Source: Anaerocaecibacter muris
GTDB lineage: Bacteria; Bacillota; Clostridia; Christensenellales; Pumilibacteraceae
Length of the DNA stretch: 64,000 nt
Reading direction: 5' to 3'
Assembly: GCF_943192945.1 (NCBI RefSeq)
Contig: NZ_CALPCE010000004.1
Location: forward strand, 124,001-188,000
Numbering within the stretch: position 1 is the first letter of the stretch; every line of letters starts with the position of its first letter. Shown here one piece after another: positions 1 to 64,000 of the stretch. The position numbers and the translations under genes are program-made. Below the pieces are notes generated by a model. It saw only the letters and a program-made list of their open reading frames with translations, ran no database searches and was not told where the DNA came from.

Positions 1-256
1 GCTTTTTCGGCTTCTTTCGCGCATCGCGCAAGACTTTGCCAAGCGTCGGCAATCGCTTTTGCCTGGCAAATGCCTCGGTATGCCACGCAAGGCATAGCAG
101 ATTCTCAAACTCATCTTGGTCGCGCCGTTGTTTTTGCTGTGCAAGGAGAGTTAATTCATACGGCGTATATTCGCCGACCGATAAAGGATCGAGTCCGAAT
201 TGCACGACAGCACGGTCTAAAAGCGCCGCAAGGTCAAAAACGGCGGCTACGCTTCC
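1..256 (-). CDS. Tail assembly chaperone, frameshifted C-terminal part (partial)
   Basis: An open frame of about 82 codons has no stop before the window edge and lies in the -1 frame relative to the chaperone gene that ends at 247. It has no ATG and no convincing ribosome binding site at its upstream end. The segments FGLDPLSVGEYTPYELTLL and ENLLCLAWHTEAFAR look like the second half of siphovirus tail assembly chaperones (the role of lambda gpT in gpGT). These are normally made by a programmed -1 frameshift. The upstream gene ends in a run of Gs (codons GGG GAA) at about 253-260 that could serve as the slip site. The assignment rests on resemblance and position; the rest of the gene is outside the window. 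Confidence 0.6.
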
Positions 257-561
257 CCCGTGCCGCCACCCTCCGCCTTCGTCGTACCGAATGCCTCGGT
301 CAGCGCATCGCCTATCTTTTCGGCTATCGTGTTGAGGTCGGTGTACTCGTCGATTAAATCGCCGACCTTTTCGATAGTCAGCGACTTGTCTTCGTGGCAA
401 AGTCCTGCGTACACGATGGCGAGCAGGTCTTTAATGCCGACGTTGCCGAGGTCGAGAGACATCAGCGTTTTGCCCGTGATGTCTTCGATCTTGGCGAGCG
501 CATTCATTCCGTAGCGCAACGTGCGCGGTTTATCCAGTGTTATGGTGATTCCCTTTTTCAT
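247..561 (-). CDS. Phage tail assembly chaperone (gpG-like)
   Basis: The product is 104 residues. The start at 561 (MKKGITITLDKPRTL) is chosen over an upstream start at 612 because AGGAGG sits just before it. The gene lies between the tail tube gene and the expected tape measure gene, the standard slot for the chaperone that holds the tape measure protein during tail assembly. The C-terminus is Gly/Ala-rich (KAEGGGTGEA) and is directly followed by an open -1 frame with the sequence of the chaperone's second half. The protein is therefore probably made both alone and as a frameshifted extension. The family name is inferred from position, size and the paired frames. Confidence 0.65.
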   Translation of the reverse strand: MKKGITITLDKPRTLRYGMNALAKIEDITGKTLMSLDLGNVGIKDLLAIVYAGLCHEDKSLTIEKVGDLIDEYTDLNTIAEKIGDALTEAFGTTKAEGGGTGEA

Positions 562-569
562 ATCGCCTC

Positions 570-971
570 CTATTCGCCGAGTTCGAACGACAGTGCGCCC
601 GTCCCCGTGCATTCGATGCTGATGGACACAACGTCATCGACCGGGTCTTCTATGGAAAGACTGTTGATGTACGCCTCGCCCGTGTAGTAGTTCTTTTCGT
701 CCACGAACAGTTTCAAAGTGACCGTCGTGCCGTGCAGATATGCGTATTGCAAAGCCGCTTGCCCTTGCCCGTCCAAAGGTACTTCGTAATCGCCTTCGCT
801 CGACGCCGACCACTCTTTGAGACCCGTGATATAGTTCTTCCAATCGTCGCCGAGCGAGGTCGTTTCGAGCGTGTCGAGCGAAAGTTCGAGCGACCAATTC
901 TTGATGCCGACCACCTTTTGGTCGCTTTCCGTGCCTATGACGACTTTGCCGTTTTTGCCTGCTACCGCCAT
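570..971 (-). CDS. Phage major tail tube protein
   Basis: The product is 133 residues. The start at 971 (MAVAGKNGKVVIG) is preceded by AAGGAGG; the longer frame from 1007 would include that site in coding sequence. The pattern of an N-terminal KVVIGTES, a central ITGLKEWSASSEGDYEVPLDG and a beta-rich C-terminus fits tail tube proteins of the TP901-1/SPP1 class, which stack as hexameric rings to form the siphovirus tail. It follows the DUF3168-type tail terminator gene by 10 bases and precedes the chaperone, the canonical order. No truncation is apparent. Confidence 0.8.
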   Translation of the reverse strand: MAVAGKNGKVVIGTESDQKVVGIKNWSLELSLDTLETTSLGDDWKNYITGLKEWSASSEGDYEVPLDGQGQAALQYAYLHGTTVTLKLFVDEKNYYTGEAYINSLSIEDPVDDVVSISIECTGTGALSFELGE

Positions 972-981
972 ATTTACCTCC

Positions 982-1392
982 TTATTTTTCGTTGAAATGT
1001 ATCTCAAATTCGATGCTTGACATGTATTCCTCGGTATCGAATTTGAGCGCCGTGTTTCCGTTATACTCGTAGTCGGATTTGATGAACACGGCTTGAATGT
1101 TCAGTCCGCACATATCCCCTTTGTAATCTTGCAATGCTTTCTTTATGAGCCGCGAGAGTTCGCGTGTTTTCTTATAAGTCGTATCGTGGCTGACAAACTG
1201 CACCGTTTGCCGCACATAGCCTGTGTCGCCTTGCAATGCGCTGTCGTAGTTGGCAAGCACTGGCGCGTACACGATTGCCGGGAGCGGCGCAGACTGCGGC
1301 AAGATTATGGGATATATCCTGTCCTTGACGCGAGCCGTAATATCTTTTCTCGAACACAGATACTCATAAACCGCTTGGCAAATATCTTTCAT
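982..1392 (-). CDS. Tail completion/terminator protein, DUF3168-like
   Basis: This 136-residue protein has an N-terminal helix (MKDICQAVYEYLCSRKDITARV), then the IYPIILPQSAPLPAIVY segment typical of DUF3168-type tail terminators, which cap the tail tube and join it to the head. Its ATG overlaps the stop of the HK97 gp10-like gene (ATGA at 1389-1392), which indicates translational coupling. It sits directly upstream of the tail tube gene, as expected. Function is inferred from family resemblance and order. Confidence 0.75.
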   Translation of the reverse strand: MKDICQAVYEYLCSRKDITARVKDRIYPIILPQSAPLPAIVYAPVLANYDSALQGDTGYVRQTVQFVSHDTTYKKTRELSRLIKKALQDYKGDMCGLNIQAVFIKSDYEYNGNTALKFDTEEYMSSIEFEIHFNEK

Positions 1393-1790
1393 ATCTTGCG
1401 ACCTACCGCTCTCGACAGTTCCGCCGTGATAGCATCGTTGATTTTATTTTGGTTGTCGTCAACGGCGTTACGCATAAACGGATTGGCGGGACGGTTTCGG
1501 CTGCCGAGTTCGACGTGCGTACCGTATTTGAGCGATTTATCGTAGTCGACTTGCACAGTCGCTTTTACCGCCGTCGCTTTGCCGTCGGTCAAATGCAGAC
1601 TTTGTTTGAGTGCGCCCGTATCCACGGGACAGTTGCGCTTGGCATCTTCGAGTGCGATTTTACCGCCCGCTTTCGCCGCCGCCATCAGCGCATCCGCCGC
1701 CGCTTCCTCCATTGCTTTCAGGTCTTTTACAAGCGCATCCGCACCCTCCACCGTAGTCTTGACTTTTAGCTGTTTTGCACTGTAGCCCAT
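1389..1790 (-). CDS. HK97 gp10-like head-tail joining protein
   Basis: The 133-residue protein contains an Ala-rich helix (KAMEEAAADALMAAAK) followed by AKRNCPVDTGALKQSL, the CPVDTGxLxxS signature of the HK97 gp10 family of tail/neck components. A Lys/Asn-rich segment HVELGSRNRPANPFMRNAV follows, also typical. The start at 1790 has AAGG about eight bases upstream. The upstream head-closure frame runs through the first 130 bases of this gene in another frame, which is unusual (see that entry). Confidence 0.85.
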   Translation of the reverse strand: MGYSAKQLKVKTTVEGADALVKDLKAMEEAAADALMAAAKAGGKIALEDAKRNCPVDTGALKQSLHLTDGKATAVKATVQVDYDKSLKYGTHVELGSRNRPANPFMRNAVDDNQNKINDAITAELSRAVGRKI

Positions 1791-2109
1791 CGTTTACCTT
1801 CTCCTTGCAGTTGATTATAGTTTCCGTGTGCGCCGTATCCGCGTCAATCGCACCCACTATTTCGTACAGTTTTTTGCCGTAACGAATGCGGTGCAATACT
1901 GTCAACCACGGCAAAAACCGCATTGTTATTTTCGCTACCGCCTCCGCAGTCACTTGTTGCGAAACAAGTTGCTCCGTGCCGCTTACGGTCACAATGCTCG
2001 CCCAAACCGTTTTAACGGCTTTCCACTCGCCGACTTCGCCGCCGTATTCGTCGCGGCTCGTTATGAATTCGAGAATTTCCACTCGGCGGTTGAGTTTTCC
2101 TATTCGCAT
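1660..2109 (-). CDS. Phage head closure protein (gp9/gp16-like)
   Basis: The 149-residue frame begins MRIGKLNRRVEILEF and contains WKAVKTVWASIVTVSGTE, the hallmark of head closure (head-tail adaptor) proteins that plug the portal-connector channel. Relatives are about 110 residues and end soon after a motif like ETIINCKEK. Here the frame continues 40 more residues (KSQDYGGGCGCACKRPESNG and on) into the next gene in a different frame, giving a low-complexity Gly/Cys tail. That suggests loss of an ancestral stop, so the tail is probably not conserved. The start overlaps the connector's stop by one base, and GGGAG precedes it. Confidence 0.8.
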   Translation of the reverse strand: MRIGKLNRRVEILEFITSRDEYGGEVGEWKAVKTVWASIVTVSGTEQLVSQQVTAEAVAKITMRFLPWLTVLHRIRYGKKLYEIVGAIDADTAHTETIINCKEKVNDGLQCKTAKSQDYGGGCGCACKRPESNGGSGGGCADGGGESGR

Positions 2110-2399
2110 CAGAACGCTCCCTTGCGGTACGCAAACAGCATTCGTCGGATCATATCGAGCGTGTCCGTAACGGACACACCCGATTTATCCTTCGATACTT
2201 GCCGCTCTTCGTAAAGCGTCGCGGTTACGATGAGCATTGCTTGGTATATCGGCTCTGGTATTCGGTCGAAGTCCGCAAGCGGTCTTCGCAATACGTCTTC
2301 GACCAATACCTTTGCCGTTACGATAAGCGAGGAAATGAGCGCGTCTTCGGTATCGTCGTCCACACGGAGAAATTCCTTTGTTTCCTGTAAACTTATCAC
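2109..2399 (-). CDS. Head-tail connector protein (gp6-like)
   Basis: This 96-residue protein begins ISLQETKEFLRVDDDTEDALISSLI, the characteristic opening of the gp6-like head-tail connector family (HK97 gp6/SPP1 gp15), whose rings extend the portal. The second half contains an RRPLADFDRIPEPIYQAML helix and a conserved LYEERQ segment. The start codon is GTG at 2399, preceded by GGCGGTGGG. It lies between the capsid gene and the head closure gene, the expected location. Confidence 0.85.
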   Translation of the reverse strand: MISLQETKEFLRVDDDTEDALISSLIVTAKVLVEDVLRRPLADFDRIPEPIYQAMLIVTATLYEERQVSKDKSGVSVTDTLDMIRRMLFAYRKGAF

Positions 2400-2417
2400 G
2401 CGCCCACCGCCTTTACG

Positions 2418-3707
2418 CTATGCACCACGTTTGTCCAGCGTAACGAACGGCGAAACCGTGGCTTTGCCTTTGTACGGCGCAAGCGGTTTGTTCCAAATAG
2501 GCTTGCCGTCCACGCGATAAATAAAGCGAAACACGTTCTCGTCGTACAGGAAGCGGACGTGGATGGAACTTGCCGCTTTCACGCCGCCCTTGTCGATGAG
2601 AAGGTACTGCCCGATGTCCGCGAGCACGATATCTCCGACTTCGCCCGGCGCATTGCACTGTTCGAGCGGCACGACGGGTCTGCCGAATATCGTGGCGTAA
2701 GGCTTTTCGGAAATGCCGCCTGCCGGGATATACACGGGTTTATCTCCGAGTTTGAGCGTGTACAGGTACGGCTCGATCTCTTGGTTGATATACCACACTG
2801 CGCTCGACCGCGATTTCGACCACAGCCGATTCCACATCTTGACGATATTTTCTACCGTCACGACGGCGGACTGGTCTTTCTCTTTTTCGACTTTGACAAG
2901 CGCACCGCTTTTGAGAATGCCGAGCGGCTGTCCTTCGCCGCTGCCGTCCAGAATGGCGTCGTCGATCTTGAATCCGAACTCTTCGGCAAATGCTTGGCGA
3001 ATGACCGATTCGAGTGCCGCCGCATCCTGCAACAGTTCATCGGTCGCGTAACACAGCCCCGTGAGCTTTTTCAGCGACAAATCGAGTTGACGGAACTTCG
3101 GCTTGCTGCCCGTATGCTCGTCCGCTTCGGACTCCCAGAACGCTTGAACGCCGCCCCAACGGCTGCCGTTTCCGCGACTGTCTTCGTCCACGGCGTTGAT
3201 TTTGAGTCCGTTCGCATTGGTCGAAATGGGGATTTTCTTCGCCTTACTTGCGAGAATACCCGTCTCGTAGGTGCGCTTGAGCAGTTCGGTCACAAAGTCC
3301 TGCTGAACGAGAAATCCGCCGTCCGAGGGCGTGGTTTCGTTGAGTCCGCTTGCCGCTCTGGTGGAAAGGCGCTCATCGGTCACACCGCCCGGCATCGCCG
3401 CGCGGTACGTCGCAAGAAGTTGTTCGCCGAACGTAGCAAACCGTTTCTCTTCGCCGCTCTTATTCGGCGTCGGCTTGACTTCGGGTTTTTCCGCCGCCCT
3501 GTCTTCGGGCTCGATGGCAAGCATTTTTTCCGCTCTTGCGATGCTCTCGTCCCACGCGCGGATTTCCGATTCGTATTTGTCGATTTCCTTTTGTTCGTCG
3601 TCGGTCAAAAAGCGGTCTTCGGCATCTGCTTTGTTGAGTACCGCCATTGCTTTGAGCCGCGCATCCTCGCGCTTTGCCTTCATTTCGAGAATTTTCTTGA
3701 TGTTCAT
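2418..3707 (-). CDS. Major capsid protein, HK97 fold
   Basis: The 429-residue protein has an N-terminal charged coiled coil of about 100 residues (KKILEMKAKREDARLKAM and on), consistent with a delta/scaffolding domain removed by the prohead protease encoded upstream. The shell domain follows from about residue 105, with segments such as ETTPSDGGFLVQQDF, VEKEKDQSAVVTVENIVKMW and GRPVVPLEQC found in HK97-type capsid proteins. The order portal, protease, capsid is canonical. The gene ends 18 bases before the connector gene and appears full length. Confidence 0.92.
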   Translation of the reverse strand: MNIKKILEMKAKREDARLKAMAVLNKADAEDRFLTDDEQKEIDKYESEIRAWDESIARAEKMLAIEPEDRAAEKPEVKPTPNKSGEEKRFATFGEQLLATYRAAMPGGVTDERLSTRAASGLNETTPSDGGFLVQQDFVTELLKRTYETGILASKAKKIPISTNANGLKINAVDEDSRGNGSRWGGVQAFWESEADEHTGSKPKFRQLDLSLKKLTGLCYATDELLQDAAALESVIRQAFAEEFGFKIDDAILDGSGEGQPLGILKSGALVKVEKEKDQSAVVTVENIVKMWNRLWSKSRSSAVWYINQEIEPYLYTLKLGDKPVYIPAGGISEKPYATIFGRPVVPLEQCNAPGEVGDIVLADIGQYLLIDKGGVKAASSIHVRFLYDENVFRFIYRVDGKPIWNKPLAPYKGKATVSPFVTLDKRGA

Positions 3708-3725
3708 TTATTGGTTAACCTCCGA

Positions 3726-4367
3726 TTAAATATTTTTGAATTTGGTTTTCAGGTTTTCGAGCTTTGCTTGTTCTTTGGCTCTTTTGGCGGCGAGTTCCGC
3801 CGCCTTTTCCGCTTCTTCCGCTTTGCTGCGCTGTTCGGCTTTGTACCCGTCGTATTCCTGCATAGCGCGAACACCGACGTCGGTTTCCGTGTATGCCGGG
3901 AACGTGACGGGACTCACATCGAACAGTTGCACCTTGCGAATTTCGCGCACGTCCATTCCGTCATCGGTGGACCACTTATCGCTTAACACGACAAAGCCGA
4001 TGGACATTTGCGTTATATCGCCGCGCCGAATGCTCGTAACAACGTCCTTTGCCCAGCTCGTATCGGGCGGCGTTATACGAACACGCAAGCCGATTTCGTC
4101 TTCCACGAGTTCGAGCGTACCCGCGCGGTTACGCCCAAGCACATAGTTCGGATCGTGATTGAAAAGAGCGCGGATATCGTCCTTGCCGATGCTTTCGTTG
4201 AACGCACCTTTTCGCACCACTTCCTTAAACGGGAATATCCCTCCGAGCGTTTCCGACCACGAGTCGAACACAGCGGCGTGTCCTTCTATGACCAGACCGC
4301 CGCCGTCGACATCCGCGATGCGCAATTCCTTCATCGGAAGCATTCGCAATTCCTTTTTGCTATTCAT
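3726..4367 (-). CDS. HK97-family prohead protease
   Basis: The 213-residue protein matches the herpesvirus/HK97-type serine protease family that matures procapsids. GLVIEGHAAVFDSWSETLGG gives the N-terminal strand. The His of ALFNHDPNYVLGR and the Ser of DITQMSIGFVV are the expected catalytic residues. A Lys/Ala/Glu-rich C-terminal coiled coil (about residues 175-213) probably binds the scaffold and is itself removed. Its start overlaps the portal stop by 8 bases, and the capsid gene follows within 20 bases. Confidence 0.92.
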   Translation of the reverse strand: MNSKKELRMLPMKELRIADVDGGGLVIEGHAAVFDSWSETLGGIFPFKEVVRKGAFNESIGKDDIRALFNHDPNYVLGRNRAGTLELVEDEIGLRVRITPPDTSWAKDVVTSIRRGDITQMSIGFVVLSDKWSTDDGMDVREIRKVQLFDVSPVTFPAYTETDVGVRAMQEYDGYKAEQRSKAEEAEKAAELAAKRAKEQAKLENLKTKFKNI

Positions 4368-5607
4368 CGTTACCTCCTTCTTTTTGTTTCGGTTGATTGG
4401 CGGTTATCATGTTGCCGTTGACAAGGTACTCATCGCCGCCTTTTTCGGCAGGCACGAGAGGCATATCTTCCAAGCGTCGTATGTCGTTTATGGACAGCCA
4501 TCCGTTTTGCCGCCCTACCGCATAACCTTCCATTCTCGACTTGTAATCGCCGCGCAACAGTCCGTCCACATTGAACTTTGCAAAATACAAAAGCCGCTCT
4601 TTCTCGTCGAGGAGTTGGCGGCTTATGCTTTGTTCCCACCGTACAAGCCACGGACGTACCGTGTGCTGAACGAACTCTATGGATTGATGTTCTATGTTGC
4701 TGAACGTCGCTCTGTCCAAATCGCCGACAAGGTGCGGCGGAACACGGAAGATGCGGCATATTTCGTTGACTTGGTACTTGCGCGTTTCGAGAAACTGTGC
4801 GTCTTCGGGCGCAATGCCTATAGTGTGGTATTTCATCCCTTCTTCGAGTACCGCCACCTTATGGCTGTTGCGCGTTCCCTGATACACTTTGTTCCACGAC
4901 TCTCGCAGTTTCTCTGGGTCTTTCAGAATGCCGGGATGTTCGAGAACACCGCCCGGTCGCGCTCCGTTGCCAAAGAACTTTGCACCGTACTGCTCGGTGG
5001 CGAGCGACAGTCCGACAGCCTCACGCGCTTGCGCAATAGGGCTCAGTCCGAGTACCCCGTCGATAGACAAACCTTTGACGTGGAACACCTGATCGGGCGA
5101 ATATACGAATGTTTGATTCTTTATGTCGTCGGAGTATGTGTACTTTATACTTCCCGTTTGGCTGTCGCGCTCGACCGTCATTAGATTCGGCTTTAAGTAC
5201 CACAGTTCGGCGACGTGTCCGTTCTTGCGTATCTTTCGCGCATAAGCGTTGCCCCACAATAACAGCGATGTCATCATCGTTTCGCGGAACTCGAAGCTCG
5301 TCATTTCCTCGTTCGGCGATTCGTACAAGCACGAAAAAAGCGGATGCTGCTCCGCCGTTTCGTTTTTACCGTTTTTCCCTTTTTTGTATAAGTGCAACGG
5401 CAGACTCGCCACCGTTTCCGCAAGTATCTTTACGCAAGCGTACACCGCACTTGTTTGCATAGCGCGGAGTTCATCCACGCGCACACCGCTCGCCGAGCCG
5501 CCGCCCATATCCACGTCCACGCCGCGAATAAATTCTTGCATTTCTTTGCTTGGCGCATTGCGCTTTTCCTTTTTTGGCGCATCCCGACTTCGACCGAATA
5601 ATCCCAT
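4360..5607 (-). CDS. Phage portal protein, HK97 type
   Basis: This 415-residue portal protein forms the dodecameric DNA entry ring at one capsid vertex. Recognisable parts are AMQTSAVYACVKILAETVASLPLHLY near residue 50, NAYARKIRKNGHVAELWYL, GLSPIAQAREAVGLSLATE, and KFFGNGARPGGVLEHPG. Late segments such as RVPPHLVGDLDRATFSNIEHQ and a C-terminal hinge fit the family. The length is typical. A hairpin terminator-like sequence lies just upstream (5633-5654), so the head operon may use its own promoter or read-through. Confidence 0.93.
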   Translation of the reverse strand: MGLFGRSRDAPKKEKRNAPSKEMQEFIRGVDVDMGGGSASGVRVDELRAMQTSAVYACVKILAETVASLPLHLYKKGKNGKNETAEQHPLFSCLYESPNEEMTSFEFRETMMTSLLLWGNAYARKIRKNGHVAELWYLKPNLMTVERDSQTGSIKYTYSDDIKNQTFVYSPDQVFHVKGLSIDGVLGLSPIAQAREAVGLSLATEQYGAKFFGNGARPGGVLEHPGILKDPEKLRESWNKVYQGTRNSHKVAVLEEGMKYHTIGIAPEDAQFLETRKYQVNEICRIFRVPPHLVGDLDRATFSNIEHQSIEFVQHTVRPWLVRWEQSISRQLLDEKERLLYFAKFNVDGLLRGDYKSRMEGYAVGRQNGWLSINDIRRLEDMPLVPAEKGGDEYLVNGNMITANQPKQKEGGNDE

Positions 5608-5632
5608 ACTCCCTCCGTTTTTTGAAATGATA

Positions 5633-5654
5633 AAACCGCCCGGTTGGACGGTTT
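5633..5654 (-). terminator. Hairpin upstream of the portal gene
   Basis: On the minus strand, AAACCGTCC pairs with GGGCGGTTT across a four-base AACC loop (9 bp, one G-U). A modest T-rich stretch (TTTTATCATTT) follows. It sits between the 105-residue hypothetical gene and the portal gene. It could be a weak terminator that tunes read-through into the head genes. Confidence 0.5.
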
Positions 5655-5680
5655 CGGTTTTCGATATTTTGCTATGCTTT

Positions 5681-5998
5681 TTATTCTTTGAATGGCTTGC
5701 TGTCGATGAGTGCCATACACACGTTGTCTATTGCTTTCCATTCGGCGTTGCATTTGAGCGTTGCGTACTCTCCGCTCATTTGCGCTCGATACATCTTGGC
5801 TTGATGCGCCGTGAACTCTTCGGCGATGATTTCGGGAGCGTGTTCCACGTCATCGAGTATCCTTGCTTTGAGTTGCTCAACCTTCGCATCGTAGGCTTCT
5901 TTTTCTTTCTCGGTCGCATTGCTGTGATAGCCGTGCGTATAATTCTTAAGAGTGCGGAACAGCCTTTTCTCGATTGCCGTGCGTTCTTGCTTTTCCAT
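5681..5998 (-). CDS. Hypothetical phage protein, 105 residues
   Basis: The product is small, charged and mostly helical (MEKQERTAIEKRLFRTLKNY..., then EKEKEAYDAKVEQLKARILDDVEHAP). I do not recognise a family. The start at 5998 follows the stop of the DUF6900-like gene by one base, so the two are co-translated. The region KCNAEWKAIDNVCMALIDSK resembles helical phage packaging-region accessory proteins only in a general way. No signal peptide or membrane segment is seen. Confidence 0.6.
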   Translation of the reverse strand: MEKQERTAIEKRLFRTLKNYTHGYHSNATEKEKEAYDAKVEQLKARILDDVEHAPEIIAEEFTAHQAKMYRAQMSGEYATLKCNAEWKAIDNVCMALIDSKPFKE

Positions 5999-5999
5999 T

Positions 6000-6206
6000 T
6001 TATTTCCCCTTCTTGGCCGCCGCCCGTCCGAGATTGTATGCGGCTATGAGCGCCGCCTTGATTTCCCATACCGCGATGCCATCGATAAAGTCGAGGCTGT
6101 CGCTCATTTGCTGTTCGAGGTCGGCTCGGCTTTCGAGTGCGGGGATTTCCTGTTGCGCGATCTTGACGAGTTTTCTTTCCGTTGCTTTGGTTATTTTGGT
6201 TTCCAT
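6000..6206 (-). CDS. DUF6900-like small protein
   Basis: The 68-residue product starts at 6206 (METKITKATERKLVKIAQQ), with GGAG ten bases upstream; the longer frame from 6296 runs back into the promoter-like repeat and is rejected. The block SDSLDFIDGIAVWEIKAALIAAYNLGR matches the DSLDFxxxxVWxIKxALxxAYxxGR pattern of DUF6900, found in phage and conjugative-element proteins of unknown role. It is the first gene behind promoter module A and leads into the portal operon. Confidence 0.7.
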   Translation of the reverse strand: METKITKATERKLVKIAQQEIPALESRADLEQQMSDSLDFIDGIAVWEIKAALIAAYNLGRAAAKKGK

Positions 6207-6240
6207 TTTTGACTCCTTCGGGCGTTTGCCCTTGCTTAAT

Positions 6241-6315
6241 TTTGTAACCAAAGTATACCGTGCTCGCGCGAAAGAGCCCAGCGAAACACCGCCCAAAACT
6301 CAAACTTTTTCAAAG
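6241..6315 (-). promoter_or_regulatory. Phage promoter-like module, copy A
   Basis: On the minus strand the order is GAAAAAGTTT, 18 bases, CGCTGGGCTC, 16 bases, then TATACT (-10-like) and GGTTACAAA. The same elements with identical spacing occur at 8248-8322, 11360-11433 and 19625-19690, and in diverged form at 12055-12114. It lies directly upstream of the DUF6900-like gene start at 6206. No canonical TTGACA is present, so use of the phage sigma factor or an activator is inferred. Confidence 0.6.
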
Positions 6316-6349
6316 AATTTTACGCCTAATGTACTCGAATTCGAGGGGT

Positions 6350-7687
6350 TTAATCGAAGATTTCCACACCCTCGCGGATGTGCCTTATTTCGGCGTCGGG
6401 ATACTGTTCTTTGTATCGCCGAACAATAACGTCGCAGTAGCGCGGCTCCAATTCTATGGCGCAGCACTTGCGGTCGAGCTGGGCGGCGGCTATGAGCGTA
6501 CTTCCGCTGCCGCAAAACGGCTCGAACACCGTATCCCCTTCGTGGCTGCTGTTGAATATGAGCTTGGCACACAGCGTTATCGGCTTCATTGTCGGATGAT
6601 CGGGGGACTTGCTCGGCTTATTGTCTTTAACAACGGTCGTCGGCTTTTCGAGCATTTTTTCCAAAAGTTCAACGAGTTCGGCTTTGCCCATCTTTTTCAC
6701 GGCAAGCCGCAATTCCTCGTATACGGTCGGTTGCGTTCGGTCGTCCACAAAGTAATGCCCTGCGCCTTCCTTCCATCCGTAGAGTATAGGCTCATGTATC
6801 CACTGATAATCTTGCCTTCCGAGCGTAAAGTGGTTTTTGTACCACACGAGCGTTTGCGCATACTTGAATCCTGCGTCTACCATCGCTTTCGTAAAGTTGA
6901 CCGTTTCCTTTGTGCTGTGGAACACATAAACGGGCGCACCCTTTTTCAGTCCTCTTTCCGCCGCCTTGTAAAACGCCAACAGGAACTGATAGAACTCGTC
7001 ATCGGAGAGGTTATCGTTTGCTATGTTGCTGTTATCGCGTGTTTTGGACTTATTCTTTCCGACAATCGCCGAGCCGTAATCAACATTATACGGCGGATCG
7101 GTAACCATCACGTCCGCCGCCTTGCCGTCCAAAACGCGCCGCACGTCCTCGATTTGCGTACAATCGCCGCACAGTAGCCTATGCTCTCCCAAGTGCCACA
7201 AATCGCCCGAAACGGTCTTACAATCGGCGGTTTCGCTTAACGCCGACTCCGCGTCAAAATCGTCTTCGTGGACGTTTTCCATTGAGCCGCTGCCGAACAA
7301 CTCTTGCGCCTCGGCAAGGTCGAAGCCCGTCAGCGTTATGTCGAAACCACTCCCGTCCAAGTCGCGTAAGAGGTCGGCAAGGAGGTCGTTGTTCCACTCG
7401 CCGCTGATTTTGTTGAGCGCGATATTGAGTGCCTTTTCTTTTCTCTCGTCGAGGTCCACAATAACGCAATCGACTTCGGTGTAGCCGAGGTCCTTCATAA
7501 CTTTGAGCCGTTGGTGTCCGCCCACAACGATGCCCGTGCGCTTGTTCCATATAACGGGCTCGACGTACCCGAACTCCAAAATGCTCCGTTTGAGTTTTTC
7601 GTATTCCGCATCGCCCGGTTGCAGGTCTTTGCGCGGATTATAGGCGGCGGCTTTTAGGTCGTCCACTTTTTTCTTTTCTATTTGCAT
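6350..7687 (-). CDS. ParB-like nuclease/DNA methyltransferase fusion
   Basis: The protein is 445 residues. Residues 1-110 form a ParB-type domain (DLKAAAYNPRKDL, YVEPVIWNKRTGIVVGGHQRL). Residues 160-440 form a beta-class amino-methyltransferase with the catalytic TDPPYNVDYG motif before the SAM-binding FEPFCGSGSTL motif. It probably methylates adenine-N6 or cytosine-N4 in phage DNA; the ParB part may bind or nick DNA. Such fusions are common in Firmicute phages and usually lie near terminase genes, as here. It is one of three methyltransferases in this prophage, which also encodes an S-adenosylmethionine synthetase. Confidence 0.88.
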   Translation of the reverse strand: MQIEKKKVDDLKAAAYNPRKDLQPGDAEYEKLKRSILEFGYVEPVIWNKRTGIVVGGHQRLKVMKDLGYTEVDCVIVDLDERKEKALNIALNKISGEWNNDLLADLLRDLDGSGFDITLTGFDLAEAQELFGSGSMENVHEDDFDAESALSETADCKTVSGDLWHLGEHRLLCGDCTQIEDVRRVLDGKAADVMVTDPPYNVDYGSAIVGKNKSKTRDNSNIANDNLSDDEFYQFLLAFYKAAERGLKKGAPVYVFHSTKETVNFTKAMVDAGFKYAQTLVWYKNHFTLGRQDYQWIHEPILYGWKEGAGHYFVDDRTQPTVYEELRLAVKKMGKAELVELLEKMLEKPTTVVKDNKPSKSPDHPTMKPITLCAKLIFNSSHEGDTVFEPFCGSGSTLIAAAQLDRKCCAIELEPRYCDVIVRRYKEQYPDAEIRHIREGVEIFD

Positions 7688-7711
7688 TGCGCTCTCCTTT
7701 TCAAAATAATA

Positions 7712-7731
7712 ACCGCCCCTTTCGGAGCGGT
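7712..7731 (-). terminator. Hairpin between the acidic-protein and ParB-methylase genes
   Basis: ACCGCTCC pairs with GGGGCGGT (8 bp, one G-U) around a GAAA tetraloop on the minus strand, followed by TATTATTTTG. The stable GNRA loop and position after the acidic-protein stop suggest attenuation or termination. The T-run is imperfect. Confidence 0.5.
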
Positions 7732-7746
7732 CGCGGATTTTACCGT

Positions 7747-8211
7747 TTAATCGTAGTCTTCGTCGGATTCGTAGTCGTTATAATCGTAATCTTCTTCATC
7801 ATCGTCATATTCATCGTTCGTGTTTATGTGGTAGCATTCGGAGCCTACTTTTATATCGAACTCACCGTCCTCGGCTGTGAATGTCGCGGTCATCGCTCTT
7901 ACGAATCGTCCGAGCTTATCGAGTTCATAAGGGTTTCTCTTTTCGCAGAGCTCATACGGCAGGATGCCTATCGTTCCCGAATCGACGCCGTAGCAATGTC
8001 CGAATTGGTCTTCGTATTCGCCGTCTCCGTATGCCGTGCCGCCTATGGCGAATCTGTGTCCTCGCAGTTCGTGTGTACCTTCGAAATCGCTATAATCATC
8101 TTTGTGCCATTTGCCGTCGTAGTCTTCGTCGGACATCGCATAGCACACATCGCCGATATAAAACCCTATTGCGCTCTTAAGTGTTGCTTGTACTTTCTTT
8201 TCCGTAGCCAT
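7747..8211 (-). CDS. Acidic phage protein of unknown function
   Basis: The 154-residue protein has an N-terminal domain of about 120 residues (GFYIGDVCYAMSDEDYDGKW, FAIGGTAYGDGEYEDQFGHCYGVDSGTIGILP). A C-terminal tail is made almost wholly of Asp, Glu and Tyr. The FYIGDVCYxxxxxxY pattern recurs in hypothetical phage proteins I have seen, but no function is known to me. The acidic tail could mimic DNA or bind a basic partner; that is speculation. It is the only gene between promoter module B and a hairpin, so it may be a single-gene unit. Confidence 0.6.
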   Translation of the reverse strand: MATEKKVQATLKSAIGFYIGDVCYAMSDEDYDGKWHKDDYSDFEGTHELRGHRFAIGGTAYGDGEYEDQFGHCYGVDSGTIGILPYELCEKRNPYELDKLGRFVRAMTATFTAEDGEFDIKVGSECYHINTNDEYDDDEEDYDYNDYESDEDYD

Positions 8212-8247
8212 TTTTTACTCCTTCGGGCAGGCTTGCCCTTGCTTGAT

Positions 8248-8322
8248 TTTGTAACCAAACAATACCGTAAAACAACGAAAGAGCCCAGCGAAAAACGCCC
8301 AAAACACGAAACTTTTTCAAAG
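8248..8322 (-). promoter_or_regulatory. Phage promoter-like module, copy B
   Basis: GAAAAAGTTT, 18 bases, CGCTGGGCTC, 16 bases, TATTGT, then TGGTTACAAA on the minus strand. The spacing is identical to copies A, C and E. It lies between the terminase large subunit stop and the acidic-protein start. Confidence 0.6.
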
Positions 8323-8332
8323 ATTTTTTTCG

Positions 8333-9883
8333 TTAAATCACGATGATTCCACGGTCGTTGTACACGCTGTCCGCCGTCCCTTGATTGCGAATCGCACGGT
8401 CCAATGCCATAACAAGCGCGACCGCTCCGTCTATCCTTTCGGTTGACTTTTCCTTATCCATCTTTATATTCCCGGCAGGATCGGTGCGCACGAACACGTT
8501 GTCCATCATCCACCGAAGCGGCACGTTGCCGCCGTGCGCTATCTTTTGTTCGAGTACGAGTTTCATCAATTCTTTTGTCGGCGGGCTCATATCTTTGAAT
8601 CCCTGTCCGAACGGCACTACCGTGAATCCCATACCTTCGAGGTTTTGCGTCATTTGCACCGCTCCCCATCTATCGAACGCTATCTCTTTTATGTGGTACT
8701 TTTTGCCGAGTTCCTCTATAAAGTTTTCGATGTAGCCGTAGTGGATCACGTTGCCTTCGGTGGTTATCACTTGCCCCTTGGTTTTCCACACGTCATACGG
8801 AACGTGGTCGCGGCGCACACGCAGTTCTATCGTGTCTTCGGGTATCCAAAAGAACGGCAACACTACATACCTGTCCTCATCGCCTTGCGGCGGAAAGACA
8901 AGCACAAATGCGGTTACGTCGGTACTACTCGAAAGGTCGAGTCCACCATAGCATTCTCGCCCGGCAAGTGCCTCCGCATCGACCGCGAATGCACACTTAT
9001 CCCAAGCGTCCATCGGCATCCATCGAACCGATTGCTTGACCCATTGGTTAAGGCGTAGCTGTCGGAATAGGTTTTCCTCGGCAGGATTGTCCGTTGCCGA
9101 TTCGTATGCGATACGCAACTTGTCAATATCGACTGTTACGCCGAGCGACGGGTTGGCTTTATGCCACACCTTTTCATCGCCCCAATCATCGTCTTCATCC
9201 GCGCCGTATATAACAGGATAAAACGATCTATCGCGCTTGCGACCTGCGAGTATGTCTTTTGCTTTCTGGTGGATTTCCCAACATATTGAGTTGCGATCCG
9301 TGCCTGCCGTGGTTATAAGGAAGAACAGCGGCTGTTTTCGCGCATCACCCGATCCGTGCGTCATGACATCGTAAAGTGCGCGAGTGGGTTGCGCGTGGAG
9401 CTCGTCGAACACCACTCCGTGGACGTTGAGTCCGTGCTTTGTGTAGCTTTCCGCCGACAACACTTGGTAGAACGCATTGAGAGGCTGATATACGAGCCGC
9501 TTTTGGCTCATTATAGGTTTGATGCGTTTCTTTAATGCCGGGCATTGTTCCACCATATTGCAAGCGACATCGAACACGATACTTGCTTGCTGTCGGTCGG
9601 CGGCGCAGCCGTAAACTTCCGCGCCCCATTCTCCATCGCCAGCCAATAAATAAAGCGCGACCGCCGCCGCGATCTCGCTCTTACCCTGCTTTTTAGGTAT
9701 CTCTACATACGCCGTATTATATTGCCTATATCCGTTCTCTTTAACTGTTCCGAACACATCTCGTATGATCTTGTCCTGCCAAGGTAACAGTTCGAACGGC
9801 AATCCGTGCCAAGTGCCTTTTGTGTGCTTGAGCGAATTTATAAAAGCAACGGCGCGGTCGGCGAGTTTTTTGTTATATGCCAT
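8333..9883 (-). CDS. terL: Phage terminase large subunit
   Basis: This 516-residue packaging motor has an N-terminal ATPase and a C-terminal nuclease. VEIPKKQGKSEIAAAVALYLL carries the Walker A-like motif, VVFDELHAQP the Walker B, and LITTAGTDRNS the coupling motif. The nuclease part includes ECYGGLDLSSSTDVTAFVL and IAFDRWGAVQM with acidic metal ligands. The start at 9883 (MAYNKKLADRA) has GGAGGGG upstream, so the 12-residue extension to 9919 is rejected. The usual partner, the small subunit, is about 8.7 kb away at 18544 rather than adjacent. Confidence 0.93.
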   Translation of the reverse strand: MAYNKKLADRAVAFINSLKHTKGTWHGLPFELLPWQDKIIRDVFGTVKENGYRQYNTAYVEIPKKQGKSEIAAAVALYLLAGDGEWGAEVYGCAADRQQASIVFDVACNMVEQCPALKKRIKPIMSQKRLVYQPLNAFYQVLSAESYTKHGLNVHGVVFDELHAQPTRALYDVMTHGSGDARKQPLFFLITTAGTDRNSICWEIHQKAKDILAGRKRDRSFYPVIYGADEDDDWGDEKVWHKANPSLGVTVDIDKLRIAYESATDNPAEENLFRQLRLNQWVKQSVRWMPMDAWDKCAFAVDAEALAGRECYGGLDLSSSTDVTAFVLVFPPQGDEDRYVVLPFFWIPEDTIELRVRRDHVPYDVWKTKGQVITTEGNVIHYGYIENFIEELGKKYHIKEIAFDRWGAVQMTQNLEGMGFTVVPFGQGFKDMSPPTKELMKLVLEQKIAHGGNVPLRWMMDNVFVRTDPAGNIKMDKEKSTERIDGAVALVMALDRAIRNQGTADSVYNDRGIIVI

Positions 9884-9902
9884 TGCCCCTCCGATAAATG
9901 AA

Positions 9903-9924
9903 AAAGAGCGCAGAAGCACTCTTT
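9903..9924 (-). terminator. Hairpin between cyclotransferase and terminase genes
   Basis: On the minus strand AAAGAGTGC pairs with GCGCTCTTT (one G-U) around TTCT, followed by TTCATTT. It lies 25 bases after the cyclotransferase stop and before the terminase ribosome binding site, and may act as a leaky terminator. Confidence 0.5.
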
Positions 9925-9948
9925 CTCGAACACGCTTTTTTTATTGGT

Positions 9949-10383
9949 TTATTTTTGCATTCGTTTTACCGTATCCGCAAGAGCGGTGTATAGGTACTTT
10001 TCGTCGAGTCCGACATCCGCATAGCCGCGTCGAATCGTTCCGTAGTAGTATTCGCTCGGCAAGCAGGGCTCCCCGTCGTTCATAATGTACACCATCGCTT
10101 GCTTGCGCGTACCGTCCATCATTTCCACTTCGACAGTTTCCTTGCGGTACATTCGCGGATACCCTTCGTAGATATCCAAGGCTTTCTCACAAGCAGGTGT
10201 TATTTCCCACACGCCGACGGGCGTTTCCGCGCCCTTTTCGGGTTCTATCGTTGCAACGTGTCGGAATGTCAGTTGGTAGTCTTTGAGTATTCCTTTGCCG
10301 ACCACCTTTGCATTAGGACATCTGTGCGCCATTTGCGTTAGGTTTAGGTTGCTGCCGTATGCTACATAAAGTTTGTTTGCCAT
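9949..10383 (-). CDS. Gamma-glutamylcyclotransferase-like (AIG2/GGCT) protein
   Basis: The 144-residue protein opens KLYVAYGSNLNLTQMAHRCPNA, the YGSNL substrate-binding signature of the GGCT fold, and contains LDIYEGYP, the family's EGxP-type segment with the catalytic Glu region. Members release 5-oxoproline from gamma-glutamyl amines. It follows a putative amidoligase by 39 bases. That pairing is known from phage and bacterial peptide-tagging neighbourhoods, where one enzyme is thought to add amide-linked groups and the other to remove them. The substrate is unknown. Confidence 0.85.
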   Translation of the reverse strand: MANKLYVAYGSNLNLTQMAHRCPNAKVVGKGILKDYQLTFRHVATIEPEKGAETPVGVWEITPACEKALDIYEGYPRMYRKETVEVEMMDGTRKQAMVYIMNDGEPCLPSEYYYGTIRRGYADVGLDEKYLYTALADTVKRMQK

Positions 10384-10422
10384 GATTGTATTCTCCTTTT
10401 TTTTGTTTGCAGTGGCGGTGGC

Positions 10423-11322
10423 TTATGCCGCCACTGCCATCGGTCTGCCGTTTTTGTATCCCGTGTCACCCTCGAAGTTTTTGAGCAACCACATTCTTGC
10501 CGTTTCGAACTCATCACCTATCATGCCGAGCCGCAGTAGCCAGGTGCGAAAGGTGTACTTTTCGTTCGTGCTTGACGTGCGCCTTGCACTTGCTCCGCTT
10601 TGCGTGAGTGCTTGGTGGCATATTGCGAGGCATAATTGTATGTAGGTCTTTATCTTGCCTGCGTGGGTTGTTCCGTTAAAGCATCGGAACTCGATGCCCT
10701 TGCCTTGCCACAGGCTGTGTAAGTTGAGTGCATGGTAGCGGCTGTAGTGGTAGTGATCGTTGCGGTAGCTCCAACCGCCGTACCATAAGTCTTCGATGGC
10801 GGCGGTCGTTTGCGGCTTTCTCTCATTTAACTGTTTGACGAATCGCTCATCATTTTTTTGGCAGTAGTCTTCCTCGCGTGATTTTAGTACACCGAGTGCT
10901 TTGAATAGTAGGTCTTCTTTGCTTGTCATTATATTGACAAGATTGCGTAGGCTTTTTGCCGTTTGCTGCTCCGCACCGACGTGGACGTGTATTCCGCAGC
11001 TTTCGTTGGCTATCGCGCCTTTGTGCCGCAGTTGTCTTACGATTTCCTGTATGTCCGCGATGTCTTCGTATTTGCATATGGGCGTTACGATTTCGCATTT
11101 GTACTCTCCGCTTGCGCTTTCGCCGTTTTTCAGTTCGGCGCGTATGCTACCGTCGCGCATCGCTTTCCACTTTCGTCCCTGTCTGTCGGTTGCCTCATAG
11201 GTGCTGTATCCGCCGCCGACGTAGTATGAACTCGTGCCGAAGTATTCGGCGATTACCCTTGCCGCCGCCTCTCGTGTGATTCCTGTGAGTTCGATCTCGA
11301 TTCCGAAGGTTTGTGTTTTCAT
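10423..11322 (-). CDS. Putative amidoligase (Amidoligase_2 family)
   Basis: This 299-residue protein of the COOH-NH2 ligase superfamily (glutamine-synthetase-like fold) starts at 11322 (MKTQTFGIEIELTGITRE) with AAAGGAG upstream. FGIEIELTG carries paired acidic metal ligands. SCGIHVHVGAEQQTAKSL gives the conserved GIHVHV motif, and GKGIEFRCFNGTTHAGKIK the late FRxFNGT segment. These enzymes are predicted to ligate an amine to a carboxyl group with ATP. It lies behind promoter module C and directly before the cyclotransferase gene. A role in modifying a virion or host protein, or a small molecule, is inferred only. Confidence 0.85.
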   Translation of the reverse strand: MKTQTFGIEIELTGITREAAARVIAEYFGTSSYYVGGGYSTYEATDRQGRKWKAMRDGSIRAELKNGESASGEYKCEIVTPICKYEDIADIQEIVRQLRHKGAIANESCGIHVHVGAEQQTAKSLRNLVNIMTSKEDLLFKALGVLKSREEDYCQKNDERFVKQLNERKPQTTAAIEDLWYGGWSYRNDHYHYSRYHALNLHSLWQGKGIEFRCFNGTTHAGKIKTYIQLCLAICHQALTQSGASARRTSSTNEKYTFRTWLLRLGMIGDEFETARMWLLKNFEGDTGYKNGRPMAVAA

Positions 11323-11359
11323 TTTGCGTGTTCTCCTTTGGGCGTTTTGCCTCGTTTGA

Positions 11360-11433
11360 TTGTAACCAAACAATACCGTAAACACGCCAAAGAGCCCAGC
11401 GAAAACGCGCCCAAAACCGAAACTTTTTCAAAG
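11360..11433 (-). promoter_or_regulatory. Phage promoter-like module, copy C
   Basis: GAAAAAGTTT, 18 bases, CGCTGGGCTC, 16 bases, TATTGT, then TGGTTACAA on the minus strand. It stands directly before the amidoligase gene, and its spacing is identical to copies A, B and E. Confidence 0.6.
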
Positions 11434-11492
11434 AATTTTCAATTATTTTTTCAAAGGATGCCCAATCCCCGAATAATTGTAGTTGCCGCTCT

Positions 11493-11663
11493 TTATAGCC
11501 TGCAATCGGCTTTTATGGCGTCCTTATATTCGGGCAATTCGGTTTCCTTTTTCTTGCATTCCATACAGATGCAGTCCGTATTAAACATCGACATTATGCG
11601 TCCGCCCGACAATTCCTTGCCGCAACGATCGCAATATTTTTGGCTGAAAAATGTATCCATATC
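11493..11663 (-). CDS. Small zinc-ribbon protein
   Basis: The 56-residue protein MDTFFSQKYCDRCGKELSGG... has CDRC and CMEC pairs that could bind one zinc ion. The middle segment RIMSMFNTDCICMECKKKE resembles small proteins often seen in Firmicute mobile elements, of unknown function. The ATG at 11663 is preferred over an upstream TTG at 11684. It overlaps the preceding gene's stop by two bases, so the two are translationally coupled. Confidence 0.65.
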   Translation of the reverse strand, partial: DMDTFFSQKYCDRCGKELSGGRIMSMFNTDCICMECKKKETELPEYKDAIKADCRL

Positions 11664-12027
11664 AATATACCCCGTCCAAATCAATTAGTCTTACCTGTTC
11701 TCTTATCTTAACTAACGCCTCATCGTAATTCCCTTGTTTTACCCTTTTCCACAACGATTTCGTTGCTTCATTGTCATCCAAGGCGTCGGCTACCAATTTC
11801 ATTAAATAATAGATATTTCCGCTTTCCCCTCGGCTTTGAAACCGCACGATCGGCTTTTTTGCTTCCTCTCCTCGCATATGTAAATAGCTTATTATCGTAG
11901 TTACTGATTCGTTGAGGTAGCCTTGTTCTTTCTCTACCTTATAAAAGGCATCGAGCAAGCACTTTGCTGTTTCGTCGCTGATTTGCGTCAGCCCTATTTT
12001 TTCGATGATACTTCCACACTTTTGCAT
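11662..12027 (-). CDS. Hypothetical phage protein, 121 residues
   Basis: The start at 12027 (MQKCGSIIEKIGLTQ) has AAGGAG nine bases upstream; the longer frame to 12123 would read through promoter module D and is rejected. The product is mostly helical (SDETAKCLLDAFYKVEKEQGYL, VTTIISYLHMRGEE), with no recognised domain. It is followed immediately by the zinc-ribbon gene. The transcription unit looks like module D, this gene, then the zinc ribbon. Confidence 0.6.
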   Translation of the reverse strand: MQKCGSIIEKIGLTQISDETAKCLLDAFYKVEKEQGYLNESVTTIISYLHMRGEEAKKPIVRFQSRGESGNIYYLMKLVADALDDNEATKSLWKRVKQGNYDEALVKIREQVRLIDLDGVY

Positions 12028-12054
12028 AGATTGCAACTCCTTTTTGTTTTGTAG

Positions 12055-12114
12055 CACAAACAATACCGTGCTCATCGTAGAAAGTCCAGCGAAAAATCGC
12101 AACAATTTCAAAAG
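12055..12114 (-). promoter_or_regulatory. Phage promoter-like module, diverged copy D
   Basis: The core TTTCGCTGGACTT, 16 bases and TATTGT is retained on the minus strand, with GTGCTACAAA after it. The upstream GAAAAAGTTT box is degenerate (GAAATTGTT). Spacing between the core and the -10-like hexamer equals the other copies. It lies before the gene starting at 12027. Confidence 0.45.
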
Positions 12115-12150
12115 AGCCGACATTTTTTTGTCGACTCTTTTTCGCGGTTT

Positions 12151-12627
12151 TTAATTGTATTGAATGCTGTCCAAGAACTTTTTGACTATGGGCATTTGCA
12201 GGCTATCCTCTACCGCCGCCGTTATCTTTTTCCCTTTGGCTGCCCGGTTATAAACACGAACTTTGAAGAGGTTATCTCCGTTGATTGGCTCTTTTAGAAG
12301 GTAGTGTTCCTCGTATACGTCCATATATTCACCGCTGGTGAAATATGCTGCCTTTGCCGTTCCCTTTCCCCTTGTTACTTCGAACGGCTCGCTTCTTACT
12401 TGCGCACCGTAATCGTGTAATTTAGCCATATCATACGACTCGGGATTCTTGGAGTTTTGTAGTGATATTTCGATGAAGACTCTTCCGTATTTGATGACCT
12501 TATTATCCGATGCGAACCGCACAAGGTTAAACATCGGGTAGCAGTCGTTAAGTACGAGATTGAATCCTTCTGGCATATCGAACGAAACCTCTTTGGAGAT
12601 GAACCGTCCGTTCTTTATCTTAAACAT
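12151..12627 (-). CDS. Hypothetical phage protein, 158 residues
   Basis: The start at 12627 (MFKIKNGRFISKEVSFD) is set by GAGGAGG a few bases upstream; a frame extending to 12690 is rejected. The product is mixed alpha/beta, with FNLVLNDCYPMFNLVRFAS and a Thr/Lys-rich middle (FEVTRGKGTAKAAYFTSG). It has no transmembrane segment or signal, and I do not recognise the family. It overlaps the following 48-residue gene by 8 bases within the small early-type operon controlled from 13015-13066. Confidence 0.55.
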   Translation of the reverse strand: MFKIKNGRFISKEVSFDMPEGFNLVLNDCYPMFNLVRFASDNKVIKYGRVFIEISLQNSKNPESYDMAKLHDYGAQVRSEPFEVTRGKGTAKAAYFTSGEYMDVYEEHYLLKEPINGDNLFKVRVYNRAAKGKKITAAVEDSLQMPIVKKFLDSIQYN

Positions 12628-12766
12628 TAAACACCTCCTCGGTTTCGGCTTTTTGCGGCACAAATCGATATTCTTTTTCTTTTTGCACAAATGCTATTTT
12701 GATAAAATTATATTGCGACATATCGTGTTTACCCGACCCGATTATCGCACCGCTATTACGGTACAT
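12620..12766 (-). CDS. Small phage protein, 48 residues
   Basis: The start at 12766 (MYRNSGAIIGSGKHDMSQYN) is preceded by GGAGGTGGGG, so the longer frame to 12859 is not used. It lies between a 64-residue gene ending at 12769 and the 158-residue gene, with tight packing on both sides. No domain is recognised. Confidence 0.5.
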   Translation of the reverse strand: MYRNSGAIIGSGKHDMSQYNFIKIAFVQKEKEYRFVPQKAETEEVFNV

Positions 12767-12768
12767 AT

Positions 12769-12963
12769 TCACCCCACCTCCGATATTTTCAGTTGGAACT
12801 GTTGGCCGTTTTCGATTGCTATAGAAACGGTATCGGCGGCGGCGGTGAATTCGCCGCAAAAATAGTCTTTAAGCAACGGGAGTATTTCCTGTGCTATGTC
12901 ATGCGAGCTTATCTTCTCTTCTCGCATGGCTTGTCTTGCCGTGTTGTTATGTTCTTTATCCAT
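12769..12963 (-). CDS. Small phage protein, 64 residues
   Basis: This is the first gene of a short minus-strand operon transcribed from a TTGCAC/TATAAT promoter at 13015-13044, with GGAG upstream of its ATG. The protein MDKEHNNTARQAMREEKISS... is acidic and helical, ending in a beta-like QQFQLKISEVG. The function is unknown. Its promoter spacer contains one arm of the inverted repeat next to the divergent repressor gene, so it is probably repressed by that protein. Confidence 0.6.
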   Translation of the reverse strand: MDKEHNNTARQAMREEKISSHDIAQEILPLLKDYFCGEFTAAADTVSIAIENGQQFQLKISEVG

Positions 12964-13014
12964 TTTTTAGTTCTCCAAATTTTCCTTCACCCTTGCGCGC
13001 TCAAGTGTACTTAT

Positions 13015-13044
13015 ATTATAAACTCCCACCTTGGCAGAGTGCAA
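13015..13044 (-). promoter_or_regulatory. Minus-strand promoter TTGCAC-18-TATAAT
   Basis: TTGCAC at 13039-13044 and TATAAT at 13015-13020 are separated by 18 bases on the minus strand. They drive the small genes starting at 12963. The spacer contains the operator arm at 13023-13036. Confidence 0.65.
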
Positions 13045-13066
13045 CTTTTTAGTGCCAACATGGGAG
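13023..13066. promoter_or_regulatory. Inverted-repeat operator beside the two-HTH regulator
   Basis: CTCCCACCTTGGCA (13023-13036) and TGCCAACATGGGAG (13053-13066) form a 14-base inverted repeat with 12 matches, separated by 16 bases. One arm overlaps the spacer of the minus-strand promoter. The other lies 30 bases before the regulator's ATG. It is a good candidate operator for the regulator at 13096. Confidence 0.6.
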
Positions 13067-13095
13067 ATAATATTTTGTAGAAAGAGGACTTATTT

Positions 13096-13539
13096 ATGGA
13101 TAATTTGTCGAAATTCTCTGAACAACTTGATTCGCTTATGTTTGAGCGTGAACTTACGCCATTTCAGCTTGCCCGGATTATTGGAGTTGATGCTACCTGT
13201 ATTGCGCGTTATTTGCATGGTGAACGTAAGCCGTCCGTCGAGAACCTGGTAAAATTGGCTGACTATTTCCAATGCACTACCGATTTTCTTCTTGGGCGCG
13301 AAGACGAAAACTACTGTACTACCTTTTACCCTTGCCCTCCGTTCGCGGAACAGTTATTGATACTCAAGCAACATTTCAACTGTCCGTGGTGGCATTTCTA
13401 TAAAAAGGCACACGTTGCATCATCTCGCCTTTTCGATTGGAAGAATGGTTCTCACATTCCCACGATCGATTCCGTTATTAACCTTGCAAATGGGTTTGAT
13501 TGTACGGTCGATTTTATTATCGGTCGCACAAGGAGCTGA
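13096..13539 (+). CDS. Tandem double-HTH (XRE) repressor
   Basis: The 147-residue protein has two XRE-type helix-turn-helix units. The first is at about residues 20-60 (LTPFQLARIIGVDATCIARYLHGERKPS). The second, more diverged, is at about 85-140 (WWHFYKKAHVASSRLFDWKNGSHIPT). Each is followed by a near-repeat of the same phrase (ADYFQCTTDFLLGR and ANGFDCTVDFIIGR), so the protein arose by internal duplication. It is the only plus-strand gene in the prophage and is divergent from small phage genes across an inverted-repeat operator. AGAGGA precedes the ATG. Its 3' end overlaps the sigma gene's end by 23 bases, tail to tail. Confidence 0.8.
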   Translation: MDNLSKFSEQLDSLMFERELTPFQLARIIGVDATCIARYLHGERKPSVENLVKLADYFQCTTDFLLGREDENYCTTFYPCPPFAEQLLILKQHFNCPWWHFYKKAHVASSRLFDWKNGSHIPTIDSVINLANGFDCTVDFIIGRTRS

Positions 13540-14071
13540 GTTCTTTCCGAAGCCTATACTGTATTTTTTTGATTCGCCGCGAAATGGTTGGTTGCCGTAT
13601 CCCCATCATCGCGGCGATTTCTTTTTGCTTATAGCCTGCGATTACCGCCTGCATTATTTCTCGGTCGGTTTCTGGGAGCTTCTCTATTCTCTCGTCTATT
13701 AAAGACTTTGCGCACTCTTCAAAGCAGTTCGACGGCGTTTCATCCTCGATAACATCGGCATAGCAAAGCGTACTTCCGTCATCGTCTTTGCTTATAGGCG
13801 CATACAGCGATACCTCTTTTCCCCAATATTTACTGATTTTACGTATGTATTGGAGCATTGCATTTTTGATGCACTTCACTGCGTAGGTGCTGAACTTCTT
13901 ACCTTTTTTCTCATCAAAGCTGTCGGCGGCGCGTATAAGTCCTATCATACCCTCCGAAATAATATCGGCCTCGTTTTGAAGAATCAACTCCGTCTTTGTC
14001 AACTGCTTGTAAGCGAGATATACCAGACGTTGGTTCTCGATTACTACTTGGTCACGGGTGTATTGCTCCAT
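13517..14071 (-). CDS. Phage-encoded sigma-70 family RNA polymerase sigma factor
   Basis: The 184-residue protein starts at 14071 (MEQYTRDQVVIENQRLVYL) with GGAGG upstream; longer frames are rejected. Region 2 is clear: NEADIISEGMIGLIRAADSFDE, then KKFSTYAVKCIKNAMLQYIRK. Region 4 carries an HTH: LPETDREIMQAVIAGYKQKEIAAMMGIRQPTISRRI. It probably redirects host RNA polymerase to phage promoters, with the repeated modules at 6241, 8248, 11360, 12055 and 19625 as candidate targets. The start lies inside the S-adenosylmethionine synthetase gene (20-base overlap), so the two are co-expressed. Confidence 0.85.
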   Translation of the reverse strand: MEQYTRDQVVIENQRLVYLAYKQLTKTELILQNEADIISEGMIGLIRAADSFDEKKGKKFSTYAVKCIKNAMLQYIRKISKYWGKEVSLYAPISKDDDGSTLCYADVIEDETPSNCFEECAKSLIDERIEKLPETDREIMQAVIAGYKQKEIAAMMGIRQPTISRRIKKIQYRLRKELSSLCDR

Positions 14072-15170
14072 ATAATGCCTCCGCTTTGTCCGTATTCTCC
14101 CATGCGAGGTAGTCTTTGCCGAAATGGCCGCCCACTGCGGTTTGTGCAAAGACCGGGCGGCGGAGGTCGAGTTTCTCGATCGCGCCTGCGACCGATAGGT
14201 CAAACACCTTCGCCACCGCCTCGGCAATAAACTTTTCGTTGACCGATCCCGTATAGAATGTGTTTATATCCACTGCTGTCGGATGCGGAACACCTATCGC
14301 ATAGGACAGCGCGACCTCAACCTTTTCGGCAAGCCGAGCTGCGACTATGTTTTTGGCGATATACCTTGCGAGGTACGCACCGCTACGATCCACCTTGCTT
14401 GCGTCCTTGCCCGACATGGCACCTCCGCCGTGATGTGCTATTCCACCGTAGCTGTCGACCATAAGTTTGCGCCCGGTCAGTCCCGTATCCGCCTCGAATC
14501 CGCCAAGCACGAATCGCCCCGACGGATTTATGAGGATTTCAGCATCCGACAAGTCGTAGTCCGCTAACACATACCCGATGACATTATGCCGTATCTCGGC
14601 TTTCAGCACATCAAAGTCTTTTTGTTCGGTATGCTGTGCGGACACAATGACCGATGTGATTTTGTCGAACTTATCTCCGACATACTGCACCGACACTTGA
14701 CTCTTTCCGTCGGGCTGCAGTCCTTTGATGATTCCTTTACGCCGACACTCTTCCAGGCGATCGGTGAGCCGATGCGCGAGTTCTATCGGGAGCGGCATAT
14801 AGTTTTCCGTTTCGTTGGTCGCATAGCCGTATACTATGCCCTGATCGCCTGCGCCCAATTCCGTTCCGTCTACGGCGGCGGCTATATCTCCGCTTTGTTC
14901 GTGGACGCATACCTCGACCTCTATGTTCGTCGTATCGTAACCGACCTGCGCCATAACCGAACGCGCTATGTATTCATAGTCCTCGTCGGCTGCGGTCGTT
15001 ATCTCGCCGCTGATGAAGCACTTATTGTGCGCCAACATAACCTCGCAAGCCACACGGCTGTTCTCGTCCTGCTCCAAGCATTCGTCAAGAATGCTGTCGG
15101 CAATGAGGTCGGCAAGTTTATCGGGATGTCCGCTCGTTACGGACTCGGCTGTGTAAATGCGTTTCGTCAT
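14052..15170 (-). CDS. metK: S-adenosylmethionine synthetase, phage-borne
   Basis: This 372-residue, full-length enzyme makes S-adenosylmethionine from methionine and ATP. Diagnostic parts are ESVTSGHPDKLADLIADSILD, GAGDQGIVYGYA, FVLGGFEADTGLTGRK and the phosphate-loop-like GGGAMSGKDASKVDRSGAY. All key motifs look intact. It sits inside the phage cargo, next to a PP-loop protein and two DNA methyltransferases, with a third methyltransferase farther left. It therefore probably boosts methyl-donor supply during infection or offsets host depletion. AAGGAG precedes the ATG. The upstream leader contains GC-rich alternative helices. Confidence 0.93.
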   Translation of the reverse strand: MTKRIYTAESVTSGHPDKLADLIADSILDECLEQDENSRVACEVMLAHNKCFISGEITTAADEDYEYIARSVMAQVGYDTTNIEVEVCVHEQSGDIAAAVDGTELGAGDQGIVYGYATNETENYMPLPIELAHRLTDRLEECRRKGIIKGLQPDGKSQVSVQYVGDKFDKITSVIVSAQHTEQKDFDVLKAEIRHNVIGYVLADYDLSDAEILINPSGRFVLGGFEADTGLTGRKLMVDSYGGIAHHGGGAMSGKDASKVDRSGAYLARYIAKNIVAARLAEKVEVALSYAIGVPHPTAVDINTFYTGSVNEKFIAEAVAKVFDLSVAGAIEKLDLRRPVFAQTAVGGHFGKDYLAWENTDKAEALYGAIHP

Positions 15171-15305
15171 ATTTTCTCCTTGACTTTCTATGTTATTTTT
15201 GATACTATTTTATTGAGCCGTTGCGTCAGCACCCCCACGGCTTGCCAGACGCCATTTGTCCATTAGGACGGGTAAACGAAATAAAGCAAAAGGGGGTATT
15301 GCGTA
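15171..15305 (-). promoter_or_regulatory. Structured leader of the phage metK gene
   Basis: On the minus strand, GCGTC pairs with GACGC, and AGCCGT pairs with ACGGCT. The two pairings interleave between about 15215 and 15255. A GGGGG run between them could also pair with CCCCC near 15292. I do not recognise a known SAM riboswitch consensus. A regulatory RNA element is possible but unproven. Confidence 0.3.
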
Positions 15306-15423
15306 TGATAATTTCAATCTTTATTCTGTTTTCTTTGATTTACATTTTTAAAATCAATTTCTTGGAAGTATTAACTTTGACATTTTCATTAAAATTATCG
15401 TTTACCCCCAAAGTGTTTTTATC

Positions 15424-15455
15424 GCCGCATTATAGCGGCGTTTTATTTATATCTT
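15424..15455 (+). terminator. Plus-strand hairpin over the end of the PP-loop gene
   Basis: CGCCGC and GCGGCG form a hairpin with a short AT-rich loop, followed by TTTTATTTATAT on the plus strand. It covers the stop region of the minus-strand PP-loop gene. It would stop plus-strand transcripts, such as antisense reading from the 13-kb repressor; on the minus strand no T-run follows. Confidence 0.5.
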
Positions 15456-16191
15456 TCCAATGGAATTTCTTATCTTTTGATATTATTCCTTGCTCTTCCA
15501 TCGAAAATCGTTTGTCAAAGTCGCGGACAGTGTGTCCGTTCCCTTTGAAAGACACGGGACTATCCGCATCCCATTTGAGCAATAATGCCCAATACTCTGG
15601 GTAATTCTTGCATAGTAACCGCAGTTGCTCTACACTTTGGTTGTGGCAAAACCAACAACCGCCACGGGCGGCGGTCGTATATATCGGACTCAATAGGTCA
15701 TTTGATTCACACCACGCTCGGCACATTTCTTCCGTCCATCCGAACTCTACAAGCGGACTTCGCTTGGTTTCGGAGAGTGCATGGAATCTTCGCGGCTCAT
15801 CCGCTGCGATGCCTATATAACAGATCGCGCCCTTTTGCACTTTGTCGAGAACACCAACCTTCAGCCGCGAGTTGCACCAATTTCCTTTTTGCAACGGAAA
15901 TCCGTATATCTTTCCTCGATTACGGCTTTTCTTTCCGTTACATACATAGTAGAAATATTCCTCGTAAGTGTGCGACGCTGTAAGATGCTCAACGGGTATT
16001 CCGTACTTATCGAGTATTATCTTATCCGCCTTCTTTTTGAATTCCATCATGGGCGGAAGATCCGCCGGGATATCCTTCGTTGCCATTATCTCGACGTGTA
16101 CGATTCGATCGAGCGGCAAACAATGTCGCTTTATTACTTCAAGCATGGCAAGGCTATCTTTGCCGTAGCTTATACTTGCTATATATTGCAT
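15430..16191 (-). CDS. PAPS reductase/DndC-like PP-loop protein
   Basis: The 253-residue protein has an N-terminal ATP-pyrophosphatase PP-loop, SYGKDSLAML (residues 8-17), and is of the phosphoadenosine-phosphosulfate-reductase fold. NWCNSRLKVGVLDK and the later GGCWFCHNQSVEQLRLL contribute cysteines (CWFC) that could hold a metal or sulfur. Phage relatives are common but their reaction is not established; sulfur transfer to nucleotides is a possibility. The start overlaps the adjacent methyltransferase stop by 13 bases, so it belongs to the methylase operon. No DndD/E partners are present. Confidence 0.8.
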   Translation of the reverse strand: MQYIASISYGKDSLAMLEVIKRHCLPLDRIVHVEIMATKDIPADLPPMMEFKKKADKIILDKYGIPVEHLTASHTYEEYFYYVCNGKKSRNRGKIYGFPLQKGNWCNSRLKVGVLDKVQKGAICYIGIAADEPRRFHALSETKRSPLVEFGWTEEMCRAWCESNDLLSPIYTTAARGGCWFCHNQSVEQLRLLCKNYPEYWALLLKWDADSPVSFKGNGHTVRDFDKRFSMEEQGIISKDKKFHWKDINKTPL

Positions 16192-16886
16192 CTTGCCTCC
16201 GCGATCCTTTGTTTTGCTATTGCGTACATTTTCGCATTCTTTTCTATCCCTATGAATTCTCTGTTAAGGCGGCGGCAAGCCACGCCTGTTGTACCGCTAC
16301 CCATACAACAATCGAAAACCGTATCGCCCTCATCCGTGTATGTGCGTATAAGGTATTCGCATAATGCGACAGGCTTTTGTGTTGGATGTAAGCCTTTCTC
16401 CGAATTGAACTCCAACACACTCGTCGGATACCGCATCCCCGAATTCTCGGTGACCACTGTTTTTTGTTCGCCGTAGTTCGCACTGGCTCGACCACTCTTT
16501 ATCGTGTACGCTTTGCCCTCTGTCATTTGCGGATTGTACTTTGGCAGTTTCTTATAAAATACCAAGAGGTTTTCGTGGCGTTTGAGCGGCATCTTCTTTG
16601 CATTTAGATGTCCGCTACCTTGTCGCTTTACCCATATCCATTCGTACTTCAAGAGCTTGGGATTGCTTGCACCGAGAATTTTGTCAAACGGTGTTTGTGC
16701 GAACAACACGATTGCGCCTCGATCTTTTATGATGCGTTCGAATTCCGTCCACAGCTTATCAAGCGGTAGCGGTCTATCCCACTCATTTCGCGTCGTACCG
16801 TATGGCAAGTCGGTAAGTATCATATCTACCGAACGGCTCGGCATATTTCGCATTACACAAAAGCAGTCATCGTTGTACAGTTTCAT
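16179..16886 (-). CDS. Phage DNA N-4/N-6 amino-methyltransferase
   Basis: The 235-residue beta-type enzyme has the catalytic MILTDLPYGTTRNEWD motif at about residues 22-37 and the SAM-binding VFDCCMGSGTTGVACRRL near residue 195. EYEWIWVKRQG and RHENLLVFYKK are typical target-domain segments. It modifies adenine-N6 or cytosine-N4 in DNA; DLPYG rather than DPPY leaves the exact base open. It overlaps the C5 methyltransferase by four bases and the PP-loop gene by 13, forming a compact modification operon. Confidence 0.9.
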   Translation of the reverse strand: MKLYNDDCFCVMRNMPSRSVDMILTDLPYGTTRNEWDRPLPLDKLWTEFERIIKDRGAIVLFAQTPFDKILGASNPKLLKYEWIWVKRQGSGHLNAKKMPLKRHENLLVFYKKLPKYNPQMTEGKAYTIKSGRASANYGEQKTVVTENSGMRYPTSVLEFNSEKGLHPTQKPVALCEYLIRTYTDEGDTVFDCCMGSGTTGVACRRLNREFIGIEKNAKMYAIAKQRIAEARCNI

Positions 16887-18544
16887 CTTTCACCAAAAAA
16901 TAAAGCCTTGAAGATGTACTCCAAGACTTGCACCACGATTCCGTTCCCGGCTTGTCGGTATTGCTGTGTCGAACTCACATGGGCGGCGGCTATCTTGTCG
17001 ATTTGCTCGTCGTGCCATCCCATAAGGCGTAGACATTCTCTGGGCGTGAGCTTGCGAATTCGCACGTTCTCCGTTATAACCGCATTCCCGTCGCCGCAAG
17101 TTAATGTGTGCGCCACGCCTTTTCCTACGCGCCCACGCTTGGTCTTGCTGCCGGGATAAGTAATGTTAACATAATCACCACGCTTCGCCTCTTCGTATCC
17201 ACGCTTGGTTGCTACCTTGACCTGCAAAGGTTCTTCAAGTTTAAGCACAGCAGACATACCGCCTGCACACGAACACCGACTTGTCAGCGTCGGTGCAACG
17301 TCACTCACTTCTTGTTCGTTATAGGCGTTGAACATTTCGGGAATATACCCTTTTTCTGCGATGAAATCGTCATACCGTCGAGCAACGAAATCGCCTTCGA
17401 CTACAAGGTTGTCTTTTTGTACGGATGTCAGCGTGTTGCTCACATCGGAATTTCCGAGTTCAAGCCGCTGCTCCAAGTGCTTGCCGGGAGAACGGTCCGA
17501 CGGATCTTCGGGATTGCGACCGCGCATCGCCGCGATGCACACACAATTCTTTCTATCTCCCGTTAGTACGGCGTTACTTATTTCGTCATTGCGACACTCA
17601 AAGTGTTCCTCACGCTGTTTTCCTTTTAGGTTATAATCGCGGTCCACAGGTTGGAATTGTCCTGCCACCACGATTTTCAGTTCTGTATTTCCGCCGCCTT
17701 GACAATGCACAGTCGGAGACAGTCCGCTCGGCTCATACACTCTCCGCGAAATATCGTGCATCTTATCCCACTTGCCGCCAACCATTTCGCCGACTTGAAC
17801 ACATTGCGGTCCGCGCCAATCACGTGCCAACAACGTATTCGCCAAGTCATCCCCCTGCCGTACACTGTTACGACGAGCGTTAAATTGGGATGTAAGAATG
17901 CTCCGAATCGTGCTTTCTTTAAGGTAGTATCTTTCGTCCACTTCCTCATCCAACATATCCTTTAATCGTAAGATGAGTTCGCGGCGCTGAGGAAAGAAGA
18001 ACGGTTCATGTTTGCCACGAATAGAAACGCAAAAAACACGCTCTCGGTTTTGCGGTATATCGTAATCTTTGGCATTCATAACTTGCCAATAGTTCGAGTA
18101 CCCGAGCTGCCCCAAAAAAGAAAGCCAACTGTCAAAGTCGGCTTTGAAACGTTTGCTTACAAGGTTTTTTACATTTTCAAGTAATAGGTATTTCGGAAGC
18201 GTTCCATCTTGGGCGGCGGTATTGAGCAACCGCTCAACCTCAAACAGCAAGCCGCTGCGCGTTCCCTCTTTGATGCCTGCGCCTTTCCCGGCGACCGATA
18301 TATCTTGACAAGGGAATGAGTATGTCCATAAGTCCGCCGCGGGGAGCGATTTGATTTGCCGTATATCGCCGAGATTGTTCGCCTTGCCATGTATCGCTTC
18401 GTAACTCTTTATCGCATACTTATCAATTTCGGAGATAGCTACCACCTCATGCGGCACCCCTATGTTTTTGAGTGCTTGCGTTTGGCTACCTATTCCTGCG
18501 AACAGCTCAACAAGCCGCAAAGGATTTTCTTGCGTGTATTCCAT
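16883..18544 (-). CDS. Phage DNA cytosine-C5 methyltransferase
   Basis: The 553-residue protein shows motif I LVELFAGIGSQTQALKNIG, motif IV YSFPCQDISVAGKGAG with the catalytic Cys, motif VI LLLENVKNLVSKRF, and motif VIII QNRERVFCVSI. Motifs IX-X are near the C-terminus (KLTPRECLRLMGWHDEQID, QYRQAGNGIVVQVLEYI). The target-recognition region between about 230 and 480 is long, with repeated phrases such as NTLLARDWRG, NAVLTGDRKN and NTLTSVQKDN. That suggests duplicated recognition modules and possibly several recognition sequences. Its ATG overlaps the terminase small subunit stop. Confidence 0.93.
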   Translation of the reverse strand: MEYTQENPLRLVELFAGIGSQTQALKNIGVPHEVVAISEIDKYAIKSYEAIHGKANNLGDIRQIKSLPAADLWTYSFPCQDISVAGKGAGIKEGTRSGLLFEVERLLNTAAQDGTLPKYLLLENVKNLVSKRFKADFDSWLSFLGQLGYSNYWQVMNAKDYDIPQNRERVFCVSIRGKHEPFFFPQRRELILRLKDMLDEEVDERYYLKESTIRSILTSQFNARRNSVRQGDDLANTLLARDWRGPQCVQVGEMVGGKWDKMHDISRRVYEPSGLSPTVHCQGGGNTELKIVVAGQFQPVDRDYNLKGKQREEHFECRNDEISNAVLTGDRKNCVCIAAMRGRNPEDPSDRSPGKHLEQRLELGNSDVSNTLTSVQKDNLVVEGDFVARRYDDFIAEKGYIPEMFNAYNEQEVSDVAPTLTSRCSCAGGMSAVLKLEEPLQVKVATKRGYEEAKRGDYVNITYPGSKTKRGRVGKGVAHTLTCGDGNAVITENVRIRKLTPRECLRLMGWHDEQIDKIAAAHVSSTQQYRQAGNGIVVQVLEYIFKALFFGER

Positions 18545-19044
18545 TAGCCGCCGCCACCTCCCAATATTTTTTCCATAATGTCGTCGTTCGGGTTTTTATC
18601 GTCCCACTTCGACAGTTTGCTTTCGCGTACCACGAGGTAGATTTTGCTCCACACCTCGTTTGTCTGCTTTAAGTATTGCTGTGCCATTGCCACGAACGGC
18701 GAGGGCATCGCTTTCCCGTTCGTCGGGTCTTTTACGAGTAGTCCGTGCTTGGTATTCATGTCTTCACACTCTAACCACCGCGCTTTGCAAAATGCGTACT
18801 CTTCCAAGTTGTACGGAAGAATTCCCGTTGTGCAGCCTATCCCTTTAAGCCAAGCGTACACCGTTCGGTATATCTCTTTTGCCTTTGCCGATAGGTAACT
18901 CGGCGGCTCACTCGGTAGTTCTATGCCTTCAGCATTAAAGGTCACTACCTCTATCGGGCGGCGGCCTGGATTGCCTTCGAGTGCTTTTTGGGCGGCGGCT
19001 TTTCTTGGTCTGCCTGCGCCCGGTCTTCGTCCACCGCTTGCCAT
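18544..19044 (-). CDS. terS: Phage terminase small subunit, P27 family
   Basis: The 166-residue protein begins with a basic ASGGRRPGAGRPRKAAAQK segment, followed by EGNPGRRPIEVVTFNAEG and PPSYLSAKAKEIYRTVYAWLKGIG, the layout of P27-type small terminase subunits. It recognises the packaging site and hands DNA to the large subunit. GAGGAGGG precedes the ATG. Between it and the large subunit lie about 8.7 kb of methyltransferase, metK, sigma and accessory genes, although the two are usually adjacent. AT-rich repeats just upstream may be its binding site. Confidence 0.8.
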   Translation of the reverse strand: MASGGRRPGAGRPRKAAAQKALEGNPGRRPIEVVTFNAEGIELPSEPPSYLSAKAKEIYRTVYAWLKGIGCTTGILPYNLEEYAFCKARWLECEDMNTKHGLLVKDPTNGKAMPSPFVAMAQQYLKQTNEVWSKIYLVVRESKLSKWDDKNPNDDIMEKILGGGGG

Positions 19045-19170
19045 ATTCCCTCCTCTTTGATTTTTGATATTTTTGATTTTCCAGATAAAATCAAAAGGGC
19101 GGCGGTCACCGTCCTTTAACTACGTTAAACTTTTTCGATTTTGATTTTTCCGTTTGATTTTTGATTTTGC
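19045..19170. repeat. AAAATCAAAA repeats upstream of the terminase small subunit
   Basis: Between 19050 and 19170 the minus strand carries several copies of AAAATCAAAA or near matches (for example in GGAAAATCAAAAATATC and GCAAAATCAAAAATC). They flank a GC-rich imperfect hairpin near 19096-19120. The position just before terS makes a cos/pac-type packaging site or TerS binding site a reasonable guess. Confidence 0.45.
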
Positions 19171-19249
19171 GAAAACTTGCGCGAAGGTGCGGCCCCGCTC
19201 TTAGGTGCTTAACCGTCAGCTTTTTGCCCGCCCCTATCTTTGCGCGTGG

Positions 19250-19585
19250 TCACGCGAGTGGGCGCAGTACCATCACCTCTTCCACGCACTCGATCTTGTA
19301 CCGACCGACGTGCCTCTCCGCAATTCGTAACGGACAGCTTGTGGTATCCTTATGCTCACCGCGCATCGGTCTACCGCCGCGCTCTCTGCGTAACGCAAGC
19401 ATATCTTGGTTTTCACTCTCGCCCCACACAACTGCGGCATCTTGTAGCCCATACTTTTCTATCGCCTTACGGCTGAACCGCACGAGTCCGTTCTTGTATA
19501 TGGTTACTTCGGGCAGCTCTTTCGGTTTCTCTTCTACCTGCTCGAACACAAAGTTTTCGGCAGTTACATTTTCTTGGTTTACCAT
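19250..19585 (-). CDS. Hypothetical phage protein, 111 residues
   Basis: The start at 19585 (MVNQENVTAENFVFEQVEE) has AAAGGAG upstream, and promoter module E lies just before it. The sequence KNGLVRFSRKAIEKYGLQDAAVVWGESENQ suggests a small beta/alpha fold, but I recognise no family. It lies between HNH nuclease and terminase small subunit, a slot that often holds packaging accessory genes. A short CGCGTG/CACGCG inverted repeat covers its stop codon (19243-19256). Confidence 0.6.
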   Translation of the reverse strand: MVNQENVTAENFVFEQVEEKPKELPEVTIYKNGLVRFSRKAIEKYGLQDAAVVWGESENQDMLALRRERGGRPMRGEHKDTTSCPLRIAERHVGRYKIECVEEVMVLRPLA

Positions 19586-19624
19586 ACCTACTCCTTTCGG
19601 CTAACGCCTTTTTATTGGTAGGTA

Positions 19625-19690
19625 CATCATATCGTCTTTTTTCGAAAGAGCCCAGCGAAACAGCGACGAAAACTCAAACTTTTTCAAACT
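19625..19690 (-). promoter_or_regulatory. Phage promoter-like module, copy E
   Basis: GAAAAAGTTT, 18 bases, CGCTGGGCTC, 16 bases, then TATGAT on the minus strand. It lies between the HNH gene and the 111-residue gene leading to terS. Spacing is the same as copies A, B and C, although the sequence after the -10-like hexamer differs. Confidence 0.55.
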
Positions 19691-20056
19691 TTATTTTCTA
19701 CTGAATCGGCTACCTTCTTCTACCGACTTTCGGCTGTGGCAACTCCAACATAGGCTTTGCAGGTTACTCGGTGCGAATTTATCTCCGCCTTGCTTGATAG
19801 GTTTTATATGATCTACCATAGTTGCTTTCGTTCGCTTTCCTGCTTTTAGGCATTCTTCGCAAAACGGCTGACTGTCGAGCTGTCGCTTTCGCGCCGCTCT
19901 CCATTCTGGCGTTTTGTAAAAATTCTTTGAAAAGTCATCTCGCCCGTATTGGTTATACTGTTTATCCGTCAGCCGTTTGTGTTCCTCACAATATTGCCCT
20001 TCCACAAGTTTCGGACACCCTGGATAACTGCACGGTCGCTTGGGTTTTCTCGGCAT
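19691..20056 (-). CDS. Phage HNH endonuclease
   Basis: The 121-residue protein has an N-terminal zinc-binding part (CSYPGCPKLVEGQYCEEH) and an HNH core: WRAARKRQLDSQPFCEECL, VDHIKPIKQGGDKFAPSNLQSLCWSCHSRK. The His of VDHI, the Asn of SNLQ and the CxxC pairs are intact. Phage HNH proteins next to terminase genes cooperate with the packaging motor in cutting DNA at cos sites. The location just before terS fits that role. Confidence 0.92.
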   Translation of the reverse strand: MPRKPKRPCSYPGCPKLVEGQYCEEHKRLTDKQYNQYGRDDFSKNFYKTPEWRAARKRQLDSQPFCEECLKAGKRTKATMVDHIKPIKQGGDKFAPSNLQSLCWSCHSRKSVEEGSRFSRK

Positions 20057-20137
20057 TGGTTTTTCCCTCCGTCAATTCCATTATACGGGCGTTTACCGTG
20101 CTTTTCGTTTACTTTCGTTTACTTTCGTCTACTCTTT

Positions 20138-20857
20138 TTAGGCACGGCTTGCAAATAAAATTTCAAGCATTTGCAAGGCTCGGTTTTTCTTTTTGTAGAT
20201 TGCGGCTTTGCAGTAGCCGAATTGATTTCCGAGTTTGCTCATAGACTTACCCTCTATATACAGTCCGCGAATAATTGCCTGCGCTTCATCGTCAAGTGCG
20301 GCAATACACACGTCTATAAATTCCATATCCTCTTTCAGTCGTTTGGATTCTACCGTTCCACCGACCGCCGCTTTTGCTTTATTGAGTTTATAGTTTTTCA
20401 ATAGGTCTTGTATTACCGCCATAGTTTTTTTACCGTCCTTTCCGTATTCGTCTTCGATTAGCCGTTTTTGTTCGGCTTCCCTTATTCTCAAATCCCACAC
20501 CCAATCGGTTGTTTCTTTTGGATCGAGTGGCGATTGTAGCCACAGCTTGATTTGTCCGTCATCTTCAAGTTCGCGTGTCCATTCGTCTGCCCGGCATACG
20601 CCTGCTAATTCCCACAATTGCATTTTTCCAAAGCGTTTGCCCTTGTAGAAAAACAACATAAGCATTTCATCGGTTTGTTCGTCGAGATACTTGATGCGGA
20701 AATAGAATCCGTTTATCCGACCGACACGACCGTCTATGTATTCCTCGGTTTCCCGTTTTATATCCGCTTTCGGTATCGGCTGACCAAATAAACATTCGTA
20801 ATCAAACCGAGCCTCGTCGGTGACCACTACTTTGTTGATTACTATTTCCGCTGCCAT
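20138..20857 (-). CDS. ArpU/sigma-like phage transcriptional regulator (putative)
   Basis: The protein is 239 residues. The C-terminal 60 residues form a region-4-type HTH (CIAALDDEAQAIIRGLYIEGKSMSKLGNQFGYCKAAIYKKKNRAL), like ArpU/RinA-type activators of phage late genes. The N-terminal 140 residues (for example RIKYLDEQTDEMLMLFFYKGKRFGKM) are unfamiliar and may be a separate domain. Its place just after the replication genes and before HNH and terS is where late-gene activators are found. It is the second candidate, besides the sigma factor, for recognising the repeated promoter modules. Confidence 0.6.
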   Translation of the reverse strand: MAAEIVINKVVVTDEARFDYECLFGQPIPKADIKRETEEYIDGRVGRINGFYFRIKYLDEQTDEMLMLFFYKGKRFGKMQLWELAGVCRADEWTRELEDDGQIKLWLQSPLDPKETTDWVWDLRIREAEQKRLIEDEYGKDGKKTMAVIQDLLKNYKLNKAKAAVGGTVESKRLKEDMEFIDVCIAALDDEAQAIIRGLYIEGKSMSKLGNQFGYCKAAIYKKKNRALQMLEILFASRA

Positions 20858-20860
20858 TGC

Positions 20861-21148
20861 TTACTCCTTTTCGAATGCCGTTATTACCTGTCGCACTTCT
20901 TCTACCGACCGTACTACCAATGCGTATCCGCCTGCGGCTATTATCTGCCGTATCGTTTGCGCTTGCAGTACCGTCGGCGTGTTTTTCCCGACCTTACACT
21001 CAAACGCTATAAACCGCCCACGGTAGCAGACTATTAAATCGGGAATCCCTGCCGTGCCATACATACCACCGTGTTCTTTCCAAAAGAATAGGTTTTGCAC
21101 GGTCTTTAAGTATTCAGATATTTTCCTTATCAAATCGCTTTCTTTCAT
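20861..21148 (-). CDS. VRR-NUC domain nuclease
   Basis: The 95-residue protein starts at 21148 (MKESDLIRKISEYLKTV) with GAGGT upstream; the longer frame reads into the iteron region and is rejected. GGMYGTAGIPDLIVCYRGRFIAFECKVGKNTPTVLQAQTIRQI carries the G-x-PD and E-x-K catalytic pattern of the VRR-NUC branch of the PD-(D/E)XK nucleases. These stand-alone phage nucleases act in replication or recombination. It is four bases before the next gene. Confidence 0.9.
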   Translation of the reverse strand: MKESDLIRKISEYLKTVQNLFFWKEHGGMYGTAGIPDLIVCYRGRFIAFECKVGKNTPTVLQAQTIRQIIAAGGYALVVRSVEEVRQVITAFEKE

Positions 21149-21169
21149 TTTTACCTCGTTTACAAACAT

Positions 21170-21283
21170 AAGTGTCGCAAGTGTCGTATGTGTCGATAAA
21201 CGACACTTAAACACAACGACACTAACTCACTCTTGTGGATTTATCTGTTTTTTTGCTCGACGCTTTCGACACTTGCGACACTT
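21170..21283. repeat. GTGTCG iteron cluster, candidate replication origin
   Basis: AAGTGTCGCAAGTGTCG (21170-21186) reappears as an exact inverted copy at 21267-21283. Between them lie further copies in both orientations: TGTCG near 21190, CGACACTT near 21201 and CGACAC near 21217. The cluster lies between the primase-helicase and VRR-NUC genes. Dense short repeats at this position suggest an origin or a binding site for a replication initiator. Confidence 0.55.
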
Positions 21284-21306
21284 ACTTCACTAAATGCGAC
21301 GCTTTT

Positions 21307-23271
21307 TTATTCGTCATCGCTGTCGTATATAGTGCGTTGGTAGCCGAATGCTCCGTTTCGCACTATACGCTTGAAAGTGTGTGTTCGCGCAGAACTGCGT
21401 GTCACCGTATGTTCTATGTCATCACAATGCAAGCGGTATTCATACTTACTTATGAGCTTGCCTACTCCCGTCGCTGACTCCGCGAGTTGCTTGCCCGTTA
21501 TATCGTAGACTGCTTTCATCAATTCCGCCGCCGAACCTTTCCATCCGCCCATCGGGTTGCGCTGGATGAGTTCTTTTATCGTGATGACTATGGGACTGTT
21601 CTCATATTCTTGGCGTTCTTTTTTCGCCTCTATTTCCTCGGCTGTGCCGCGCACTTCCCATAGATAATCGTACTTATTGAACTGCACGACAATGGACGAT
21701 TGCTCGATGTCGCGCCCCGTCATACTCATTGTCGCATCCTCGTCGTTACGCTTTTTCTTCGAGATTACGAAGACGGTGTCCGCCGCCCCCATAAGTGCCG
21801 TGCTACCGCTTATCATATTGTACACATCGCTCTCGTCCGCCATTTTTCGCAAGTGATGGACGAACAGCATTGTGATGTGATTCTTGTCGGCAAAGCGTTT
21901 CAGTTCGCCCATCTCGCGGTAGTCTATCGAATACATCGATTCCTTGCTTGACGGCTTACCGCGCACCTTTTGCAAGGTGTCAATAATGATGAGTTTGATG
22001 TTCGGGTATGCCTTTATCTCTTCGACCACTTTTTCCATGAATCCGTGGTCGATAGGATCGGCGTCGAGTGCGAAATGCACACCGCTCGGCGCACGCTTGC
22101 CTTTGAGCATTTTTTGCATTCGGTCTTTAAGTCGCGCTTTGCTGTCTTCCAATGCGTAGTACAAACACTCGCATTTCTTTGTGGCGTACCCCAAGAATTC
22201 CGCGCCTTCGGCTACCGCCAAGCATAGTTGCAACATCATCCACGACTTGCCGAGCTTCGATGGCGCACACAGCAATGCGAGTCCTGTCGGGAGCATACCG
22301 TCCACGATCCACGTCGGCGGAGCAACGTCTTCGTCCTGCAATTCCGATGCGGTGAAACTGTCTTTTGCCGTGGCGTACTTTTTCTTGGCGGCGGTCTTTG
22401 CCACTTTGAGATTTCGTTCGAGTTGCGGTTTGTCTTTGAGCAGTAGTTCGTTCGGGTCTTTGCACTCGCCTGCTACATTTGATACATCGTAAGGAATATT
22501 AAGTTCGAATAACACGGTTGCAAGCTCAGTGCTTGCCTTGCGCCCGGCATCGTCGTTGTCAAGCGCGAGGATGAGCGTTGCCGATGGCTTTTTGACTTTC
22601 ACGGCATGGATGAGTTTGTTGATATTTCCCACGCCGCATAGTGCCATTGCCGGGTGTCCGCATTGCATTATTGAGAGTGCGCAGATCGGAGACTCGACGA
22701 CGAACACGGGCGATTTGCTCTTGTACATAATCTCGCCGTTAAATAGCGGCTCCGCACCTGCATCCTCGGTCTTCGGCTTGTAGAATTTCTTATCTACCAC
22801 GCTGCGCGTTTGATAGTATGTAAGTGCCGAGGAATACGGTATCACCGCCGACCGATGATAGACATCATACCCCAAGCAATATTTCTTCACGGTGGCGGCG
22901 GTCAGTCCGCGTCGTTTGAAGTAGTCGGTTTGTCCGACATCGGCAATGCACTTTTTGAGATATGCTTTGATGTCGAACTTTCCGGGTTTGTTCCCCTCGT
23001 CAATATCGATGTGGTATGTTTCCGCCAAGAACTTTGCCGCATCGATAGGCTCGATATTCTTTATCTTCGACACGAACGCTATGACGTCGCCCGTCGCGCC
23101 ACACCCGAAACACGTAAAGATGTTAGTCTTGCGGTCAACGGAAAACGACGGCGTTTTTTCGCTATGGAATGGACATAGACCTTTGTCGTTGCCATTAAGC
23201 TGTACGCCAAACAGCGATACTACCTCGGCTATGTGTACATTGTTTTTTACTTTTTCGAAAATGTCTGCCAT
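21307..23271 (-). CDS. Phage primase-helicase (CHC2/Toprim plus RecA-like ATPase)
   Basis: The protein is 654 residues. At the N-terminus is a CHC2 zinc finger (GLCPFHSEKTPSF, FTCFGCGATGDVIAF). A Toprim-type domain follows at about 180-280 (VFVVESPICALSIMQCG, LILALDNDDAGRKA). The C-terminal half is a RepA/KaiC-like ATPase with Walker A LLCAPSKLGKSWMMLQL and Walker B LIIIDTLQKVRG. It would prime and unwind phage DNA at the fork. The iteron cluster lies right after its stop. Confidence 0.92.
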   Translation of the reverse strand: MADIFEKVKNNVHIAEVVSLFGVQLNGNDKGLCPFHSEKTPSFSVDRKTNIFTCFGCGATGDVIAFVSKIKNIEPIDAAKFLAETYHIDIDEGNKPGKFDIKAYLKKCIADVGQTDYFKRRGLTAATVKKYCLGYDVYHRSAVIPYSSALTYYQTRSVVDKKFYKPKTEDAGAEPLFNGEIMYKSKSPVFVVESPICALSIMQCGHPAMALCGVGNINKLIHAVKVKKPSATLILALDNDDAGRKASTELATVLFELNIPYDVSNVAGECKDPNELLLKDKPQLERNLKVAKTAAKKKYATAKDSFTASELQDEDVAPPTWIVDGMLPTGLALLCAPSKLGKSWMMLQLCLAVAEGAEFLGYATKKCECLYYALEDSKARLKDRMQKMLKGKRAPSGVHFALDADPIDHGFMEKVVEEIKAYPNIKLIIIDTLQKVRGKPSSKESMYSIDYREMGELKRFADKNHITMLFVHHLRKMADESDVYNMISGSTALMGAADTVFVISKKKRNDEDATMSMTGRDIEQSSIVVQFNKYDYLWEVRGTAEEIEAKKERQEYENSPIVITIKELIQRNPMGGWKGSAAELMKAVYDITGKQLAESATGVGKLISKYEYRLHCDDIEHTVTRSSARTHTFKRIVRNGAFGYQRTIYDSDDE

Positions 23272-23272
23272 C

Positions 23273-23641
23273 CTATTTCTCCGTTTCCTGCAAGCCTATC
23301 CACCGTATCTTGATTTGCTTCTTCCGAGCGTAGTTGATTTCGGTGCGCATCCCTTTGGATACCGTCGTCCCACACACCCACAGCTCGTCACAGTGTTCCA
23401 ATAACTCAAGCCCCATCGCCATTCCGTCTTTGCGCTCTTTCGGATTCTTATCGTCGAGAAACTGCGTGAAGATGGTGTGCGGTGCAAGCGGTATATATCC
23501 TTGACTGTAAGCGAACCGCGCATAGTAGTTAGCTTTTTCGATATTGCGCTTGACATCGCCTTTAAGCGGTGAGCAAATGTAAATTAGAGGCTTGGGCGGC
23601 GGTCTACCCACCGCCCGTACCTCGTCCGAGCTACTCTTCAT
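23273..23641 (-). CDS. DUF4406/nucleoside 2-deoxyribosyltransferase-like protein
   Basis: The 122-residue protein contains PLIYICSPLKGDVKRNIEKANYYARFAYSQG and HCDELWVCGTTVSKGMRTEINYA, the pattern of DUF4406 and nucleoside deoxyribosyltransferase-like proteins common in phages. The enzymatic role is not established; nucleotide salvage or modification is possible. The ATG overlaps the upstream gene's stop by 11 bases. Confidence 0.75.
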   Translation of the reverse strand: MKSSSDEVRAVGRPPPKPLIYICSPLKGDVKRNIEKANYYARFAYSQGYIPLAPHTIFTQFLDDKNPKERKDGMAMGLELLEHCDELWVCGTTVSKGMRTEINYARKKQIKIRWIGLQETEK

Positions 23642-24335
23642 CGAGCGCCGCGACCTTGTTCGCCATCGCCTTGACCTGTTCGCTCATCGGCGCAACGGCG
23701 GCGAGTTCCGCATCGGTAAGCACACGGTCCAGAGCAAACACCGCCTGCGAGTAGTTGATACCGCCGCTGTTCTGCGCTTTCTTCAACGTGAACTTGGTGA
23801 CTACTGCGTTGGTCTTTTTACCCTTCGAAAGCAGGCGCATTACATACTTCGAGAATTCGCCGAGGCTCCCCGTCGGCAACGACAGTATGATCGGGAGTTG
23901 TTCGCCCTCACGCAAGAGATAAATCCTGCGCTTTTGCTTGCAAGCCTTCGCGCCGTTCTTGCCGCTGCCGAATTTGTTGAACGGACAGTCGGCGCACGAC
24001 TTGACCTCGCCCGTTTCCGCAACGATACCGATGTGACCGTCCATCGACCCACAGTCGGGCGGATTGTTGCCTCCCGTGTACTCTTCCTCGTAGTAACAGT
24101 TGATGGGATGGTGATGCAGTATTACCGCCTTGAATTCCTTGACGGAGTCGGGACTGTCGGGATCGTCGCCCGGCACTTCGAACGCCAAGCCGCCGCCCGA
24201 CGGGATTTTGATGCGGTCGAACGAGAGATTGAGTCCGGCGAGCTCGTCCGCCATGATGCCGCCGAGGTCTACGCCTCCCGTGTACTGCGCCACTGCGCTG
24301 CCGTTGTCTTCGCTTTTCACGATTTCGTTTGCCAT
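23631..24335 (-). CDS. Conserved phage protein near replication genes
   Basis: The 234-residue protein has an N-terminal half with acidic loops (GDDPDSPDSVKEFKAVILHH), a cysteine cluster (SCADCPFNKFGSGKNGAKACKQK), and a conserved SLPTGSLGEFSKYVMRLLSKGK segment. The cysteines could hold zinc. I have seen this layout in Firmicute phage replication blocks, but the function is unknown; single-strand DNA binding is a guess. It lies between the coiled-coil protein and DUF4406 genes. Confidence 0.6.
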   Translation of the reverse strand: MANEIVKSEDNGSAVAQYTGGVDLGGIMADELAGLNLSFDRIKIPSGGGLAFEVPGDDPDSPDSVKEFKAVILHHHPINCYYEEEYTGGNNPPDCGSMDGHIGIVAETGEVKSCADCPFNKFGSGKNGAKACKQKRRIYLLREGEQLPIILSLPTGSLGEFSKYVMRLLSKGKKTNAVVTKFTLKKAQNSGGINYSQAVFALDRVLTDAELAAVAPMSEQVKAMANKVAALDEE

Positions 24336-24353
24336 GTTCTTTCTATCTCCTTT

Positions 24354-24764
24354 TTAATATTTTTTTGACTTTGCTACGCGGATGCTGTTTTTCTCCGCTA
24401 TCTTGATGAGACCGTCCAACCATTCGGGCAACACCCCATCGTTGCTTGCAATGAGTTCTTTGACCGTTGCGGTCAGCGTTTGGCTGTTGATGGTGAATAA
24501 ATCCTCAAAGCCGTTCGCTTTCATCGCCTCCCACAACTCGGGTTTGCGGTCGGGCTCCGCCGATGGATATTCCTGAGTAACGAGCGAGAAAGTCGTGCCG
24601 TCGCGCTTGAACGACGTGACTTCCTCCGTCGTCATTATTCCAATCATCTCCGTTGTTACCCCATCGATTTCCTCGTTGATGCCTTTTACCTCGGCATCGA
24701 GAACGCTCTTTCTTTCTCTCAGCTCTTTGAGCCGATCCGAAAGTTCCAACAGTTGGTTATTCAA
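24354..24764 (-). CDS. Phage coiled-coil protein from internal TTG start
   Basis: This 136-residue product would begin at TTG 24764 (LNNQLLELSDRLKELRERKSV), behind a strong GGGAGG ribosome binding site inside the fusion frame. The N-terminal coiled coil and the SFKRDGTTFSLVTQEYPSAEP block suggest a gp157/Gam-like phage accessory protein, but that identification is tentative. It is probably the ancestral gene, with the homing-endonuclease gene inserted just in front and left in frame. Confidence 0.55.
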   Translation of the reverse strand: MNNQLLELSDRLKELRERKSVLDAEVKGINEEIDGVTTEMIGIMTTEEVTSFKRDGTTFSLVTQEYPSAEPDRKPELWEAMKANGFEDLFTINSQTLTATVKELIASNDGVLPEWLDGLIKIAEKNSIRVAKSKKY

Positions 24765-25376
24765 TTTATACCTCCCACTTTGTTTTATTGCTTGGTCAAT
24801 CGGAATCCCTTTTTTCAGCCTATCCTCTACCGTGCTGCGCGGCTGTCCGTAGATGCGGCACAGTTCGGCAAGCGTGAATTCCTTTCCGTATAACGTGTAC
24901 TTTTTTGTCTTGCCCGTGTTGCGGTGTTGCCGTACGGCGGTTATCCACTCGCAGTTCGACGGGCAATAGTTACCATCGTTGTCTTTGCGTTCTATGGTGA
25001 GTCCGTCCTTGTACCCGTTTTGCATCGCCCAATAGAAGAATGCCTCGAACTCCGCCCACTCGTCGCACACGCTTATTCCGCGTCCGCCGTAATACCGATA
25101 GTCTTTGCTCTTCGGATTACTGCATCGCTGTTTCATATTCGTCCATATCCGATGCAAGCGCAATTCGCTATTCGGCATTACTCTTTGCATTTGGCGGTAA
25201 CAGCCGCATGACAGCGTATGTCCGTTCGTTAGGTCGGTGCCGCGCACTATCGCCGTTCCACCGCATTCACAGTTGCATCGCCACATAAGTGCGGCGTTCT
25301 TTCCTTGCGGCGGTAGCTTCTCGACCGCAGTCAACCGTCCGAAATGCATTCCCGTTAAATCTTTAACTTTGCCCAT
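24354..25376 (-). CDS. Homing-endonuclease-like/phage coiled-coil protein fusion
   Basis: This 340-residue frame joins two unrelated parts. Residues 1-200 are a selfish-type HNH/AP2 protein: DLTGMHFGRLTAVEKL, CNCECGG, LSCGCY, then RYYGGRGISVCDEW and TIERKDNDGNYCPSNCEW. Residues 205-340 are a coiled coil plus a conserved phage domain (EVTSFKRDGTTFSLVTQEY, LPEWLDGLIKIAEKNSIRV). At the joint, codons 202-204 (Ser-Gly-Arg) encode GGGAGG, placed six bases before an in-frame TTG at 24764. The second part can therefore be translated alone. The start at 25376 overlaps the SNF2 gene's end. Confidence 0.75.
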   Translation of the reverse strand: MGKVKDLTGMHFGRLTAVEKLPPQGKNAALMWRCNCECGGTAIVRGTDLTNGHTLSCGCYRQMQRVMPNSELRLHRIWTNMKQRCSNPKSKDYRYYGGRGISVCDEWAEFEAFFYWAMQNGYKDGLTIERKDNDGNYCPSNCEWITAVRQHRNTGKTKKYTLYGKEFTLAELCRIYGQPRSTVEDRLKKGIPIDQAIKQSGRYKLNNQLLELSDRLKELRERKSVLDAEVKGINEEIDGVTTEMIGIMTTEEVTSFKRDGTTFSLVTQEYPSAEPDRKPELWEAMKANGFEDLFTINSQTLTATVKELIASNDGVLPEWLDGLIKIAEKNSIRVAKSKKY

Positions 25377-26994
25377 TGAGCAGTTCCCTCCAATTGTCCA
25401 CCATAAGGTTTGCTATATCTCCTTTGTGCTTGAGTGCGTGCAGTATCTTTTCGTCCACCGTTCCCTTGCCGACAAGATGTATGTAGAGACACTTTTCTTT
25501 TTGACCGATACGATGTATTCTCGCTCTCGATTGCTCGTAGTTGGCATACGAAAAATCAAGCGAATAGAACACTGCGACATTGGCTGCAGTCAGCGTCAAC
25601 CCCATTCCCGTGGTTTGCAGTTGCCCCACGAATACTCTAATGTTCGGGTCTTCTTGGAATTTCTTGACTTGGTCCGCCCGGTCGGTGGTTGCGCCGTAAA
25701 TAAGCGAGTACCCGATTTTCTTTGTTTTCAGCATTTCCTCGATGCCTTCGATTTCGGGTACGAACCGAGCGAAAACAACAACCTTTCGTCCTTCGTCCAT
25801 ACACGCATCGATAATATCTTCGAGTGCATCAAGCTTGGCACTGCTGACCTGCTCGGCTTCGCCTTTTATATCGTCGCGTATAAATCCGCCCGAACATTGC
25901 GAGAGCCGCAGGAGCTGCGTCAGCACATTCCGTGCCGTTACCTCACCGTTATTGAGCTCGGCGTAGCAGTCCTTTTCGATGCGCCTGTAGATGGATTGCG
26001 CCTGCGGCTCCAACGGCACTATGCGCGTTTCATCTATGAAAGGCGGAAGATCCACTGCGTCCTCGATCTTGATTCGGAACGCTACACTATGCACCTTTTC
26101 CACCAATTCTGCGATGTGACGATAGCCGACAATCATTCGGTTTTGATAGCCGCCCATCACAGCATACCGACTTCGAAAGAGATAAAAACTCGTACCGAGA
26201 ATGCTATCGTTTAGGAATTTGTATTGTGAGAAAAAGTCGAGCGGACTCCCAGTCACAGGTGTCCCGGTTAGTATCATATTGTACTTACTGATGCGCCCCA
26301 AACGGTGCAAGGCTTTTGACTGTGTTGCCGATGGATTCTTGATTTTCGAGGACTCATCGCACACGATTAGGTCTGGCTTCCACTTGGTTATTTCGCTCTC
26401 CAACCGCCAACAGCTTTCGTAGTTTACGACGATGATTTGGAGTGCTTGTCCTTGCATAAAATCGAACGCAGCCTTCTTCTTTTTCATCTCGCCGTCGAGT
26501 ACGGTGAGCGCATACTTATAGTCCGCGAACTTACGAAACTCTTCTTCCCATACTCCGACAATGGATTTTGGACTGACAATTAACATTCGCTTGATGCCCT
26601 TTTCCTTTTCAAGCGTACCCGTGATTGCTATTGTCATCATAGTCTTGCCCGTTCCCATATCTGCAAGTAAAGCAACGCCTTTACTTTTTTCAAACGATTC
26701 GAGCGCAAAGTCGTAAGCATTCTGCTGATGAATAAAGAGTTTTGCCTTGACCCTCGGTGTGGGATGCGCACAAACCGCTACAAATGCGTCACGTCGGCTT
26801 TTATGCATCGCAGCGAGTGTTTTATCGAGTTCGCAACCTATAAGCGACAGCGTGGCGACATTCTCGCAGGAAAGCGGCACAACCCAACACTTATCTTCCG
26901 CATCATACTGCCTACCGTCTATCTCCTTGATACTCTCTTTGTAGAGGTAGCTGTCGTAGATTCGGATGGTTTCGTTAGATTGGACAGCGTACAT
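25363..26994 (-). CDS. Phage SNF2-family helicase
   Basis: The protein is 543 residues. A short N-terminal part is followed by SF2 motifs: Walker A ALLADMGTGKTMMTIAI, the DEAH-box position LIVCDESSKIKNPSA, and motif III ILTGTPVTGSP. The second lobe has LIYGATTDRADQV, QTTGMGLTLTAANVAVFYSLDFSYANYEQSRARIHRIGQ. All helicase motifs look intact. Such proteins accompany VRR-NUC and primase genes in Firmicute phages and assist replication or recombination. No clear ribosome binding site precedes the listed start, and it overlaps the small HTH-like gene by 20 bases. Confidence 0.92.
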   Translation of the reverse strand: MYAVQSNETIRIYDSYLYKESIKEIDGRQYDAEDKCWVVPLSCENVATLSLIGCELDKTLAAMHKSRRDAFVAVCAHPTPRVKAKLFIHQQNAYDFALESFEKSKGVALLADMGTGKTMMTIAITGTLEKEKGIKRMLIVSPKSIVGVWEEEFRKFADYKYALTVLDGEMKKKKAAFDFMQGQALQIIVVNYESCWRLESEITKWKPDLIVCDESSKIKNPSATQSKALHRLGRISKYNMILTGTPVTGSPLDFFSQYKFLNDSILGTSFYLFRSRYAVMGGYQNRMIVGYRHIAELVEKVHSVAFRIKIEDAVDLPPFIDETRIVPLEPQAQSIYRRIEKDCYAELNNGEVTARNVLTQLLRLSQCSGGFIRDDIKGEAEQVSSAKLDALEDIIDACMDEGRKVVVFARFVPEIEGIEEMLKTKKIGYSLIYGATTDRADQVKKFQEDPNIRVFVGQLQTTGMGLTLTAANVAVFYSLDFSYANYEQSRARIHRIGQKEKCLYIHLVGKGTVDEKILHALKHKGDIANLMVDNWRELLNGQS

Positions 26995-27202
26995 TTATGC
27001 CCTCCCAATCGATTACCGTAAACATCTCCTCCGCTCCGAACATTTGCATCAGCCGTTCGCTTTGCGCGTAATCAAACTCTTCGCCCACGGTCAGCATCCT
27101 CGCCAATTCGTATGCCGTTAATCCCAATTCTTTGGCGATAAAACGAAAGCCGACGTTCGATTTTTTTATCATTGAAATGAATAATTTTCTATGTACCTTC
27201 AT
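26975..27202 (-). CDS. Small HTH-like phage protein
   Basis: The 75-residue protein contains FIAKELGLTAYELARMLTVGEEFDYAQSERLM, compatible with a small XRE-like helix-turn-helix. Its ATG overlaps the stop of the preceding regulator (ATGA at 27199-27202), so the two are coupled. A role in early control or in recruiting the helicase cannot be decided from sequence. Confidence 0.55.
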   Translation of the reverse strand: MKVHRKLFISMIKKSNVGFRFIAKELGLTAYELARMLTVGEEFDYAQSERLMQMFGAEEMFTVIDWEGINVRCPI

Positions 27203-27543
27203 TGATTTCTCCTCGGCTCTTTGAATGTTTTTAGGATCGATTGCATCACTGCGAGTTCGTTTCCCGTGAGCCCTTTTGACAGTTCTTCCAACAGTTCGGA
27301 CTGCTTGTCCGTTAGGTATTTTTTACCGAGTCTATAATCTTGGTCTACATGGATTCCGCCTCCTTTACCCTGCGTAGTGTAGATGGGATAGGACAGCGAA
27401 AGGTATTCTATATCTCTTCGTATTGTGCGTTCGCCGACGCCGAACTCAGTCGCAAGATTTTCGACTGTGTCGTATCTTCGTTCGCATAAAACTTCGAGAA
27501 TTTCTTGCCTGCGTTCAAGCGCGCTTTGCACTGTTCTATCCAT
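27199..27543 (-). CDS. DeoR/WYL-type HTH regulator, short
   Basis: The 114-residue protein carries a winged HTH: SALERRQEILEVLCERRYDTVENLATEFGVGERTIRRDIEYLSLSYPI, with a GKGGGIHV beta wing. It then has a C-terminal YLTDKQSELLEELSKGL segment. This DNA-binding half without an effector domain is widespread in Firmicute phages. The start is uncertain: ATG at 27543 has GGAG directly abutting, while a GTG at 27588 would add 15 residues and has a poorer site. It is first in the replication operon. Confidence 0.7.
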   Translation of the reverse strand: MDRTVQSALERRQEILEVLCERRYDTVENLATEFGVGERTIRRDIEYLSLSYPIYTTQGKGGGIHVDQDYRLGKKYLTDKQSELLEELSKGLTGNELAVMQSILKTFKEPRRNQ

Positions 27544-27588
27544 CTCCTTTGCCCTTGATGAGCGTATTCTAACGGGTAAAGCGGACAC

Positions 27589-27930
27589 CTAATGACCGCT
27601 TATAAAAAGTTTTTTGAATTATTTTCGTGGATCAGTAAATCTTCCACTTGATAATTCATATATTGGTAAGTTACTCTAATTCGCAGATACTATATAATAC
27701 GTAAAACCGATACATATGTAAGGCAATTTTGTATATTTTTTTAATTTTTTTCTAAAAACAAAAAAGCCACCGACAGACGATTCACCCTTGCTGGGGATTA
27801 TTTCGTCTATCGGTGGCCTCTCAAAAATGGTTTAACTCACCGTTTGATATGTCTTCCGCTTTTAGGTTTTACGTGTCACTGTTTCAGACCGACCTAAGGC
27901 TGACATACCTATGTATTTTATATTCAATTG
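27589..27930. other. Intergenic region with terminator, AT-rich
   Basis: About 340 bases have no supported gene. The right half holds a strong terminator (27766-27817). The left half is AT-rich, with TATA-like stretches near 27690 that could hold the promoter of the replication operon on the minus strand. No good -35 could be fixed. Confidence 0.5.
27766..27817 (-). terminator. Strong rho-independent terminator
   Basis: GCCACCGATAGACGA pairs with TCGTCTGTCGGTGGC (15 positions, one mismatch) on the minus strand, with a 22-base loop. TTTTTTGTTTTT follows. It ends the transcript carrying the three zinc-ribbon genes and separates it from the replication operon. Confidence 0.85.
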
Positions 27931-28128
27931 TTATAATAACTGCTGTTTGTTTGGTGCGTACACATCAAGCTGCACGTGTCTTCGCGTTATTGGTCTTGAC
28001 ACCGTCACTGTGCCGCATTTGTGGCAGGTCATTCTTATCATGCCACTGTCGTCTTGCCACCCAATGATGTCTGCGCCGCAGTTCACGCATTTCATTCGCT
28101 TGGGAGCAATGTTGGTTTGGTTAATCAT
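27931..28128 (-). CDS. Small zinc-ribbon protein
   Basis: The 65-residue protein has KCVNCGADIIGW and TCHKCGTVTVSRP, two CxxC knuckles of a zinc ribbon. GGAGGG precedes the ATG at 28128. It is the last of three tandem zinc-ribbon genes between repressor and terminator. The role is unknown; small phage zinc ribbons often act in transcription or translation control. Confidence 0.7.
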   Translation of the reverse strand: MINQTNIAPKRMKCVNCGADIIGWQDDSGMIRMTCHKCGTVTVSRPITRRHVQLDVYAPNKQQLL

Positions 28129-28269
28129 ACACTACCCTCCGATTTTTCCCATAGTACAAAATCTTTGGATTATCTTTACTTCATTAGTGCGGTCGGGAAC
28201 TCCAACACCGAAGATGGATGCTTTTGTACTTTATATATCATCGGCTGCGACCGGGGCAAGTCGCATTCG

Positions 28270-28458
28270 CTAATATTTACCGCACATAGCTGCAAGCTGC
28301 TTTCCTGTGTAGACAGGTATTTTTGTTACCTTTGCAAAGTCCATTGCTTTATATGCTTCTCCGCACTTCTCGCATATCATCCAACCGTCCGTTTCTTCGA
28401 GATACAAGTGCCTATTTATCGTTTTGCACTTAGGACATTTTACATCATACCCTTGCAT
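28270..28458 (-). CDS. Small zinc-ribbon protein (Com-like)
   Basis: The 62-residue protein MQGYDVKCPKCKTINRHLY...GWMICEKCGEAYKAM has two CxxC pairs at residues 8-11 and about 29-32. The layout resembles the phage Mu Com type of translational regulator only loosely. GGAG precedes the ATG, which overlaps the upstream zinc-ribbon gene by 14 bases. Confidence 0.65.
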   Translation of the reverse strand: MQGYDVKCPKCKTINRHLYLEETDGWMICEKCGEAYKAMDFAKVTKIPVYTGKQLAAMCGKY

Positions 28459-28675
28459 GGTTCGCTACTCCTTTCGGTGACTTGTATTGCACCGTTATTA
28501 CTGTATTGTCATCCTCTTCCGTCGGGCGCTGCGCCGAAATCGTTTTCTTACCGAATATGCTTTGTTTGAATCGCAGGATCGCGCCGCAATGCGGACATAC
28601 CGACTGTTTCTCGCGCAAACCGAAATCCAAGATGTTTTCGCCTGCGCACATTACACAATACCTTTTCTTTTTCAT
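28445..28675 (-). CDS. Small zinc-ribbon protein
   Basis: The 76-residue protein begins MKKKRYCVMCAGENILDFGLREKQSVCPHCGAIL, with CVMC and CPHC pairs. A basic, flexible C-terminus follows (FGKKTISAQRPTEEDDNTV). GGAG is present upstream of the ATG. It starts the three-gene zinc-ribbon run immediately downstream of the LexA-like repressor. Confidence 0.65.
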   Translation of the reverse strand: MKKKRYCVMCAGENILDFGLREKQSVCPHCGAILRFKQSIFGKKTISAQRPTEEDDNTVITVQYKSPKGVANHARV

Positions 28676-28726
28676 ATTCTATCTCCTATTTGATTATTTG
28701 TTGATTGCGTTAATGTGCTTTTTCCA

Positions 28727-29326
28727 TCATAAATCTTTTAATACTTTAATCGCTACTCCTTGTATTTCGCAAGACTTCACTATGATATCATCATAGTTTG
28801 GATTTTCGGGATGCAAAATGATCTTCCGATGTTTCTCATCGCGGTACAGCCGTTTGAGCGTATTTTCATTATCTACAAGTGCCACAACGATATCTCCGTC
28901 GTCGGCTTCGCTTGCCTTCCGTACTATGACTATATCATCGTCATCTATCCCGGCATTAATCATCGAATCACCGTTGGCTCTCAGTAGAAAATACTCGCCC
29001 GATCCAAGCCACTCCGTCGGAATGCGTATGTAACTTTCTACGCTCTCCTCCGATAATAACGGCTGTCCGCATGATACACTCCCTATGAGCGGAATACTGA
29101 CCGAATTTTCCTTTGACTTGGCAATTCGTTCCGTAGTTATTTTTCCGCCGTCATATTCGAGCATCCCTCGCTCGTTCATTTCCTGAAGATACCGCGACAT
29201 CGTTGATGCACTTAATCCAAGCCGAGTTCCCAATTCCCTCGTAGTAGGTGTTCGCCCGGTCTGTGAAAAAAAGCCGTCCACCGCCGCCACAATATCCATC
29301 ATTAACATTTCGTCTTTCGTGCGCAT
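28727..29326 (-). CDS. LexA/S24-type repressor with self-cleavage domain
   Basis: The protein is 199 residues. The N-terminus is a winged HTH of LexA type (FFSQTGRTPTTRELGTRLGLSASTMSRYLQEM). The C-terminus is an S24 peptidase: a likely cleavage site in IGSVSCGQPLL (Cys-Gly), the catalytic Ser in LRANGDSMINAGI and the Lys in VDNENTLKRLYRD. It probably keeps the prophage silent until DNA damage. A perfect sigma-A promoter with two ACAAGTTGT boxes precedes it, implying autoregulation. GGAGG is upstream of the ATG. Confidence 0.9.
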   Translation of the reverse strand: MRTKDEMLMMDIVAAVDGFFSQTGRTPTTRELGTRLGLSASTMSRYLQEMNERGMLEYDGGKITTERIAKSKENSVSIPLIGSVSCGQPLLSEESVESYIRIPTEWLGSGEYFLLRANGDSMINAGIDDDDIVIVRKASEADDGDIVVALVDNENTLKRLYRDEKHRKIILHPENPNYDDIIVKSCEIQGVAIKVLKDL

Positions 29327-29352
29327 CGAAAAACCTCCGTATTTTCTATCTG

Positions 29353-29405
29353 CAACAACTTGTTTCAGATAGGCGTATTATACAACTTGTTTCCGTATTT
29401 GTCAA
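29353..29405 (-). promoter_or_regulatory. Repressor promoter with repeated ACAAGTTGT operators
   Basis: On the minus strand TTGACA (29400-29405), 17 bases, TATAAT (29377-29382). GAAACAAGTTGT occurs once inside the spacer and again about 25 bases downstream. The core ACAAGTTGT is palindromic around the central G. This is the likely self-operator of the LexA-like repressor. Confidence 0.8.
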
Positions 29406-29460
29406 GAGTCAAATGTCCTTGTTTCGGGACAGTCTTAAATTTTTTATAGAAAACAAAAAA

Positions 29461-29478
29461 ACGACCAGTTACGGTCGC
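29461..29478 (-). terminator. Rho-independent terminator of the HD-hydrolase unit
   Basis: GCGACC pairs with GGTCGT (one G-U) around a six-base loop, followed by seven Ts on the minus strand. It separates the stress/defence operon on the right from the repressor promoter. Confidence 0.75.
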
Positions 29479-29509
29479 TTCTCGTTCTTACTATATTCAA
29501 AAATTTATC

Positions 29510-30079
29510 TTATGTTTGCGAAAAACCAAACACCGCAATTAATAATTCAACATATTCCTTAAAGGCGCATGTTTCTTTGATTTCTTTACACAGCCGCTCG
29601 GCGATTCCATTATAGTACCAATCGTGTTTCGATTTGTCTTTTACATTAAACCTCTTCCAAAGCTCATCCCCCACCTCTACATAATCATGGTATATAGCAC
29701 GCATATTAGACAGTTTATCGGCAAGGATTATGATTTGCTCGTCTTTGCTTGCTTTTGGAATATAGTCGAGAGTTTCCTGTTTCCGTATTTCCCAGGTTTC
29801 TGCAGCCGGCCTGTCCTCACGCTTATCTTCGCTATCAGCACATACAAGACTGGTAATTCTTTTGCCGAACTGTGCTTCAAGCTGTTCCTTTGTGGTGGAT
29901 GTGTCCTCTATGACATCATGCAATACCGCCGCCGCAATCACTTCTTGATCAGTGGTCATACTTGCTACAATTGCCGCCACTTCCAGCGGATGAACGATAT
30001 AAGGAACTTTACTGCTTTTCCGATACGCTCCACTATGCGCCTCGGTTGCAAAGATTATTGCTTTATCAAATATAGTCAT
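29510..30079 (-). CDS. HD-domain hydrolase, SpoT/MESH1-like
   Basis: The 189-residue protein has the HD metal motifs in order: HSGAYRKSSKVPYIVHPLEVAAIV, VLHDVIEDTSTT (HDxxED), and ILADKLSNMRAI with the late Asp. The pattern matches the (p)ppGpp hydrolase branch of HD proteins, without synthetase or TGS domains. It may hydrolyse alarmone or another nucleotide. It lies at the end of the unit that includes TerD and ends at a terminator, so it may serve the same stress response. Membership of the island rather than the prophage is inferred from the terminator and promoter between them. Confidence 0.8.
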   Translation of the reverse strand: MTIFDKAIIFATEAHSGAYRKSSKVPYIVHPLEVAAIVASMTTDQEVIAAAVLHDVIEDTSTTKEQLEAQFGKRITSLVCADSEDKREDRPAAETWEIRKQETLDYIPKASKDEQIIILADKLSNMRAIYHDYVEVGDELWKRFNVKDKSKHDWYYNGIAERLCKEIKETCAFKEYVELLIAVFGFSQT

Positions 30080-30125
30080 TAACCTATTCTCCCGTCTAAC
30101 TAAATCCTGGTCTAGACCTTTGTTA

Positions 30126-31043
30126 CTATCTTATGCTCATAACTTCATCAGCTAATTGACTAATATTTTCCGCATGGCTCCCTTTCCCTATTGCCTTAAA
30201 CAACCATTCTCCTCCACGTCGATATGCCACACCTATTACTAATGCTGTAAAGTTTTTCATATTAGCATTAACTTTATATTCTATTATAGCTTTTCTCGAA
30301 ACAGGATCATAAAGGCGTATGTACATATTTTTTACATTGCCGAGCTGTTGATGCCTTGATCGGCATTCATAGATATTCAATACAAATATAAGTCTATCTC
30401 TATTTTGAGGTACTTTGTCAAGATAAACCGTAATGTTTTCATCGTCGCTCTGATTTCCATCCTCGTCCTCACCAGTCAAATTATCCCCATGATGAACAAC
30501 ACAACCAGACGGGTGCTGCAAATCACCGAAATACACAATTTCCTTTCCTGCGTTCCCGGCTACAACAACAGAAGAGTCAACATCCATATTGTGTCCGATA
30601 ACCGTTGGATCCCATCCCACCCCAACAATTATTTTCGAAAGTGGTCTATTATCCGCAAAATGTATTTTAACTTCTTGCCCTTGCGATAATCTTACAATAT
30701 CGCCCTCTTTGTAGCCTCTGCCTATAGCAGATGCAGAATAATCTATTTCGAGATTATTGCAATATATGCACTGAAAATTATACTCTTTTGACCGACAATT
30801 AAAAGATTTTTGCGGGCATGAACATCCTGACACAACCCTCTTCCCGCACTTTTTACAGGGTTGGAGGTTATCATTTGTCATGAATGATGATTGCTTTACT
30901 TCGGACGATATAACCGACGCTTCTTCTTCGGTAATATTAATAAAATTAACTACTTTCCACACTCCGCCGAATTGCTTTATCTCAAGCCCAAAATGTTGAT
31001 TGGTGTTTTTACAATATGCCTTGATGAATTTTGTGTTTTTCAT
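30126..31043 (-). CDS. TerD-family protein with zinc-ribbon insert
   Basis: The protein is 305 residues. The first 120 carry a cysteine-rich region (CKKCGKRVVSGCSCPQ, CIYCNN). The rest is a TerD domain: VGVGWDPTVIGHNMDVDSSVVV, FGDLQHPSGCVVHHGDNLTGE, VYLDKVPQNRDRLIFVLNIYE, MKNFTALVIGVAYRRGGEWLFKAIG. The acidic calcium-binding positions of TerD (DVDSS, GDN) are present. TerD proteins act in membrane-linked chemical-stress and phage-resistance complexes. Its neighbour is an AAA-like/transglutaminase protein, 11 bases away. Confidence 0.88.
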   Translation of the reverse strand: MKNTKFIKAYCKNTNQHFGLEIKQFGGVWKVVNFINITEEEASVISSEVKQSSFMTNDNLQPCKKCGKRVVSGCSCPQKSFNCRSKEYNFQCIYCNNLEIDYSASAIGRGYKEGDIVRLSQGQEVKIHFADNRPLSKIIVGVGWDPTVIGHNMDVDSSVVVAGNAGKEIVYFGDLQHPSGCVVHHGDNLTGEDEDGNQSDDENITVYLDKVPQNRDRLIFVLNIYECRSRHQQLGNVKNMYIRLYDPVSRKAIIEYKVNANMKNFTALVIGVAYRRGGEWLFKAIGKGSHAENISQLADEVMSIR

Positions 31044-31054
31044 AATCGAACTCC

Positions 31055-32770
31055 TTAATTGAAATATTCTTTACTTGCCCCTTTAGAAGCAAATACACTA
31101 CCATTACGTGCAAGTTGCAGTCTAGCACTTTCCAATATGTTTTCTTTGCCATTGCAAACTATATTCGGCATCCTTGTCCAAATTCTATCAGATTGAAAAT
31201 CAGCATCAGAAAGTCCATAATATTTATAACGTGCCTTACCGCATTTTCGTGCGTCCCATGTTACATCAACGTGGTAATAATTTTTTTTGTCAAAACTAAT
31301 TACATTCCATGCGTGATAATCGGGAGAACCTTTAATTTTTCCGCAAATCACCTCGCAGATTATTCCTTGCGCAACAAGAATCCTTTTATATGCTTCTGCA
31401 TATCCTTGACATACGCATTTGCAGTTTATCAATGCCCCATAAGCACTTTGCATATAACTTTTTTCAAGTGGTTTTGCTTCTTCGTCCAACCAATATGTAA
31501 CGGTTTTAGCCAAATAATTATGTGCTATGAAAGCCTCCATCCCCGATAGATTCAAATCGCCGCCACCACTGCATAGTGCTTTTGTATCCTTAACAGAGAT
31601 TTGTTTACTCTTTTTTTCTTTCTTTACATTTACAAGGTGTTTTTGATAGATGAGTTCTCTGACAACCTTTTTAACGGTATTTACTCCATAAAACTTCCCG
31701 TCACTCTTTTCTTCCGAGATGCGACTGAAAAAATAATCCCACGAGGGTTTCGCAATTGAAAAGCCAAATCTTCTCAATTCATTCTCAGCGCATTCCTTTA
31801 TTTCATTTTGACTAAGAGGCGGGAACGTTACGGTCTTAACACTAAGCAAATCAGACAGTGAGTATTTGATTCTTTCAAGCACGTCCTTATCTACAAAAGG
31901 TATTCTAAACACTACTATATACTCATTTGCATGCTTTTCAACGGTTCGTAAAAATTGCTTGAAATATCGATTGTCCGTTCTGTCCATCCATTCGCTTATA
32001 TCTACACATAGCACCTTAAGATTTTTTTCACTGCCGCTATTTAAGGCGTTCATTGCCCCTTCAAACGGTTCTATTCCTTCACGGTAGGCATCGATACGTT
32101 CTTCGCGTACCGGGCGAGATGCTATAGAGCATAGTTTGCATTCCGAGATGAGCTGCGCCATTAATTCCAGATATGTGGTAAGTCCACAACCATCGCCGAT
32201 TGAAAAAAGGTAGCATTGATTGGTGAATACCTCATATGTATCTGTTCGCGTGATTTCTTCCGCTATGCCCAATATCTCATTTGATAACGCTTTGAATTCC
32301 GCCGCCCCAACTAGCGCATTTATTTTGTCAATTGCTGCGCCACCGTCTTTTGATTTTTCGGATACATCGGCACTATCCTCATCCACTTCATGTTGCAATC
32401 GTTCAATTAGTTCCTGACGCCGACGCTCCAGATATGCACGCCGATCTTCTTGCTTTTGTGAATCAACATCCTCTTCTTGTTGCTCTTCATCCACAACATC
32501 ACTTGACTGAAATGAGACTATATCGTTTACTTTATCTTCGGGATAATGCTCCGCGAATAGCCGCATTATGCAATCTTTGATGCCACCATAATCCACAAGC
32601 TGCTCATCATATACAATGGTAATGGTTGTAAGAGAGCTATCCTTAATTATTAAGTTTTTATCCGATGACAATGTCGCTTTGATTACGGCAATAGGTAATT
32701 CATCATCATCTCGGTGCTGTAACACCCACTTGCCATCCAACTCTATTGTTATTTGTTTCTTAGTGCTCAT
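31055..32770 (-). CDS. AAA-like/transglutaminase fusion protein
   Basis: The protein is 571 residues. The N-terminal 160 are charged, with a coiled coil (EDRRAYLERRRQELIERLQ). The middle looks like an AAA module with a degenerate P-loop FSIGDGCGLTTYLEL (Thr where the catalytic Lys is expected) and VLCVDISEWMDR as a Walker B-like strand. The C-terminus is a transglutaminase-fold domain with apparent triad: Cys in VCQGYAEAYKRIL (about 454), His in DYHAWNVI (about 486), Asp in HVDVTWD (about 502). It could cleave or crosslink proteins. Close linkage to TerD suggests a shared stress or defence role; the mechanism is unknown. Confidence 0.75.
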   Translation of the reverse strand: MSTKKQITIELDGKWVLQHRDDDELPIAVIKATLSSDKNLIIKDSSLTTITIVYDEQLVDYGGIKDCIMRLFAEHYPEDKVNDIVSFQSSDVVDEEQQEEDVDSQKQEDRRAYLERRRQELIERLQHEVDEDSADVSEKSKDGGAAIDKINALVGAAEFKALSNEILGIAEEITRTDTYEVFTNQCYLFSIGDGCGLTTYLELMAQLISECKLCSIASRPVREERIDAYREGIEPFEGAMNALNSGSEKNLKVLCVDISEWMDRTDNRYFKQFLRTVEKHANEYIVVFRIPFVDKDVLERIKYSLSDLLSVKTVTFPPLSQNEIKECAENELRRFGFSIAKPSWDYFFSRISEEKSDGKFYGVNTVKKVVRELIYQKHLVNVKKEKKSKQISVKDTKALCSGGGDLNLSGMEAFIAHNYLAKTVTYWLDEEAKPLEKSYMQSAYGALINCKCVCQGYAEAYKRILVAQGIICEVICGKIKGSPDYHAWNVISFDKKNYYHVDVTWDARKCGKARYKYYGLSDADFQSDRIWTRMPNIVCNGKENILESARLQLARNGSVFASKGASKEYFN

Positions 32771-32788
32771 TTTCGTTTGTATTCCTAT

Positions 32789-33112
32789 TTATAGGTAAAT
32801 TATGATATCCGATAATTCCTTTTGCGATATTTGTGCATAAAACAGCATGTCTTCCAAGGACACAGCCGTTCGCCCGTTTTCCCAATTGAATATGACACTC
32901 TCCGAAACGCCAAACACCTCAGCGAGTTCGTTACGGCTGATATGGTTGTCCATCTCAAATCTGCACTCACTACATTCGCCGCTACAATCACCCTTATCAT
33001 GTTTAAGCGCATTGCAGACACAACGTCTAAGCTCAACGTTATCTTCTCGAAGCAACTGTAAATTCCTGCCCGTCTTTTTCCAATCAATAAATTGTCTATG
33101 TATCGGTTTCAT
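32789..33112 (-). CDS. HTH protein with cysteine-rich insert
   Basis: The protein is 107 residues. The C-terminal half is an XRE-type HTH (SRNELAEVFGVSESVIFNWENGRTAVSLEDML). Between residues 30 and 52 lies a Cys-rich stretch (CVCNALKHDKGDCSGECSEC) that could bind metal or sense redox state. It is placed between the AAA/transglutaminase and phosphatase genes, and is likely the local regulator of this set. Confidence 0.7.
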   Translation of the reverse strand: MKPIHRQFIDWKKTGRNLQLLREDNVELRRCVCNALKHDKGDCSGECSECRFEMDNHISRNELAEVFGVSESVIFNWENGRTAVSLEDMLFYAQISQKELSDIIIYL

Positions 33113-33118
33113 AACATC

Positions 33119-33658
33119 CTATCGCTTACCATATTTGTACAGCCATCCGGGTTGCCATTTCCCTTTGAGACGCCAATCGTTATTAATCACATCTTGCCAA
33201 GGTAATTTATTTATTATAACCTCCAATGCAAGTTGCGGAGCTCTATGGCTCACTATTGCAATTCTTTTACCGTCGTAAGATTTCAATAACTCAGATAAGA
33301 ACCATTCCATACGCTCTTGGACATTGATAAGCGACTCCCCCTGGGGGAATTTTGATTCTATATGATCTTCATAAACGACCTGTCTACCCAGAGTTCCATT
33401 TAGTATTCCATAGTTGCATTCTCTTAGACGAGAATCATATATTATATTTTTATCTGGAAATAATATATTCGCGGTTTGTTTAGCACGCACGAGATCTGAA
33501 GAATAATATAAATCAAAGTCTCTATATAATAAACTATCTCGTGCTCTTATTGTTTGTTCTTCTCCTAAAGAAGACAATGCACAGTCATGCCAACCACTAG
33601 ATCGATGTTCTTCATTGTCTACTGATGTACCATGAGCAAAAAAAACTAAATCAATCAT
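33119..33658 (-). CDS. Histidine-phosphatase-fold protein, variant active site
   Basis: The 179-residue protein starts at 33658 (MIDLVFFAHGTSVDNEEHRSSGW). The family's RHG motif is AHG here, and the second His lies in IAIVSHRAPQLALEV. LSSLGEEQTIRARDSL and YYSSDLVRAKQTA are typical branch-1 phosphatase segments. AHGTxxDNE is seen in some family branches, but loss of the Arg may alter phosphate binding. Overlap with the neighbouring 272-residue gene indicates co-translation. The substrate is unknown. Confidence 0.75.
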   Translation of the reverse strand: MIDLVFFAHGTSVDNEEHRSSGWHDCALSSLGEEQTIRARDSLLYRDFDLYYSSDLVRAKQTANILFPDKNIIYDSRLRECNYGILNGTLGRQVVYEDHIESKFPQGESLINVQERMEWFLSELLKSYDGKRIAIVSHRAPQLALEVIINKLPWQDVINNDWRLKGKWQPGWLYKYGKR

Positions 33659-34469
33659 TCCTATCCACCTTTTTAAAAAATACTTTATCAAATGGCAAAT
33701 CACAATCTACTATTATCGGACACGTTTTTTCGCCAAAATTGTAATATCCCTCAATAGAAATATAGTCCATCCCTAGCAAACGACACATGCGATTGGCATT
33801 CATAATAAGATAATCTCCATATTTTTCAATCAAATTACGTAACCATAAAACAAGTGAGTCCTCTCCACTAATACAGTATTGCCGTGAAAAAAAATTTTTT
33901 TGCATAGATGCTGTTGGATGCAATCCGCGTTCATTTTCGAATGTCAAGTAAGCCTGTCCATAGCCAGCTTCAAAATAAATATCTTGACATAAATCATCAA
34001 TCGAATATCTAAAGCAAATTGAATGAGGCCCAGATGATTCCGGGAAAACAACTATGCAATCTTGATCACACAATTGATTTAATGCTGAAGAAAATTGTGT
34101 GATTTCTTCTCCATAATCCAATGCCATACTTTTAGAGTGACACGCTTCGTTGTTTTTATGAATAGTCATTCGAAGAACAGAGTTGTTATACAATTCCTTA
34201 AATTCTTTGAAAGCATCTATTGGATTCATGTTTTTGGAAAAGCTTTTAGAAGGTGGAGCACCAAAGTAACAGGCGACAAGCTTTTTTTTAAACAGCTTCC
34301 AATTTCTATTATATGTAAACCCATACTTTCGAGCTATGATATCTGCCCAATTATAACATTCCTCTATCGCACTAACATAGTCGTCACAATGTAACGCTTT
34401 ATCGATTTGCTCCTGCGCAAACTCATATTCCGCTTCCATTTTTGAAAGTTCATAAATGCTAATTATCAT
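33651..34469 (-). CDS. Unknown protein coupled to the STAND protein
   Basis: The product is 272 residues from 34469 (MIISIYELSKMEAEYEF), overlapping the end of the STAND gene by four bases. The first 50 residues are helical. Two later parts, SGPHSICFRYSIDDLCQDIYFEAGYGQAYLTFENERG and MCRLLGMDYISIEGYYNFGEKTCPI, suggest a compact alpha/beta fold. I do not recognise the family. Its tight coupling on both sides suggests it works with the SIR2/STAND protein and the phosphatase-like protein. Confidence 0.6.
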   Translation of the reverse strand: MIISIYELSKMEAEYEFAQEQIDKALHCDDYVSAIEECYNWADIIARKYGFTYNRNWKLFKKKLVACYFGAPPSKSFSKNMNPIDAFKEFKELYNNSVLRMTIHKNNEACHSKSMALDYGEEITQFSSALNQLCDQDCIVVFPESSGPHSICFRYSIDDLCQDIYFEAGYGQAYLTFENERGLHPTASMQKNFFSRQYCISGEDSLVLWLRNLIEKYGDYLIMNANRMCRLLGMDYISIEGYYNFGEKTCPIIVDCDLPFDKVFFKKVDRND

Positions 34470-37400
34470 TCGTTTATCACACATCTAAATCCAACATTAT
34501 AATAATCCTTTCTGCCATCATAACTAAACCTATACCATAGCCACGGCATAATATCCATTAAGCTCCAAGAACCACCTTTAACGATTTTCTTATCTAAATC
34601 AGATCCTGCTTGTGTCGAAGTCCATTCCCATACCATTCCCGCCATATTATAGCAATTAAATGGACTAACGCCTGCTTGATACTCATCCACTCTACCCAAT
34701 CCGTCCGTTCCAGTTAAACTCGTATTGCATTTTTTCTTATCTTCCGATAAAGTCCTCTCTTCCTCGGGATTCCAGTCATTCCCCCAAGGAAAATCATATC
34801 CATTATTTCCCCTCGCAGCATACTCCCACTGATCTTCTGTTGGAATTGTCTTATTCCACCACTCAGCATACTTTAATGCTTTTATGAAGCTAATTCCAAC
34901 AACGGGAAAATCAGCCTTCTCTATATCAAATGTGTGGTTCTCCTCAAATTCGGCATATTCAGCATTAGTAACAAGATACTTATCGATTCTATAACGTTTT
35001 AATGTCACATTACGCTCTTTATCGGGGAAAAATTTAAGCAATTGTGTTGCGATATTATTCTTTTTTGTTATCTCTTTAACTCTTTTAACACTCAAGCCCA
35101 GACAAGGAGCAGATTCTTCAACGATTACCATATTTCTTGTTCTATTGCTATCAAGAGTGGCATTAATATTTTTTATTAATGCTGCGTTAACCATAATACC
35201 GTCTAACGACACTAAAAATGTCAAAACCGCATTTATATGGGGATTAACAATTTTCTCATAACGGATAGGAACACTATTTTGATTTGTTAAAACCAACCAT
35301 ATAAATAAAGCGCAATTTCTTGCATATCCTTTCCTATTTTCAATAATACACTCAAAATATTTATCTATCGCATTGCTATTATTACATTGTTGAATCCAAT
35401 ATTTCGCATCTTCAGTAGAAATTTTTGCTAACATATTTGAATTTACTAAACTAGCTAAAATATATGCATCAATATCTGCACTATGATTAATCCTATTTTT
35501 ATAATTATTTAATTCTGTAATCATTTCTTCATCATAAATGAAATTCTTTAAAACACTGTATTTTTGCCATCTTAATAAATCATTATCTAACATCTCTCTT
35601 AATTTATTTAAATTAAGAGTCTCCATATCCATCCACTCATTTATTTTTTTAATAATATATTCATGTGTAAGTTCATAGCTCTCACTATTAGTATCATCAG
35701 TAATACGCCTAATAAGCCTTGTCTCGATTAACGAATTAATAATATGATCTATGTTACTAACATCTCTAATACACTCTTTCAGCGCATCCTTTGTTACTGG
35801 TTTTCTGGTGTTTTTCGATGAAACCATAGATTTTAGTATTTCTTTTGCGGAAGACAATTCTTGCGCATTGCTTTTAAATACGCCTAAGCTGTCTTCTATA
35901 TACCTAGCTAAAATTTCTTCGGCCTTCCCTAGCTTGACATAAAGGTCTCTAGTAATTATTTTATCATTATTTATCTCACTTTCTTGATACAATTTATCAC
36001 ATACTATTTGCAACTGGGAAGGGTCTATTCCATTATTACTATCGGCATTGTTTTCTCTCGAACTTAAATCATCTACTATTTCCTCTGGAAGCCCATCTTC
36101 AAATGAAATACCAAAATGTGCAGCAGGTTTTATTATAGCGTCAACGGCACTTCTATTCGGTAATGGAGGTAAAAAATAATCATTTTTGTCCAAATATTGA
36201 ATTATATTACTTTTGCCAATCATATGGTAAAAATCTTCGCGAATAGATAGAATTATCTTAGTATTGGGATTGTCGTGAAGAAAATTAGTTATCCCATCTC
36301 TGAAAATTGATATTTCCGTATCGCTTCCACCAGTAAACAATTCCTCAAATTGGTCAATTATTATAAATTGGTATTTCTTCTTTGAAAAATCAGTAGCAAT
36401 TATTGAGCCTGTATCATTGACGTCCCTCTTGAATACAGACCGATTGAGTTCTTTCCATGGATTATTTCCACACCTAATATAAAATATATCATATTCTTCG
36501 CGCTCTCGTAGTCTTGGTATAAGTCCAGCATTAATCATAGAGGTTTTACCATAACCAGACTTTGAGGAAATAACCAAAATTTGACTCGTGGCCTCGACCC
36601 TAATACAAAGTGTAACTAATTCATCGTCACGTCCAAAAAAAATGTCCGCATCTTCTTCTTCAAAACTATTTAAATATTTATATGGTGAACCCTTCTTTCT
36701 TGTTACTCGTTCACTATTTTTAGATCGAACACTAATTTTTCGAGCTTCATTTTCAGCTAAAATATTATTTAAAGTAGTTTTTATGTCATGCCATATTATT
36801 AGATTTTCATTTTCTCCATATGCGTTAGAATCAGACGGTAAGATATCGTCAGTAAGCAAATAAGCAGTATTAGGGTATTCACCATTGCGTCTACAAAAAT
36901 GGTCATATATGCGTTTAAAAAAACGATCATTCGGGTCGAAACCTATAAAAACAATTTGGTTTCGTAAGAGACTTTGAAATGTTACTGATAGATTATTTTT
37001 ATCAGTCAATCTATCATCAATTTCATTTGATGCCAATAAAGGATTATCCGAGGCATACGAGCCAAAATAGCTTAAAAACACCTGTTCTGTATTTATAACA
37101 TCAAAATCTTCTGAAAAGTTTTTTTGCGAACAATGGATACAAGAATCAGGTCTATTAATTACATAAGAGTACCACTGCGAAAAGGGATGCGTCTCTATCA
37201 CACATTTAGGATGTAGTTTGTCTAAACATTCAAAATAAGAGGGAATTGCAGAATTAGCCATAAGGTAAGAAGCTAATCTCGCAATTAATTCTTGCTTACC
37301 TTTTCTTCTAATAAACATATCTACGGCGTCTTCGTATGCCACATTGGATACACCCAACTCACAACAAAGTTTATTTATTATATCTTTTTGCGTCAAAGAA

Positions 37401-37495
37401 CAGTCATTTTCTGGATGATGCTCTTTGGGCAAACCTAGTATAACAACTAGCTGTTTCCTATTTAAGGCTTCGATTATCGGTATATATTTATCCAT
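34466..37495 (-). CDS. SIR2-like/STAND NTPase/FGE-sulfatase defence protein
   Basis: The protein is 1009 residues from 37495 (MDKYIPIIEALNRKQ, preceded by AGGGG). Residues 1-230 resemble SIR2-like defence effectors (LVVILGL, VIETHPFSQWYS, IVFIGFDPNDRFFKRIY), but the usual TTN is THP, so NAD cleavage is not assured. Residues 285-640 form a STAND-type NTPase: Walker A SSKSGYGKTSMINAGLIPRL, Walker B FIIIDQFEELF, and IILSIREDFYHM. Residues 840-1009 form a formylglycine-enzyme-like domain (PVVGISFIKALKYAEWWNK, MAGMVWEWTS, VKGGSWSL, GFRC). This would be an Avs-like sensor that triggers an effector. It is AT-rich compared with flanking chromosome. Confidence 0.8.
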   Translation of the reverse strand: MDKYIPIIEALNRKQLVVILGLPKEHHPENDCSLTQKDIINKLCCELGVSNVAYEDAVDMFIRRKGKQELIARLASYLMANSAIPSYFECLDKLHPKCVIETHPFSQWYSYVINRPDSCIHCSQKNFSEDFDVINTEQVFLSYFGSYASDNPLLASNEIDDRLTDKNNLSVTFQSLLRNQIVFIGFDPNDRFFKRIYDHFCRRNGEYPNTAYLLTDDILPSDSNAYGENENLIIWHDIKTTLNNILAENEARKISVRSKNSERVTRKKGSPYKYLNSFEEEDADIFFGRDDELVTLCIRVEATSQILVISSKSGYGKTSMINAGLIPRLREREEYDIFYIRCGNNPWKELNRSVFKRDVNDTGSIIATDFSKKKYQFIIIDQFEELFTGGSDTEISIFRDGITNFLHDNPNTKIILSIREDFYHMIGKSNIIQYLDKNDYFLPPLPNRSAVDAIIKPAAHFGISFEDGLPEEIVDDLSSRENNADSNNGIDPSQLQIVCDKLYQESEINNDKIITRDLYVKLGKAEEILARYIEDSLGVFKSNAQELSSAKEILKSMVSSKNTRKPVTKDALKECIRDVSNIDHIINSLIETRLIRRITDDTNSESYELTHEYIIKKINEWMDMETLNLNKLREMLDNDLLRWQKYSVLKNFIYDEEMITELNNYKNRINHSADIDAYILASLVNSNMLAKISTEDAKYWIQQCNNSNAIDKYFECIIENRKGYARNCALFIWLVLTNQNSVPIRYEKIVNPHINAVLTFLVSLDGIMVNAALIKNINATLDSNRTRNMVIVEESAPCLGLSVKRVKEITKKNNIATQLLKFFPDKERNVTLKRYRIDKYLVTNAEYAEFEENHTFDIEKADFPVVGISFIKALKYAEWWNKTIPTEDQWEYAARGNNGYDFPWGNDWNPEEERTLSEDKKKCNTSLTGTDGLGRVDEYQAGVSPFNCYNMAGMVWEWTSTQAGSDLDKKIVKGGSWSLMDIMPWLWYRFSYDGRKDYYNVGFRCVINE

Positions 37496-37496
37496 A

Positions 37497-38141
37497 TTAA
37501 CCCCTGTTAGCAAATAGTTTATCGCCAACCGATTTTAGTTTGGAATACATTGAATCTATATTCCCTATAAACAAGTCCTTTTGTGTATCGCTTGGATTGT
37601 CGATAAGCATTGATTTAATATTTCTAAAGAAACTTGTATTAATATAATCATACAAGGAATTTCTCAAATCATCATCGAGATAATCAGAAAACGGCAACAA
37701 TTCCCCTCTTAATTCAAGAGTTCTGTTATAGAAATTTATAAAGTGCTGGTGGTAATTCATAAACACTCTACCATTATTTTCTTGAACGATAGTGCGCAAA
37801 TTGGGTGAACTTTCTAGGCTTGTAGAAGAACTATCAATTGAACTACAAACTTTTCCTATCTCGTTATATTCCATGCAAAGTTTAACAATATAATAATCAA
37901 TCACTTTGTTCACCGAGCACTTTTTACGATTCTCTGGCAAGAAAGCGATTATAAAAAATAAATATGAAACGGCAAGATTAGCGCAAAGTCCAGTTATATT
38001 TTGAACCAAAGAACCATATTGGCTGTACGCTTTATTGTTACTAAACACACAATCTATGACAATTCCGGTAACAAACAAAATTGACGAAACTATACAAACG
38101 ATTCTTAAAATTAACTCAACTATATCGCGATTTTTCTTCAT
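37497..38141 (-). CDS. Two-helix membrane protein before the STAND gene
   Basis: The 214-residue protein has two N-terminal membrane helices (LILRIVCIVSSILFVTGIVI and NLAVSYLFFIIAFL, about residues 10-65). A cytosolic helical domain of about 150 residues follows. It stops one base before the STAND gene starts, so the two are probably translated together. It could be a membrane partner or effector of that system. No family is recognised. Confidence 0.65.
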   Translation of the reverse strand: MKKNRDIVELILRIVCIVSSILFVTGIVIDCVFSNNKAYSQYGSLVQNITGLCANLAVSYLFFIIAFLPENRKKCSVNKVIDYYIVKLCMEYNEIGKVCSSIDSSSTSLESSPNLRTIVQENNGRVFMNYHQHFINFYNRTLELRGELLPFSDYLDDDLRNSLYDYINTSFFRNIKSMLIDNPSDTQKDLFIGNIDSMYSKLKSVGDKLFANRG

Positions 38142-38416
38142 TTCTTAATTGTTATACCGCTATTCCTTTCAATTAAGAAAATACCATCATGGTAATCAAG
38201 TTCAGTAATGGCAAGCAAGTCCAAATCGACCTTCCCTGATACATTCAAGATGTTTTTATAAATAGATCTTGTAACATTTCCATGCGTAACAATGGCAATA
38301 TTGGTGTACCCATTGTTTTCAGCATCTGCCACTACTTCATATAGTCCATTTCTTACACGTTCGTCAAATTCTTTTGCGTAATTTATCAAGCGTCGATAAA
38401 TCTTGAGATTTAACAA
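38138..38416 (-). pseudogene. Histidine-phosphatase C-terminal fragment
   Basis: The 92-residue frame has only the second half of a histidine phosphatase (FDERVRNGLYEVVADAENNGYTNIAIVTHGNVTRSIYKNIL). The RHG half is absent and there is only a TTG start. Its upstream part overlaps the 94-residue hypothetical gene in another frame. It most likely remains from a truncated gene, though a short functional protein cannot be excluded. It overlaps the membrane protein start by four bases. Confidence 0.5.
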
Positions 38417-38648
38417 TTGAATAGTTGATTATAGAATCTCTTGTGAGATTAAAAAGTGCTAAATAAAATTCATTAAGCTCTTCATCCGATAAAAAATCCC
38501 CATACGCTATTTCCAAGTCATTTTTCATCCCTTTATATGCGCAATTATAAATTACTTCAAATTCTATTTTATCGTGCGCAGAGGGATTATTCCGAATATA
38601 GTTTAAACAGTGCTGAACTGCACGAGTTCTAATGTTCTCATTTACCAT
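38364..38648 (-). CDS. Hypothetical protein, 94 residues
   Basis: The product is helical (MVNENIRTRAVQHCLNYIRNN..., SDEELNEFYLALFNLTRDSII) with no domain recognised. No clear ribosome binding site is seen before the ATG at 38648. Its end overlaps the phosphatase fragment in a second frame, so this stretch may be the scar of a deletion joining two genes. Confidence 0.4.
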   Translation of the reverse strand: MVNENIRTRAVQHCLNYIRNNPSAHDKIEFEVIYNCAYKGMKNDLEIAYGDFLSDEELNEFYLALFNLTRDSIINYSIVKSQDLSTLDKLRKRI

Positions 38649-38656
38649 TTGAGGGA

Positions 38657-39226
38657 TTAATGAATTCGCAGTCTTTTTAATTGAAATATATGGATGATTA
38701 CCAAATACATTTCATCGAATAGTTCTATAACCATTTCAACCGCTTTCGGATTGAAACGTTTCTGTCGTGATAATAGAGTGTATGACATCCCGCTTGATGC
38801 CTGTATATCATAATACCGATATCCAAACAAATAAACGAGAGGATTTACAAAAATAGCCTTTGTCCATAATAACATTAAAATTATAATGAATATCATAGCA
38901 CACAACACCCACAGGTTTATATCCGTAATCGATAAAGTCACGACGGGAAGCAAGTATGCAATCATACTCGACAATGAATTAGTATCTCCAGGCGAGGTCG
39001 CATTAATGACCAGTTTTGACTTAGGTAAACTCTTCTTTGCAAGAGCTAACAAACCAAAACAAATAGGGATGCACACAACACCTATAGCAAAGACCACACA
39101 CCCTATCCACAAATCTCCAGTAATTTGCTTGATTGTCAGGCTATCAACGAATAATGCGATTCCACAAACAAGCATTAAAGGAGCATAGGACGTTACTGTC
39201 CATATTATTTTTACGAATTTGCTCAT
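38657..39226 (-). CDS. Membrane protein with four helices, KwaA-like (tentative)
   Basis: The protein is 189 residues. Hydrophobic helices lie at about 12-30, 40-62, 85-105 and 110-128. A cytosolic tail has NPLVYLFGYRYYDIQASSGMSYTLLSRQ. The four-helix layout plus a GYRYY segment recalls KwaA of the Kiwa system, but no KwaB (DUF4868) gene is nearby, so that label is weak. AAAGGAGGT lies 13 bases upstream, a long spacing. It sits between two defence loci as a possible orphan. Confidence 0.55.
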   Translation of the reverse strand: MSKFVKIIWTVTSYAPLMLVCGIALFVDSLTIKQITGDLWIGCVVFAIGVVCIPICFGLLALAKKSLPKSKLVINATSPGDTNSLSSMIAYLLPVVTLSITDINLWVLCAMIFIIILMLLWTKAIFVNPLVYLFGYRYYDIQASSGMSYTLLSRQKRFNPKAVEMVIELFDEMYLVIIHIFQLKRLRIH

Positions 39227-39319
39227 ATTATAACTTTATACCTCCTTTTGCCTAATAGCATAACACAACTCAGCCGCATTGCACATTTCTTAGAAATAGC
39301 CTTTGTATAGCTAAAAACA

Positions 39320-40513
39320 CTATAATGCACGCTTAATAATTTTTCCTATGTGTGGATCATATTTATAATGCTCACCCTCTTGGGCCACTATAAGTTTCAC
39401 AGCCTCCTCGACAATACCGAGAGGCACAGAAAACCACTCTCTGGGATAATGCGTATTGCCCCGCCTATCTCTGACCTCAAAAGCAATATTCGCATCCACG
39501 AAAAAGTCATGTATTGCGGACTCGAGATATCGCGTATTCATATTAAAGCATCGAACGGTCAATATAATCGTGACATCGCTTAATAAATATGTTGGCTCGT
39601 TACGAGCATTTTTCACTCGCTCTGTCACAGATCCCGAGCAATACCCAATTTTATACAAGTCTTTTATTGCTCTAATGCTCGGATTATTACTTTGACTCTT
39701 TAATACATAAATATAACCATTTTGAACGTCATCATCCGTTACTTGGTCAAATTCCATATCATCAATAGGCTCACTTATGCAAAACCCGTCGATATTCATA
39801 GCTTTCTCAAGAGAGCGATAAAGCATATTGGATTCTGTACCATTATCAAAAATGCATCTTGTTCGACCGTCTAATCTGTTATAAGTTCCGCTTTCATATA
39901 TTCTAGGATCCACTTTCAACTTATCAAATTGCAATAAGAACATAACCCCACGTAAAACATAGAAATGACCATCAAGCAATGCTCCCCTTTTATACTCAAC
40001 CAATTTGCGTCTCCCAATTTCAAGGTCACGTGCTATCATATCAAAAACTTTTTTGAACTGTAAAAAATCTTTACATACTTTTCTATGGGCAATATAGTCA
40101 GGTCGAATTCTATCTGTTGGCTTCACATGCGATAAAGTAAATATACTTGTATCACCTGATACATCATCTAAAATCCCAAGTGGATCGTTTTTTAAAATAT
40201 CATCAATTGTGACGGTCGTTGTATTCTGTATGTCAAGAAGATTATATAAATCAAATGGCTGTAATAATTTCACTTTTTTAGGATTAGCTCGAATTGCCTT
40301 CAGTCTATTGGCAAGCATATATTCTTCCATATCCCCGTCCTCTTGCGGACATTTACCTTGCGCCTCATAAAAATCACAAATTTGCTGAAATCCTTCTATT
40401 AATCGTTGGTCTTCAGGCGTACGCACAGCTTTCTCTGACTCATCATCTATCAGCAATCCAAGACTGTCGCTCTCAAAAATATCTTTAAGTTTCTTCAGTT
40501 TGCTGTCATTCAT
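39320..40513 (-). CDS. GIY-YIG nuclease (T5orf172/MUG113 type)
   Basis: The protein is 397 residues. The C-terminal 130 form a GIY-YIG-like nuclease: NGYIYVLKSQSNNPSIRAIKDLYKIGYCSGSVTERVKNAR, with a later YLESAIHDFF and a WFSVPLGIVEEAV end, typical of T5orf172 proteins. The N-terminal 250 residues may bind DNA or partners (DFYEAQGKCPQEDGDMEEYMLANRLKAI). It overlaps the helicase gene by 8 bases and ends the methyltransferase operon, so it is the likely restriction nuclease of the set. Confidence 0.82.
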   Translation of the reverse strand: MNDSKLKKLKDIFESDSLGLLIDDESEKAVRTPEDQRLIEGFQQICDFYEAQGKCPQEDGDMEEYMLANRLKAIRANPKKVKLLQPFDLYNLLDIQNTTTVTIDDILKNDPLGILDDVSGDTSIFTLSHVKPTDRIRPDYIAHRKVCKDFLQFKKVFDMIARDLEIGRRKLVEYKRGALLDGHFYVLRGVMFLLQFDKLKVDPRIYESGTYNRLDGRTRCIFDNGTESNMLYRSLEKAMNIDGFCISEPIDDMEFDQVTDDDVQNGYIYVLKSQSNNPSIRAIKDLYKIGYCSGSVTERVKNARNEPTYLLSDVTIILTVRCFNMNTRYLESAIHDFFVDANIAFEVRDRRGNTHYPREWFSVPLGIVEEAVKLIVAQEGEHYKYDPHIGKIIKRAL

Positions 40514-42434
40514 TTCCGTTTTTGTATCCCCTTTTCAGTTGACGTAAATATACCAATGCTTCCGCAAGCCTTCTCTCAGTAGGGTCTAATGCATCAAGTG
40601 AAGGCTTACGTCTCATACTCCTAACAAAATCATTTATTTTAGGCCACAAATAAATTGCCTCATCGTCCGTCATGCTAACTTTAAAGGCTGAGATGCACTC
40701 TTGAATCGATTTCAATACTTTGGGCGTAATTGTTTTCGAAATAACCTCAAACGCCTGTTGAAAAGGATTAACTGAGTCAATTAGGTCTATATTAATTTCC
40801 TCAATATTGATAAATTTGTTATTAATTTGCAAAAATTTCACTCCGCTCTGGTCAGTTGTTATACCTCTACGAAGAACCATATCTGTGACCAAATGTTCCC
40901 GAATCTCTTCAACCTCTTCCTCTTGCAAATCGGGATATCTGGTCATAATAATTTTCGGGATCATTATTTTATTAACGATTTCCGGATCGACTTCTCCAAT
41001 AAAAGATTTTTGAATATCTGGATTTTGTAAAATAGCCGCTTTTAATTCAGTTAAATCAGATGAAACAATTTCCTTTACCCTATCAGTACTTGGTTCTTTC
41101 AATCCTTTAACTGTCACGATTCCAGAATCGTCATAGCCGTCTTCATCTGGATTTTTTTTGGATTTAAATGTTAATACTGGCGCAAGAACCTGTTCCATCA
41201 ACAACGATGCAGATATTGCTTTCAAAATATTATTCACAGTCTCCACAACTGCTTCGTTTTCCGCATCGGGTTCTGCCACAAGATTTGTAAATTGCGCATG
41301 CGTTTTATTAGAACTATCTCTTGTGCATCTTCCAATAATCTGAATAATTTCTGTCAGTGACCCCCTATATCCAATAGTCAATGCATGTTCACAAAATGGC
41401 CAATCAAAACCCTCTTTTGCCATTCCCAAGGCAATTATAATATCAATATCATCAGGAGCTGACACATCACGCAAGAAAGATACAACTTTTTCTCTATCTG
41501 CTGGTGCATCGTTCACGAGATCAGCAATTTTAAGCATCTTACCATTTGGCTGCTTCACATGAATTATGTTATTTTCATCAACAAATTCAATTTTGCCAAT
41601 CGCATCGATAATTGCGTCAACTTCAATATATTTGTCTTTGGTTGACTCTCCAGAATTCACGTTTGGGATATGGATTATTGTCTTTTTTGTTGTGTCAAGC
41701 ACTTGCATTATGGCGTCTGTATATCGACCATGATAAAAATGAAATCCAATACCTAGAGATTTTAGGTACTGATACCCATTGAGCTGTTCATAGTAATTGT
41801 ATGTAACTTTTACAAATTGAGCTTCATCCTCTTCCAATAGAACTGGTATTCCATCCCCTCTAAAGTAAGATCCCGTCATTGCTATGATATGAGCATTCGA
41901 CTCGGTCATTAAACTTCTTACTAATTCCCCAAGTTTGCTCTCATAATCCGCCGATACATGATGGAATTCATCAATAGCAACCAAACATCTGTCAAACGCC
42001 TTTGCCCCAATCCTGTCATATGCAAAGCGTAAAGTTGCATGTGTACAAATTAATATTTGGGTATCACCCTTCATAAAACTTTGAAAAACATTAATCTTCC
42101 CTCCTTCTCCACCCGGCATACATAGATTATAGCGAGGATCAAGAATCCAATCGCTATGAAATCCTTTTTTCTTTAAATCTGTAGTACTAAAAGATTTTCC
42201 TATGGAACGCTCGGGAACAGCAACGATTACTTTATCTACTGCTCTCGTTTTTAGCTTATCTAATGCAATGAACATTAACGCCCTGGATTTCCCAGACGCT
42301 GGAGGAGCCTTTATGAGCAAATATTGAGCCGCACGAGATTTATATGCTCGCGCTTGCATTTCACGCATTCCCATTTCATTAACTGAAGTGCTTTTGCCAG
42401 TAGCTTGATAACGAATGTCAATTATATTATTCAT
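40506..42434 (-). CDS. DEAH-type SF2 helicase of the restriction locus
   Basis: The product is 642 residues from 42434 (MNNIIDIRYQATGKSTS), with GGAGGAAAG upstream. Motifs are Walker A IKAPPASGKSRALMF, DEFHH in CLVAIDEFHHVSADYES, motif III AMTGSYFRGDG, and motif VI QIIGRCTRDSSNK. The C-terminal 220 residues are helical and probably contact the nuclease or methylase. It overlaps both neighbours, so it acts with the GIY-YIG nuclease in a translocating restriction complex (inferred). Confidence 0.88.
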   Translation of the reverse strand: MNNIIDIRYQATGKSTSVNEMGMREMQARAYKSRAAQYLLIKAPPASGKSRALMFIALDKLKTRAVDKVIVAVPERSIGKSFSTTDLKKKGFHSDWILDPRYNLCMPGGEGGKINVFQSFMKGDTQILICTHATLRFAYDRIGAKAFDRCLVAIDEFHHVSADYESKLGELVRSLMTESNAHIIAMTGSYFRGDGIPVLLEEDEAQFVKVTYNYYEQLNGYQYLKSLGIGFHFYHGRYTDAIMQVLDTTKKTIIHIPNVNSGESTKDKYIEVDAIIDAIGKIEFVDENNIIHVKQPNGKMLKIADLVNDAPADREKVVSFLRDVSAPDDIDIIIALGMAKEGFDWPFCEHALTIGYRGSLTEIIQIIGRCTRDSSNKTHAQFTNLVAEPDAENEAVVETVNNILKAISASLLMEQVLAPVLTFKSKKNPDEDGYDDSGIVTVKGLKEPSTDRVKEIVSSDLTELKAAILQNPDIQKSFIGEVDPEIVNKIMIPKIIMTRYPDLQEEEVEEIREHLVTDMVLRRGITTDQSGVKFLQINNKFINIEEINIDLIDSVNPFQQAFEVISKTITPKVLKSIQECISAFKVSMTDDEAIYLWPKINDFVRSMRRKPSLDALDPTERRLAEALVYLRQLKRGYKNGNE

Positions 42435-44997
42435 TTCTTTCCTCCATAAGTTGTTTATAAAAAGCGAATAAATAATCCAAGCGTTCTTCATCCGATAAAA
42501 AAGGCTCTTCTCTATAACAACTTTCTATAACTCGATCAAGAATACTGTGTTCATATCGCAACCCAGCACTCATGCCTTCCTCCGAATACATTTGCGCATA
42601 GGTTTTTTGTGATATTTCTTCTCTTTCAGCCAATATTCGCTTCACGCAGTCTGTGATTAATTTTTTTTGTTCCAAACTAATAGGGGGGAAGGGAAAAGTA
42701 TTATATCCAAGCCGTGATGAGTATCTTAAACGAGTCTCAAGGCCACCACATACGGTTCGAATCCACAACAAATGCATTCGGGATGCCACAACACCAAATA
42801 TCCATGGCTCTGCCTCATATACTACAAAGCATAGGTTCGACACAATAGTATCTGAACCTATAAAGCCTATTTGCATATATTTTCTATTCTCTGATGAAAC
42901 AGAGGGCACGACCAGTGAACATCCGCTGGTAGAACGCATTTCACGAAATTGATGTGGCCTTTCCGCAAGCTTTTGTCCAGAAATATCAATGAGTTGAGAT
43001 CTATACTCACGACATTTTTCTATACGCTCTTTAATAGGTAAAATACTTAATGCAATACCAAGCCGATCATCGGGAATCCACAAACACCATCTCTCTATTC
43101 CATTAATGTATTCTTCTGACCCGACCAATTTCTTAAATAGTATCTCTGCCTCAGGGTACTCTCCTATTATCCTCGCATGTTCTTCTTTGGATATGTCCGA
43201 CAAAAAGCCCTGATCATATGGCATATTTCCTTTATTCATGTATGGCAAATCGGACAGTGGTTTTGTTCGTTTCAAGACAATTTCATTGCATTGCGTGATG
43301 TACGGACCTATTTCTAAAACCCGATAATAACGGGTATTATCAAACAACTCACATTCACGCTTCCTCTGAGATGAGCTTACACCAAATATCACAACAGTGA
43401 CTTCCGTGCTATTTTTCGCATTATTTCTCCACTTAAATGGTTTGTAAGCAAATTGAATATAAACATCATGCTCAAATATTATAGGCCAAAGAAGTCCTAC
43501 CTGTTCTCCTTGCGAAAGGGAATTTGTGGTAACAAACGAAAAAGCAGATTTCCTTCGCTCAATAATCTTGGTTGCCAAAAGAAACCAGCAAGCTGCATAG
43601 TCCAATTCTGCGCATTTGGAATATTCTGAAAAAACATTTTCTTTATCTTCTTTTTGTTTCTTTGTTTGTTTCTTGGCCCCTCTATACGGAGGATTCCCAA
43701 TAATATAAACTTCATCGCTATCAGGAATACCTACATCCCATTCTACAAGCAACGGGTTCTCCTCTCTGATATCGATTTGCATCGGGCAAGGTATATCGCC
43801 CCCATTTTGCTTAATAGAAATCGCTAGTGAAATCTTTGCAATTTGGGATGCGAAGTGAATATTTTCTATCCCGTGAATATTATCCCATAAATTATTCTCG
43901 TTAGATTCAAAGCCCAATTCACTTAGACGTTCATTAACATAACTCCCTAGTTTGGATAATTCTCTATATGCCTCAATTAAAAAGTTGCCTGCCCCACAAG
44001 CCGGATCAATAATATGAATATGCTGTAAGCGGTTGCATAGAGTTTTAAGTCCATCGATATCATTTTTATTATCTTCATATGCTTGATATAATTCGTCAAG
44101 AAAAAGAGGGCCGATTACTTTATGTATGTTTTCATTAGTTGTGTAACATGATATACCTCGCGCAGTCGCATCTTGTAAGATTGCCCCTAATACCTCTGCA
44201 GATACATCACCCCAGTCTAAATTCATTACCTCATATATTTTCTTACGAACATCTTCGTTATATTCAAGCCCCTCGAAATCCCAGCTCAATATTTCATTTA
44301 CGCACGTTGAATCCCAATAGTTTACGCTCAGCCGAGGAACATAGTCCTTTTTTGCCGACAACCCCCATATATCTAAAATCAACAAGCGGAAAAATTCATT
44401 TGTCTCCGTTCTATAAGCAGATAAAATATTACCTATTTGGTGTCGTGCGCCATTGACACTATCATCAGTGAAAGCAAGCCAAATAAGAGCACAAATAAAA
44501 TCTTGCACCTCACGTTCTTTCTCTTTACCATTATATAGGGTCAGCCCATTATAAATTGTTGCTAATTGCTCAGCAACGCGCATGGTGACTAAATCAATAT
44601 TACTATAGTCTCTTTTCTCACGTCCAACCAACGGAAAAAAGAACTCAAAACGAGAAAAAACCTTTTCTTTACTAATTACCAGCGTTTCGAATGTGTTTGT
44701 ATCAAATGCTAGCATATCCGACTCGTTTGTCAAAATAATGAATCGGACATCGAATTTCTCAATATTTTTTTGTTGCAAAGAGTTTAGCACTGAATAAAGG
44801 TTCTTAACTTTTGTATCCATAATAAACGCTTGTTTTGATACAAACACGCCCTTATCAATGTCATTCGTTGCACAAGCCTTAATGCGATCAAACGTTGCCT
44901 GTGGATAATCCCAAGCATCAAAAAACTGCTCAAAGTATTCCATTCCTTTAAGATCTGAAATGGCTTGCAGCTTCATTTTTAATGCTTGATAATCCAT
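42427..44997 (-). CDS. MmeI-like adenine-N6 DNA methyltransferase
   Basis: The protein is 856 residues from 44997 (MDYQALKMKLQAISDLKG), four bases after the C5 methyltransferase stop with AGAGGTG upstream. SAM motif HIHIIDPACGAGNFLIEAYREL (about 350) and catalytic VYIIGNPPYRGAKK (about 460) mark a gamma-class adenine methyltransferase. SLVVPSVSSENRKYMQIGFI and SRLGYNTFPFPP belong to the target-recognition part. Unlike MmeI, the first 150 residues show no evident PD-ExK nuclease, consistent with cleavage being supplied by the neighbouring GIY-YIG protein. Confidence 0.88.
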   Translation of the reverse strand: MDYQALKMKLQAISDLKGMEYFEQFFDAWDYPQATFDRIKACATNDIDKGVFVSKQAFIMDTKVKNLYSVLNSLQQKNIEKFDVRFIILTNESDMLAFDTNTFETLVISKEKVFSRFEFFFPLVGREKRDYSNIDLVTMRVAEQLATIYNGLTLYNGKEKEREVQDFICALIWLAFTDDSVNGARHQIGNILSAYRTETNEFFRLLILDIWGLSAKKDYVPRLSVNYWDSTCVNEILSWDFEGLEYNEDVRKKIYEVMNLDWGDVSAEVLGAILQDATARGISCYTTNENIHKVIGPLFLDELYQAYEDNKNDIDGLKTLCNRLQHIHIIDPACGAGNFLIEAYRELSKLGSYVNERLSELGFESNENNLWDNIHGIENIHFASQIAKISLAISIKQNGGDIPCPMQIDIREENPLLVEWDVGIPDSDEVYIIGNPPYRGAKKQTKKQKEDKENVFSEYSKCAELDYAACWFLLATKIIERRKSAFSFVTTNSLSQGEQVGLLWPIIFEHDVYIQFAYKPFKWRNNAKNSTEVTVVIFGVSSSQRKRECELFDNTRYYRVLEIGPYITQCNEIVLKRTKPLSDLPYMNKGNMPYDQGFLSDISKEEHARIIGEYPEAEILFKKLVGSEEYINGIERWCLWIPDDRLGIALSILPIKERIEKCREYRSQLIDISGQKLAERPHQFREMRSTSGCSLVVPSVSSENRKYMQIGFIGSDTIVSNLCFVVYEAEPWIFGVVASRMHLLWIRTVCGGLETRLRYSSRLGYNTFPFPPISLEQKKLITDCVKRILAEREEISQKTYAQMYSEEGMSAGLRYEHSILDRVIESCYREEPFLSDEERLDYLFAFYKQLMEERNE

Positions 44998-45001
44998 CTG
45001 T

Positions 45002-45889
45002 TCACCTCTGCTCATATTCCAAAATAGCGTCTCCAATATACTCTGCGAGTCGGACAGGTACTGCATTCCCAATAGCTTGCTCTATGTCCGATTTATTCCC
45101 AACCCATTTAAAGTCCGAAGGAAATGTTTGAATAAGGCCTCTTTCCATGGATGACAATGCACGAACTTTTGACAAATCTGCGGTTTTATCGGCATGATGA
45201 GGCTTATAATTGCTTGGCATAGGACGATTAACTCCGCGAATCGTAGCACTCGGTTCATATATACTAAATATTGCTCGTCGATTATAGCTACGGGGGTGCA
45301 TATAATAAAACTCTGTTCCTAGCAAATTACCAAGATAGTCATAAACACTCATTGGCTTACTGGCTCTGTGGTTATCTAAAATACACTCCAAAAAACCGTC
45401 TCTTTCATCCAAACAACCTATCATAATAAAGCGTTTCCGCCGTTGAGGTACACCATAATAGCTAGCATCAAATACTCTATAAGTTAACCCATAATTAGCA
45501 TCCTTAAAAATTTCTATTGCGGTTGACAAAATAGGCATTCTCACTATATTGTAAACATTTTCCATTACGAACCATTTAGGTTTTACTTGAGATACAATTT
45601 CGGCAAATTTAATGGTCAAATTTGCCCTTTCCCCCAAGCTTCTTAAGCCCGCTATGGAAAAGTCTTGACAAGGAGGTCCACCGATAATAATATCAGGGTG
45701 GCTGGATTCTATTTGATCAATGACATCGCTATTATTTAGGTCACATTCATATATTGGATGAGCGAAATTTTCTTTATAAATATTTACAGCAGGTTCCCAC
45801 TTATCATATGCTGCGATTATATCGAACCCGGCATTTTGGAAGCCTAGTGACATGCCTCCGCACCCAGAAAACAAATCTATAAGTCTCAT
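45002..45889 (-). CDS. C5-cytosine DNA methyltransferase, second copy
   Basis: The 295-residue protein shows motif I MRLIDLFSGCGGMSLGFQNAG, catalytic IIIGGPPCQDFSIAG, motif VI FVMENVYNIVR, motif VIII YYGVPQRRKRFIMIG, and a terminal AIGNAVPVRLAEYI. The small target-recognition region (about 170-230) differs from that of its upstream paralogue, so the two may methylate different sites or strands. Its ATG overlaps the paralogue's stop (ATGA). Confidence 0.92.
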   Translation of the reverse strand: MRLIDLFSGCGGMSLGFQNAGFDIIAAYDKWEPAVNIYKENFAHPIYECDLNNSDVIDQIESSHPDIIIGGPPCQDFSIAGLRSLGERANLTIKFAEIVSQVKPKWFVMENVYNIVRMPILSTAIEIFKDANYGLTYRVFDASYYGVPQRRKRFIMIGCLDERDGFLECILDNHRASKPMSVYDYLGNLLGTEFYYMHPRSYNRRAIFSIYEPSATIRGVNRPMPSNYKPHHADKTADLSKVRALSSMERGLIQTFPSDFKWVGNKSDIEQAIGNAVPVRLAEYIGDAILEYEQR

Positions 45890-46800
45890 TTTTGCCTCTT
45901 TCCATCCATATCGTATTCTTTTATTGCCGTAGCAACATATTCAGCCAATTTGACAGGAACAGCGTTTCCTATCATTAGGTTTAAATCGCCTTTACTACCC
46001 TCGAATACAAAGGTTTTGGGAAACGTTTGAACATAGCTTCTCTCAAGAACTGTAAGAGCTCTTACTTGGGGACCGATTTTTACAGGATCAGAGGGATGCC
46101 CTGTATAGCCTGCTGGTATTGGTCTATCAACTCCACGTATCGTTTGGCAAGGCTCATATATACTAAAAACGCCCCGTCGAGAGTAACTTCTCGGAACTCT
46201 AAAATAATACTCAATCCCAAGGCTATCGCCAAAATAATCAAACATCGTCATGGGTTTAGTTGTAAGATGCCGCTCTAAATAATCCATAAGCTCCCCATCT
46301 TTTTCGTTTAATATCCCTATCAAGAAAAATCTTTTTCTTGACTGAGGAACGCCGCAATAGCTAGCATCAAGTACTCTTTGCGTTAAACCATAACCAGCAC
46401 TCTTAAAATTATCTATTACGACCTTAATGGAGCTACTCTTGGTTATTTCTGGAACATTTTCCATAACGAAATACTTTGGTTTTGCTTTAACAATTATTTC
46501 GCTAAAAACAATTGACAATACAGCACGCCCGAAGTTCTCATTTCTATGCCCCGCCGAAGAAAAATCCTGACACGGAGGACCGCCTATTATAATATCTGGG
46601 CGTGCATCGATAATTCTTTTTTGCACCTCTGACGATGCAAGATCCTCTTGATAGACTGGATGTGTAAAGTTTTTCTTATACACTTTTACTGCAGGATCCC
46701 AGTTGTCATAAGCAGCAATTATATTGAACCCGGCATTTTGAAACCCCAATGACATACCGCCGCAACCACAGAACAAATCTATCGTATTTAACTTATTCAT
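45886..46800 (-). CDS. C5-cytosine DNA methyltransferase, first copy
   Basis: The 304-residue protein has NTIDLFCGCGGMSLGFQNAG, IIIGGPPCQDFSSAG, FVMENVPEITKSS, YCGVPQSRKRFFLIG and MIGNAVPVKLAEYV. It is close in sequence to the next gene, indicating a tandem duplication. Paired cytosine methyltransferases often protect the two strands of an asymmetric site. It overlaps the small HTH control gene by 8 bases. Confidence 0.92.
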   Translation of the reverse strand: MNKLNTIDLFCGCGGMSLGFQNAGFNIIAAYDNWDPAVKVYKKNFTHPVYQEDLASSEVQKRIIDARPDIIIGGPPCQDFSSAGHRNENFGRAVLSIVFSEIIVKAKPKYFVMENVPEITKSSSIKVVIDNFKSAGYGLTQRVLDASYCGVPQSRKRFFLIGILNEKDGELMDYLERHLTTKPMTMFDYFGDSLGIEYYFRVPRSYSRRGVFSIYEPCQTIRGVDRPIPAGYTGHPSDPVKIGPQVRALTVLERSYVQTFPKTFVFEGSKGDLNLMIGNAVPVKLAEYVATAIKEYDMDGKRQK

Positions 46801-47008
46801 CCCGTATTGCCTCCGTAGTTTCCATTATGTCGGATACATCACAATTAAGTGCCCTACATATCTTAAGGAGAACTTCCGTCGTTACATTTTCATTTTTACT
46901 TAATTTTGCAATAGAAGCGGGACTAATTTGTGCCTTTAGCTGTAAATCCTTTTTTTTCATGTCTTTATCAATAAGCAGCTTCCATAACTTTTTATAACTA
47001 ATGGTCAT
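46793..47008 (-). CDS. XRE-type control protein of the restriction locus
   Basis: The 71-residue protein is little more than an HTH: KKKDLQLKAQISPASIAKLSKNENVTTEVLLKICRALNCDVSDIMET. GGAG precedes the ATG. As the first gene of the methylase-nuclease operon, behind a promoter flanked by an inverted repeat, it resembles controller (C) proteins that delay nuclease expression until methylation is complete. Confidence 0.8.
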   Translation of the reverse strand: MTISYKKLWKLLIDKDMKKKDLQLKAQISPASIAKLSKNENVTTEVLLKICRALNCDVSDIMETTEAIRDE

Positions 47009-47014
47009 TTTACT

Positions 47015-47062
47015 ACTCCGATTTTTCTTTTCATTATACCATAGAATCCGAGTAAAAGCAAT
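47015..47062 (-). promoter_or_regulatory. Promoter and operator of the restriction operon
   Basis: TTGCTT (47057-47062), 17 bases, TATAAT (47034-47039) on the minus strand. The forward-strand sequences TACTCCGATT (47015-47024) and AATCCGAGTA (47046-47055) form an inverted repeat with one mismatch that brackets the -10. It probably binds the controller HTH encoded next. Confidence 0.7.
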
Positions 47063-47245
47063 AGAAAGCGCCCAAATGGAAAGATTTTTTATGTGAACGC
47101 ATATTTTTAGTTCACACTGACCTCTCGCAATTGCTTAGCACCCTCATAGGTCTTCTAAGCAATAATCAGCAAGACAGACTAATTCAGCCAACATCTTTTC
47201 GCAAATTTTCATTACCGCTATCGCTGATTTTTTACGAGTATTCTC

Positions 47246-48232
47246 CTATTTGTATTGCGAAATAACTTCCGTCGCATAGGCTTTAACTCCTTCCACCACC
47301 AACTGCGGACTCGTAACCTTTAGCAAATTTCCAAACGAGCAGCACCAACCGAGGAACGGTTTGCTTATTTGTACATCAGCCGTAAATACCACCATATTGC
47401 CCTCACCCTGGATAATGTGTACATCATCCCCAAATCGGTCGAAAATATGGTCTACAAGCGATTTATCGGCGCGGAAGGTCACTTGTGCGTCTTCCCCGTT
47501 AAACATCCCAAACAATGCCCTTTTATGGCGCGACAAATCGAATTTATTAACTTCTTCACTTTTCGTTACGTGTTTTTCTGATATTTGCACATCATCCATT
47601 CTGTCAATACGATAATGTCCTATACCGCTGTGTTTATCATCGTAGCACATAAGATAATAGTTATCCATAGAGAAAACCGTCGAAAGCGGGTTTACAATAT
47701 AGCGGCGCTTATCCTTTCGATATACGCGCTGATGCTTTATATCGTAGTCAAAATATAAAAACGAAATTTGCCGTCCCTGTTCTATGGCACTGCCGATGGC
47801 ATCGACGTTATAAAATATTTTTTCGTTATCGCTCTTGGGTATATGAAACTCGACCGTGTTCTTTTTCATAACCTCGGCTTTCTTATCCCCGGCAAGTTGC
47901 GCTATCCTGCTAATAAAGCCGTTTGTCTTTTTAGCCGTGATGAAATTCGCCGCTTGCACCGCATCCATAAGAACTCGTATTTCCGGGATGTCAAAGCTAC
48001 GATCAACGACATAATATTCATTACTGATTGCGCGATTATGCTTTATTTCATATCCGCAATCATTCAGCAGTTTTATGTCACTGTATAGTATTTTACGGTC
48101 CACTTCTATACCGAACTTTGCAAGACGTGCAGTAAGCGTAGCTGTGGACATAGGATGGCACTCGTCGGTTTCACGATTGAGTATTTCCCATATTTTCAAT
48201 AATTTGATTTTTCGCAAATTAGAATACGGCAT
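47246..48232 (-). CDS. WYL-domain transcriptional regulator
   Basis: The protein is 328 residues. A winged HTH is at the N-terminus (MSTATLTARLAKFGIEVDRKILYSDIKLLNDCG). The WYL domain is at about 135-205 (QISFLYFDYDIKHQR, RRYIVNPLSTVFSMDNYYLMCYD), and a WCX-type C-terminus follows (GEDAQVTFRADKSLVDHIFDRFG). WYL regulators frequently control defence islands and respond to nucleic acid ligands. It is 9 bases after a small HNH gene and shares its promoter at 48533-48561. Confidence 0.88.
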   Translation of the reverse strand: MPYSNLRKIKLLKIWEILNRETDECHPMSTATLTARLAKFGIEVDRKILYSDIKLLNDCGYEIKHNRAISNEYYVVDRSFDIPEIRVLMDAVQAANFITAKKTNGFISRIAQLAGDKKAEVMKKNTVEFHIPKSDNEKIFYNVDAIGSAIEQGRQISFLYFDYDIKHQRVYRKDKRRYIVNPLSTVFSMDNYYLMCYDDKHSGIGHYRIDRMDDVQISEKHVTKSEEVNKFDLSRHKRALFGMFNGEDAQVTFRADKSLVDHIFDRFGDDVHIIQGEGNMVVFTADVQISKPFLGWCCSFGNLLKVTSPQLVVEGVKAYATEVISQYK

Positions 48233-48241
48233 AGCTATGTC

Positions 48242-48496
48242 CTACTTTGAATGATGTATTTTCCAGTGTTGTTTGCGAGTCATAACCTGCAAATTGCTTG
48301 CTCGATTATTGCGCTTGTTTCCGTCGCGGTGATGCACCACTTCATTTGAGCGCAATGGTTGCCCAATCTTGCGGCTTGCAACGTCACGATGCACAGCAAC
48401 ATACCCGTCGTCTCTCGCTTCGGGACTACTCGGCTTGTACTTTTGCACATAACCTTCTTTCGTGACATACGACCTATGCTTTCGCCATCCAAACAT
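48242..48496 (-). CDS. Small HNH endonuclease
   Basis: The 84-residue protein contains EVVHHRDGNKRNNRASNLQVMTRKQHWKIHH, an HNH core with the HH, Asn (SNLQ) and HW/IHH residues. GGAGGT precedes the ATG. It is first in a two-gene unit with the WYL regulator. It could be a free-standing homing-type nuclease or part of the island's defence. Confidence 0.82.
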   Translation of the reverse strand: MFGWRKHRSYVTKEGYVQKYKPSSPEARDDGYVAVHRDVASRKIGQPLRSNEVVHHRDGNKRNNRASNLQVMTRKQHWKIHHSK

Positions 48497-48532
48497 AATG
48501 GAGTACCTCCTTTATAGAATTTCTCGTATATG

Positions 48533-48561
48533 ATTATACCATATATCGGCTCATTTGTAAA
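48533..48561 (-). promoter_or_regulatory. Promoter of the HNH-WYL unit
   Basis: TTTACA (48556-48561), 17 bases, TATAAT (48533-48538) on the minus strand. It lies 37 bases before the HNH start codon. The near-symmetric ATATATGG/TATAATCATATA around the -10 could be the WYL operator. Confidence 0.75.
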
Positions 48562-48704
48562 TAGGAGAGTGTACTAAATTTGGGACAGTCTTTACTTGAC
48601 TCAACACTCAAAACCATTCAACTCTGACAAGGGACAGCTTTTGGCACAGTTAAGTTAGAAGTGGGTTGAGCAATTTGACGTTTACTATTTTTCAAATAAA
48701 AAAT

Positions 48705-48732
48705 GACCGTCCGTGAAAACATTCGGACGGTC
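48705..48732 (-). terminator. Second terminator downstream of tRNA-Glu
   Basis: GACCGTCCG and CGGACGGTC form a perfect 9-bp stem with a 10-base loop, followed by ATTTTTTATTTG on the minus strand. It is the second of two terminators between tRNA-Glu and the island. Confidence 0.75.
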
Positions 48733-48794
48733 GGTTACCGTTTGAAACCAATATTTGGGCAAAAAACGGCTAATTTGCCACGAAAAGCGAAAAA

Positions 48795-48829
48795 AGTTGG
48801 TCTATAAGCGAAGTGCTTATAGACCAACT
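48795..48829 (-). terminator. tRNA-Glu terminator
   Basis: AGTTGGTCTATAAGC pairs perfectly with GCTTATAGACCAACT (15 bp) around a five-base loop, followed by TTTTT on the minus strand. It begins five bases after the tRNA's CCA. Confidence 0.88.
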
Positions 48830-48833
48830 GACT

Positions 48834-48908
48834 TGGTGACCCCAACGGGACTCGAACCCATGATTTCACCGTGAAAGGGTGATGTCTTAACCGCTTGACC
48901 ATGGGGCC
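48834..48908 (-). tRNA. tRNA-Glu (anticodon TTC)
   Basis: A full cloverleaf can be traced: acceptor GGCCCCA/TGGGGTC, anticodon stem TCACC/GGTGA with loop CTTTCAC (anticodon TTC), T-arm GGGTTCGAGTCCC, and an encoded CCA. Its promoter lies directly upstream. Its 3' end faces the defence island and prophage, a common integration arrangement. Confidence 0.95.
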
Positions 48909-48920
48909 ACAGTACATGTT

Positions 48921-48949
48921 ATTTTACCATAGCTTCGGCGCGTTGTCAA
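48921..48949 (-). promoter_or_regulatory. tRNA-Glu promoter
   Basis: TTGACA (48944-48949), 17 bases, TAAAAT (48921-48926) on the minus strand, ending 13 bases before the tRNA. Confidence 0.85.
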
Positions 48950-49005
48950 GCAATTTTATTTAGTTTTCCCGCTCCGACATCGGTTATCTTGCAAATTATA
49001 TTGCT

Positions 49006-49036
49006 GTTATATATCGCTCGACCGTTTTCATACAAT
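49006..49036 (+). promoter_or_regulatory. Sigma-E-like promoter of spmA
   Basis: GTTATATAT (49006-49014), 14 bases, CATACAAT (49029-49036). This matches the Bacillus sigma-E pattern (ATATT-like -35, CATACAAT -10), as expected for spore genes of the mother cell. The -10 is only five bases from the spmA ATG, implying a very short or absent leader. Confidence 0.6.
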
Positions 49037-49041
49037 ATAGC

Positions 49042-49815
49042 ATGGCAATTATTTGGCTGATAATGCTGTCCGCCTCGCTCGGACTTATGCTGTTTACCGA
49101 CCCCGCCGCCGCCGTCAATTCCATGATTACGGGCGCGCACGGCGCGGTCGAGCTTTCGCTTAACCTACTCGCGCTCTACGCGTTTTGGTTGGGATTTTTT
49201 GCGCTTATCGAACGGCTCGGTTTGTCGCGCGGACTCGAACGCCTGCTTCGACCCGTGATTTCGCGGCTATTCCCCTCTTGCGACGTAGAAACGCGCAAGT
49301 ACATTACCATGAATGTATCGGCTAATCTTTTGGGACTGGGCAACGCCGCGACGCCCATGGCTATCACCGCCATAAACCGCATGGACGACGGCAATCCCCG
49401 CGCCTCTACCGACATGATTATGCTTACCGTCATTTCCGCGACAAGCCTGCAAATTCTGCCGACAACGGTCATAGGCATGCGCGCGACCGCAGGCTCCGCC
49501 AACCCCGCGGACTTCCTTTTCCCCTCGCTCGTCGCTACCGTTCTTTCCACGCTGATCGGCATAATCGGTGTTAAAATCTGCGCGCGAATTTTCGACCGCC
49601 CGCGTCGAAAAAAGTCCGCCGTAATTTCGCAATCCGCGCCGCTCGGCTCGATTTCTCCTACGCCCCCGCGCAAACAAACCGCGCGCACTCGTCGCGATGC
49701 TTGCTCCCGTTCCCCCCGCGCAAGCGCCCGTCGCGCCAACGGCAAGCGCCCCTCATCCGCCACTCCGCCCCGGTCTTCTCCCCCGTCCGACACGACAAGC
49801 GAGGTGGTTTCGTGA
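49042..49815 (+). CDS. spmA: Spore maturation protein A
   Basis: The 257-residue membrane protein of the nucleoside-recognition/gate family begins MAIIWLIMLSASLGLMLFTDPAAAVNSM. It includes YITMNVSANLLGLGNAATPMAITAINRM, the family signature, and FLFPSLVATVLSTLIGIIGVKI. SpmA and SpmB act together in spore core dehydration. The last 60 residues are Arg/Ser/Pro-rich (RTRRDACSRSPRASARR) and not typical, so this tail may be a lineage-specific extension. There is no Shine-Dalgarno at the start. The stop overlaps the spmB GTG. Confidence 0.92.
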   Translation: MAIIWLIMLSASLGLMLFTDPAAAVNSMITGAHGAVELSLNLLALYAFWLGFFALIERLGLSRGLERLLRPVISRLFPSCDVETRKYITMNVSANLLGLGNAATPMAITAINRMDDGNPRASTDMIMLTVISATSLQILPTTVIGMRATAGSANPADFLFPSLVATVLSTLIGIIGVKICARIFDRPRRKKSAVISQSAPLGSISPTPPRKQTARTRRDACSRSPRASARRANGKRPSSATPPRSSPPSDTTSEVVS

Positions 49816-50318
49816 GCGCATACATAATCCCTATTCTTTTTTTAGTCGTACTGCTTTTATCGTTCGTCCGCCGCCGCGAGCCTTACGGCGGGTTTATAGA
49901 CGGTGCACGGCAAGCGGTCGATCTCACAATCAACGTATTTCCCTACTTGCTCGCGGTCATGGTCGCTGTCGAAGCGTTCCGCGTATCGGGCGCGTCCGCG
50001 TACCTCGCCAACGCAATCGAGCCGGCGCTTCGCTCCGTCGGGCTCCCCAAAGAATTGGCGGAACTGCTATTTCTGCGCCCCGTATCGGGCGCGGGGTCGC
50101 TCGCCGTGCTTGACGGGATTTACACAAATTACGGCGCGGACAGCTATATCGGGCGGTGCGCCTCCGTAATTTACGGGTCGAGCGAAACGGTGTTTTACAT
50201 ATCGACCATATACTTTTCGCAGTCGCGCGTGCGGCGGTTGCGATACGCTATTCCCGTCGCGCTCGTCGCGACGTACACGGGTTGTATCGTCGGTTGCTTC
50301 CTGCTCAAATTTTTCTGA
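49812..50318 (+). CDS. spmB: Spore maturation protein B
   Basis: The product is 168 residues from a GTG at 49812 (SAYIIPILFLVVLLLSF), overlapping the spmA stop (GTGA) with GAGGTGG upstream; a longer frame from 49701 is rejected. YGGFIDGARQAVDLTINVFPYLLAVMVAVEAF, FLRPVSGAGSLAVLDGIYTNYGADSYIGR and VIYGSSETVFYISTIYF are diagnostic. The pair's presence supports an endospore-forming host lineage. Confidence 0.93.
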   Translation: MSAYIIPILFLVVLLLSFVRRREPYGGFIDGARQAVDLTINVFPYLLAVMVAVEAFRVSGASAYLANAIEPALRSVGLPKELAELLFLRPVSGAGSLAVLDGIYTNYGADSYIGRCASVIYGSSETVFYISTIYFSQSRVRRLRYAIPVALVATYTGCIVGCFLLKFF

Positions 50319-50388
50319 TTGACAAATTTTCTCAAACTTGCGCAAAAAAACTTTTATTTTATTGTTACTTGTGATACAATCTAACCGT

Positions 50389-51423
50389 ATGGGTCAAATT
50401 TACCTAAAAGCAACTCTGATAACGCTTGCCCTGCTCGCGTTCGCCGTTCCGAGTTTTATTCTTAAAAAATTGAACATGCTGGGCGACGGCGCAAAGCGCA
50501 CGTTAAGCAATATTCTGCTGTTCGTGTGTCAACCCGCACTGATGATCAGTTCGTTCAGCATTTTCTCTGCCGATGACTATGCGGCGATACAAAACGTCGG
50601 GCGGGTCAACCTGCTAATCGACTTTTGCATATCCGCCGCCGTCGCCGCGGTTTCGATATTGGCGGTGTTCGGCTTTTGCCGACTGATTTTCATTAAGAGC
50701 AAAAACCGTTCGCAAGCGGACGTATGCACATTTATCGCAATGTTCTCCAACTGCGGATTCCTCGGCATACCGTTCGTAAAAGTATTCACAGACAACAACG
50801 TGCTCGCGGTGATGTACGTCGCGCTGTTCAACGTCGTGTTCATTTTTCTGTGCTGGACGCTCGGAGTTTATCTTATCACGCACGACCGCAAAGACATTAA
50901 GATCAAAAAAATCCTGCTCAATCCGTCAATCATAGCGTCCGTGCTCGCGCTTATTCTGTTTTTCGTGCCGCAAATTAACTTCTTCATGATGGACGGCTGT
51001 AAAGACTTGCAAATAATCCCGCAAAGCCTTGCGACCATGGTTGCGCCCGTGTCCATGATGCTTACGGGCGCGGAGCTTGCGGACATGTCCGCAAAAACCC
51101 TGTTCGCCGACAAAAACGTTTACGTTGCGGGCGCGCTTCGGCTAATCGTCGCGCCTATAATAACCTTCGGCGTAGCGACGGCGTTCGGCTTTGCATGCAA
51201 GAGTTTTATAAACCCCGCCGACGCCGCACGCGGTTACGTGTATTTGGCGCCCGTCATAGCCATGGCGATGGCGCCCGCGTCAGTCGTTATTGCGCTTACG
51301 CAATATTACAACCGTCCCGACCCGTTGTCCGCCGCTTCGGTTATAACCGACACATTGCTTTCGGTCGTGACCGTGCCGCTTGTCATGATAGCCATGCTCG
51401 AAGTGTGGCGGTACTGTTTTTAG
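50389..51423 (+). CDS. AEC-family transporter
   Basis: The product is 344 residues from 50389 (MGQIYLKATLITLALLAFAVPSFIL), a ten-helix permease of the auxin-efflux-carrier/malate transporter family. FIAMFSNCGFLGIPFVKVFTDNNVLAVM carries the N-G-xx-GxP motif, and PVSMMLTGAELADM and TQYYNRPDPLSAASVITDTLLSVVT the C-terminal repeat. It exports or imports an unknown small anion. No ribosome binding site is visible; GATACAAT sits 8 bases upstream, so the message may be leaderless. Confidence 0.88.
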   Translation: MGQIYLKATLITLALLAFAVPSFILKKLNMLGDGAKRTLSNILLFVCQPALMISSFSIFSADDYAAIQNVGRVNLLIDFCISAAVAAVSILAVFGFCRLIFIKSKNRSQADVCTFIAMFSNCGFLGIPFVKVFTDNNVLAVMYVALFNVVFIFLCWTLGVYLITHDRKDIKIKKILLNPSIIASVLALILFFVPQINFFMMDGCKDLQIIPQSLATMVAPVSMMLTGAELADMSAKTLFADKNVYVAGALRLIVAPIITFGVATAFGFACKSFINPADAARGYVYLAPVIAMAMAPASVVIALTQYYNRPDPLSAASVITDTLLSVVTVPLVMIAMLEVWRYCF

Positions 51424-51478
51424 TCCGCGAATAATCGCGCCGCACCCGACGCAAACTATACGCGGAGGATTATACGCA

Positions 51479-51961
51479 ATGAACAAAACCGACAAGGTCG
51501 ATATGACCAAAGAACAGCAGGTCAAAATCGACCGCGAAGTAGAATTTTTGAAACAGCTTCACCAAGCAGCGCAAATGGGCAGGGACACGCTCGAACACGT
51601 CAACGGAAATATAGGTCCGGGGGAATTGCGCAACGCCGTCGAAAAAGACATATTCGACTATTCGGACGTGTGCGCGCAGGTCACGCGCAAGCTCGAAGAA
51701 AAGGGCGAAACGCCCAAACCCGTCGGCAAACTCCCGCGCATGATGGCGGGCATGATGATAGACATGAAAATCAACGACGAAACATCCGACAGCGAAGTCG
51801 CAAAAATGATAATCGACGGCACGACCAAGGGCGTGACGGAGTGCACGTCCAAGCTCACCGATTTTTCGGACGTGGACAACGACGTCAAAAATATCGGATA
51901 CAAACTACTCTGGGTACAGCAAAAAAATATCGACGAAATGCGTAGATTTTTGCACAACTAA
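51479..51961 (+). CDS. Small helical protein (DUF2383-like, tentative)
   Basis: The product is 160 residues, almost entirely helical (VDREVEFLKQLHQAAQMGRDTLEHV, LRNAVEKDIFDYSDVCAQVTRKLEE, VKNIGYKLLWVQQKNIDEMRRFL), with no membrane segment. The four-helix layout recalls DUF2383/ferritin-like stress proteins of spore formers. GGAGGATT precedes the ATG. The role is unknown. Confidence 0.65.
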   Translation: MNKTDKVDMTKEQQVKIDREVEFLKQLHQAAQMGRDTLEHVNGNIGPGELRNAVEKDIFDYSDVCAQVTRKLEEKGETPKPVGKLPRMMAGMMIDMKINDETSDSEVAKMIIDGTTKGVTECTSKLTDFSDVDNDVKNIGYKLLWVQQKNIDEMRRFLHN

Positions 51962-51972
51962 TCGAAAAATAT

Positions 51973-52001
51973 TTGACATTGGTTTTTTTTCATGCTAAAC
52001 T
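51973..52001 (+). promoter_or_regulatory. Promoter before the MATE gene
   Basis: TTGACA (51973-51978), 17 bases, TAAACT (51996-52001). It leaves a leader of about 190 bases before the MATE start codon. Confidence 0.7.
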
Positions 52002-52197
52002 ACTGCTTACAATCGCTTATTGATGGCGGAAATACGGATAATGCTCATCGGAGAACTTTCAATCCCGATTGAAAAGTTGATTATGATGTCGAGCGGGCTC
52101 GGTAAAGTATATTTATCAGCCTTTTTGATTTCAAAACATTTGTCTTTATCCGCACTCCGTAATTCATGCGTTAAATATTTAACGGCGGTGAAGAGCT

Positions 52198-53535
52198 ATG
52201 GCAACGCGCATACAAATTTCGGACAAATTTACTTTCGGCAAACTTTTAAGGTTTGCCGTCCCGTCCATAATCATGGTGATATTTATGTCGCTTTACGGGA
52301 TTGTGGACGGTTTATTCGTGTCCAATTTTGCGGGCGACGCCGCGTTTACGGCAATCAATTTATTCCTGCCTATTTTCTACATACTCGGCTCGGTCGGGTT
52401 TTTGCTCGGCAGCGGGGGTTGCGCGCTCATAGCAAAAATGCTGGGCGAAGGCAACGCCGACGGCGCGCGCCGCAACTTCGGCGGGCTGGTGATAATAACC
52501 GCGACGATCGGCGCGATGTTTACCGCGGTAATAATCCCGTTTATGCCGCGAATAGCCGTTGCGCTCGGCGCGACGGGCGAAGCGGTCGATCACTTTACCG
52601 TTTACGGCACAATTATGATAGGCGGACTTATCCCGTTTACTCTGCAAACTTTTTTCCAGTATTTTTTCGCCGTCGCAGACCGACCCAAGCTCGGGCTTGC
52701 CATCACCGTCGGCGCGGGCGCGACAAACATGCTCGGCGATTTCCTGTTGATATATGTCGCAAAAATGGGCGTCACGGGCGCGGCAATAGCGACAGTCGTC
52801 GGCGAGTGCGTGGGTGGGATAATTCCGCTTGTCTATTTCTTTATAAAAAAAGGTAAAACACTGTACTTTGCAAAGCCCGCGTTCGCGCTCAAAACCATAG
52901 GCAAAATCTGCGCCAACGGCTCGTCGGAAATGATAACCAACCTATCCGTGTCCGCCGTGAGCGTTATTTACAACTTCCAACTGCTTAAATATATCGGCGA
53001 TTCGGGCGTTATCGCTTACGGCATAATCATGTACGTATCCTTTATTTTTATCGGCTGTTTCCTCGGTTTTTCGGTGGGAACCGCGCCCATTATCGGCTAT
53101 AATTACGGCGCGCAAAACACCGACGAACTTAAAAGCATCTTTAAAAAAAGTTTGCTGTTTTACGCCGTTTCCGCGGTTACGCTCACCGCGATAGCGGAAT
53201 TATTGGCAAAACCGCTCGCAATGATATTCGTCAGTCACGACGCGGCGCTGTTGGATTTTGCAACGCGCGCCATACGCATATTTTCAATATCCTTCGTAAT
53301 AAGCGGGTTTAACATTTACGCCTCCGCGTTCTTCACCGCGCTCAACAACGGCGTTATTTCCGCGGTAATTTCCATATCGCGCACGCTTCTTTTTCAGATA
53401 GGCGCAGTGTTTCTTATGCCGCTTATTTTCGGCATTGACGGGATATGGAGCGCAACCATTATTGCCGAGTTTGTCACGCTTACGGTGTCCGTCGCTTGCG
53501 TAATTGCATTGCGCAAAAAGTACAATTATTTGTAA
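52198..53535 (+). CDS. MATE-family efflux transporter
   Basis: The 445-residue protein has twelve predicted membrane helices. FAVPSIIMVIFMSLYGIVDGLFVSNFAG and INLFLPIFYILGSVGFLLGSGGCALIAKMLGEG are typical MATE openings. The second half includes GCFLGFSVGTAPIIGYNYGAQNTDELKSIF. It probably exports cationic compounds using Na+ or H+. The start at 52198 is supported by GGTGAAGAG. A 190-base leader separates it from the promoter. Confidence 0.92.
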   Translation: MATRIQISDKFTFGKLLRFAVPSIIMVIFMSLYGIVDGLFVSNFAGDAAFTAINLFLPIFYILGSVGFLLGSGGCALIAKMLGEGNADGARRNFGGLVIITATIGAMFTAVIIPFMPRIAVALGATGEAVDHFTVYGTIMIGGLIPFTLQTFFQYFFAVADRPKLGLAITVGAGATNMLGDFLLIYVAKMGVTGAAIATVVGECVGGIIPLVYFFIKKGKTLYFAKPAFALKTIGKICANGSSEMITNLSVSAVSVIYNFQLLKYIGDSGVIAYGIIMYVSFIFIGCFLGFSVGTAPIIGYNYGAQNTDELKSIFKKSLLFYAVSAVTLTAIAELLAKPLAMIFVSHDAALLDFATRAIRIFSISFVISGFNIYASAFFTALNNGVISAVISISRTLLFQIGAVFLMPLIFGIDGIWSATIIAEFVTLTVSVACVIALRKKYNYL

Positions 53536-53663
53536 CCGATTATTTTAAATCCGCGCTCGACTTATTCCGCAACGCGTAACGACCTGCGCGAAACGGGCTT
53601 GCCCTCGGACGTATAATTCCCCGAAAATTCGACAAAATAATATCGAGGAGGAAATACGCGATA

Positions 53664-53819
53664 ATGGATAAGTTGACTTCGGGCAAGATTGCCCCCAAGA
53701 CCGGCGAATACAACATTGTTTCGTCGAAAGGCAAAGTCGTCGGTTCCGTCCGCGTCAAGAAAGGCAACAGAATGCCTCCGACGCGCCACGCGAACAGCCA
53801 TTTTGAAATTGACGGCTAA
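53664..53819 (+). CDS. YjzC-like small protein
   Basis: This 51-residue gene begins ATG at 53664 behind GGAGG and ends at 53819. The product MDKLTSGKIAPKTGEYNIVSS, then GKVVGSVRVKKGNRMPPTRHANSHFEIDG, resembles YjzC-type proteins with their PKTGxY and KKGxxxPPT segments. Its function is unknown. A bidirectional terminator follows immediately. Confidence 0.75.
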   Translation: MDKLTSGKIAPKTGEYNIVSSKGKVVGSVRVKKGNRMPPTRHANSHFEIDG

Positions 53820-53834
53820 CGGCAAAGCGCCTAA

Positions 53835-53873
53835 AAAACCCCTTACGTTATAACTTATAGCGCAAGGGGTTTT
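53835..53873. terminator. Bidirectional terminator
   Basis: AAAACCCCTT (53835-53844) pairs with AAGGGGTTTT (53864-53873), with A/T tracts on both sides. It serves the plus-strand YjzC-like gene and the minus-strand ABC permease gene. Confidence 0.85.
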
Positions 53874-53909
53874 GTTTACTTAATTATTGCGCGCCGCGCG
53901 GGATCGCGT

Positions 53910-56492
53910 TTATTCCACGCTCTTTAACGCTTCCACCATGGAAATGTTTTTAATTTTGCGGTTAAACATCAAAGTGGATATCAGCGTAAATACAAACGTC
54001 AATGCCATACAGCCTATGGCGACATACCAGCTTAAAAATCCCGAAATAAACACGTTGAACGACGACGACAAATCCACCAGCCACACCATCAATCCGTAGC
54101 CTATCGGCAAGCCGATAAGACACCCGATCAAAGTTATAACCAAGTTTTCCACAAGAATCATTGACGCCGTTTCGCGCTGTTTGTAACCGAGCACCATGAG
54201 CGTAGCTATTTCGCGCGTGCGCTCTTTAAGATTGGTCGCGGTTATGTTGTAAATGACCGCGACGGCAAGCACTGCCGCGCCGAAAGTGAACAGAATAACG
54301 GCATAGTCCAGTAGCGACATTTTGTCTTTTAACGAAGCAAACGTTTCGTCGAACGCCCGCACGTCGCGGATTTCTTCGTATTCTTTTAAAGCGGCTATTG
54401 CCGTACCGATTGCCGTGCCGTCCTTGACCGCGGCGTAAGCGGTGTCCGCAAACAACCCCACGCCGCGGTTTTTAAACATAGCGTATGCGCAGTACGCTTT
54501 TTGCTCGAAGTATTCGTACACGATATGCGTAATTTTCGCCTCGAACTCGACGGCGCGATTGTCGAGCGAATAGCCGCTGACCGTCACCGTGTCGCCCGCT
54601 TTTACGCCGAGTTTATCGGCAAGCCCCGTGGGGATAGCGAACGTATCGTCGTCGAGTACAAGCCGACGTTCGCCGTCGATGTCGGTAAACAGCATTACGC
54701 AGTTTTCGTCGGCGTATTTGTTTTCACGCGCGTCGGCGGCGGTGGGCAAAGCCATTAACGTCATGTCCGCGGCTTTGTCCTTGTAAGTGAACCGCGCCGA
54801 AAAATCGGGCGCAAACGTCAAGTTCTTTATGTACTGCGCGCCCTCGTACCCCGAAATTTCGTCGAGGTCGAACGTGTGCAAATCGACGGGCGCTTCTATC
54901 GCGACGGTCAAATCGTATTGCGCGGAACGGTCGTACTGTCTGAACGAAAAATCCATGTTGTCTTTAAGCCCGACCAAGCCGATCAGTAGCGCGATACAGC
55001 CTATAATGCCGACAGACGACAAAAGCATGCGGATTTTGTGCAAAAACATATTGCGCAAATTCATTTTCGCGCCGAAGCCCAGCCGCTTCCACAGCCCCGT
55101 CCACCGCTCGACAAGTATGCGCTTTGTCTTTTTGGGCGGCTTGGGTCGCATTGCCTGCGCGGGCTTGACTTTGAGAGTGCGGTGACAGGACAAAAACGCC
55201 GCAAGGCACGCGAGCGCCGCCGCAACGATTATTCCGAGAAACAGGAATAGCACGCTGACGTGTTGCGGCGTGGGCGGCATACTGAACTGCCGCGCGTACA
55301 AAAAGTTAATAAGATACGGCACAAGCAAAACGCCCAGCGTTCCGCCCGCCGTACCGCCTATCAAGCACGCAAACAGCGCATAGAAAATGTAAGAGAAATA
55401 CACCGCGCCTTTGCCCACGCCGATAGCCTGAATTACGCCTATCTGCATGCGCTGATTGTCAACCGTTTTGGACAGCGATATTACCGTTATAGCCGCCGCC
55501 ACGGCAAAGAACATAAACGGCAACACCGCCGCAAGCGCGGCAATCGTGTCGTTTATGCTGTTGAATGCCGTGACCGACGGAAAATTCTTGCGTTCGAGCG
55601 CGTACATATACAAACCCGCCGCACCGTCCGGATCTTTAAAAAGCTCGTTTATCTGTTCCGTGCTCGACACCGAATATCGCCCGAACAACTTATCGACGTC
55701 GCCGTAATCGTCGCCCAATATTTTAATGCCGTTATAGATGTTTACCGAAATTTCCGAATACTCGAATAGCGTTTGCTCCACGCCTCCGCCCAACGCCAAT
55801 ACGACCCGCGCGTCGGGCGTGTAAAGATCGATTGTCGAATAATCGACATACGCGAAAATAAACTCGTCGGGCGGCGCGGCGGTGTTGCGCAGATTGACCT
55901 TATAAATAACGTCGGGCGCGTGGTAAATTCCGCACACCGTCAGTTCGTAAAGCCGATCGGCCGTTTTGGTAGTGTATTGCGGCGTGTCCGTGCCCGTGCC
56001 CGTTTCGCTCATGGACAGCGTTATCTTTTGCATGGTCGCCACATCGAAAGTCAACGCGTCGCCGACTTTTATGCCGTGCGCTTTTGCCGCAACCTCGTCG
56101 ATTATAATTTCGCTTGCGTCTTTTTGAGGCAGTCTGCCCGAAACGATATACGGGTCGTCTATGCCGTCGGTCAGCGTGACGACGGTCATGTCCAGCCTCG
56201 CCCCGCCGACGCTCGTCTGCGTGTAAAACGTGTTGTAGCCCGCCGCCTTGTCCACGCCGTCCGCCGCGGCGATTTCCTCGACCGCTGGCGCGTTTACGTA
56301 CATATATTCGGCGCGCACCGCCGCGCTGTGCTGTGCGGAATAATAATCGCTCACCTGTCGAGTGACCGCCGCAGACCCCGCGGTAATCCCCGAAAAGAAA
56401 AAGCACCCGATAATTATAACCGCAACTATCGAAATAAAACTGCCTATGGTTTCGCGTATGTCGCGAAACGTTTTTAGCATTATGTATTTCAT
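53910..56492 (-). CDS. ABC exporter permease with two FtsX domains
   Basis: The product is 860 residues from 56492 (MKYIMLKTFRDIRETIGSFISIVAVIIIGCFFFSG), with AAGGAG upstream. Helices near 19-38, then FFAVAAAITVISLSKTVDNQRMQIGVIQAIGVGKG around 345-380. A second FtsX unit includes TFGAAVLAVAVIYNITATNLKERTREIATLMVLGYKQRE around 740-780. Large extracytoplasmic domains lie between helices. With the adjacent ATPase it forms an efflux or lipoprotein/peptide-handling transporter under TetR control. Confidence 0.9.
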   Translation of the reverse strand: MKYIMLKTFRDIRETIGSFISIVAVIIIGCFFFSGITAGSAAVTRQVSDYYSAQHSAAVRAEYMYVNAPAVEEIAAADGVDKAAGYNTFYTQTSVGGARLDMTVVTLTDGIDDPYIVSGRLPQKDASEIIIDEVAAKAHGIKVGDALTFDVATMQKITLSMSETGTGTDTPQYTTKTADRLYELTVCGIYHAPDVIYKVNLRNTAAPPDEFIFAYVDYSTIDLYTPDARVVLALGGGVEQTLFEYSEISVNIYNGIKILGDDYGDVDKLFGRYSVSSTEQINELFKDPDGAAGLYMYALERKNFPSVTAFNSINDTIAALAAVLPFMFFAVAAAITVISLSKTVDNQRMQIGVIQAIGVGKGAVYFSYIFYALFACLIGGTAGGTLGVLLVPYLINFLYARQFSMPPTPQHVSVLFLFLGIIVAAALACLAAFLSCHRTLKVKPAQAMRPKPPKKTKRILVERWTGLWKRLGFGAKMNLRNMFLHKIRMLLSSVGIIGCIALLIGLVGLKDNMDFSFRQYDRSAQYDLTVAIEAPVDLHTFDLDEISGYEGAQYIKNLTFAPDFSARFTYKDKAADMTLMALPTAADARENKYADENCVMLFTDIDGERRLVLDDDTFAIPTGLADKLGVKAGDTVTVSGYSLDNRAVEFEAKITHIVYEYFEQKAYCAYAMFKNRGVGLFADTAYAAVKDGTAIGTAIAALKEYEEIRDVRAFDETFASLKDKMSLLDYAVILFTFGAAVLAVAVIYNITATNLKERTREIATLMVLGYKQRETASMILVENLVITLIGCLIGLPIGYGLMVWLVDLSSSFNVFISGFLSWYVAIGCMALTFVFTLISTLMFNRKIKNISMVEALKSVE

Positions 56493-56593
56493 CGCGCTCT
56501 CCTTAATCGGTCGCCGTGCGCCTTGCGGCAAAGCGTATGCTGTTTTTATGCTGTTAGTCGTAATTTATAAATTGCCGACCGTTGATCGAAGAC

Positions 56594-57295
56594 CTACCAC
56601 TCGATTGTTTCGACGGGAACGCGCGCGGAATTGACTTCTATGTTTTCCACCTTGCCGCTACGCATGCGTATGACCTTGTCCGCCATGGGCGCGATTGCGC
56701 TGTTGTGCGTTATCAAAACGACGGTCTTGTTGTACTTGACGTTTACGTCCTCCAACAGTTTGAGCACCATTTTGCCCGTTTTGTAGTCGAGCGCGCCAGT
56801 CGGCTCGTCGCAAAGCAATAATAACGGATTTTTCGCAACCGCTCGCGCTATCGCTACGCGCTGTTGCTCGCCGCCCGAAAGCTGACTCGGGAAATTTTTT
56901 GCGCGCTCGGACAGCCCTACTTTGTCGAGCGTGTCCGCAGGATCGAGGTGATCGGCTGTAACGGACGCCGCAAACTCGACGTTTTCGAGCGCGTTAAGAT
57001 TGGATATAAGATTGTAAAACTGAAAGACAAACCCCACCTTTTCGCGTCGAAACAAAGTCAGGCGTTTCTGATTGTATTTGGTGATGTCCTCGCCGTCGAC
57101 TATGACTTCGCCGCTCGTCGCGCTGTCCATGCCGCCGAGAATATTGAGCACGGTGGACTTGCCCGCGCCCGACGCGCCGAGCACGACCACGAACTCACCC
57201 TCGTTGATAGAAAAGTCCACGCCGTTGAGCGCGGGGATTTCGACTTCGCCGAGCTTGTATATTTTGTTTACGTCTTTAAATTGTATAAGGCTCAT
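56594..57295 (-). CDS. ABC transporter ATPase (MacB/LolD type)
   Basis: The product is 233 residues from 57295 ([28 protein letters not shown]), overlapping the TetR stop (ATGA). Walker [18 protein letters not shown], signature [19 protein letters not shown], Walker [13 protein letters not shown], and [10 protein letters not shown] (H-loop) are all intact. It energises the FtsX-type permease encoded next. A longer frame to 57628 lies within the TetR gene and is rejected. Confidence 0.93.
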
Positions 57296-57816
57296 CGCGT
57301 CGCTCCGTCGGGACTGCCGAACATCTTTTCGGTCTTGATTCTGCCGTAATAGGCATACCACAATCTTTTTAATTCGTCGAGAGCATACAGTGCGGTCAGG
57401 TCGGCAAATATGCCGTTGACAAGCGCGGACAGTTCCTTTTGGCTGTCGGACGCGTCCGAAAACCCGTCGGCGTACACGCTTGCGCAAATAAAATCGAAAT
57501 AGGTTTTGTCCTCGACGGCAAATTCGTCGAGCACCGACGTAATTTCTTCCAGCTTTTCGGCGGAAGATATGTCGTTTTTGAGAATAACGGAAAACTCTTT
57601 GCGCAAAAGTTTCAGCCGCTCTATGCACAAAAGCCGCACGATTTCGTCCTTGCTCGAAAGATAGACGTACACCGTCGCTTTGGAGTAGCCCGCTTCCTTG
57701 GCAAGCATGTTCATATTCATGCCGTCATATCCGTACTGCATAAGCAATCTATCCGCCGCGTCCAACAGCGTTTTTCTGTGATAGCGAGCAACCGCCGCTT
57801 TCTTCTCTTCCGACAT
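57292..57816 (-). CDS. TetR-family regulator
   Basis: The 174-residue protein has an N-terminal HTH (TLLDAADRLLMQYGYDGMNMNMLAKEAGYSKATVYVYLSSKDEIV), which is classic TetR. The variable C-terminal helices bind an unknown inducer. AGAGGA is upstream of the ATG. It heads the ABC exporter operon and sits behind a consensus promoter with an ACGCG/CGCGT inverted repeat, implying self-repression. Confidence 0.9.
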   Translation of the reverse strand: MSEEKKAAVARYHRKTLLDAADRLLMQYGYDGMNMNMLAKEAGYSKATVYVYLSSKDEIVRLLCIERLKLLRKEFSVILKNDISSAEKLEEITSVLDEFAVEDKTYFDFICASVYADGFSDASDSQKELSALVNGIFADLTALYALDELKRLWYAYYGRIKTEKMFGSPDGATR

Positions 57817-57854
57817 GTTTTCCTCTTTTGTCGTTTGCGCAAGCGGCGTAAGAC

Positions 57855-57903
57855 ACGCGCAACGCGTTTAGTAGATTATAACACACCGCGATCAAGATGT
57901 CAA
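57855..57903 (-). promoter_or_regulatory. Promoter and operator of the TetR-ABC operon
   Basis: TTGACA (57898-57903), 17 bases, TATAAT (57875-57880) on the minus strand. The inverted repeat ACGCG-CAA-CGCGT at 57855-57867 lies at the transcription start region and is the likely TetR site. Confidence 0.8.
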
Positions 57904-57957
57904 TAACGAAATTTGCCGACGATTGCCCATTATTTTTTGCGACAAAGGCAAATCCGT

Positions 57958-57986
57958 TTGGAATTTGTCGCGCTCTGTGCTATACT
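57958..57986 (+). promoter_or_regulatory. Promoter of the ZIP transporter gene
   Basis: TTGGAA (57958-57963), 17 bases, TATACT (57981-57986), about 70 bases before the ZIP start codon. Confidence 0.65.
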
Positions 57987-58058
57987 CATACAGAACGGTT
58001 GCGCTCCGCTAACCGAAAACGGCGCAGCGCGACGCACACTTAACGAAAAAGGCTAACA

Positions 58059-58919
58059 ATGAACTATCTCGCAATCATAGTAATAACGTTTATATCCGGC
58101 GTTGTCGGCACGGGGCTGGGCGGGCTTGTAGGCGCGGTTTTGCGCCGCGAATCCAATAAGATAGTCAGCCTGTTACTGTCTTTCGCCGCGGGAATTATGC
58201 TCGCCGTCGTGTGCTTCGACCTGATGAGCGAGCCGATAGAAATGATGAAAAGCGGAGAAATGGGTTGGTACACGCCTATAATCGTCGTGGCGGCGGTTAT
58301 AGTCGGCTATGCGCTTGTGTATTTGTTGAATATCGCAATAGACAAAAAGACCAATCGCGAAGTCAAACACATCGACGAAAACCACCCCGCAACGGCGGAC
58401 GACCTCGACGAGCTAATCCACGCCGATCACTTTGAAACCCACAAGCGCGAAAAATCCAACCTGTTCGTAGCGGGTTTGGTAATGATGACGGCGATTGCTT
58501 TGCACAACCTGCCCGAAGGCATGGTGATAGGCGCGTCGTATGCAATAACGCCCAACCTCACGTCCAATCTGTTTTCGGGCGCGGGATTTGTAATGGCTAT
58601 TGTAATCGGCTTGCACAATATTCCCGAGGGCATGGCGGTGTCCGTCCCGCTCATTTCGGGCGGTATGGGCAAAACCAAAGCGACGCTGCTCACGGCGTTG
58701 AGCGGTCTGCCGACGGTGTTCGGCGCGCTTATAGGCTATGCGCTCGGCGGGATAAACCAAATCATGCTCACCCTGTCGCTCGGCTTTGCCAGCGGCGCAA
58801 TGCTGTACGTGGTCTTCGGCGAACTGTTGCCCGAAGCGATACTTATGTGGAAAAGCAAACTCCCCGCCCTGTCGCTGTTTATAGGCGTGCTTGTAGGCTT
58901 TCTGCTTGTAATGTTTTGA
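58059..58919 (+). CDS. ZIP-family metal transporter
   Basis: The 286-residue permease has a typical eight-helix layout. The metal path motifs are ALHNLPEGMVIGA and IGLHNIPEGMAVSVPL, with a His/Asp-rich loop (HIDENHPATADDLDELIHADHFETHKRE) between helices 3 and 4. It probably moves zinc, iron or manganese into the cytosol. AAAAGG precedes the ATG. It is divergent from the TetR operon. No metal-responsive operator was identified. Confidence 0.92.
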   Translation: MNYLAIIVITFISGVVGTGLGGLVGAVLRRESNKIVSLLLSFAAGIMLAVVCFDLMSEPIEMMKSGEMGWYTPIIVVAAVIVGYALVYLLNIAIDKKTNREVKHIDENHPATADDLDELIHADHFETHKREKSNLFVAGLVMMTAIALHNLPEGMVIGASYAITPNLTSNLFSGAGFVMAIVIGLHNIPEGMAVSVPLISGGMGKTKATLLTALSGLPTVFGALIGYALGGINQIMLTLSLGFASGAMLYVVFGELLPEAILMWKSKLPALSLFIGVLVGFLLVMF

Positions 58920-59055
58920 TAAGCACAAACAATATAAATCCGCCCGCGCCGCGAAATCGCTTTACAACCCCGCAAAAAAACGCTATAATAAACGCACGGT
59001 CGAGCCAAAGCAATACCCCCGCCCTACCGAAACCCCATAATTAAATAAAAAACAC

Positions 59056-59144
59056 GGAGGCGTATCGAAGCGGTCATAACGAGGCGGTCTTGAAAACCGT
59101 TTGGCGGCAACGCCACGGGGGTTCGAATCCCTCCGCCTCCGCCA
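59056..59144 (+). tRNA. tRNA-Ser (anticodon TGA)
   Basis: The 89-base gene has acceptor GGAGGCG/CGCCTCC, anticodon loop CTTGAAA (TGA), a long variable arm (TTGGCGGCAACGCCA), T-arm GGGGTTCGAATCCC and an encoded CCA. Its 3' end is repeated at 60502-60510 (part) and 60699-60718, marking an integration site. Confidence 0.95.
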
Positions 59145-59145
59145 A
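59126..59145 (+). repeat. Attachment-like core at tRNA-Ser 3' end
   Basis: The last 20 bases of the tRNA and its flank (AATCCCTCCGCCTCCGCCAA) recur exactly at 60699-60718 in the same orientation. This is typical of att sites created by tRNA-targeting integration. Confidence 0.65.
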
Positions 59146-59152
59146 CGAAAAG

Positions 59153-59173
59153 ACACCCGTAACGGGTGTTTTT
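59153..59173 (+). terminator. tRNA-Ser terminator
   Basis: ACACCCG pairs with CGGGTGT around TAA, followed by TTTTT, nine bases after the tRNA. A diverged copy with G-U pairs occurs at about 60518-60536. Confidence 0.85.
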
Positions 59174-59432
59174 CGTTATACGACACGCGAGATTCGACAA
59201 GCCGTAGCAATGTAAAAAACGATACAAACGATAAAAATAAGCTAAAACGCAAAAATCACCGAACGAAATTTCGGCGCGCGTTCGCTAACAGCTCGGCGTT
59301 GCGGTTTTGTCGGTCGTTTCTTTTCATTTCGGCAGGCGATTGTTTATTCAAGCACCCGCAAAGTGCCTAAGTGTGTTTTTTATCTAATATGCTTGAAAAA
59401 GCAGTTTAAGTATGTGAAAAGCTTTAAGATGT

Positions 59433-60308
59433 TTATTTTTTGCATGGCTTCTCCGGCGGAATATCGCAATCTTTGTACATTGCCATAAGTTCATTATATT
59501 GCTGTTCGTATTGCTTGACTTTTTTCATATCGGTCAACTCTCTCGGCTTGCGATACCCTATTATACAGTAGGTATCGTACACCTCTCGGTAAGGTTCAAG
59601 CCCTTCGACGCCGGGCAAATGCGCCGCAAGCCACGCGTATTGCTCGAAAGTAAAAAAGCCGTCGGGTAAAGTAAGGACGCGCAAGTTTGTGAGCTTTGAG
59701 AATGTTTTAAGATAATAAGCGTCGCTTTGGTCTTTTACTATATCGAGCGCGAGGTCTTTCAACTTGGGCATTTCAAACAAAAAAGACAAGTCGTCAATAT
59801 GAAGTTTACTTGTAAACGAAGATAAATAATTGCAACCTGTAAGCGTTAATTCTTCTATATTGGAATGCATAAGACATGAAAAATCCGAAACATGGTTGCA
59901 ATCGCTTAGGCGAAAACATTCCAGCCTACGGTTTTTGCTCATGTCCCACAGCTTGGTTATTTTTAGGTTATAGTAAATAGAAATAGAAGCAGTGTTATTG
60001 AGCAGAACAAGCGGCGAAAGGTCGAAATTTTTGTACGGATCGATACGCGGCCAAATATTGTAAATATTTGTATCGCTCAAAACCTCAGCCAATTGTCTAA
60101 GCTCTTCGTTGTTTTCTGCGACGATCCTTACGTATTTCAATTGTTTGTTCGCCGCGTATTTATGAAATTGTTCGGTAGTAAACGTGTATTCTTTACACTT
60201 GTCGCAACCTCTCCGCGAAGTGCGAAAGTCTTTTTGTTCCGTCAAGCCCACAACATAGGTGTCTTTGCCCGAATCATTAGAATCCGGATTCCTCACGTAT
60301 ATATACAT
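59433..60308 (-). CDS. Leucine-rich-repeat-like cytoplasmic protein
   Basis: The product is 291 residues from 60308, behind AGGAAGGTGA. It has no signal peptide or membrane segment. The middle carries irregular leucine-rich repeats: LRQLAEVLSDTNIYNIWPRI, LECFRLSDCNHVSDFSCL, IEELTLTGCNYLSSF, LKDLALDIVKDQ, LRVLTLPDGFFTF. It ends in a Lys-rich tail. It is the only gene in the 1.5-kb stretch between tRNA-Ser 3' end copies, so it is likely acquired. A protein-binding role is inferred; the target is unknown. Confidence 0.7.
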   Translation of the reverse strand: MYIYVRNPDSNDSGKDTYVVGLTEQKDFRTSRRGCDKCKEYTFTTEQFHKYAANKQLKYVRIVAENNEELRQLAEVLSDTNIYNIWPRIDPYKNFDLSPLVLLNNTASISIYYNLKITKLWDMSKNRRLECFRLSDCNHVSDFSCLMHSNIEELTLTGCNYLSSFTSKLHIDDLSFLFEMPKLKDLALDIVKDQSDAYYLKTFSKLTNLRVLTLPDGFFTFEQYAWLAAHLPGVEGLEPYREVYDTYCIIGYRKPRELTDMKKVKQYEQQYNELMAMYKDCDIPPEKPCKK

Positions 60309-60501
60309 AAATCACCTTCCTGCAAGCTGTATTGTAGCATAAACGATACGATTTTGCAAGTATCACGTATATTGTAGGCAAAAAAGTGACGGCCGCGTTT
60401 AAAAACAGTACGCAAACTATATTTCAATTTGTATAAGATGGACTCGGATTTGTTATATGCCATTTGGTTCTCGCTGCGAAATTCGTTTTACGTTACAATT
60501 G

Positions 60502-60640
60502 CTCCGCCAACGAAAAGACGCCCGCAATGGGTGTTTTTTCGTTGTGCGACACGCGAGATTCGACGAGCCGAAGCAATATAAAAAACAGCCACAAACGATA
60601 AAAAGAACTTGATACGCTGAATTAACCGAATGACATTTCG
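60502..60640 (+). repeat. Diverged copy of the tRNA-Ser downstream region
   Basis: CTCCGCCAACGAAAAGAC and the following 130 bases match 59138 onwards with scattered differences, in direct orientation. It indicates an older duplication or tandem insertion at this tRNA. Confidence 0.65.
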
Positions 60641-60698
60641 GCGAGTGTTCGCTAACCGCTTGGCGCTTGCGCCAAAGGTCGCGCGCGATTCCGCGCAC

Positions 60699-60718
60699 AA
60701 TCCCTCCGCCTCCGCCAA
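60699..60718 (+). repeat. tRNA-Ser 3'-end copy (attachment-like)
   Basis: An exact 20-base copy of the tRNA-Ser 3' end (59126-59145), followed by unrelated sequence. It marks the right limit of the inserted segment. Confidence 0.65.
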
Positions 60719-60802
60719 TTTTAGGCGATCATTATATACTCGCCTTTTGCTTTTGCATGACAACTCAATATGCTTGAAAAATAATTCTATTATTCTAAAA
60801 AA

Positions 60803-62791
60803 TTACTTTAAAGAAATCATTTCGCCGTTAATTTCAATATCCTTATAAATCAATTCCAACGCGCTATCCATGCGCTCTAATATGGCGTCGCCTATGCGGC
60901 TGAATCCGAGATTTTGTGTAAGAAGTCTGTAAAGCCCTTGTTTTTCGGCAGAAACATTTTGTTTTAAAATTTCTTTCAGACCCAAAGCAAGCTCTCGCAA
61001 CTCTATATATTTTATATCCCGCGGTTCAACCCCGGCAGAGGGAACGCGCAACATTGGGATTTGCCTGCCTTGCATATATAAAAATCCGTCTTTACGCACA
61101 ATCCCGTATCTTGCACAGTTCCACATATACCTATTAAATTCTTTGCGCACTACATTAGTAACTTTTTCTCGTCCGGCAAAAAGAAATACAATTCTCTTTA
61201 ACAGCCACTCTTCCGATACGGGAGATTCAACTTCAACTATTGCGCGTGTAACGGCAAGAATATTCCGTCCGTTTTTTCGTGCAACAGCCATTGCGTCTAC
61301 CATTTTATACTTTGGAAATTCAAACTGTTTTTCTATTACAACTTCGGAAAAATTATCATTGCTTATATCGGGATGATTAACATTTGCAGGACAATTTTCC
61401 AATGCCTTTTTCGCCGCACCCAGAAGTCTATTCTTTTCGACATGCTTATTTCGGAACCAATCTGTTGACCAAATACGATAAAATTTCCAACCCATGCGTT
61501 CCAAAATTTCCTGACGCAATCTATCCCTATCGCGAGCGGTTTTAGAAGAATGATAGGTTGCGCCGTCACATTCGATTGCAAGAACATAATCCGAAGAGTC
61601 GGGACGTTTCAACGCCAAATCAATCTTAAAAGACGAACAGCCCACTTGCGGATCAACGGCAAAACCGTTTTCACGTAAAAATTCACAAACCTCCGATTCA
61701 AATTCGGAATCATATTGTTCAAACGGATTGGTTGCGTCAACGGTTATGCTTCGCTCTAACGCGGCAACGCCGTTTTCGGCATAATCTAAATATTCGCGCA
61801 ACAATCTCGCTCCGACAGATTTTGTCCGCGACAAATCAATATCGCAGTAGTGCATTGAGGAAACTAACTGTACGTTAATCTTTGCACGGGTAACGGCAAC
61901 GTTTAAACGCCTTTCGCCGCCCTCACGATTGATCGGACCGAAATTTAGCAACAATCTGCCTTGCGAATCTTTTGCATAAGCTATACTGAAAATTATAGTA
62001 TCCCTTTCGTCGCCCTGTACGGTTTCAAGATTTTTTACAAAGAACGGTTCGACCCTGTCTGATTTAAAAAATTCTTCAAACGCCGAATTCTGTTGTCTGC
62101 GTCTGTAAATTAACTTCTCTATTAAATTCTGTTGTGAAATGCTAAAAGCGACAACGCCTAAACTTCTTTCCGGGTATTTTATAATATTTTCAAACACCAA
62201 ATCCACGACGCGTTCGGCTTCCGCCTGATTTGTTTTACTCTTGCGGTCAAAGATGCCGTCTACATAAAAGTAATCAACGCCTATCCCTGCCTCATCCATT
62301 TTAGAGGAGGGAAAAGTAACCAAATCGTTGTCATAGAAATTTTTATTAGAAAAAGATATAAGTTGCTCATATCTGCTTCGGTAATGCCATTTCAATCTTT
62401 TTTGAGGAAAAGAAGTCGAGCACAAATCCAAAATCGACTCGAAATCCGTTATATCTTCATTTTCATCATCATCACTATCGGGTGCGACATTAAAGAAATT
62501 ACCGGGCGGCATTTGCTTGGAATCGCCGACAACAATCAACTGTTTTCCCCTATAAATAGCGCCTATCGCATCTTGAGGAAATATCTGCGATGCTTCGTCA
62601 AATATTATTACGTCGAACTTAATTTCCGAATTGAGAAATGTGCTGACGCTCAAAGGAGACATTAAAAAGCAAGGTTTTAAGGTCTGTGCCAAATCTTCCA
62701 ACTCCGATAAAAGTTGTCGGATTCCTTTCTTTTTGCGCTTCTTTTCTCCTTCTCGCAACAAAACAGCTATTGCGCTGCCTTGAGCCACCAT
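60803..62791 (-). pseudogene. DUF4011-type helicase-nuclease, C-terminal part after frame break
   Basis: This frame holds the second half of a large SF1 helicase. FDVIIFDEASQIFPQDAIGAI is the DEAS box, then LIVVGDSKQMPPGNFF, GDERDTIIFSIAY and RLNVAVTRAKINVQLVSS. It then has a DUF559/Vsr-like nuclease-type domain (VLAIECDGATYHSSKTARDRDRLRQEILE) and a DUF3320-like end. It continues the protein encoded at 62619-64000 but in another frame, and some of the usual helicase middle is missing. The gene looks broken by a frameshift, possibly at a deletion. Confidence 0.75.
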
Positions 62792-64000
62792 CCAGAATAC
62801 TTTTGTATTGCAAAATATCTTTGGCTATAATCTGCAACCGTTTGACGGTTTGCGTAACATCACCCGTCACGGCTAAATTAAACAGGGACGGCGTTAAAAA
62901 TTCGCTTCTTCCCGCTAATTCAAAAAACCTATTTATCGACATCGCCTCGCTAATGGTATTTGCCGAAACGCCGTAAGCCGCCTTGACATCCTTGCTTATT
63001 TCCGATAATGAACAGTTTAATGATATTACCGATTGTAAATCTTCTTTGAGTTTCATTACCGATTGATAAGAACTATCGGTATTGATATATCCGTACCACA
63101 GGTTTTTACGGTAATCGAACCCTACGGAAGCAATATAACCCGTATAACGATTTAAAAGATTTTCGGCTGTGTCTATGTAGCTTTCGCCCTTATCTTTTAT
63201 ATCTTGAATTACAAAACTTATATCCTCTGCCGATCTGCAAGCCGATACTTCCTCATATAATTGATAAAGCGTTTTATTTATGTTGGGACGGATTTTGTGT
63301 AGTTCGACAGCGTAAGCGTCTAACTGCCGCTGTGCGTCTTGCATTATCTTTAATTCTTTTTCAGCCTTATCCGAAACGCCGCTTTTTTGCAGCCGTAATG
63401 TCCTACACAGTTCTTCGATTACCTGCTTTTTATTTGCTTTGTGACTATGAAGTTCCAAACAAAATTCTTCAAGCCCGACCTTTTTCAACTTATTATAAAC
63501 CACATTCAATGCGGCAAGTTTTTCCGACACGAATAATACTTTTTTGCCGTCCATTAAACACTCTGCAATGATATTGGTTATGGTCTGACTTTTACCTGTT
63601 CCCGGCGGTCCTTGCAATACGAAACTTTTGCCTTTTTTTGCGGCTTCTATTGCCTCCGCTTGACTTGAATCCGCATCGACGACATTGTGAAGCGCCGATA
63701 AATCGATTGCTTTAACTTCTTCCGAGTTTGTTTCGTCCCAAGAAGAAATTTCTCCCAACAAAGCGCGAATACTACTGTTATTCGCAATTTTCGCCGTATT
63801 TTCTTTCAAGTCTTTGTACATGTTAATTTTCAAAAACGAAAAAATCCCGATTTTACATTCCGTTGTAATTGTCCATTTAAGTCTGGTCAACAGAGAAGAA
63901 ACATCGGCTAAATATTTTTCTATACCTTCATCTTCGTCGTATTCAGGCAATTCAATGCCGTATTCGTTATGAAGTTTGTATGTAAAAGTCGGATTGACAA
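62619..64000 (-). pseudogene. DUF4011-type helicase, N-terminal part (partial)
   Basis: The frame is open to the right edge (HNEYGIELPEYDEDEG), so the true N-terminus is outside. LQGPPGTGKSQTITNIIAECLMDGKKVLFVSEKLAALNVVYNKL is an intact Walker A region of AAA_11-type helicases, and CLELHSHKANKKQVIEEL is also characteristic. After about 62800 the frame turns into unrelated, Arg-rich sequence while the correct continuation lies in another frame. Such helicases often lie in mobile or defence regions. Confidence 0.75.

Follow-up and report, generated by a model that had tools for sequence, protein, structure and literature searches.

The window, a stretch of 64,000 nucleotides from Anaerocaecibacter muris, carries a core of four linked genes around a 1009-aa protein in which a SIR2-like N-terminus, an nSTAND1 NTPase and a formylglycine-generating-enzyme (FGE)-fold C-terminus are joined and in which the NADase residues of the SIR2 part are absent. 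We read the operon, with about an even chance of being right, as a rare STAND conflict system, probably directed against phages, in which a pseudo-sirtuin would act as adaptor and a membrane protein as effector. Bacterial SIR2-STAND proteins are by default read as NADases, yet the SIR2 core of this one is conserved and appears to do without NAD chemistry, and the 1009-aa protein can be used to test whether SIR2 folds also act as pure assembly modules.

Gene order, coupling and partner proteins

The genes, gene fragments and domains are arranged as follows.

38657..39226, minus strand: KwaA-like membrane protein, 189 aa (PADLOC KwaA, 6.7e-27)
38379..38702, minus strand: middle fragment of a PRK05849 glutamine-kinase-like protein (residues 304-411 of 781, 38% identity)
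38138..38371, minus strand: C-terminal fragment of histidine phosphatase 1 (residues 128-203 of the 205-aa relative, 63% identity)
37497..38141, minus strand: two-helix membrane protein, 214 aa, candidate effector or anchor (hydropathy)
34466..37495, minus strand: SIR2-like/nSTAND1/FGE-fold protein, 1009 aa (Pfam; 55% identical full-length relative)
36746..37453, minus strand: SIR2-fold domain, residues about 15-250 (G21-L-P-K-E, T102-H-P-F-S, F144-G; NADase residues absent)
35561..36685, minus strand: nSTAND1 NTPase, residues 271-645 (SGYGKT P-loop core, IIIDQFEE Walker B)
34478..35017, minus strand: FGE/C-type-lectin-fold domain, residues 827-1006 (Pfam; solved-structure match)
33651..34469, minus strand: uncharacterised 272-aa protein (open reading frame; start overlaps the STAND gene stop)
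33119..33658, minus strand: histidine phosphatase 2 (Pfam His_Phos_1, 94.8 bits)

A sequence-only reading had proposed a three-gene defence system consisting of the STAND gene, a membrane-protein gene one base upstream and an unknown gene overlapping its end. The layout is as described: the gap is one base, and the 272-aa gene starts within the STAND stop codon (ATGA at 34469, a 4-base overlap). The three genes are also found together in one other genome, of the same genus, and stand in a defence-island setting, but the unit is larger, with no fewer than four genes in the window and eight in the relative. In this relative (genome G014, locus L004), whose STAND protein is full length and 55% identical, the genes are in the order glutamine kinase, C26 hydrolase, cytidylyltransferase, histidine phosphatase, membrane protein, STAND protein, 272-aa-type protein and variant phosphatase.

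In the window the start that we chose for phosphatase 2 (33119-33658) gives it an 8-base overlap with the 272-aa gene. The 4-base and 8-base overlaps are likewise present in the relative's operon. Since they are common to both copies, it is very probable that the STAND, 272-aa and phosphatase 2 genes are coupled in translation as a single unit. The phosphatase 2 motif reads AHGT in the window and VHGT in the relative as against RHG.

All four core genes are open and full length in the window. Comparison of window and relative gave pN/pS values of 0.298/0.742 for the STAND protein, 0.343/0.735 for the 272-aa protein, 0.393/0.781 for the membrane protein and 0.276/0.754 for phosphatase 2. Silent change is thus in excess, with a ratio of about 0.37-0.50 over the four genes, which is a rough guide as the silent sites are saturated between the copies.

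None of the core genes is matched by a PADLOC model. The membrane protein has two helices and a soluble C-terminal part of about 145 aa, both by hydropathy only; it belongs to no Pfam, PADLOC or NCBIfam family, and against PHROGs it gave one weak 18-residue line (E 0.0014). For the 272-aa protein nothing was found in Pfam, PADLOC or PHROGs, two NCBIfam lines (E about 0.06) are far under cut-off, and a sequence search among solved structures returned nothing useful. Its structure model is poor (pLDDT 43.8), and none of 628 Foldseek matches reached E <= 0.001. Two readings of this protein were rejected: an ATP-grasp/PPDK-like one, made by eye, reached an hhalign probability of 0.2 of 100 against 10 kinase homologues, and a HEPN-like one has a single NCBIfam line of E 0.06 in its favour, and the same poor model puts a strand at a place that calls for a helix.

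The three parts of the STAND protein

The folds which the sequence-only reading had seen in the 1009-aa protein are all three supported. For the SIR2 part this has to be read together with its scores: the Pfam SIR2_2 score is under cut-off in both copies, in the window just under, and the structure model has pLDDT below 50 over residues 93-178 and is unreliable there. The relative's N-terminus alone, aligned by hhalign with the SIR2_2 set, reached 22.7, less than the best shuffle (23.2), and a sequence search of the N-terminus among solved structures gave no SIR2 entry and one chance line (E 0.62).

In PaAvs5 the motifs are GAGxS, TTNxD and a third one, NG or HG, and the exchanges N110A and D112A abolish immunity, according to the accessible text of PMC12931631. 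In the profile alignment of the window protein with SIR2_2, GLPKE stands under GAGFS, THPFS under TTNYD and FG under HG; the relative has GLPIG, THPFS and FG, and here too the NADase residues are absent. The sequence-only reading had remarked on THP in place of TTN, and this holds in both copies. The Asn and Asp of TTNxD are kept in 28 of 28 aligned SIR2_2 proteins of the same order, where 28 of 30 loci were aligned (L085 and L091 were left out, L091 having a stop) and where seven of the 28 loci end at a contig edge, so that the reading with a T/S-x-N-x-D-like start was preferred, and 21 offered no choice. By plain pattern GxGxS occurs in 23 of the 28 and HG or NG in 17. As these two motifs are less universal, the loss of TTNxD is the strong point.

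Judged by these residues the SIR2 part looks dead as an NADase, and Avs5-like NADase activity of the 1009-aa protein, which the earlier comparison with Avs proteins had implied, is unlikely because the TTNxD, GAGxS and HG residues are missing in both copies. One could still suppose that the SIR2 domain is active as an NADase through an unusual active site, that the protein acts like Avs5 and that its neighbours are accessories. We hold this to be very improbable in view of the N to P and D to S replacements within TTNxD, which come on top of the other two losses, of the invariant N and D in the aligned proteins and of the PaAvs5 mutants. The identity between the copies is 62% over residues 84-220, 43% over residues 1-83 and 55% overall; the above-average value suggests that the SIR2 core has been retained for some role.

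The nSTAND1 part of the window protein scores 183.5 bits in Pfam. Its Walker B motif is matched, and the strict Walker A pattern is unmatched as the first P-loop Gly is replaced by Ser in the window and by Ala in the relative.

Among solved structures the FGE domain is best matched by SUMF2 (1y4j, E 2.5e-18). The formylglycine-generating enzyme has a catalytic Cys pair near its C-terminus. Both copies have a single Cys within the last 60 residues, thus the pair is absent and the FGE part looks enzymatically dead, to go by this motif. It is the most conserved part of the protein (69% between the copies, 80% over the last 40 residues), which for a sensor would suggest that the ligand is fixed and within reach of biochemical identification. 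Diversification of this domain by a DGR seems unlikely: no template copy was found in the genome, the 172-base 3′ end of the FGE part having matches of only 14-19 bases elsewhere in its own genome (96% complete), and the 3′ part is conserved, not variable. Three reverse transcriptases are encoded elsewhere in the source genome.

The FGE-type C-terminus had been taken for unusual. In the accessible text of two papers, however, STAND-FGS fusions are described as widespread conflict proteins (Kaur et al. 2021, PMC8195603) and as DGR targets (Dore et al. 2024, PMC10907252). What the 1009-aa protein shares with these systems, as that text presents them, is an nSTAND followed by a C-terminal FGE/CLec fold, the proposed invader sensor, behind a variable N-terminal effector or adaptor. 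It differs in that SIR2 is absent from the N-termini named in the accessible text of PMC8195603 and PMC10907252, that there is no DGR sign here, and that membrane, 272-aa and phosphatase partners are present. The STAND-FGE frame is therefore of a published kind and the SIR2-like N-terminus is the variation. Two proteins from a plasmid of Candidatus Chlorohelix (NZ_CP128403.1) have the same frame (nSTAND1 345 and 354 bits, FGE 124 and 126 bits), but their N-terminus is DUF4062, not SIR2. With Avs5 the protein has in common an N-terminal SIR2 fold followed by a STAND ATPase in one chain (accessible text of PMC12931631), whereas it lacks the catalytic motifs, carries the C-terminal FGE fold and has no PADLOC match. 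The SIR2 effectors DSR2, ThsA and KomC are alike in the fold of the N-terminal domain; the 1009-aa protein is without GAGxS, TTNxD and HG, and the other domains differ. A literature search, with most subscription papers and bioRxiv outside it, turned up neither a description of a SIR2-nSTAND1-FGE protein nor one of a defence-associated glutamine-kinase cassette.

Probable remnants of a glutamine-kinase cassette

Between KwaA and the membrane-protein gene the window holds a kinase fragment and the C-terminus of phosphatase 1, in the same order as in the relative, where intact versions of both genes exist. The aligned part of the phosphatase 1 fragment spans 38144-38371. An independent family search placed positions 284-432 of the kinase there, with three TGA codons in this longer stretch; the aligned fragments are stop-free over 108 (kinase) and 76 (phosphatase 1) codons. 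The kinase fragment runs into the 3′ end of KwaA in another frame. As the fragments keep the relative's order, the linkage should be older than the split between two copies with saturated silent sites, and we infer from the sequences that the cassette was joined to the core before the copies parted. The stop-free fragments, set against the saturated silent sites of the core genes, suggest that it was lost from the window recently, probably by deletion with junctions near 38,702 and 38,375. The apparent deletion may instead be an assembly fault, and if real, the upstream deletions might leave the window copy non-functional.

In the relative the 781-aa protein scores 580.9 bits with PRK05849 (cut-off 501), the best NCBIfam line of the C26 hydrolase is gamma-glutamyl-CDP-amidate hydrolase at 90.2 bits (cut-off 250), and the third gene is a MobA-like, cytidylyltransferase-like nucleotidyltransferase by family-level match. 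Phosphatase 1 is intact (205 aa) and shares 8 bases with the membrane gene.

A P-N nucleotide pathway is known from capsule decoration, and in the Campylobacter cassette (Cj1418-Cj1416) we take the later-step roles to be those of Cj1417 and Cj1416. Cj1418 is an L-glutamine kinase first annotated as a PEP synthase (accessible text of PMC10971088), and the pathway leads to cytidine diphosphoramidates (accessible text of PMC6429109). The relative's set resembles this cassette in that a C26 hydrolase and a cytidylyltransferase-like gene come after its PRK05849 kinase. It differs in its place, a defence island where it forms one run with the STAND gene, and in its hydrolase, which is far under the family cut-off; the window keeps the kinase fragment only.

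We inspected nine other kinase loci (L041-L044 and L049-L053). Kinase, C26 hydrolase and cytidylyltransferase are found in this order in five, in one of them with the last two annotated as hypothetical; the others are a kinase-C26 fusion without the third gene, a kinase alone, a scattered set and an unannotated locus. Polysaccharide-like surroundings (glycosyltransferases, sugar or SAM methyltransferases, or APS kinase) occur in four of the nine, and a STAND gene is annotated in none. A phylum-wide search for the kinase at E <= 1e-60 gave 0 of 398, its control search being likewise empty.

Setting, distribution and rival explanations

The island in the window contains, besides KwaA, a type IIG enzyme, two m5C methylases, a DEAD helicase and a T5orf172 protein; on its other side lies an apparent prophage, read by eye. 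The relative's island has a SIR2 protein adjoining a HerA helicase, part of an m5C methylase, a type II restriction-like HATPase and a weakly Abi-like protein. The G+C content of the core genes is 31.8-36.7% in the window against 52.0% nearby, and 32.3-36.9% in the relative against 47.9% nearby.

The system is rare, with two known copies. A full-length STAND relative was found in one of 73 other genomes of the family (G014), one further genome giving a partial match (E 8.3e-4). Matches to the STAND protein occur in 18 of the 397 other genomes sampled from the phylum, always only in or beside the FGE part. The membrane gene was found in one of 19 other genomes of the genus, again G014, and the 272-aa gene in none of the 395 others sampled from the order. 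On plasmids 353 records match the STAND protein, none covering 80% of it, and there are no matches for the 272-aa protein or the membrane protein. Scans by a few short peptide patterns, which relatives can escape, gave no relatives in virus contigs; of genome contigs they gave none with the first query and one with the second (CAMWMF010000001.1, an uncultured Clostridia MAG, at the position of the G014 locus).

We favour a role in defence because both copies sit among defence genes and because STAND-FGS conflict proteins have been published (accessible text of PMC8195603 and PMC10907252). By analogy with STAND systems, the FGE-fold domain would bind an invader-derived or infection-altered ligand, upon which nSTAND1 would exchange its nucleotide and oligomerise. 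The SIR2 fold, being without the residues for NAD hydrolysis, would be an assembly or adaptor module rather than an NADase and would pass the signal to the two-helix membrane protein, which would act at the membrane. The 272-aa protein and the variant histidine phosphatase may be translationally coupled accessory or regulatory parts. The ancestral core would have been linked to the glutamine kinase, C26 hydrolase, cytidylyltransferase and a second phosphatase, which the window would have lost by deletion.

That this cassette was a chance or surface-polysaccharide neighbour, and that the defence unit is made up of the membrane protein, the STAND protein, the 272-aa protein and phosphatase 2, has a chance only somewhat short of even: the window keeps these four genes whole with the cassette gone, and elsewhere the cassette stands in polysaccharide-like loci. 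The same-order fragments, on the other hand, suggest a linkage predating the saturated divergence, phosphatase 1 overlaps the membrane gene in the relative, and no glycosyltransferase family was seen among the 10 L004 and 10 flanking (L054, L005) proteins scanned, four of the flanking ones being without a family. Conversely, all eight genes of the ancestor might have worked as a single system. Kinase, cytidylyltransferase and hydrolase would then have made a phosphoramidate nucleotide (CDP-amidate or a derivative), the two histidine phosphatases would have trimmed it, and it would have served the STAND switch as ligand or modifier, read by the dead SIR2 pocket. We consider this a speculative and improbable extension, against which stand the persistence of the window core without the cassette and a sample of two copies; if true, immunity would be linked to a rare P-N nucleotide pathway, with P-N bond chemistry as an immune signal.

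The window copy could also be a decaying, non-functional remnant of an island, as its two apparent upstream deletion junctions, the truncated phosphatase 1 and a KwaA whose partner KwaB was not detected, in a search whose control matched nowhere, might indicate. We regard decay as unlikely given four full-length core genes, their pN/pS ratios and the conserved overlaps. Somewhat less probable still is a stress or metabolic regulator, sensing phosphate or nucleotides, in place of a defence system; it would account for two phosphatases and nucleotide-chemistry genes, which in our judgement are unusual for defence, and for the TerD/HD_4 run downstream in the window, but the defence-island context in both genomes and the rarity within family and order speak against it. 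The downstream HTH, AAA-like/transglutaminase, TerD and HD_4 genes were considered as part of the system and treated as a separate run, because six of 19 other genomes of the genus have a gene (E < 1e-60) that corresponds to residues 4-413 of the 571-aa protein, a stretch outside its transglutaminase part, and because in G014 the only transglutaminase matches are short and lie elsewhere.

Genes flanking the core operon

Four groups of genes surround the operon of the STAND protein or lie further along the window:

29510-33112, tightly packed HTH, AAA-like/transglutaminase, TerD and HD_4 (SpoT-like) genes, downstream of the operon
38657-39226, KwaA-like gene (PADLOC, 6.7e-27), upstream of the operon
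39320-46800, two adjoining m5C methylases, an MmeI-type IIG enzyme, a DEAD helicase and a T5orf172 protein
60803-63950, two overlapping ORFs of 443 and 662 aa

Since a gene matching residues 4-413 of its 571-aa protein occurs in 6 of the 19 other genomes of the genus (E < 1e-60), the downstream run looks like a module of its own, for stress or conflict. The 3′ end of the KwaA-like gene runs into the remnant of the glutamine-kinase-like gene and therefore the Kiwa system in the window is probably broken; no KwaB partner was detected in a search whose control was likewise empty. The restriction-type genes possibly form a single restriction island. By eye, the two overlapping ORFs resemble a single large helicase that a frameshift has cut in two.

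The variant histidine phosphatase

33119-33658 (minus strand), histidine phosphatase lacking the Arg of the RHG motif
L045:4937-5497, the same type of phosphatase at another locus

In this branch, whose members share about 35-36% identity across phyla, RHG is replaced by AHGT, VHGT or, in the Streptomyces plasmid NZ_CP109180.1, THST.

Loci outside the window

L054:5515-8243, gene for a SIR2_2 protein and, next after it, one for a HerA/DUF87 helicase, both within the island of the same-genus relative
MT837632.1, 652-3687, 1011-aa ORF read as glutamine-kinase-like plus C26 hydrolase

Paired SIR2 and HerA genes are a known type of defence (SIR2-HerA), and the relative's two genes are arranged in the same pairing. 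The record MT837632.1 is labelled Bacteriophage sp. (human faeces); the genes beside the 1011-aa ORF look bacterial by eye.
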